From the NCBI GenBank assembly GCA_946623765.1, contig CAMORL010000019.1, positions 1 through 16,830 on the forward strand: a stretch of DNA of 16,830 bases, read 5' to 3'. Positions 1 through 16,830 of the stretch are shown here, piece after piece. The notes under the pieces are model-generated. The model saw only the letters and a program-made list of their open reading frames with translations. It was not told the origin of the DNA and made no database searches. The stretch's first letter is position 1, and each line of letters starts with the position of its first letter. The translations under genes and the position numbers were made by a program. Source of the DNA: an uncultured Clostridia bacterium. GTDB lineage: Bacteria; Bacillota_A; Clostridia; Christensenellales; CAG-138.

Positions 1-309
1 GCCTGCGCGATGATGCTGCCGATCGTCATGGAGTTCAATCAGGAAGCGACCGGCGAAAAGTTCAAGGCGATCGCGGAAGCGTTCGGCGTGAACACCGAGG
101 GCATGGATCAGCCGACCTACCGCAAGGCGGCGATCGACGCGGTCCGTCAGCTTTCCGTGGACGTCGGCATTCCGACAAAGCTCGAAAAGCTCAGGGAAGA
201 GGACCTTCCGTTCCTGTGCGAATCCGCAGCGGCAGACGCCTGCGCACCGGGCAATCCGCGTCCCGCAACGCTCGCCGAGTTCGAAGCAATGTTCCGCAAG
301 CTGATGTAA
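1..309 (+). CDS. Iron-containing alcohol dehydrogenase, C-terminal part (5' end outside window)
   Basis: This reading frame is open from the first base and ends at TAA 307-309, so only the last 102 residues are present. The segment begins with ACAMMLPIVMEFN, which resembles the conserved stretch just after the last metal-binding histidines of group III (Fe-dependent) alcohol dehydrogenases, where LLP.V..FN is typical. It ends with the helical tail usual for that family, including a D(A/V)CAPGNPR segment before the last helix, as in lactaldehyde or butanol dehydrogenases. These enzymes interconvert alcohols and aldehydes with NAD(P)H in the cytoplasm. The metal ligands and cofactor site lie upstream and cannot be checked. 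A terminator follows about 20 bp after the stop, so this is the last gene of its unit. The family call is fairly safe; the substrate is unknown. Confidence 0.85.
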   Translation, partial: ACAMMLPIVMEFNQEATGEKFKAIAEAFGVNTEGMDQPTYRKAAIDAVRQLSVDVGIPTKLEKLREEDLPFLCESAAADACAPGNPRPATLAEFEAMFRKLM

Positions 310-328
310 GAAAGATCCGATATACCGA

Positions 329-356
329 AAAGTCCGCCGTATGGGCGGACTTTTTT
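329..356 (+). terminator. Intrinsic terminator after the alcohol dehydrogenase
   Basis: A 10-bp perfect stem (329-338 with 344-353, core AGTCCGCC/GGCGGACT) with a 5-base loop runs directly into a run of six T at 351-356. It lies 20 bp after the stop codon of the upstream gene and is a textbook rho-independent terminator for the plus strand. Confidence 0.9.
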
Positions 357-417
357 ATATTCGAAAAGCAGAACAGCGCTGATGTAAAAGTCGGAAAAGA
401 CGTTTTCCGTTGAAACA

Positions 418-459
418 CACACCGCCGTTTACGGATGCGGTCCGGAAAACGGCGGTGTG
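418..459 (-). terminator. Long hairpin downstream of the first SDR gene, probable minus-strand terminator
   Basis: There is a 13-bp perfect stem (418-430 with 447-459, CACACCGCCGTTT and its complement), and a further 4-bp inner pairing (432-435 with 441-444) extends it. It sits about 25 bp past the stop codon of the minus-strand dehydrogenase. The minus-strand sequence after the stem is only moderately T-rich (TGTTTC), so termination efficiency is uncertain. It also helps insulate the two convergent genes. Confidence 0.6.
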
Positions 460-484
460 CGCGTGTGTATGTTTGTATAGGAGG

Positions 485-1357
485 TCACCTTTGCTGTTCG
501 AGATACTGCGCAACGGCACGGTTTGCCGCCGTGTAATGCATGGCAAACCGATCTGCGGAAGCGGGGGCTTCGCGCAGTTTCTGCCAGGATGTACGAGCGG
601 TATCGGTGACGAGAATGATGTTCCGTTCCTCTTCAATGCCTGCAAGGATCTCGTCCGCCGCCTGCACTTCGGTAAGCGATTCGGGCGGCGCTTTGCGCTC
701 GGTATGAATATTGCCTTCGGCGTCGCGTCCCCAGATATTGGAAACGACCGGTCCGGGACAGATCACGGAAAACCGGATGTTGCGGTCGGCATATTCATAG
801 CGCAGCGATTCGGTCAGACCGAACACGGCAAACTTGGACGTGATGTAGGCAGAATGGTATCCGTTGGCAAAATAGCCTTCCATGGAGGATACGTTCAAAA
901 TATGTCCGTATCCCTGTGAAAGCATATGCGGAATCGCCGCCTGATCGGTGTTGAATACGCCGTACAGATTCGGTTCGAGCACGCGGTCGAACTCTTTACG
1001 CGTCGTTTTTTCAAATGAATGTGCCGCACTGACGCCCGCGTTTGCAAAGACATAGTCGACGGGACCGGACGCTGCCATCTCATCGAGATACTGTGCGATC
1101 GCATCGGCGTCGCACACGTCTATCGCCGCCCAATGCACCGGACCGAGCGCGGAGAGCGTTTCATATGCCGCGCGGATGCGGCTTTCGTTCCGGCTGGAGA
1201 TCCAGACTTCCGCGCCGCGCTCAAGCAGCCGCTGCGCCAGTCCGAAGCCGATGCCGGAGGATGCGCCGGTCACAAAACAACGCTTGCCCGAAAAGAGCGG
1301 TCCGCTGCCTCCGGTGCCGACGGGTTTTGTTTCCGGATAACCGAATTGAAATGCCAT
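485..1357 (-). CDS. Short-chain dehydrogenase/reductase (SDR), probably NADP(H)-preferring, 290 aa
   Basis: This is a classical SDR. The cofactor motif TGASSGIG is at residues 30-37, NAG at 106-108, the catalytic serine at about 158, and the YxxxK pair is Y171/K175. After the second beta strand the residues are SSRN (54-57). An arginine there, without an acidic residue, usually indicates NADP(H) preference. A roughly 22-residue N-terminal extension precedes the Rossmann fold and a longer C-terminal tail follows PGPV, so it is larger than the usual 250 aa. The start is set by AGGAGG about 8 bp upstream of ATG on the minus strand. It is divergent from the TetR gene and may be controlled by it. 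A role reducing a carbonyl or a polyhydroxy-aromatic ring in the neighbouring pathway is possible, but this is inference from position only. The family is certain; the substrate is unknown. Confidence 0.88.
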   Translation of the reverse strand: MAFQFGYPETKPVGTGGSGPLFSGKRCFVTGASSGIGFGLAQRLLERGAEVWISSRNESRIRAAYETLSALGPVHWAAIDVCDADAIAQYLDEMAASGPVDYVFANAGVSAAHSFEKTTRKEFDRVLEPNLYGVFNTDQAAIPHMLSQGYGHILNVSSMEGYFANGYHSAYITSKFAVFGLTESLRYEYADRNIRFSVICPGPVVSNIWGRDAEGNIHTERKAPPESLTEVQAADEILAGIEEERNIILVTDTARTSWQKLREAPASADRFAMHYTAANRAVAQYLEQQR

Positions 1358-1396
1358 GGTTCATTCCTCCTGAATCGAATTGGTTGTTCGGGCGAG

Positions 1397-1414
1397 CATG
1401 ATTTGACAAACATG
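1397..1414. promoter_or_regulatory. Imperfect palindrome over the TetR -35 box, candidate operator
   Basis: The 18-bp sequence CATGATTTGACAAACATG has six of nine symmetric base pairs (CATG-N-TT-N4-AA-N-CATG) and encloses the -35 hexamer of the regulator's own promoter. That is the expected place for autorepression by a dimeric TetR protein. The right half is repeated at 14917-14928. Operator function is inference. Confidence 0.4.
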
Positions 1415-1432
1415 ACTCAACCGCGATATAAT
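1403..1432 (+). promoter_or_regulatory. Sigma-A type promoter of the tetR-like gene
   Basis: Consensus TTGACA (1403-1408) and consensus TATAAT (1427-1432) are separated by 18 bp. They lie 50-80 bp upstream of the regulator's start codon. Both hexamers are perfect, so the promoter should be strong unless it is repressed. Confidence 0.85.
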
Positions 1433-1481
1433 ACATATAAGACTATACATCTCCGCGCAGGCGGAAAAGAGGGTGATCGGC

Positions 1482-2126
1482 ATGGTCGAACAAAAGCAAA
1501 TGCAGGAAGCGATGCCCGCGAACGTCAGAGAGTCGGGCAAAACAGATCTGCGCAAGCACAAAACCAGAAGAGCGCTGGAAGAGGCTTTTTATGAGCTGTC
1601 CGAAACCATGTGGATCGAAGATATCACGGTCGGCGATCTGTGCGAAAAAGCCATGGTCCGCCGAGCGACGTTCTATAAGCACTTCGCGGATAAGTACGCA
1701 TTCTTTGCATACGTGATGAACAACATCCAGCGAAATACCAATCTGCAGCAGAACGCCGATCCGAGGGATATCACGATGGCGGAGTATTGCCTGAATATTT
1801 GCCGCAGCTATCTCAGAAACTATGAGGAGCATCCGAAGATGGTGAAGCGAATACTGAACAGCAAATCCCGTCAGCCGTACACGGACATTCTTGTGGCGCA
1901 GATCCGCAACGCGCTTCTCAAAAAAGCGGCGTTCGACCGCGAAAAGGGGATCGAAACGGAGATTGATGCACAGGTCATCGCGAGCTTCATTGCCGGCGCG
2001 CTGCCGTATGCGCTGACGTCCTATGAGACCGATCATCTCGCCGATATGGACGCCGATCGCTTCCTTTCGGAACTGCGCACGATCTTCGAACGGCTCTGCG
2101 TGAGTCATCCGATTGCAAAGGAATAA
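1482..2126 (+). CDS. TetR/AcrR-family transcriptional regulator, 214 aa
   Basis: The N-terminal helix-turn-helix domain spans roughly residues 25-72. It has the family pattern ITVGDLCEKAMVRRATFYKHFADK, which ends in the conserved FYxHFxxK of TetR proteins. The C-terminal domain of about 140 residues is helical and would bind a ligand and dimerise. I chose ATG at 1482 because AAGAGGG at 1467-1473 lies 8 bp upstream; a GTG at 1473 would overlap that site. The gene stands alone between two minus-strand SDR genes and has its own strong promoter. It is the only complete regulator in the window, so it is the first candidate to control the flanking SDRs and the catabolic operon that starts at 3179. 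Whether it represses or activates cannot be read from the sequence. Confidence 0.9.
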   Translation: MVEQKQMQEAMPANVRESGKTDLRKHKTRRALEEAFYELSETMWIEDITVGDLCEKAMVRRATFYKHFADKYAFFAYVMNNIQRNTNLQQNADPRDITMAEYCLNICRSYLRNYEEHPKMVKRILNSKSRQPYTDILVAQIRNALLKKAAFDREKGIETEIDAQVIASFIAGALPYALTSYETDHLADMDADRFLSELRTIFERLCVSHPIAKE

Positions 2127-2139
2127 TCCCTGCTGTTCA

Positions 2140-2177
2140 AGAGCTGCCCGACGAACCGCCGGACGGCTCTTTCGTTT
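2140..2177. terminator. Hairpin between convergent tetR-like and SDR genes, probable bidirectional terminator
   Basis: The arms 2140-2150 and 2160-2170 (AGAGCTGCCCG / CGGACGGCTCT) pair over 11 positions with one G-U and one mismatch, around a 9-base loop. On the plus strand TTTCGTTT follows. It lies 14 bp after the regulator's stop codon and about 14 bp beyond the stop of the minus-strand SDR. Confidence 0.65.
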
Positions 2178-2190
2178 GCTGCGGAAGAGA

Positions 2191-2928
2191 TCAGGTGAAC
2201 ATGCCGCCGTTGACCGGAAGCTCGATGCCGGTCACGAACCGTGAATCGTCGCATGCCAGAAACTGCACCGCGCCTGCGAGCTCGTCCGCCGTTCCCATGC
2301 GGCGCATGGGAATCATGCGGAGGATTGTCTGAGAAAGCGCTTCCGGGATCCCGTTCATCATATCGGTTTCGATGAAGCAGGGAGAGACGGCGTTGACGGT
2401 GATTCCTTTTGCGGCAAGCTCGCGCGCAAGCGTCTTGGTCAGCCCCAGGATCGCTGCCTTGGACGCCGAGTAGTTGGCTTGTCCGACATTGCCGTGCGCG
2501 GCGGAGGAGGAAATGTTGATGATTTTTCCGTATCCGGAAGCGATCATGCCCGGAACGACTTCGGCGGTGCAGTAATAGGTGCCGTTCAGATTCGTGCGCA
2601 GGACTTTATCCCATTGATCTTCAGACATGTTCACGAACAAAGCGTCGCGGCAGATGCCCGCGTTGTTGACCAGAATGTCGATGCGGCCGTAAGCTTGCGC
2701 CGTTTGCTCCGCGCAGCGTCTGACGTTTTCCCGGTCGGAAACGTCGCAGCGGAACGCAAGAACACGGCCGCCCGGATAGAGCGCGGCGGTTTCCTTTGCC
2801 GCAGCTTCGTCATAGTCCCAGATCGCCACGCCCGCCGCGCCTTCCGCAACGAAACGCTTTACAACGGCTGCGCCGATTCCGCGCGCGCCGCCGGTCACAA
2901 CGGCATATCTGCCTTTGAGATCGCTCAT
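2191..2928 (-). CDS. FabG-like short-chain dehydrogenase/reductase, probably NAD(H)-preferring, 245 aa
   Basis: This classical SDR has a length typical of FabG or acetoacetyl-CoA reductase. It shows TGGARGIG at residues 12-19, NNAG at 88-91, catalytic S140, and Y153/K157 in the YxxxK motif. The end of the second beta strand reads AIWDYD, with Asp38 where NAD-dependent SDRs carry an acidic residue, so NAD(H) is more likely than NADP(H). The C-terminus has the usual DDSRFVTGxxLPVNGG signature. A strong site (GGAGGAG) lies 7 bp before ATG. It is transcribed divergently from the catabolic operon, and the paired operator between them suggests co-regulation. Plausible roles are 3-hydroxyacid or 3-hydroxyacyl dehydrogenase in the same pathway, or reduction of a cyclic diketone or phenol. 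The sequence does not decide between them. Confidence 0.9.
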   Translation of the reverse strand: MSDLKGRYAVVTGGARGIGAAVVKRFVAEGAAGVAIWDYDEAAAKETAALYPGGRVLAFRCDVSDRENVRRCAEQTAQAYGRIDILVNNAGICRDALFVNMSEDQWDKVLRTNLNGTYYCTAEVVPGMIASGYGKIINISSSAAHGNVGQANYSASKAAILGLTKTLARELAAKGITVNAVSPCFIETDMMNGIPEALSQTILRMIPMRRMGTADELAGAVQFLACDDSRFVTGIELPVNGGMFT

Positions 2929-2963
2929 AAAACACTCCTCCGAATGTATTTTTATCCGATACC

Positions 2964-2993
2964 ATTATAGCGCAGACAGCATGGAACGGGCAA
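2964..2993 (-). promoter_or_regulatory. Promoter of the FabG-like SDR gene
   Basis: On the minus strand a perfect TATAAT (2969-2964) is preceded, after 18 bp, by TTGCCC (2993-2988), which matches the -35 consensus at 4 of 6 positions. It is about 35 bp upstream of the start codon. The inverted repeat at 3013-3054 begins 20 bp further upstream. Confidence 0.65.
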
Positions 2994-3012
2994 TGCACAG
3001 TGTAAAGAAGGT

Positions 3013-3054
3013 GTCAAATAATTGACATTATTCGGATATTGTCAATTATTTGAC
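3013..3054. promoter_or_regulatory. Perfect 14-bp inverted repeat, paired operator in the divergent control region
   Basis: GTCAAATAATTGAC (3013-3026) is followed after 14 bp by its exact reverse complement GTCAATTATTTGAC (3041-3054). Each arm is itself a dyad, GTCAA-N4-TTGAC, so the element could hold two protein dimers whose centres are 28 bp apart. The outer edges are each exactly 20 bp from a divergent -35 box (2993 on the minus side, 3074 on the plus side). Placement upstream of both promoters fits a shared activator or a DNA-looping repressor better than simple promoter occlusion. The cognate protein is not shown by the sequence; the TetR-like protein at 1482 and the AraC-like protein at the right edge are candidates. 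Confidence 0.75.
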
Positions 3055-3073
3055 GGGAAAAGAATACTGTACG

Positions 3074-3102
3074 TTGCGGCAATACACGGTGCAATTTATA
3101 AT
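3074..3102 (+). promoter_or_regulatory. Promoter of the catabolic operon
   Basis: A perfect TATAAT (3097-3102) is preceded by TTGCGG (3074-3079) at the ideal 17-bp spacing. The weak -35 box (3 of 6) behind a perfect -10 box fits dependence on an activator bound at the upstream repeat. It predicts a 5' leader of about 70 bases, AT-rich and without an obvious riboswitch fold. Confidence 0.6.
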
Positions 3103-3178
3103 TTTATTGTACAAATATATACATAATATTTGAATAAATGCGTGATTTTTTCATTTTTATCAAAAGGAGCCGAACCCT

Positions 3179-3958
3179 GTGAAACTCATTGATTTAAGCG
3201 TAACGACCGTTTCGGATCTGCCGGTTGAACCGGAAGGACAGATCGCAAAAATCTATTACATCGACCACGGCAGCGACGTTTCCATTGATTCGACGCTGAA
3301 GAGCTTTCCGGGCATCACCCGCGAGGATCTTCCGGACGGATACGGCTGGGCGTCGGAGTTTGCCGCGTTCACGACACACACCGGAACGCATATGGACGCG
3401 CCGCTGCATTTCCATCCGACGATGAACCACGGAGAGCCTGCATGGTCGATCGATCAATTCCCGCTGGAATGGGGTATGGGCGACGGCGTCATGTTCGACT
3501 TTTCCGATAAGCCGGACGGGTATCTGCTCACGAGCAGGGATTACATCGAATACCTTGACCGCGTGGGCTACAAGCTGAAACCCGGCGATATTGTGCTGGT
3601 GCATACCAATGCGCACGAAGCATGGGGCACTTCCGATTATTATAAAAAAGGATGCGGAACAGGCAGAGAAGGCACGCTGTGGCTTGCGTCGCAGGGAATT
3701 CATCTCGTCGGTACGGATGCGTGGAGCTGGGATCCGCCGCTGTTTACCGAAGCGGAACGGTTCAAGGCGACCGGCGATCGCAGCGTGATCTGGGAAGGAC
3801 ATAAGGCGGGCATGGACTGCTGCTATTTCCAGATGGAAAAACTCGTCAATCTGGACAAGCTGCCGCCGTTCGGATTCCGGTTCATCGGCTTCCCGATCAA
3901 GATCGACCGCGGCAGTGCGGGATGGGTCAGACCCGTAGCAATTATAGACGAAGACTGA
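3179..3958 (+). CDS. Cyclase-family (PF04199) metal-dependent hydrolase, 259 aa
   Basis: The protein carries the family's metal motif HTGTHMDAPLHF at residues 67-78 (His67, His71, Asp73 and His77 are likely ligands or catalytic). A second conserved stretch, GTDAWSWDPP, follows around residue 180. Known members include kynurenine formamidase and isatin hydrolase. As I recall, the Mn-dependent dihydrophloroglucinol cyclohydrolase of gut anaerobes also belongs here. All of these hydrolyse an amide, enol or cyclic ketone bond. The start is GTG at 3179 with AGGAG 9 bp upstream; no in-frame ATG competes. It is the first gene of the operon and lies 13 bp before the beta-keto acid cleavage enzyme. 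That order suggests it produces a linear beta-keto or hydroxy-keto acid by ring opening, which is inference. No signal peptide is present, so it is cytoplasmic. Confidence 0.85.
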   Translation: MKLIDLSVTTVSDLPVEPEGQIAKIYYIDHGSDVSIDSTLKSFPGITREDLPDGYGWASEFAAFTTHTGTHMDAPLHFHPTMNHGEPAWSIDQFPLEWGMGDGVMFDFSDKPDGYLLTSRDYIEYLDRVGYKLKPGDIVLVHTNAHEAWGTSDYYKKGCGTGREGTLWLASQGIHLVGTDAWSWDPPLFTEAERFKATGDRSVIWEGHKAGMDCCYFQMEKLVNLDKLPPFGFRFIGFPIKIDRGSAGWVRPVAIIDED

Positions 3959-3971
3959 GGAGGATGAAGCA

Positions 3972-4814
3972 ATGGCAACCAAAACAATCATTTCCTGCGC
4001 CATGACCGGAACGGGTACGCCGAAGAGCAAGAACCCGGCATTGCCGACGACCCCGCAAGAGATCGCGGAAGATGTGTATCGCGTCTGGAAAGCAGGCGCG
4101 GCGATCGTGCATCTGCACATGCGCGAGGACAATCAGATGCCCACGATGGATGCGGAACGCTTCCGCGAGACGATCCGTCTCATCCGCGCATATGAGGACT
4201 GCGACGTAATCATCAACTGCACATCCTCAGGCTCCGCGGGACTCGTTGCGCCCGAAAAACGGATGGAACATTTCGAAACGATCCCGGATATCGAGATCGG
4301 TTCGTTCGACGCGGGCACGATCAACTGGGACTGCGCGGGCATCTTTCTGAACGACCCGCCGTTTCTTGCCAAGCTTGCGGAATGCATGGAGAGAAATCAT
4401 GTCAAGCCGGAAATCGAGCTGTTCGATACCGGCATGATCGCGAACATGAAGCATTACATCAAGACCGGCATGCTGAAGGAGCCGGTGTGGTGTCAGCTCG
4501 TTATGAACGTGCTCGGCGGCGCTGCAGGCACGGTGGACAATCTCGTGCATCTCGTCCGTCAGCTGCCGGAAGGCGCGATGTGGTCCTGCACGGGCATCGG
4601 ACAATCGCACCTGCCGCTGATGTTCACCACGCTTGCGCTCGGCGGACATCTGCGCGTCGGTCTCGAGGACAACCTTTACTATGCGCGCGGCGTGAAAGCC
4701 ACAAACGAGATGCTCGTTGCCCGCGCGGCGCGTGTGGTCCGTGAATACGGAAACGAACCGGCGACGCCCGCGGAAGCGCGAGAGATGCTGGGACTTCCGC
4801 AGCTTGTCAGGTAA
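3972..4814 (+). CDS. Beta-keto acid cleavage enzyme (BKACE / DUF849), 280 aa
   Basis: BKACE enzymes react a beta-keto acid with acetyl-CoA to give acetoacetate and a new acyl-CoA, using zinc held by two histidines and a glutamate. Here HLHMRED gives His47 and His49, and GGHLRVGLEDN gives Arg228, Glu232 and Asp233, matching the zinc ligands and catalytic acid of the founder enzyme Kce (3-keto-5-aminohexanoate cleavage). The early loop reads AMTGTGT where Kce, as I recall, has AITGAET. The Kce glutamate said to bind the substrate amino group is therefore Gly15 here, which argues against the lysine-fermentation substrate. AGGAGG lies just upstream of ATG. The neighbours (cyclase-family hydrolase, CoA-transferase, thiolases) fit a catabolic beta-keto acid route. 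Triacetate (3,5-dioxohexanoate) is one attractive substrate. Confidence 0.9.
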   Translation: MATKTIISCAMTGTGTPKSKNPALPTTPQEIAEDVYRVWKAGAAIVHLHMREDNQMPTMDAERFRETIRLIRAYEDCDVIINCTSSGSAGLVAPEKRMEHFETIPDIEIGSFDAGTINWDCAGIFLNDPPFLAKLAECMERNHVKPEIELFDTGMIANMKHYIKTGMLKEPVWCQLVMNVLGGAAGTVDNLVHLVRQLPEGAMWSCTGIGQSHLPLMFTTLALGGHLRVGLEDNLYYARGVKATNEMLVARAARVVREYGNEPATPAEAREMLGLPQLVR

Positions 4815-4820
4815 ACCCGC

Positions 4821-6035
4821 ATGGAAGAGAGGGAACTGACGCTTTCCGGCTATACCGTCGTCGATTTTTCCACGGTCGTTGCAGCGCCTTCCGCGGCGCG
4901 CGTGCTTGCGGATATGGGCGCGAGGGTCATCAAGGTTGAAACGCATACCGGCGATACGACCCGCTATCAGGATGCAATGCCGACGCTGAAACCCGAATCC
5001 TACGCGTTTACGAACTGCAATTCCAATAAGGCGAGCGTGTGCATCAACATCAAGACCGAAGGCGGAAAAGAGGCTTTTTTGCGGCTGCTCGAAACCGCAG
5101 ACGTGCTTGTTACCAACATTCGTTACAAAAGCCTTGTGCGCGCCGGACTGGACTACGAAACGCTCAAGGAACGGTTTCCGCGGCTTGTATACGCGCATTT
5201 TTGCGGATACGGCTATAAGGGACCGGACGTCGATCTGCCGGGCTATGACATGTCTGGCTTCTGGAGCAGAAGCGGCGCACTGCTGGACGGACACCTCGAC
5301 GATTCAAGACGGCTTTACGAGCCTGCCTACGGCATGGGAGATCTGTTCTGCGCCGGGTATTTCACGGCGGGCATCCTTGCGGCGCTGCTCGGACGCGCAT
5401 CGACCGGGCACGGCACGATGGTCAGCACATCGCTTTTGCATTCGGGCGTGTGGGCAAACGGCAGAAACATCATGCCGGCATCGGAAACCGTCGGCGACGT
5501 CGTGCCGCTGCCGGAGAAATGGAACTACAACATGTTCTATCGCGCCTATCGCTGCAGCGACGGAAAGTGGCTGTGCCTCGCGTTCAACTATGTGCAGCAT
5601 TTCAAGCTTGCCTGCGACGTGTTCGGATTGGACGACATCCGCGACGATCCGCGCTATCAGACGCAGGGCGCGCTGCGCTATTACGAGGTGGCGGAGGAAC
5701 TTGCGCTGCGGCTGGAACGCATCATCGCGCAAAAGCCGCGCGAGCACTGGATGCGCGAACTTCGCGCAAGGGACATGGTGTATGCGCCGGTTCTGAGCGG
5801 AGCGGAGGTCAGCCGGGATCCGCAGGTGCTCGAGAACGGTTTTTTGGAGCCGGTCATGTTTGCAAACGGAAAAGAGATGCTGATTCCGAGCATTCCGGTG
5901 CAGTTTTCCGATTATGCGATTCGTCCGGCAAAGCCCGGCGCGGCGCTCGGCGCAGACACGCACGAAGTGCTCAAAAACGCAGGCTATACGGAGGAACAGA
6001 TTTCCGCGCTCGCTGCCGACGGCAGTGTGCGATGA
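4821..6035 (+). CDS. Family III CoA-transferase (CaiB/BaiF/formyl-CoA transferase type), 404 aa
   Basis: The N-terminal segment LSGYTVVDFSTVVAAPSAARVLADMGARVIKVE (residues 8-40) is the CoA-binding Rossmann-like start of this family. The stretch YEPAYGMGDLFCAGYFTAGILAALLGR (166-192) contains Asp174, at the place of the aspartate that forms the acyl anhydride intermediate. Length is normal for the family. Such enzymes move CoA between carboxylic acids without free intermediates, for example for oxalate, carnitine, bile acids or aryl-propionates. The gene starts only 6 bp after the preceding stop and has a weak ribosome site (CAGGT), so translation is probably coupled. It may activate the acid released by the two upstream enzymes, or acetoacetate itself, for the thiolases further down. 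The actual acid is unknown. Confidence 0.9.
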   Translation: MEERELTLSGYTVVDFSTVVAAPSAARVLADMGARVIKVETHTGDTTRYQDAMPTLKPESYAFTNCNSNKASVCINIKTEGGKEAFLRLLETADVLVTNIRYKSLVRAGLDYETLKERFPRLVYAHFCGYGYKGPDVDLPGYDMSGFWSRSGALLDGHLDDSRRLYEPAYGMGDLFCAGYFTAGILAALLGRASTGHGTMVSTSLLHSGVWANGRNIMPASETVGDVVPLPEKWNYNMFYRAYRCSDGKWLCLAFNYVQHFKLACDVFGLDDIRDDPRYQTQGALRYYEVAEELALRLERIIAQKPREHWMRELRARDMVYAPVLSGAEVSRDPQVLENGFLEPVMFANGKEMLIPSIPVQFSDYAIRPAKPGAALGADTHEVLKNAGYTEEQISALAADGSVR

Positions 6036-6073
6036 AATAACATCGAAGACAATCAGGAAGGAGATCAAACACA

Positions 6074-7603
6074 ATGAAGAAGATGGTAACCATGTTCGCT
6101 CTGCTGCTGGCAGTTCTGATGCTGTTCGCGGCTTGCAGCGGCAACAAGACGGAAGCGCAGAAGGGTCCGCGTACGGACATCAATCTGCAGCTGTATCAGG
6201 AGCCGACGCATCTGGATCCGCATTACAGCACCAGCACCTATGACATGGCGGTCATGTATCAGATTTACGACAATCTGTTCGAGATCGTCAACGGCGACTA
6301 CGAGAATCCGCAGCCTTCTCTTTGCGAGAGCTTCGAAGTGAATCCCGACTCCACCGAGTACATTTTCCACATCCGTCAGAATGTCAAGTGGCAGAACGGC
6401 GATATCCTCAATGCGGACGACGTCGTGTTCTCGCTGAACCGCATGCGTGCTTCCGCAGTCACCCAGATGCGCGTCAGCTTCATCGCGGACGTTCAGAAGG
6501 TGGACGATTACACCGTCAAAGTCACCAACCAGTACAGCGCACCGCGTCTTCCCGCGCTGCTTGCAACGGCGAGCATGAGCATCGTGAACAAGAAGCTGGT
6601 CGAACAGTACGGCGACAAAGCACGCGAAACGATCGTCGGCACCGGCGCATATAAGCTGGACCGCTGGGAACCGGGTCAGGGCATGGTTCTGACTGCGTAT
6701 GAAGAAGGCTGGCGCGGTTCGCCCAAGATCAAGACGATCAACTACACCGTTATGAGCGATATGACCGCGGCGCGTGTTGCGCTGCAGAACGGCGACCTCG
6801 ATATGTACGTCTGCACCACGATCGAGGACAAGAACTTCTTTATGGACAACGCAAATTATGTCGGCGGTCCGGTCACGATCTCCAGCACCACTTCTCTGAT
6901 GATGAACACCAAGAAGGGCGTTCTGGCAAACGAGAAGGTCCGTGAAGCAATCGAATACGCGATCGACGCAAATCAGGTCAATCTCGCATGCACCGGCGGT
7001 CTTGCGGACACGGCGATCTCGATCTTCCCGTCCGACGCGCAGGGCTTTACCACCGAAGTTCCGCAGTATGAGTACAACGTGGAAAAGGCAAAGGAACTGC
7101 TGAAGGAAGCCGGCTATAACGGCGAACCGATCGGTCTGATGTACAGCACCACCGCAGCGAAGACCACTGCATGGGCGACCAGTGTACAGGGCTTTTTGAC
7201 CGCGGCAGGCATCAATGTGCGCATGGACGGCGTTGATACCGCAACGGCATATTCCCGCGCGGCAACGTATGACTACGATATGTGCTACTACGAGTACACC
7301 GTCAGCCTCGCGAACCCCGCAACGGCTATCTGGGGTCTGTTCCGCTCCGACGGCGCATATAACGCGGCGCAGTACACCACCGAAGACCTCGATCTCCTGT
7401 GCCTCGGCGCAATCGCGGCGCCCGATGCGGCAACGCAGCGCGGCTATCTCGAGACGATCAACAAGATGACGCTCGACGCATGCCTGTATGTTCCGATGTT
7501 CCAGAACAACACCTACTATTTCGCAACGAAGGGTCTCACCGGCATGGATCTTGAACCGCTGTGCGGTTGGTCCAAGGTTTGCTACGCTTCCTGGGAAGAG
7601 TAA
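6074..7603 (+). CDS. ABC transporter substrate-binding lipoprotein, family 5 (Dpp/Opp type), 509 aa
   Basis: A lipoprotein signal is clear: MKK, a hydrophobic stretch, and the lipobox LFAAC with Cys21 as the lipidated residue. The mature protein should be anchored outside the membrane. The body has family 5 landmarks, including [18 protein letters not shown] near residue 50 and [18 protein letters not shown] near residue 195. The length is normal. Family 5 proteins bind peptides, but also nickel chelates, oligosaccharides, opines and other compounds, so the ligand cannot be named. Because the gene lies inside a keto-acid catabolic operon rather than among peptidases, the ligand is probably the compound degraded. 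AAGGAG precedes ATG by about 11 bp. A strong hairpin follows the stop codon and may raise its mRNA level above that of the permease genes. Confidence 0.93.
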
Positions 7604-7616
7604 TTGATGCAAAAAA

Positions 7617-7650
7617 GAGCTCCGGCGTGCCGCAAAGCACGCCGGAGTTT
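7617..7650 (+). terminator. Intercistronic hairpin after the binding-protein gene (attenuating terminator or mRNA stabiliser)
   Basis: An 11-bp perfect stem (7620-7630 with 7637-7647, CTCCGGCGTGC and complement) has a 6-base loop and is extended by two G-U pairs and one A-U pair. It is followed by only three T, then C and G. It lies 14 bp after the binding-protein stop and 75 bp before the next start. Partial termination or 3' end protection would give more binding protein than permease, as in many importer operons. Confidence 0.75.
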
Positions 7651-7724
7651 CGGGACGATTCCGATTGACTGCAACCTCGGGCGATCCGACTGCCCGAACG
7701 ACTCTGCGGAATGGAGAACACATT

Positions 7725-8708
7725 ATGCTGAAATACGTGATCAAACGCATCCTGTTGATGATACCGACCATGCTGATCGTTACGGCACTGGTATTTCTGC
7801 TTATCAACATCACGCCTGTGGAACCCGCACGCATCATTCTCGGAACCGACGTATCGGAGGAACAGGTTGAAAATCTGAACCGTGAACTCGGTTTCTATGA
7901 TCCGCTGCCGGTGCGGTATTTCAACTGGCTGAAAAACGCGGTACAGGGAAATTTCGGGAATTCCTACTACACAAACCGAGGTGTTATGGAAGAAATCATG
8001 TCCCGGTTCCCGTATACGCTGAAACTGTCACTTTTGAGTCTCGGACTGTCTATCCTGATCGGCATCCCGCTCGGCGTGTTCTGCGCCACAAAGCAGTATT
8101 CCATCGGCGATCATATCCTTTCGGTTCTGTCGATGGGCCTCGGCGCGATTCCGATCTTCTGGCTGGGACTGCTGCTGCTTCTGGAGTTTTCCTCCAAGCT
8201 CGGCTGGTTCCCTGCGGGCGGCGTCACTAAGGGAGGATGGCTTGCGTGGGTTTTGCCGACGATTACGCTTGCGCTCGGCAATACCGCAAGCTATCTCCGG
8301 TATACCCGCTCCGTCATGCTGGACAGCATCCGTCAGGACTATATCCGCACTGCCCGCGCAAAGGGCTGTTCGGAAGCGGCGGTCACATGGAAACATGCGT
8401 TCCGCAATTCAACGCTTACGCTGATCACGATCACCGGCACAACGCTGTCTGCGCTGATGGGCGGCGCGATCGTCGTGGAACAGGTGTTCACGATCCCCGG
8501 ACTGGGCGTGATGATCGTTACCGCCATTCAGCGAAAGGATATTCCCGAGGTCATGGGCGCGCTGGTGTTCCTTGCGCTGTTCTTCCTGATCATGATGCTG
8601 ATCGTTGACCTTTTATATGCCGTCGTCGATCCGCGTCTCAAAGGACGCTTCGCCGTGAGCGCCAAAAAGCCCAAAAAGCATGCCGCGGCAGGGAAGAAGG
8701 TGGCATAA
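7725..8708 (+). CDS. ABC transporter permease, DppB/OppB type, 327 aa
   Basis: The first transmembrane helix starts at MLKYVIKRILLMIPTMLIV, followed by the extracytoplasmic segment with FNWLKNAVQGNFGNSYYTNRGVME typical of DppB proteins. The EAA-type cytoplasmic loop GCSEAAVTWKHAFRNS (about residues 212-227) contacts the ATPases. About six membrane segments are visible. I chose ATG at 7725 because GGAGA lies 8 bp upstream and translation then begins at the conserved membrane helix. A TTG 20 codons earlier would add a non-conserved tail and has no ribosome site. It forms the membrane channel with the next gene product, driven by the two ATPases downstream. The stop codon abuts the next ATG. Confidence 0.93.
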   Translation: MLKYVIKRILLMIPTMLIVTALVFLLINITPVEPARIILGTDVSEEQVENLNRELGFYDPLPVRYFNWLKNAVQGNFGNSYYTNRGVMEEIMSRFPYTLKLSLLSLGLSILIGIPLGVFCATKQYSIGDHILSVLSMGLGAIPIFWLGLLLLLEFSSKLGWFPAGGVTKGGWLAWVLPTITLALGNTASYLRYTRSVMLDSIRQDYIRTARAKGCSEAAVTWKHAFRNSTLTLITITGTTLSALMGGAIVVEQVFTIPGLGVMIVTAIQRKDIPEVMGALVFLALFFLIMMLIVDLLYAVVDPRLKGRFAVSAKKPKKHAAAGKKVA

Positions 8709-9575
8709 ATGAAAAAGACAAGAGGCAACAGCATCTGGAAGGAGCTTTTCCTCCGGCTGATCCATAACAAACGCGCGATCTTCGCTATGGCGATCCTTTT
8801 GCTGCTGATCCTGATCGTGATCTTTGCGGATCTGATCATTCCGTATTCGAAGGCGGTCGATCAGAACATCCTGGACCGTTTCACGCGTCCGAACAGCAGC
8901 CATTGGTTCGGAACGGATAAGTACGGCAGAGACCAGTTTGCCCGAACGATCCACGGCACGCGCATCTCGCTTCTGATCGGCTTCGGATCCGCTACCATCG
9001 CAGCGATCCTCGGCACGACGATCGGCGTAGCGGCGGCGTATTTCGGCGGCAAGGTGGACAACATCATCTGCCGCATCCTCGATATCTGGATGGCGATGCC
9101 GTCGCTTTTGGTGACGCTTGCGATCATCGCAGGCCTGGGGGTAGGCATACCGCAGACGATCTTTGCGCTTGCGTTCGGCGCAACGCCCGGATTTGCGAGA
9201 ACGCTGCGCGCGGCGGCACTGAGCGTTGCAAGTCAGGAGTTCATCGAGTCTTCGGTGGCGCAGGGCGCATCCCACGGACGGATCATGCTGCACGATCTCG
9301 TGCCGAACGTGATCTCGCAGATACTGATCCAGTTTACCATGAACGTTTCATACATGATTCTGCTCGGCTCCACGCTGTCGTTCCTCGGTCTCGGCGCACA
9401 GCCGCCGACGCCGGAATGGGGCGCAATGCTTGCGGAAGGTCTGCAGGATTATCAGTTCTATCCGTATCTGGTCATGTTCCCGGGCATGTTCCTTGCGCTG
9501 ACAGCGCTTGCGATCAACATTTTCGGCGACGCGCTGCGCGACGGCTTTGACCCGAAACTGAAAGGGAGGGCATGA
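8709..9575 (+). CDS. ABC transporter permease, DppC/OppC type, 288 aa
   Basis: This is the second permease of the importer. A first membrane helix at about residues 23-45 is followed by the DppC hallmark HWFGTDKYGRDQFARTIHGTRISLLIG. It then has further helices and an EAA loop, EFIESSVAQGASHGRIMLHDLVPN (about residues 178-201). The C-terminal GDALRDGFDPKLKGR tail is also characteristic. The start codon directly follows the stop of the previous gene (TAAATG), with only AAGGTGG as ribosome site, so the two are translationally coupled. The stop overlaps the next gene's first possible start as ATGA. Length and topology are normal. Confidence 0.94.
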   Translation: MKKTRGNSIWKELFLRLIHNKRAIFAMAILLLLILIVIFADLIIPYSKAVDQNILDRFTRPNSSHWFGTDKYGRDQFARTIHGTRISLLIGFGSATIAAILGTTIGVAAAYFGGKVDNIICRILDIWMAMPSLLVTLAIIAGLGVGIPQTIFALAFGATPGFARTLRAAALSVASQEFIESSVAQGASHGRIMLHDLVPNVISQILIQFTMNVSYMILLGSTLSFLGLGAQPPTPEWGAMLAEGLQDYQFYPYLVMFPGMFLALTALAINIFGDALRDGFDPKLKGRA

Positions 9576-9577
9576 GC

Positions 9578-10579
9578 ATGAGCGAAAAACTGCTGGAAAT
9601 CAAGGACCTTAAGGTTCGTTACGTGGTCGGAAAGGAAGTGTCCGAAGCCGTCAACGGCATATCGCTGACGCTGAACAAGGGTGAAACGCTCGGGCTCGTC
9701 GGCGAGACCGGCGCAGGCAAAACGACGACCGCGCTTTCGATCATGAACATGCTCCCGCAGTACGTTTCCCGCGTGGAAGGCGAGATCCTGTTCCACGGTA
9801 AAAACGTGCTGAAGATGAAAAACCACGAGCTGCGAAAGATTCGCGGCAAGCAGATCTCCATGGTGTTTCAGGACCCGATGACGAGCCTGAACCCGGTGTA
9901 TCGCGTGGGAGAACAGATCGGCGAGGTGCTTTCGCTGCACGAAGGCAAAATGCCGAAGGAAGAACTCAGAAAGCGCGTCGGCGAGATCCTCGAAATGGTC
10001 GGCATTCCTGCGGCGAGGCAGGACGAATATCCGCACCAGTTTTCCGGCGGCATGAAGCAGCGCGTCATCATCGCGATTGCGATCGCGTGCCGTCCCGAGC
10101 TTCTCATCGCCGATGAGCCGACGACCGCGCTGGACGTTACGATCCAGGCGCAGGTGCTGGACATGATGCAGGAACTGCGGGATTCTCTGAACTCCTCGAT
10201 TCTGATGATCACGCACGATCTCGGCATCGTTGCAAGCTTTTGCGACAAGGTCGCGATCATGTATGCCGGCGAGATCGTCGAATACGGTACGCTCGAAGAT
10301 ATCTTTGACCGGACGAAGGCGCATCATCCGTACACGGAAGGACTGTTCAACGCGATCCCGAACCTGAACGTGATCACACCGCGTTTGAATCCGATCCACG
10401 GACTTACGCCGGATCCGACCGAACTGCCGAAGGGGTGTAAATTCCATCCGCGCTGTCCGTATGCGACCGACGCGTGCAGGGAAGGCGCTGTTCCGGTACT
10501 GACCGAAGGCGAGCACAGCATCATGTGCCGTCGGGTGAAGGACCGTTTTAAGCAGGCAGAAAAGGAGGAACAGGCATGA
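9578..10579 (+). CDS. ABC transporter ATP-binding protein, DppD/OppD type, 333 aa
   Basis: This is the first of two ATPases powering the importer. The motifs are complete: Walker A GETGAGKT (residues 42-49), Q-loop Gln98, signature FSGGM (155-159), Walker B LLIADE with Asp179/Glu180, and H-loop His213. The C-terminal extension has the oligopeptide-transporter cysteine motif GCKFHPRCPYATDAC. I prefer ATG at 9578 because GGGAGG at 9564-9569 is 8 bp upstream. The ATG at 9572, which overlaps the previous stop, would be only 2 bp from it; the difference is two residues. The gene overlaps the next one by ATGA at 10576-10579, so both ATPases should be made in equal amounts. Confidence 0.94.
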   Translation: MSEKLLEIKDLKVRYVVGKEVSEAVNGISLTLNKGETLGLVGETGAGKTTTALSIMNMLPQYVSRVEGEILFHGKNVLKMKNHELRKIRGKQISMVFQDPMTSLNPVYRVGEQIGEVLSLHEGKMPKEELRKRVGEILEMVGIPAARQDEYPHQFSGGMKQRVIIAIAIACRPELLIADEPTTALDVTIQAQVLDMMQELRDSLNSSILMITHDLGIVASFCDKVAIMYAGEIVEYGTLEDIFDRTKAHHPYTEGLFNAIPNLNVITPRLNPIHGLTPDPTELPKGCKFHPRCPYATDACREGAVPVLTEGEHSIMCRRVKDRFKQAEKEEQA

Positions 10580-11550
10580 GCGTTCCCGTGATCGAGTGTA
10601 TCGAATTAAAAAAGTATTTTGACACGCCGTTCGGCAAGCTGCACGCAGTCGACAACGTCAGCTTCAAACTGGAGGCGCACAAGACGCTCGGCATCGTCGG
10701 CGAATCCGGCTGCGGCAAGTCTACCCTCGGACGCACGATCCTCGGACTTCATAAGGCGACGTCCGGCAAGGTGCTGTTCGACGGACGTGAGATTCAGGAT
10801 CTTCCGGCGAAGCAGATGAAGCCGCTGCGCAAGGAGATGCAGATCATCTTTCAGGATCCGTATTCCTCGCTGAACCCGCGCGATACGGTTTCGCAGATCA
10901 TCGCGCAGCCGATCCGCATTCAGGGCATTCTGAAAACGCCCTCCGAGATCGACGCGCGCGTGCAGGAACTGATGGACATCGTGGGACTCGGCAAGCGCTT
11001 TGCGAACACGTATCCGCATGAAATGGACGGCGGACGCAGACAGCGCGTCGGCATTGCCCGCGCGCTTGCGATGAATCCGAAGTTCATCGTTTGCGACGAG
11101 CCGGTTTCCGCGCTGGACGTTTCGATTCAGGCGCAGATTCTGAATCTGATGATGGATCTGCAGGATCAGATGGGATTGACCTATCTGTTCATCACGCACA
11201 ATCTTGCGGTTGTAAAGCACATTTCCGACGACATCGCCGTGATGTATCTCGGACAGATGGTCGAAAAGTCGGAGACGGAAGCGCTGTTCAAAGACCCGCT
11301 GCATCCGTATACGCAGGCGCTTCTGAAGGCGATCCCGATTCCGGAGATCGGACACCGCAACAGCATCAAAAATGTGCTGAAGGGCGAGGTTACCTCACCG
11401 ATCGAGCCGAAGCCCGGCTGCCGGTTCGCACCGCGCTGTCCCTATGCGACGGATGCGTGCCGCAGCGTGGAACCGCAGCTCAAGGAAGTAAAGAAAGGGC
11501 ACTTCGTCGCGTGTCATCTGTTCGACGACGCGAAGGAATGCACTGAATGA
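10576..11550 (+). CDS. ABC transporter ATP-binding protein, DppF/OppF type, with DGGRR signature, 324 aa
   Basis: This is the second importer ATPase. Walker A is GESGCGKS (residues 42-49), Q-loop Gln93, Walker B FIVCDE with Asp174/Glu175, and the C-terminal cysteine motif GCRFAPRCPYATDAC. The ABC signature, normally LSGGQ-like, reads EMDGGRRQR, with Asp151 in place of serine. The same change occurs in a group of clostridial and thermophile OppF-like proteins as I recall, so it is probably a lineage variant rather than damage. In heterodimeric ATPases it could make one ATP site weaker. AGGAGG is well placed before ATG. The stop overlaps an ATG at 11547, but the real start of the following thiolase is the GTG at 11580. 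Confidence 0.93.
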   Translation: MSVPVIECIELKKYFDTPFGKLHAVDNVSFKLEAHKTLGIVGESGCGKSTLGRTILGLHKATSGKVLFDGREIQDLPAKQMKPLRKEMQIIFQDPYSSLNPRDTVSQIIAQPIRIQGILKTPSEIDARVQELMDIVGLGKRFANTYPHEMDGGRRQRVGIARALAMNPKFIVCDEPVSALDVSIQAQILNLMMDLQDQMGLTYLFITHNLAVVKHISDDIAVMYLGQMVEKSETEALFKDPLHPYTQALLKAIPIPEIGHRNSIKNVLKGEVTSPIEPKPGCRFAPRCPYATDACRSVEPQLKEVKKGHFVACHLFDDAKECTE

Positions 11551-11579
11551 TATGGAAAGACGGAAAGGAGAAAACTGAC

Positions 11580-12779
11580 GTGCGAGAAGTAGTTTTTGTG
11601 GACGGAGCACGCTCCGCATTCTGCAATATGGGCGGAGGGCTCAGAGATCTGTCCGCCACCGAGATCGCCGGATTTGTCATCCGGGGGCTTGTGGAAAAGA
11701 GCGAGATTCTGAAGCGCGGCAAGGTGGACGCCCTGCTTGCGGGAAACGCGCTGCGCGACATGAAATCCATGGATCCGGCGCGCTATGCGGCATTGGCCGC
11801 GGGACTTCCGGAGGAAACGGAAGCGCATTACGTTGAAATGCAGTGCGGCAGTGCGATCACCGCGATCAACCATGCTGCGGCAATGATCGGCAGCGGATAC
11901 GGGGACGTCATGATCGTCGGCGGTATGGAATCGTACAGCACCATGTGCATCGACTTTTCCATGAACATCCCGCCGTATACGCTGACTCCGCCTATCCCGA
12001 TCACGCCGAGACTGGCACCGCAGAAGGAAGAGGACATCCCCATGACGATGGTCAGCGACAAGATGGCAAAGGTCTGGGGCGTCACCCGCGAAGAAGCGGA
12101 CGCATACGCGCTGCGCTCCCAGAAGCGGCTTGCGGCGGCATATGAAAAGGGTATCACGGGAAACGAGATCATCCCGTTCACGATCCCCGCAACGCGTAAA
12201 ACGCCCGAGATCGTCATCAATCGCGACGAGTTTCCGCGCCCCGATTCCACGCTCGAAGGGCTTGCAAAGCTTCGCTGCGTGCATCCGGACGGCGTGACCA
12301 CCGCAGGCAATGCGTCCGGTCGAAACGACGGCGCGGCATTCGTGCTGATGATGAGCGCGGAAAAGGCGAAGGAACTGGGCTATACGCCCTATGCCCGCTG
12401 GATCATGGGCGCGGACGTCGGCGTACAGCCGAGCCTGATGGGCATCGGACCTGCGCGGTCCAATCTCATCGCGCTGAAGCGTGCGGGACTTTCCGTCGGC
12501 GACATGGACGTCATCGAATGCAACGAAGCGTTTGCGGCACAGCAGCTTTCCGTCATCCGGGAAATGGAAAAACAGGCGGGCGTCACGATCGACCAAAACA
12601 AGTGGAATCCGAACGGCGGAGCGATCGCGATCGGACATCCGAACGGCGCATCCGGCGCGCGCATCTGCATGTTCGCCATGAAGGAACTGGAGCGCACGGG
12701 CGGACGGTTCGGTCTGTTCAGCTCCTGCTGCGGCGGCGGACACGGCACGACAACAATCATTGAAAATCTGAGAAAGTAA
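11580..12779 (+). CDS. Thiolase (acetyl-CoA acyltransferase), first of a tandem pair, 399 aa
   Basis: This thiolase should cleave a beta-ketoacyl-CoA with free CoA, or run in reverse. The nucleophile Cys89 lies in VEMQCGSAIT, the same position as in well-studied thiolases. NEAFAAQQ, His353 in GGAIAIGHPNGASG, and Cys383 in CCGGGHG complete the active site. I chose GTG at 11580, with AAAGGAG 9 bp upstream. It gives exactly 399 aa, the same as its neighbour, and begins at the conserved REVVFVDGARS strand. An ATG at 11547 would add 11 non-conserved residues. The protein is very similar to the next one throughout and shares a 42-nt identical DNA block with it. The substrate is unknown, but acetoacetyl-CoA or a slightly longer ketoacyl-CoA fits the pathway. 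Confidence 0.93.
   Translation: MREVVFVDGARSAFCNMGGGLRDLSATEIAGFVIRGLVEKSEILKRGKVDALLAGNALRDMKSMDPARYAALAAGLPEETEAHYVEMQCGSAITAINHAAAMIGSGYGDVMIVGGMESYSTMCIDFSMNIPPYTLTPPIPITPRLAPQKEEDIPMTMVSDKMAKVWGVTREEADAYALRSQKRLAAAYEKGITGNEIIPFTIPATRKTPEIVINRDEFPRPDSTLEGLAKLRCVHPDGVTTAGNASGRNDGAAFVLMMSAEKAKELGYTPYARWIMGADVGVQPSLMGIGPARSNLIALKRAGLSVGDMDVIECNEAFAAQQLSVIREMEKQAGVTIDQNKWNPNGGAIAIGHPNGASGARICMFAMKELERTGGRFGLFSSCCGGGHGTTTIIENLRK
12278..12319 (+). repeat. 42-nt block identical between the two thiolase genes (copy 1)
   Basis: This stretch is identical to 13487-13528 and encodes RVHPDGVTTAGNASG-type residues next to the active site. All codon third positions match across the block, while the flanks differ at many silent sites. 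That suggests local gene conversion or strong selection after tandem duplication. Confidence 0.85.
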
Positions 12780-12791
12780 GGAGGAGCGGAT

Positions 12792-13991
12792 ATGGATATC
12801 GTCATCGTAGACAGCGTACGCACACCTTTCGGCAACTTCGGCGGCACGCTGAAGCAGTTTACGGCGGCGGATCTCGGCACGATTGCCGTGAACGCCCTTC
12901 TGAAAAAATCCGGCATCCTCGAACGCGGTACGGTCGACCATCTGGTCTGCGGCTGTGCGCTCGGCGACGCCAACACCAAAGCGCTCGCGCGCTACATCGT
13001 TCTGCAGTCCGAACTGCCCACGGAAACGTCCGGTACGTTCGTCGAGATGCAGTGCGGCAGCGCGATCACGAGCCTCAATCATACCGCGTGGCTGATGCAG
13101 GCAGGTATGGCGGAAGTCGCGATCGTCGGCGGCATGGAATCGTACAGCACGCTGACCGCAAAGTTCCCGATGTCGCGTCCGCAGTACGCACTGATCCCGC
13201 CGTATCCCATCGCGCAGGGTCTTACGCCCAATGCAGAACGCAATGTGGACATGATTACCGTCAGCGACAAGATGGCGGTCAAGTGGAATATCTCCCGCAC
13301 GGAAGCGGACGAATACGCGCTGCGCTCGCAGCAGCGTCTGGCGGCGGCGTATGAAACCGGCATCGCCGGCGCGGACATGGTCGGCGTCACGATCCCCGCA
13401 ACGCGCAAAACGCCGGAATACGTCGTGGACAAGGACGAATTCCCGCGTCCGAACTCCACCATGGAAGGTCTTTCAAAGCTTCGTCCCGTGCATCCGGACG
13501 GCGTGACCACCGCAGGCAATGCGTCCGGGCGCAATGACGGCGCGGCGTTCCTGCTCGTCATGACCGCCGAAAAAGCAAAGGAACTCGGTTATACGCCGAT
13601 CGCCCGCTGGGTCGGCGGCGCGCACTGCGGCTGCCGGGAAGATTATATGGGCATCGGACCTGCGCTGTCGAACCTCAAAGCTTTGAAGCTTGCCGGGCTT
13701 ACGGTCGACGATCTTGATGTGATCGAGTGCAATGAAGCGTTTGCCGCGCAGCAGCTTTCCGTCATCAGGGAGATGGAAGCGCAGACCGGCAGGACGATCG
13801 ATCAGGGCAAGTGGAACCCGAACGGCGGCGCGATCGCGATCGGTCATCCGAACGGCGCTTCCGGCGCGCGCATCGCGATGTTCGCCATGAAGGAACTGAT
13901 CCGAAAAGGCGGTCGCTACGGTGTGATCTCGTCCTGCTGCGGCGGCGGTCACGGAACCACGGCGATTCTCGAAAATCTGATGAGATCATAA
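12792..13991 (+). CDS. Thiolase (acetyl-CoA acyltransferase), second of a tandem pair, 399 aa
   Basis: This is the second thiolase, 12 bp after the first, with AAGGAGG before ATG. The active-site set is intact: Cys88 in VEMQCGSAIT, NEAFAAQQ, His352 in GGAIAIGHPNGASG, and Cys382 in CCGGGHG. The protein is collinear with the first thiolase, and the C-terminal halves are nearly the same by eye. They differ most in the first 80 residues and around residues 115-145, where NFGGTLKQFTAADLG and the PMSRPQYALIPPYP loop replace different sequence. The loop lies in the region that covers the active site in thiolases, so the two may accept different acyl chains. They could also assemble as mixed tetramers. 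Which one makes or cleaves acetoacetyl-CoA cannot be decided here. Confidence 0.93.
   Translation: MDIVIVDSVRTPFGNFGGTLKQFTAADLGTIAVNALLKKSGILERGTVDHLVCGCALGDANTKALARYIVLQSELPTETSGTFVEMQCGSAITSLNHTAWLMQAGMAEVAIVGGMESYSTLTAKFPMSRPQYALIPPYPIAQGLTPNAERNVDMITVSDKMAVKWNISRTEADEYALRSQQRLAAAYETGIAGADMVGVTIPATRKTPEYVVDKDEFPRPNSTMEGLSKLRPVHPDGVTTAGNASGRNDGAAFLLVMTAEKAKELGYTPIARWVGGAHCGCREDYMGIGPALSNLKALKLAGLTVDDLDVIECNEAFAAQQLSVIREMEAQTGRTIDQGKWNPNGGAIAIGHPNGASGARIAMFAMKELIRKGGRYGVISSCCGGGHGTTAILENLMRS
13487..13528 (+). repeat. 42-nt block identical between the two thiolase genes (copy 2)
   Basis: This is an identical copy of 12278-12319 at the equivalent codons of the second thiolase gene; see copy 1 for its meaning. 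Confidence 0.85.
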
Positions 13992-14003
13992 GGAGGAAAC
14001 AGT

Positions 14004-14858
14004 ATGGAAATCAAAAACGTTTGTGTCATCGGCGGCGGACAGATGGGTCGTCAGATCGCGCTCTGTGCGGCGATTTACGGCTATCGTGTCACGGTTTATG
14101 ATTCGTTCCCGGGCGTTCCGGAAAAGGTGCGCGCATGGGAGGAGGAATACCTTGCGGGACGCATCCAGAAGGGCAGAATGACGGAGGAAGCGGTTGCGGA
14201 AACAAAGGCGCGCTTCGCGGTCACCGACGATCTCAATGCCGCTGCTGCGGACGCGGATCTCGTCATCGAAGCGATCGTCGAAGTCTACGAAGCAAAGGCG
14301 AAGCTGTTCCGTGAGCTCGAGCCGGTCATCCGTCCGGATACGATCGTCGCGACCAATTCGAGTTATATGGTCTCCTCGATGTTCAAGGATTGCTTCAAGG
14401 ATCCGTCCAGATTGTGCAACGCGCATTTCTATAATCCCGCGCTTGTCATGAAATTCGTCGAAGTCGTGCAGGGACCGCACACGAGCGAGGAGACAGGCAA
14501 GACCGTTTATGAATTCTGCAAATCGATCGGCAAGATCCCGGTACTGATGAAAAAGGAAATCTCCGGCTTTGCGGCGAACCGCATCACCGGTGTCGTCAAC
14601 CAGGAAGCGCGTTATCTTGTGCAGAACGGTTATCTGACGCCGGAAGAGGTCGACATCGCGTGCGAAGAAGGTCTCAAGTATCCGATGGGACCGTTCCGTC
14701 TCATGGACCTGACCGGCATCGATCTTTCCTACGACCTGATGAAGGCGATGTATAAGAGCAGCGGCGTCAAACCCGACTGCTACGATCTCATCGAATCCAT
14801 GGTCAAAGAGGGCAAGCTCGGCCGCAAGAGCGGTCACGGCTTTTACGACTACGTCTGA
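14004..14858 (+). CDS. 3-hydroxyacyl-CoA dehydrogenase (HBD/PaaH type), 284 aa
   Basis: The NAD-binding fold opens with VIGGGQMG (residues 8-15), and Asp33 ends the second strand, indicating NAD. NSS (118-120), His141 in AHFYNP, Glu153 in KFVEVV and Asn192 in GFAANR reproduce the substrate-binding and catalytic set (His-Glu dyad) of 3-hydroxybutyryl-CoA dehydrogenase. The C-terminus has the usual GRKSGHGFYDY ending, and the length of 284 aa is standard. The enzyme would oxidise an (S)-3-hydroxyacyl-CoA to the ketoacyl-CoA used by the two thiolases just upstream, or work in the reducing direction toward butyrate. No enoyl-CoA hydratase or acyl-CoA dehydrogenase is in the window, so oxidation of a hydroxy acid produced by the pathway is equally likely. 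It is the last gene of the operon, and a strong terminator follows. Confidence 0.93.
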   Translation: MEIKNVCVIGGGQMGRQIALCAAIYGYRVTVYDSFPGVPEKVRAWEEEYLAGRIQKGRMTEEAVAETKARFAVTDDLNAAAADADLVIEAIVEVYEAKAKLFRELEPVIRPDTIVATNSSYMVSSMFKDCFKDPSRLCNAHFYNPALVMKFVEVVQGPHTSEETGKTVYEFCKSIGKIPVLMKKEISGFAANRITGVVNQEARYLVQNGYLTPEEVDIACEEGLKYPMGPFRLMDLTGIDLSYDLMKAMYKSSGVKPDCYDLIESMVKEGKLGRKSGHGFYDYV

Positions 14859-14875
14859 TTCCTTCCTAACGTATA

Positions 14876-14914
14876 GAGCCGCAGGTTTTCCATCGGACCT
14901 GCGGCTCGCTTTTT
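14876..14914 (+). terminator. Intrinsic terminator at the end of the catabolic operon
   Basis: A perfect 11-bp stem (14876-14886 with 14897-14907, GAGCCGCAGGT and complement), a 10-base loop and GC followed by five T (14910-14914) lie 17 bp after the last stop codon of the operon. A new promoter begins immediately after it. Confidence 0.92.
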
Positions 14915-14916
14915 GC

Positions 14917-14945
14917 TTGACAAACATGCAAAGAATATATATTTT
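14917..14945 (+). promoter_or_regulatory. Promoter of the nitroreductase-fragment/esterase unit, with shared TTGACAAACATG
   Basis: A perfect TTGACA (14917-14922) is followed by an AT-rich stretch offering TATTTT at 17 bp (14940-14945) or TATATT at 15 bp (14938-14943). The 12 bases 14917-14928 equal those at the promoter of the TetR-like gene (1403-1414), which may mark a common regulator half-site. Confidence 0.55.
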
Positions 14946-14979
14946 ATAGAAAAGCGGCAGGAAGGATGGATAGGTATCT

Positions 14980-15243
14980 ATGAACAAAGACCTGATTTCC
15001 GAACGGAAGAGCGTCCGGACCTTTGACGGAAGAACGCTGAACGAAGCAGATCGGGAAGCGCTGACACGCTTTATCGAGGAAGCGGAAAACCCGTTTTCCG
15101 TACCGGTAACGTTTCGGATTCTGAACGCGAAGGAGCACGGTCTGAACAGTCCCGGCATCGGCGGACATTATGCGTTTGAAGACCCGGGCATTGCGACACC
15201 GGAAAATACGCACTACATCGTTTCGTTTGTGACAGGTGCATAA
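14980..15243 (+). pseudogene. Truncated nitroreductase-like protein, 87 aa (probable remnant)
   Basis: The first 60 or so residues look like the start of a nitroreductase of the TM1586 type: an ISERKSVRTFDGRTL flavin-binding start, then AENPFSVPVTFRILNAKEHGLNSPG. Full proteins of this group are about 210-250 aa, but this frame stops after 87 aa. The closing NTHYIVSFVTGA looks like a natural C-terminus, so an in-frame internal deletion joining both ends is possible. The flavin-binding middle and C-terminal regions are absent, so it is unlikely to be an active enzyme. A long-spaced AGGAAGG (14 bp) precedes ATG. The stop codon overlaps the esterase start (TAATG), so its present role may be to support coupled translation of the esterase. 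A short functional protein cannot be excluded. Confidence 0.6.
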
Positions 15244-16193
15244 TGGACATGCGGTATACCGAACGGATCCATCCGGATTTCAGACTGCTGTCGTCGATCC
15301 GACCGCCGCTGAGCCGCAAAACCATTCCGCACATTCAGCGGATGATGGGGCTTTTATATGACCAACAGCGAACCGATCGATCGGTCAGGGTCGAGCGCAT
15401 CAGGATCACGACGGATGCAGGAAATACCGTCCGCGCACTTCTGTATCTGCCGAAGGAACGGAAAACGGACGGCTGTCTGCTTTACTGCCACGGCGGCGGA
15501 TACGCGTTTCCGGCGGCGCCGTATCAATACCGGCTTGCGCGGCTCTATGCGCGGCGCGTCGGCTGCCGCGTCCTGTTTCCCGACTATCGGCTTGCCCCGA
15601 AACATCCGTTTCCCGCCGCGCCCGATGACTGCTTTGCGGCATACCGATGGCTGCTTGAAAACGCTGCCGGAGCAAAGATTGCCGTCTGCGGCGACAGCGC
15701 GGGCGGTACGCTTGCCATGGCGGTCACGCTGATGGCGATCGACAGAGAGCTTCCCGTTCCGTGCGGACAGCTTCTGACCTATCCCGCGGTCGGCAACTGC
15801 GGAGAAACGGAGTCGATCCGCCGGTACACGGACACGCCGATGTGCAATACAAAGGACATGAATACCTACGGGGAATGGTATGTGCAGGACGAAACGGCAG
15901 GCAAGCTCGCGTACCGCTCGCCGATCGAAGCCGATTCGTTTGAGGGCGTCCCGGAAACATACATCGAAACAGCAGAGCTGGATTGCCTGCGCGACGGCGC
16001 GATCCTGTATGCCGAAAAGCTGCGCGCATGCGGCATCCGTGTCGAACTGCACAACACCGAAGGCACCGTGCATGGCTACGATATGATGCTGAAAAGCGGG
16101 ATCGTGCAGGACCTGATCGAGAAGCGGATCGCCTTTTTGAACGGCGTTTTTTCGGATACATTGAATGAACAGACTGAACTTGTGCGTTCATAA
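15243..16193 (+). CDS. Alpha/beta hydrolase, HSL-type carboxylesterase, 316 aa
   Basis: The protein belongs to the hormone-sensitive lipase family of esterases. The oxyanion-hole motif HGGGY is at residues 83-87 and the conserved FPDYRLAPKHPFPAAPDD at 112-129. The nucleophile Ser152 is in GDSAGG, with catalytic Asp247 in ELDCLRD and His277 in GTVHGYD. The triad is complete and the length is typical. Such enzymes hydrolyse short-chain esters in the cytoplasm; no signal peptide is visible. ATG at 15243 overlaps the preceding stop as TAATG and has only a weak ribosome site, so it probably depends on translation of the upstream remnant. Another ATG at 15249 is possible. It could release acyl groups from an esterified substrate related to the neighbouring pathway, but only proximity supports that. 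Confidence 0.92.
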   Translation: MDMRYTERIHPDFRLLSSIRPPLSRKTIPHIQRMMGLLYDQQRTDRSVRVERIRITTDAGNTVRALLYLPKERKTDGCLLYCHGGGYAFPAAPYQYRLARLYARRVGCRVLFPDYRLAPKHPFPAAPDDCFAAYRWLLENAAGAKIAVCGDSAGGTLAMAVTLMAIDRELPVPCGQLLTYPAVGNCGETESIRRYTDTPMCNTKDMNTYGEWYVQDETAGKLAYRSPIEADSFEGVPETYIETAELDCLRDGAILYAEKLRACGIRVELHNTEGTVHGYDMMLKSGIVQDLIEKRIAFLNGVFSDTLNEQTELVRS

Positions 16194-16195
16194 CC

Positions 16196-16229
16196 GCAAA
16201 GACCGCCAAAGCGTTCGGCGGTCTTTGTG
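16196..16229 (+). terminator. Hairpin after the esterase gene, probable terminator
   Basis: A stem of 11 perfect pairs (16197-16207 with 16217-16227, CAAAGACCGCC and complement) with a 9-base loop starts 4 bp after the stop codon. The downstream T content is modest, so efficiency may be limited. Confidence 0.65.
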
Positions 16230-16302
16230 CTGCATATATTTGTTCAACGGATTCACTTGATACCCATTTAGCTGCAGAGGGGAGTTTTCGTCCGCTGCAA
16301 AG

Positions 16303-16342
16303 AAACGCACTTCCCGATTCCATTAGGCAGGGAAGTGCGTTT
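16303..16342. terminator. Hairpin between esterase and AraC-type gene, probable bidirectional terminator
   Basis: There are 13 perfect pairs (16303-16315 with 16330-16342, AAACGCACTTCCC and complement) around a 14-base loop. The stem carries A on one side and T on the other, as expected for a terminator working in both directions. It lies between the convergent esterase and AraC-type genes; nothing else is seen in this 240-bp gap. Confidence 0.7.
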
Positions 16343-16435
16343 GTTCTTGTAATTCTCCTGTGAAAAGGGTTGCGTTTTTCGGAAAAACCGTATATGCAGG
16401 ATGCCGCCGTCCAATCTCCGAAGCGCATATGAAAA

Positions 16436-16830
16436 CTACGCATTTTTCTCCCGATACTCGTTCGGTGTGAGCCCGACATACTTTTTGAATACCCGGGTAA
16501 AGTGCGCGGGGGAGGAAAAGGCAAGGTATTCCGCGATGGCGGCAGCGCTGCGGTCGGTATAGCGGAGGAGGCGCTTGGCCTCCTCCGTTTTCTGTTGGAG
16601 AATAAAGTCGTTGAGCTTGATCCCGGTTTCGCCGTGAAATTTCGTTGACAGATAGGACCGCCCCATAAACAGGGATTGTGCAAGCGCTTCCGTGGATATT
16701 TGCTCAGACAGATGGTGCTGCACATAATTGGCCACCGCCACAGCCAGCTTCCCCGGATGATCGCCAAGATGCAATCGCTCCACGCGCTCGGTAAATTCCA
16801 GAACCATATGGTATTGAAGATTGGTAATCT
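16436..16830 (-). CDS. AraC-family transcriptional regulator, C-terminal part (5' end outside window)
   Basis: The minus-strand frame is open to the right edge of the window, and 131 residues are present. It ends with a complete AraC double helix-turn-helix domain of about 100 residues. The first HTH is around EQISTEALAQSLFMGRSYLSTKFHGETG. The second is the family signature SAAAIAEYLAFSSPAHFTRVFKKYVGLTPNEYREK. The residues before the domain (ITNLQYHMVLEFTERVE) form the linker to a sensory N-terminal domain that is not visible. A Met at 16805-16807 is not the real start because the linker continues upstream of it. Such proteins usually activate nearby sugar or catabolic genes. Its targets are unknown; the esterase unit or genes to the right are the nearest. 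Confidence 0.92.
   Translation of the reverse strand, partial: ITNLQYHMVLEFTERVERLHLGDHPGKLAVAVANYVQHHLSEQISTEALAQSLFMGRSYLSTKFHGETGIKLNDFILQQKTEEAKRLLRYTDRSAAAIAEYLAFSSPAHFTRVFKKYVGLTPNEYREKNA

Follow-up and report, generated by a model that had tools for sequence, protein, structure and literature searches.

Which compound would be broken down by a gene island in which a PF04199 metal-dependent hydrolase adjoins a beta-keto acid cleavage enzyme (BKACE)? The stretch analysed here (the window; 16,830 bp from an uncultured Clostridia bacterium) had been read, in an initial annotation, as encoding hydrolytic ring opening and acetyl-CoA-dependent cleavage on the model of phloroglucinol fermentation. 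Hydrolysis followed by cleavage proved a fair reading, because the hydrolase has a full metal motif and an isatin-hydrolase fold and the BKACE lies in a phloroglucinol-type clade. The suggestion that the substrate may be new was the best supported part of that interpretation; judging from sequence, the substrate is probably other than dihydrophloroglucinol. We conclude that the products of the island probably take up a small ring compound, open it hydrolytically and break the resulting keto acid down to acetyl-CoA.

Extent and control of the island

A Pfam search and the ORF table placed every gene named by the initial annotation where it had been reported (Table 1). Eleven plus-strand genes (3179-14858, gaps of −4 to 121 bp in the ORF table) make up a putative operon of hydrolase, BKACE, CoA-transferase, importer, two thiolases and dehydrogenase, an order that can be read directly from the window. 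The widest gap (121 bp) lies upstream of dppB, its start taken as 7725, and has a hairpin inside; another hairpin, terminator-like, closes the operon (terminator-like hairpins in the region: 24 vs. 17.2 ± 4.3 in shuffles). As had been proposed, the divergent SDR1 and the operon share a control region, their starts lying 250 bp apart with two palindromes between them (four matches to the 16-bp palindrome over both strands at ≤3 mismatches; 0/200 shuffles reached four). The TetR-type protein, DhaS-like in NCBIfam with a score under the cut-off, is a candidate regulator of the island.

The island extends further than initially stated. The nearest genome compared, G001, matches the window over 403-14924 at 95.1% DNA identity with dissimilar flanks on both sides, so SDR2 and the TetR-type gene belong to the island, and an alpha/beta hydrolase at 15243, without a match in the G001 stretch compared, falls outside the block. 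SDR2 had gone unmentioned in the initial annotation. The shared block is under purifying selection (dN/dS of 0-0.076 across the 14 genes compared between the window and G001).

The Dpp-type importer is complete by its predicted parts (binding protein, two permeases and two oligo_HPY ATPases), and the matches listed for its family carry mostly peptide or nickel names. The CoA-transferase belongs to family III (PF02515, 297.8 bits), and its GMGD Asp, presumably catalytic, aligns with an Asp of succinate-HMG CoA-transferase. We likewise take the aligned Cys/His/Cys of thiolase 2 to be the catalytic residues; both window thiolases are 38-42% identical to control-locus thiolases.

Table 1. Features of the island, by position in the window
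Feature	Position	Strand	Remarks
Whole island	403-14924	.	block common to window and G001
SDR2, short-chain dehydrogenase	485-1357	-	NADP-type SSRN turn; within conserved block
TetR-type regulator	1473-2126	+	TetR_N 22.0 bits, below cut-off 24
SDR1, FabG-like (adh_short_C2)	2191-2928	-	acidic NAD-type beta2 turn; divergent from operon
Twin 16-bp palindromic operator-like sites	3012-3027, 3040-3055	.	SDR1/hydrolase intergenic; kept in G001
PF04199 metal-dependent hydrolase (Cyclase family)	3179-3958	+	Pfam, motif, isatin-hydrolase fold
BKACE, PF05853	3972-4814	+	TAL clade; Gly15 at tail-specificity position
Family III (CaiB-type) CoA-transferase, CoA_transf_3	4821-6035	+	aligned Asp kept
Family 5 solute-binding protein (SBP_bac_5)	6074-7603	+	lipobox-like start, by eye
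12-bp hairpin	7620-7647	.	separates the binding-protein gene from the permease genes; identical in G001
DppB-type permease	7725-8708	+	importer
DppC-type permease	8709-9575	+	importer
DppD-type ATPase	9572-10579	+	oligo_HPY
DppF-type ATPase	10576-11550	+	oligo_HPY
Thiolase 1 (Thiolase_N/C)	11547-12779	+	64% identical to thiolase 2
Thiolase 2 (Thiolase_N/C)	12792-13991	+	aligned Cys/His/Cys kept
3-hydroxyacyl-CoA-dehydrogenase-family protein (3HCDH_N/3HCDH)	14004-14858	+	catalytic Ser/His/Asn kept
Terminator-like hairpin	14876-14907	+	13 pairs; closes operon

Hydrolase, BKACE and dehydrogenases against characterised enzymes

The Clostridium scatologenes phloroglucinol pathway comprises PGR, DPGC, TfD and TAL (PMC10470551), and seven loci with a published phloroglucinol gene set served as controls. 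The window hydrolase is a member of its family (117.2 bits against Pfam PF04199, gathering score 23.1) with a complete metal motif (HxGTHxDxPxH; H67, G69, T70, H71, D73, P75 and H77), the family motif being HxG[T/A]HxDxPxH (PMC6117287). The initial annotation had compared it with dihydrophloroglucinol cyclohydrolase (DPGC); however, it is 32-36% identical to the control-locus cyclohydrolases, and in a 50-row tree it falls in a 36-row clade (100/99), with the control hydrolases in a separate 7-row clade (100/99). The DPGC substrate residues Trp20 and Tyr22 (PMC10470551), Trp and Tyr in 7/7 control hydrolases, are replaced by Glu17 and Glu19, and 120/120 close homologues carry an acidic residue (Asp or Glu) at position 17. 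With its separate clade and missing Trp and Tyr, the hydrolase is not DPGC-like.

For the BKACE, the earlier assignment as triacetate acetoacetate-lyase (TAL) held at the level of the clade but not of the specificity residue. The protein sits inside a 13-row clade (support 98/99) with the BKACEs of phloroglucinol-type loci and matches five control TALs at 10 of the 11 compared positions (GHHTSSDERED vs. WHHTSSDERED; KCE reads EHHSGTNERED), with 46-50% identity to TALs and a score, with Gly, of 284.5 bits vs. 382. The exception is the KCE Glu14 position, which is Trp in 5/5 control TAL rows and Gly15 in the window, Gly in all 12 closest database homologues listed and any of 13 different residues among the 120 homologues listed. 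Because this Trp/Glu position is Gly, the intermediate would probably carry a bulkier tail than triacetate. Set against the initial annotation's own grounds for refutation, the outcome is mixed: by profile score alone the hydrolase is not a kynurenine formamidase (NCBIfam TIGR03035, 32.2 bits vs. a cut-off of 223.05), and the BKACE keeps to the phloroglucinol-type subfamily, albeit with its specificity residue changed.

SDR1, which had been likened to phloroglucinol reductase (PGR), is 28-36% identical to control-locus SDRs and reads Trp-Asp-Tyr (WDY) at the cofactor turn, where 5/5 control SDRs aligned read TGR, and is in these respects not PGR-like; the control TGR is itself not literally the TR(S/N) given as the NADPH-type turn of PGR (PMC10470551). 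SDR2 has an Arg aligned at the NADP-type turn (SSRN), which makes a reductive step possible, but only 25-29% identity to six control SDRs. TfD has lost HBD Lys56 and Asn221 and kept the catalytic residues (PMC10470551), and in the operon's dehydrogenase (31-36% identical to four control dehydrogenases, 38% to HBD) Asn221 is Lys and Lys56 a similar Arg, so that in sequence terms it is intermediate between HBD and TfD. It keeps MGP and the HBD length, and thus may simply act on 3-hydroxyacyl-CoA.

Hydrolase-BKACE pairs in other genomes

The pairing of hydrolase with BKACE recurs, with raw counts of 13/80 GTDB loci kept, 2/7 plasmid loci examined and 5/8 phylum loci examined; among the 13 linked GTDB loci, 8 have a BKACE belonging to a different clade. 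We examined eight short loci (Enterococcus crotali L013, Selenomonadales L015, Zophobihabitans L016, Gilliamella L020, Entomohabitans L029 and L167-L169) that, like the window, carry a hydrolase of the same subfamily (45-57% identity to the window hydrolase), a BKACE adjoining or close to it that falls within or beside the TAL clade, and a transporter. These BKACEs are 55-68% identical to the control TAL L127 vs. 46% for the window BKACE, and the transporters, present in 8/8, are GntP, MFS or SSF rather than Dpp-type importers. CtfAB homologues occur in 3/8 (51-61% identity to a phloroglucinol locus), and thiolases at 52-61% in 3/8 and at 42% in a fourth; SDR and dehydrogenase queries found no match in the eight. 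Since these loci pair hydrolase, TAL-like BKACE and transporter without an SDR or dehydrogenase match, they suggest an uncharacterised short route that would hydrolyse, cleave and recycle acetoacetate, and of which the window is a divergent relative, probably for a larger-tailed substrate.

Candidate routes and their meaning

In the route that we favour, and rate about evenly between right and wrong, the Dpp-type importer would take up a small polar cyclic compound or conjugate, and the Mn-type PF04199 hydrolase would add water to open the ring of a lactone or cyclic diketone. A hydroxyl of the opened acid would then be oxidised by the 3-hydroxyacyl-type dehydrogenase, by the NAD-type SDR1 or by both to give a beta-keto acid, which the BKACE would exchange with acetyl-CoA to yield acetoacetate and an acyl-CoA. 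The family III CoA-transferase would activate acetoacetate or the product acid, in place of the CtfAB of some related loci. Acetyl-CoA would finally be released by the two thiolases, from acetoacetyl-CoA as well as from a second 3-ketoacyl-CoA. We infer every reaction here, as well as the step order, the metal and the substrate class. Ring opening need not be the chemistry of the hydrolase: its subfamily has other partners, with FAA_hydrolase as the commonest immediate neighbour (15 among 89 neighbour proteins scanned from 120 candidates, with uncurated ORF calls), and amide or ester hydrolysis is possible.

It is possible, though unlikely, that the island instead opens a sugar-acid or hydroxyalkanoate lactone as in deoxyribonate catabolism, with SDR1 oxidising the 3-hydroxyl, the BKACE cleaving and the rest recycling acetoacetate. 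A comparable putative operon of lactonase, SDR and BKACE is known (PMC6365646), and the NAD-type turn of SDR1 and its shared control region fit; both systems combine an SDR, a BKACE, a ring-opening hydrolase class and acetoacetate recycling. However, the window BKACE is of the TAL clade, and as described in the available text of PMC6365646, which leaves the lactonase family unstated, that operon has two MFS genes, with acetoacetate recycling and the thiolase encoded elsewhere.

We regard as doubtful a second alternative, in which the hydrolase would act as an amidase or esterase of the kynurenine formamidase or isatin hydrolase type, freeing from an imported conjugate an acid that the BKACE, thiolases and dehydrogenase degrade. 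Isatin hydrolase (PDB 4J0N, 5NNA, 5NMP; 20-26% identity) and KynB are among the nearest characterised folds, a PF04199 esterase is known (PMC5341072) and a Dpp-type importer is present, but the arylformamidase model scores far under its cut-off, no amine-handling family is among the operon Pfam matches and no indole/isatin gene set is among those of the window.

The clostridial phloroglucinol pathway itself, with an SDR as PGR, the hydrolase as DPGC, the dehydrogenase as TfD and the BKACE as TAL, is highly improbable: the locus does unite the matching enzyme classes (PF04199 hydrolase, TAL-clade BKACE, HAD-family dehydrogenase, thiolase and SDR), and SDR2 has the NADP-type Arg, but the hydrolase, SDR1 and probably SDR2 come from other subfamilies, Trp16 of TAL is Gly15 in the BKACE, a family III CoA-transferase stands in for CtfAB (no match within the window), and a Dpp-type importer and two tandem thiolases are present.

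Returning to the short loci, a more specific proposal, which we consider improbable, is that window-type PF04199 hydrolases are 2-pyrone lactonases. In the short loci a single hydrolytic step would lead from triacetic acid lactone to triacetate (3,5-dioxohexanoate), so that a reductase and dehydrogenase would be unneeded, and TAL with thiolase/CtfAB would turn triacetate into acetyl-CoA; the window, as a divergent branch, would serve a larger or reduced 6-substituted pyrone, its dehydrogenases handling the extra hydroxyls. To our knowledge, triacetate-lactonase (EC 3.1.1.38) is without an assigned sequence, and the proposal, if true, would supply its gene.

If these readings are right, gut bacteria, insect-gut genera included, would have a widespread branch of ring catabolism that has apparently gone unrecognised. 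It would share the triacetate lyase step with phloroglucinol fermentation, but the ring would be opened by another type of hydrolase and would not be reduced beforehand. This would caution against labelling every PF04199-BKACE locus as phloroglucinol degradation, would provide directly testable substrates, and would point to a radiation of BKACEs whose catalytic core is nearly fixed while one specificity residue is free to vary.

Layout and conservation of the island

Gene content and coordinates in the initial annotation agreed with the ORF table and profile matches, and its uninterrupted operon was borne out: 11 plus-strand genes follow one another with intergenic gaps of -4 to 121 bp (with the dppB start listed below). 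The SDR described as divergent and sharing a control region (SDR1) indeed lies 250 bp from the operon start. The 16-bp palindrome between them has four matches over both strands, a count reached in 0/200 shuffles, and the twin is retained in G001, the nearest genome with the same block; the TetR product is an obvious candidate regulator for this twin palindromic operator. A 12-bp hairpin, identical in G001, lies between the binding-protein gene and dppB; a hairpin 3' of a binding-protein gene is often seen where the binding protein outexpresses its permease.

Coordinates of features in and around the island
Feature	Position	Remark
Conserved block	403-14924	shared with G001
SDR2	485-1357	inside conserved block
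TetR	1473	candidate regulator
SDR1	2191-2928	divergent from operon
Twin 16-bp palindrome	3012-3027 and 3040-3055	control region between SDR1 and operon
Operon	3179-14858	11 plus-strand genes
12-bp hairpin	7620-7647	
dppB start	7725	
Terminator-like site, hairpin plus T's	14876-14907	closes 11-gene run
Abhydrolase_3 gene	15243-16193	outside island
AraC regulator	16436-16807	outside island

G001, a separate assembly from that of the window, carries the block at 95.1% DNA identity between differing flanks, with dN/dS of 0 to 0.076 (14 genes compared). Among 23 genomes of the genus, many incomplete, only G001 gave a strong hydrolase match, two others matching weakly (E 8.6e-8 and 6e-4), while three genus members carry the left-flank iron-dependent alcohol dehydrogenase at 92-93% identity and another (G016) has the right-flank AraC gene at 91%. 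Because the island is rare in the genus while its flanks recur in other members, and because the block is kept in G001, the gene set is a discrete, patchy island and no chance juxtaposition of neighbours; judged from sequence, it is a real, conserved, catabolic one. Against the nearest relative (L188), dS is uneven along the block (dppBCDF 0.045-0.075; BKACE 0.57; dehydrogenase 0.53), and this approximately tenfold variation suggests recombination within the island.

Comparison with phloroglucinol loci

Control loci (L124-L128 from a class-wide search, then L184 and L185) were chosen for having the genes that PMC10470551 describes for the phloroglucinol pathway. In their hydrolases Trp20 and Tyr22 stand just where the published enzyme has them, from which we infer that the seven are phloroglucinol loci. 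Query proteins from L124 and L127, themselves counted among the seven, matched SDR, cyclohydrolase (DPGC), BKACE, CtfAB and thiolase in 7/7 each and the dehydrogenase in 6/7, with no match in L126 within the stretch of locus examined. For the identities given below, the window's SDR1, hydrolase, BKACE and thiolases were each compared with five control loci and its dehydrogenase with four.

The ring-opening step, previously read as a phloroglucinol-type cyclohydrolase, does not hold up. The window hydrolase is 32-36% identical to the control hydrolases; in a 50-row tree, with long branches near the control clade, it falls in a 36-row clade (branch supports 100/99) apart from the 7-row clade of the controls (100/99), and it has Glu17 and Glu19 at the places of Trp20 and Tyr22. 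Position 17 is Asp in 112 and Glu in 8 of 120 close homologues, all of which retain Trp57, Trp184 and Lys221, where the controls have Val, Leu and Asn (7/7). Since both clade and residues differ, we rejected the island as a member of the phloroglucinol pathway in this step.

The same membership was rejected in the reduction step for SDR1, which the initial annotation had proposed, on cofactor turn and identity: it has WDY where five aligned control SDRs have TGR, and is 28-36% identical to control SDRs. No chain named phloroglucinol reductase was found among the 60 matches listed of 693 PDB matches. SDR2 counts against dismissing a reductive step: the Arg of its SSRN turn aligns with the TGR column, which predicts an NADPH-type reductase in the block. 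Its identity to six control SDRs, however, is just 25-29%. This turn is of NADP type, differing from that of SDR1. The dehydrogenase (31-36% identical to four control dehydrogenases) retains its catalytic residues, with Lys for Asn221 and Arg for Lys56 of the reference enzyme HBD, and is thus intermediate between HBD and the pathway enzyme.

The BKACE had been taken for a triacetate acetoacetate-lyase (TAL), and here the proposal survives in part. It is 46-50% identical to control BKACEs and joins them in a 13-row clade (98/99) of a 28-row tree, where it and its G001 counterpart form a separate long branch. At 11 compared positions it departs from five control rows solely at the place of Glu14 in the reference enzyme KCE, which is Gly in the window, Trp in controls and Glu in KCE. 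This place takes 13 residues among the 120 closest database homologues listed and is Gly in 12/12 of the closest; the remaining ten match the window in 114/120 of those listed. The clade thus speaks for the lyase and Gly for Trp against it; the substrate would probably resemble triacetate but carry a larger tail. In its predicted cleavage step, the island is a relative of the phloroglucinol pathway.

Queries for CtfAB from the control loci had no match in the window, and the family III CoA-transferase, which keeps the aligned Asp, would stand in for it. The thiolases are 38-42% identical to control thiolases and 64% to each other; thiolase 2 retains Cys/His/Cys. The importer's binding protein belongs to family 5 (best solved match 6tfq, 134.9 bits, no close solved relative).

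The recurrent hydrolase-BKACE pair

A BKACE occurs close to the window-type hydrolase in 13/80 kept GTDB loci, in two of seven plasmid loci examined (130 records matched) and in five of eight phylum loci examined (out of 13 other than G001). Eight such short-module loci were compared jointly: L013 (Enterococcus crotali), L015 (Selenomonadales), L016 (Zophobihabitans), L020 (Gilliamella), L029 (Entomohabitans), L167, L168 and L169, the last three being the same places as L158, L159 and L160. Some of the loci (L029, L163 and L167) are truncated by contig ends. Their hydrolases have Asp17 in 7/8, with Pro aligned there in L160 (the locus of L169). Their BKACEs share 55-68% identity with control TAL L127, versus 46% for that of the window. 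The 13-row clade takes in six of them; that of L169 joins at the following level of 14 rows (97/94), and that of L168 at 15 rows (93/95). The specificity residue is Trp in L015, L167 and L169, Phe in L016, L020 and L029, Tyr in L013 and Val in L168, so that the exact TAL residue occurs in three only. Since control locus L126 groups with L158 (96/95), and L013 with the remaining controls (88/83, weaker and not starred), both locus types seem to have one BKACE enzyme in common.

The SDR and dehydrogenase queries matched 0/8 of these loci, and the same queries did match control loci. A transporter is present in 8/8 (GntP-type in L013; MFS in L015, L016, L020, L029 and L168; SSF in L167 and L169), CtfAB homologues in L013, L015 and L029, and thiolases in L013, L029 and L169 (52-61%) and L168 (42%). 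If the BKACE is a true TAL, the short-module hydrolase must yield triacetate or something near it without a redox step detected nearby, which is the basis for the bold and rather improbable idea that window-type hydrolases are pyrone lactonases, opening triacetic acid lactone straight to triacetate. EC 3.1.1.38 (triacetate-lactonase) is not known to have an assigned sequence, and a literature search for it gave a single, unrelated paper. Two observations count against the generality of the short module. The hydrolase subfamily often adjoins an FAA-hydrolase-family gene in place of a BKACE (GTDB loci among L019-L092), this family accounting for 15 of the 89 neighbour proteins that were scanned, more than any other (61 loci, 120 candidates); and BKACEs lie outside the TAL clade in 8/13 linked GTDB loci (nine BKACEs), in both plasmid cases and in L165.

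Other loci were seen alongside. In L168 (genome G733) the genes after the pair belong to the MFS (PF07690), thiolase, PTA_PTB and Acetate_kinase families; next come, by eye, two acyl-CoA dehydrogenase-like and two ETF subunit-like genes, and the whole might amount to a full fermentation ending in butyrate-level products. Enterococcus faecium plasmid pDMEA1 (L093/L205), from fermented soybean, has a lone subfamily hydrolase (54%) amid cell-surface genes and a lytic polysaccharide monooxygenase. L183 (G083) has a BKACE with 69% identity to control TAL L127 beside a dehydrogenase with 58% identity to the control pathway dehydrogenase (TfD) of L124; no hydrolase or SDR match turned up within the 17 kb examined. 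In L187 (G697), an apparent further BKACE pathway without the hydrolase, a BKACE with Val at the specificity place shares its cluster with two SDRs, a thiolase and several HAD-type dehydrogenases, of which one has ~47% identity to that of the window.
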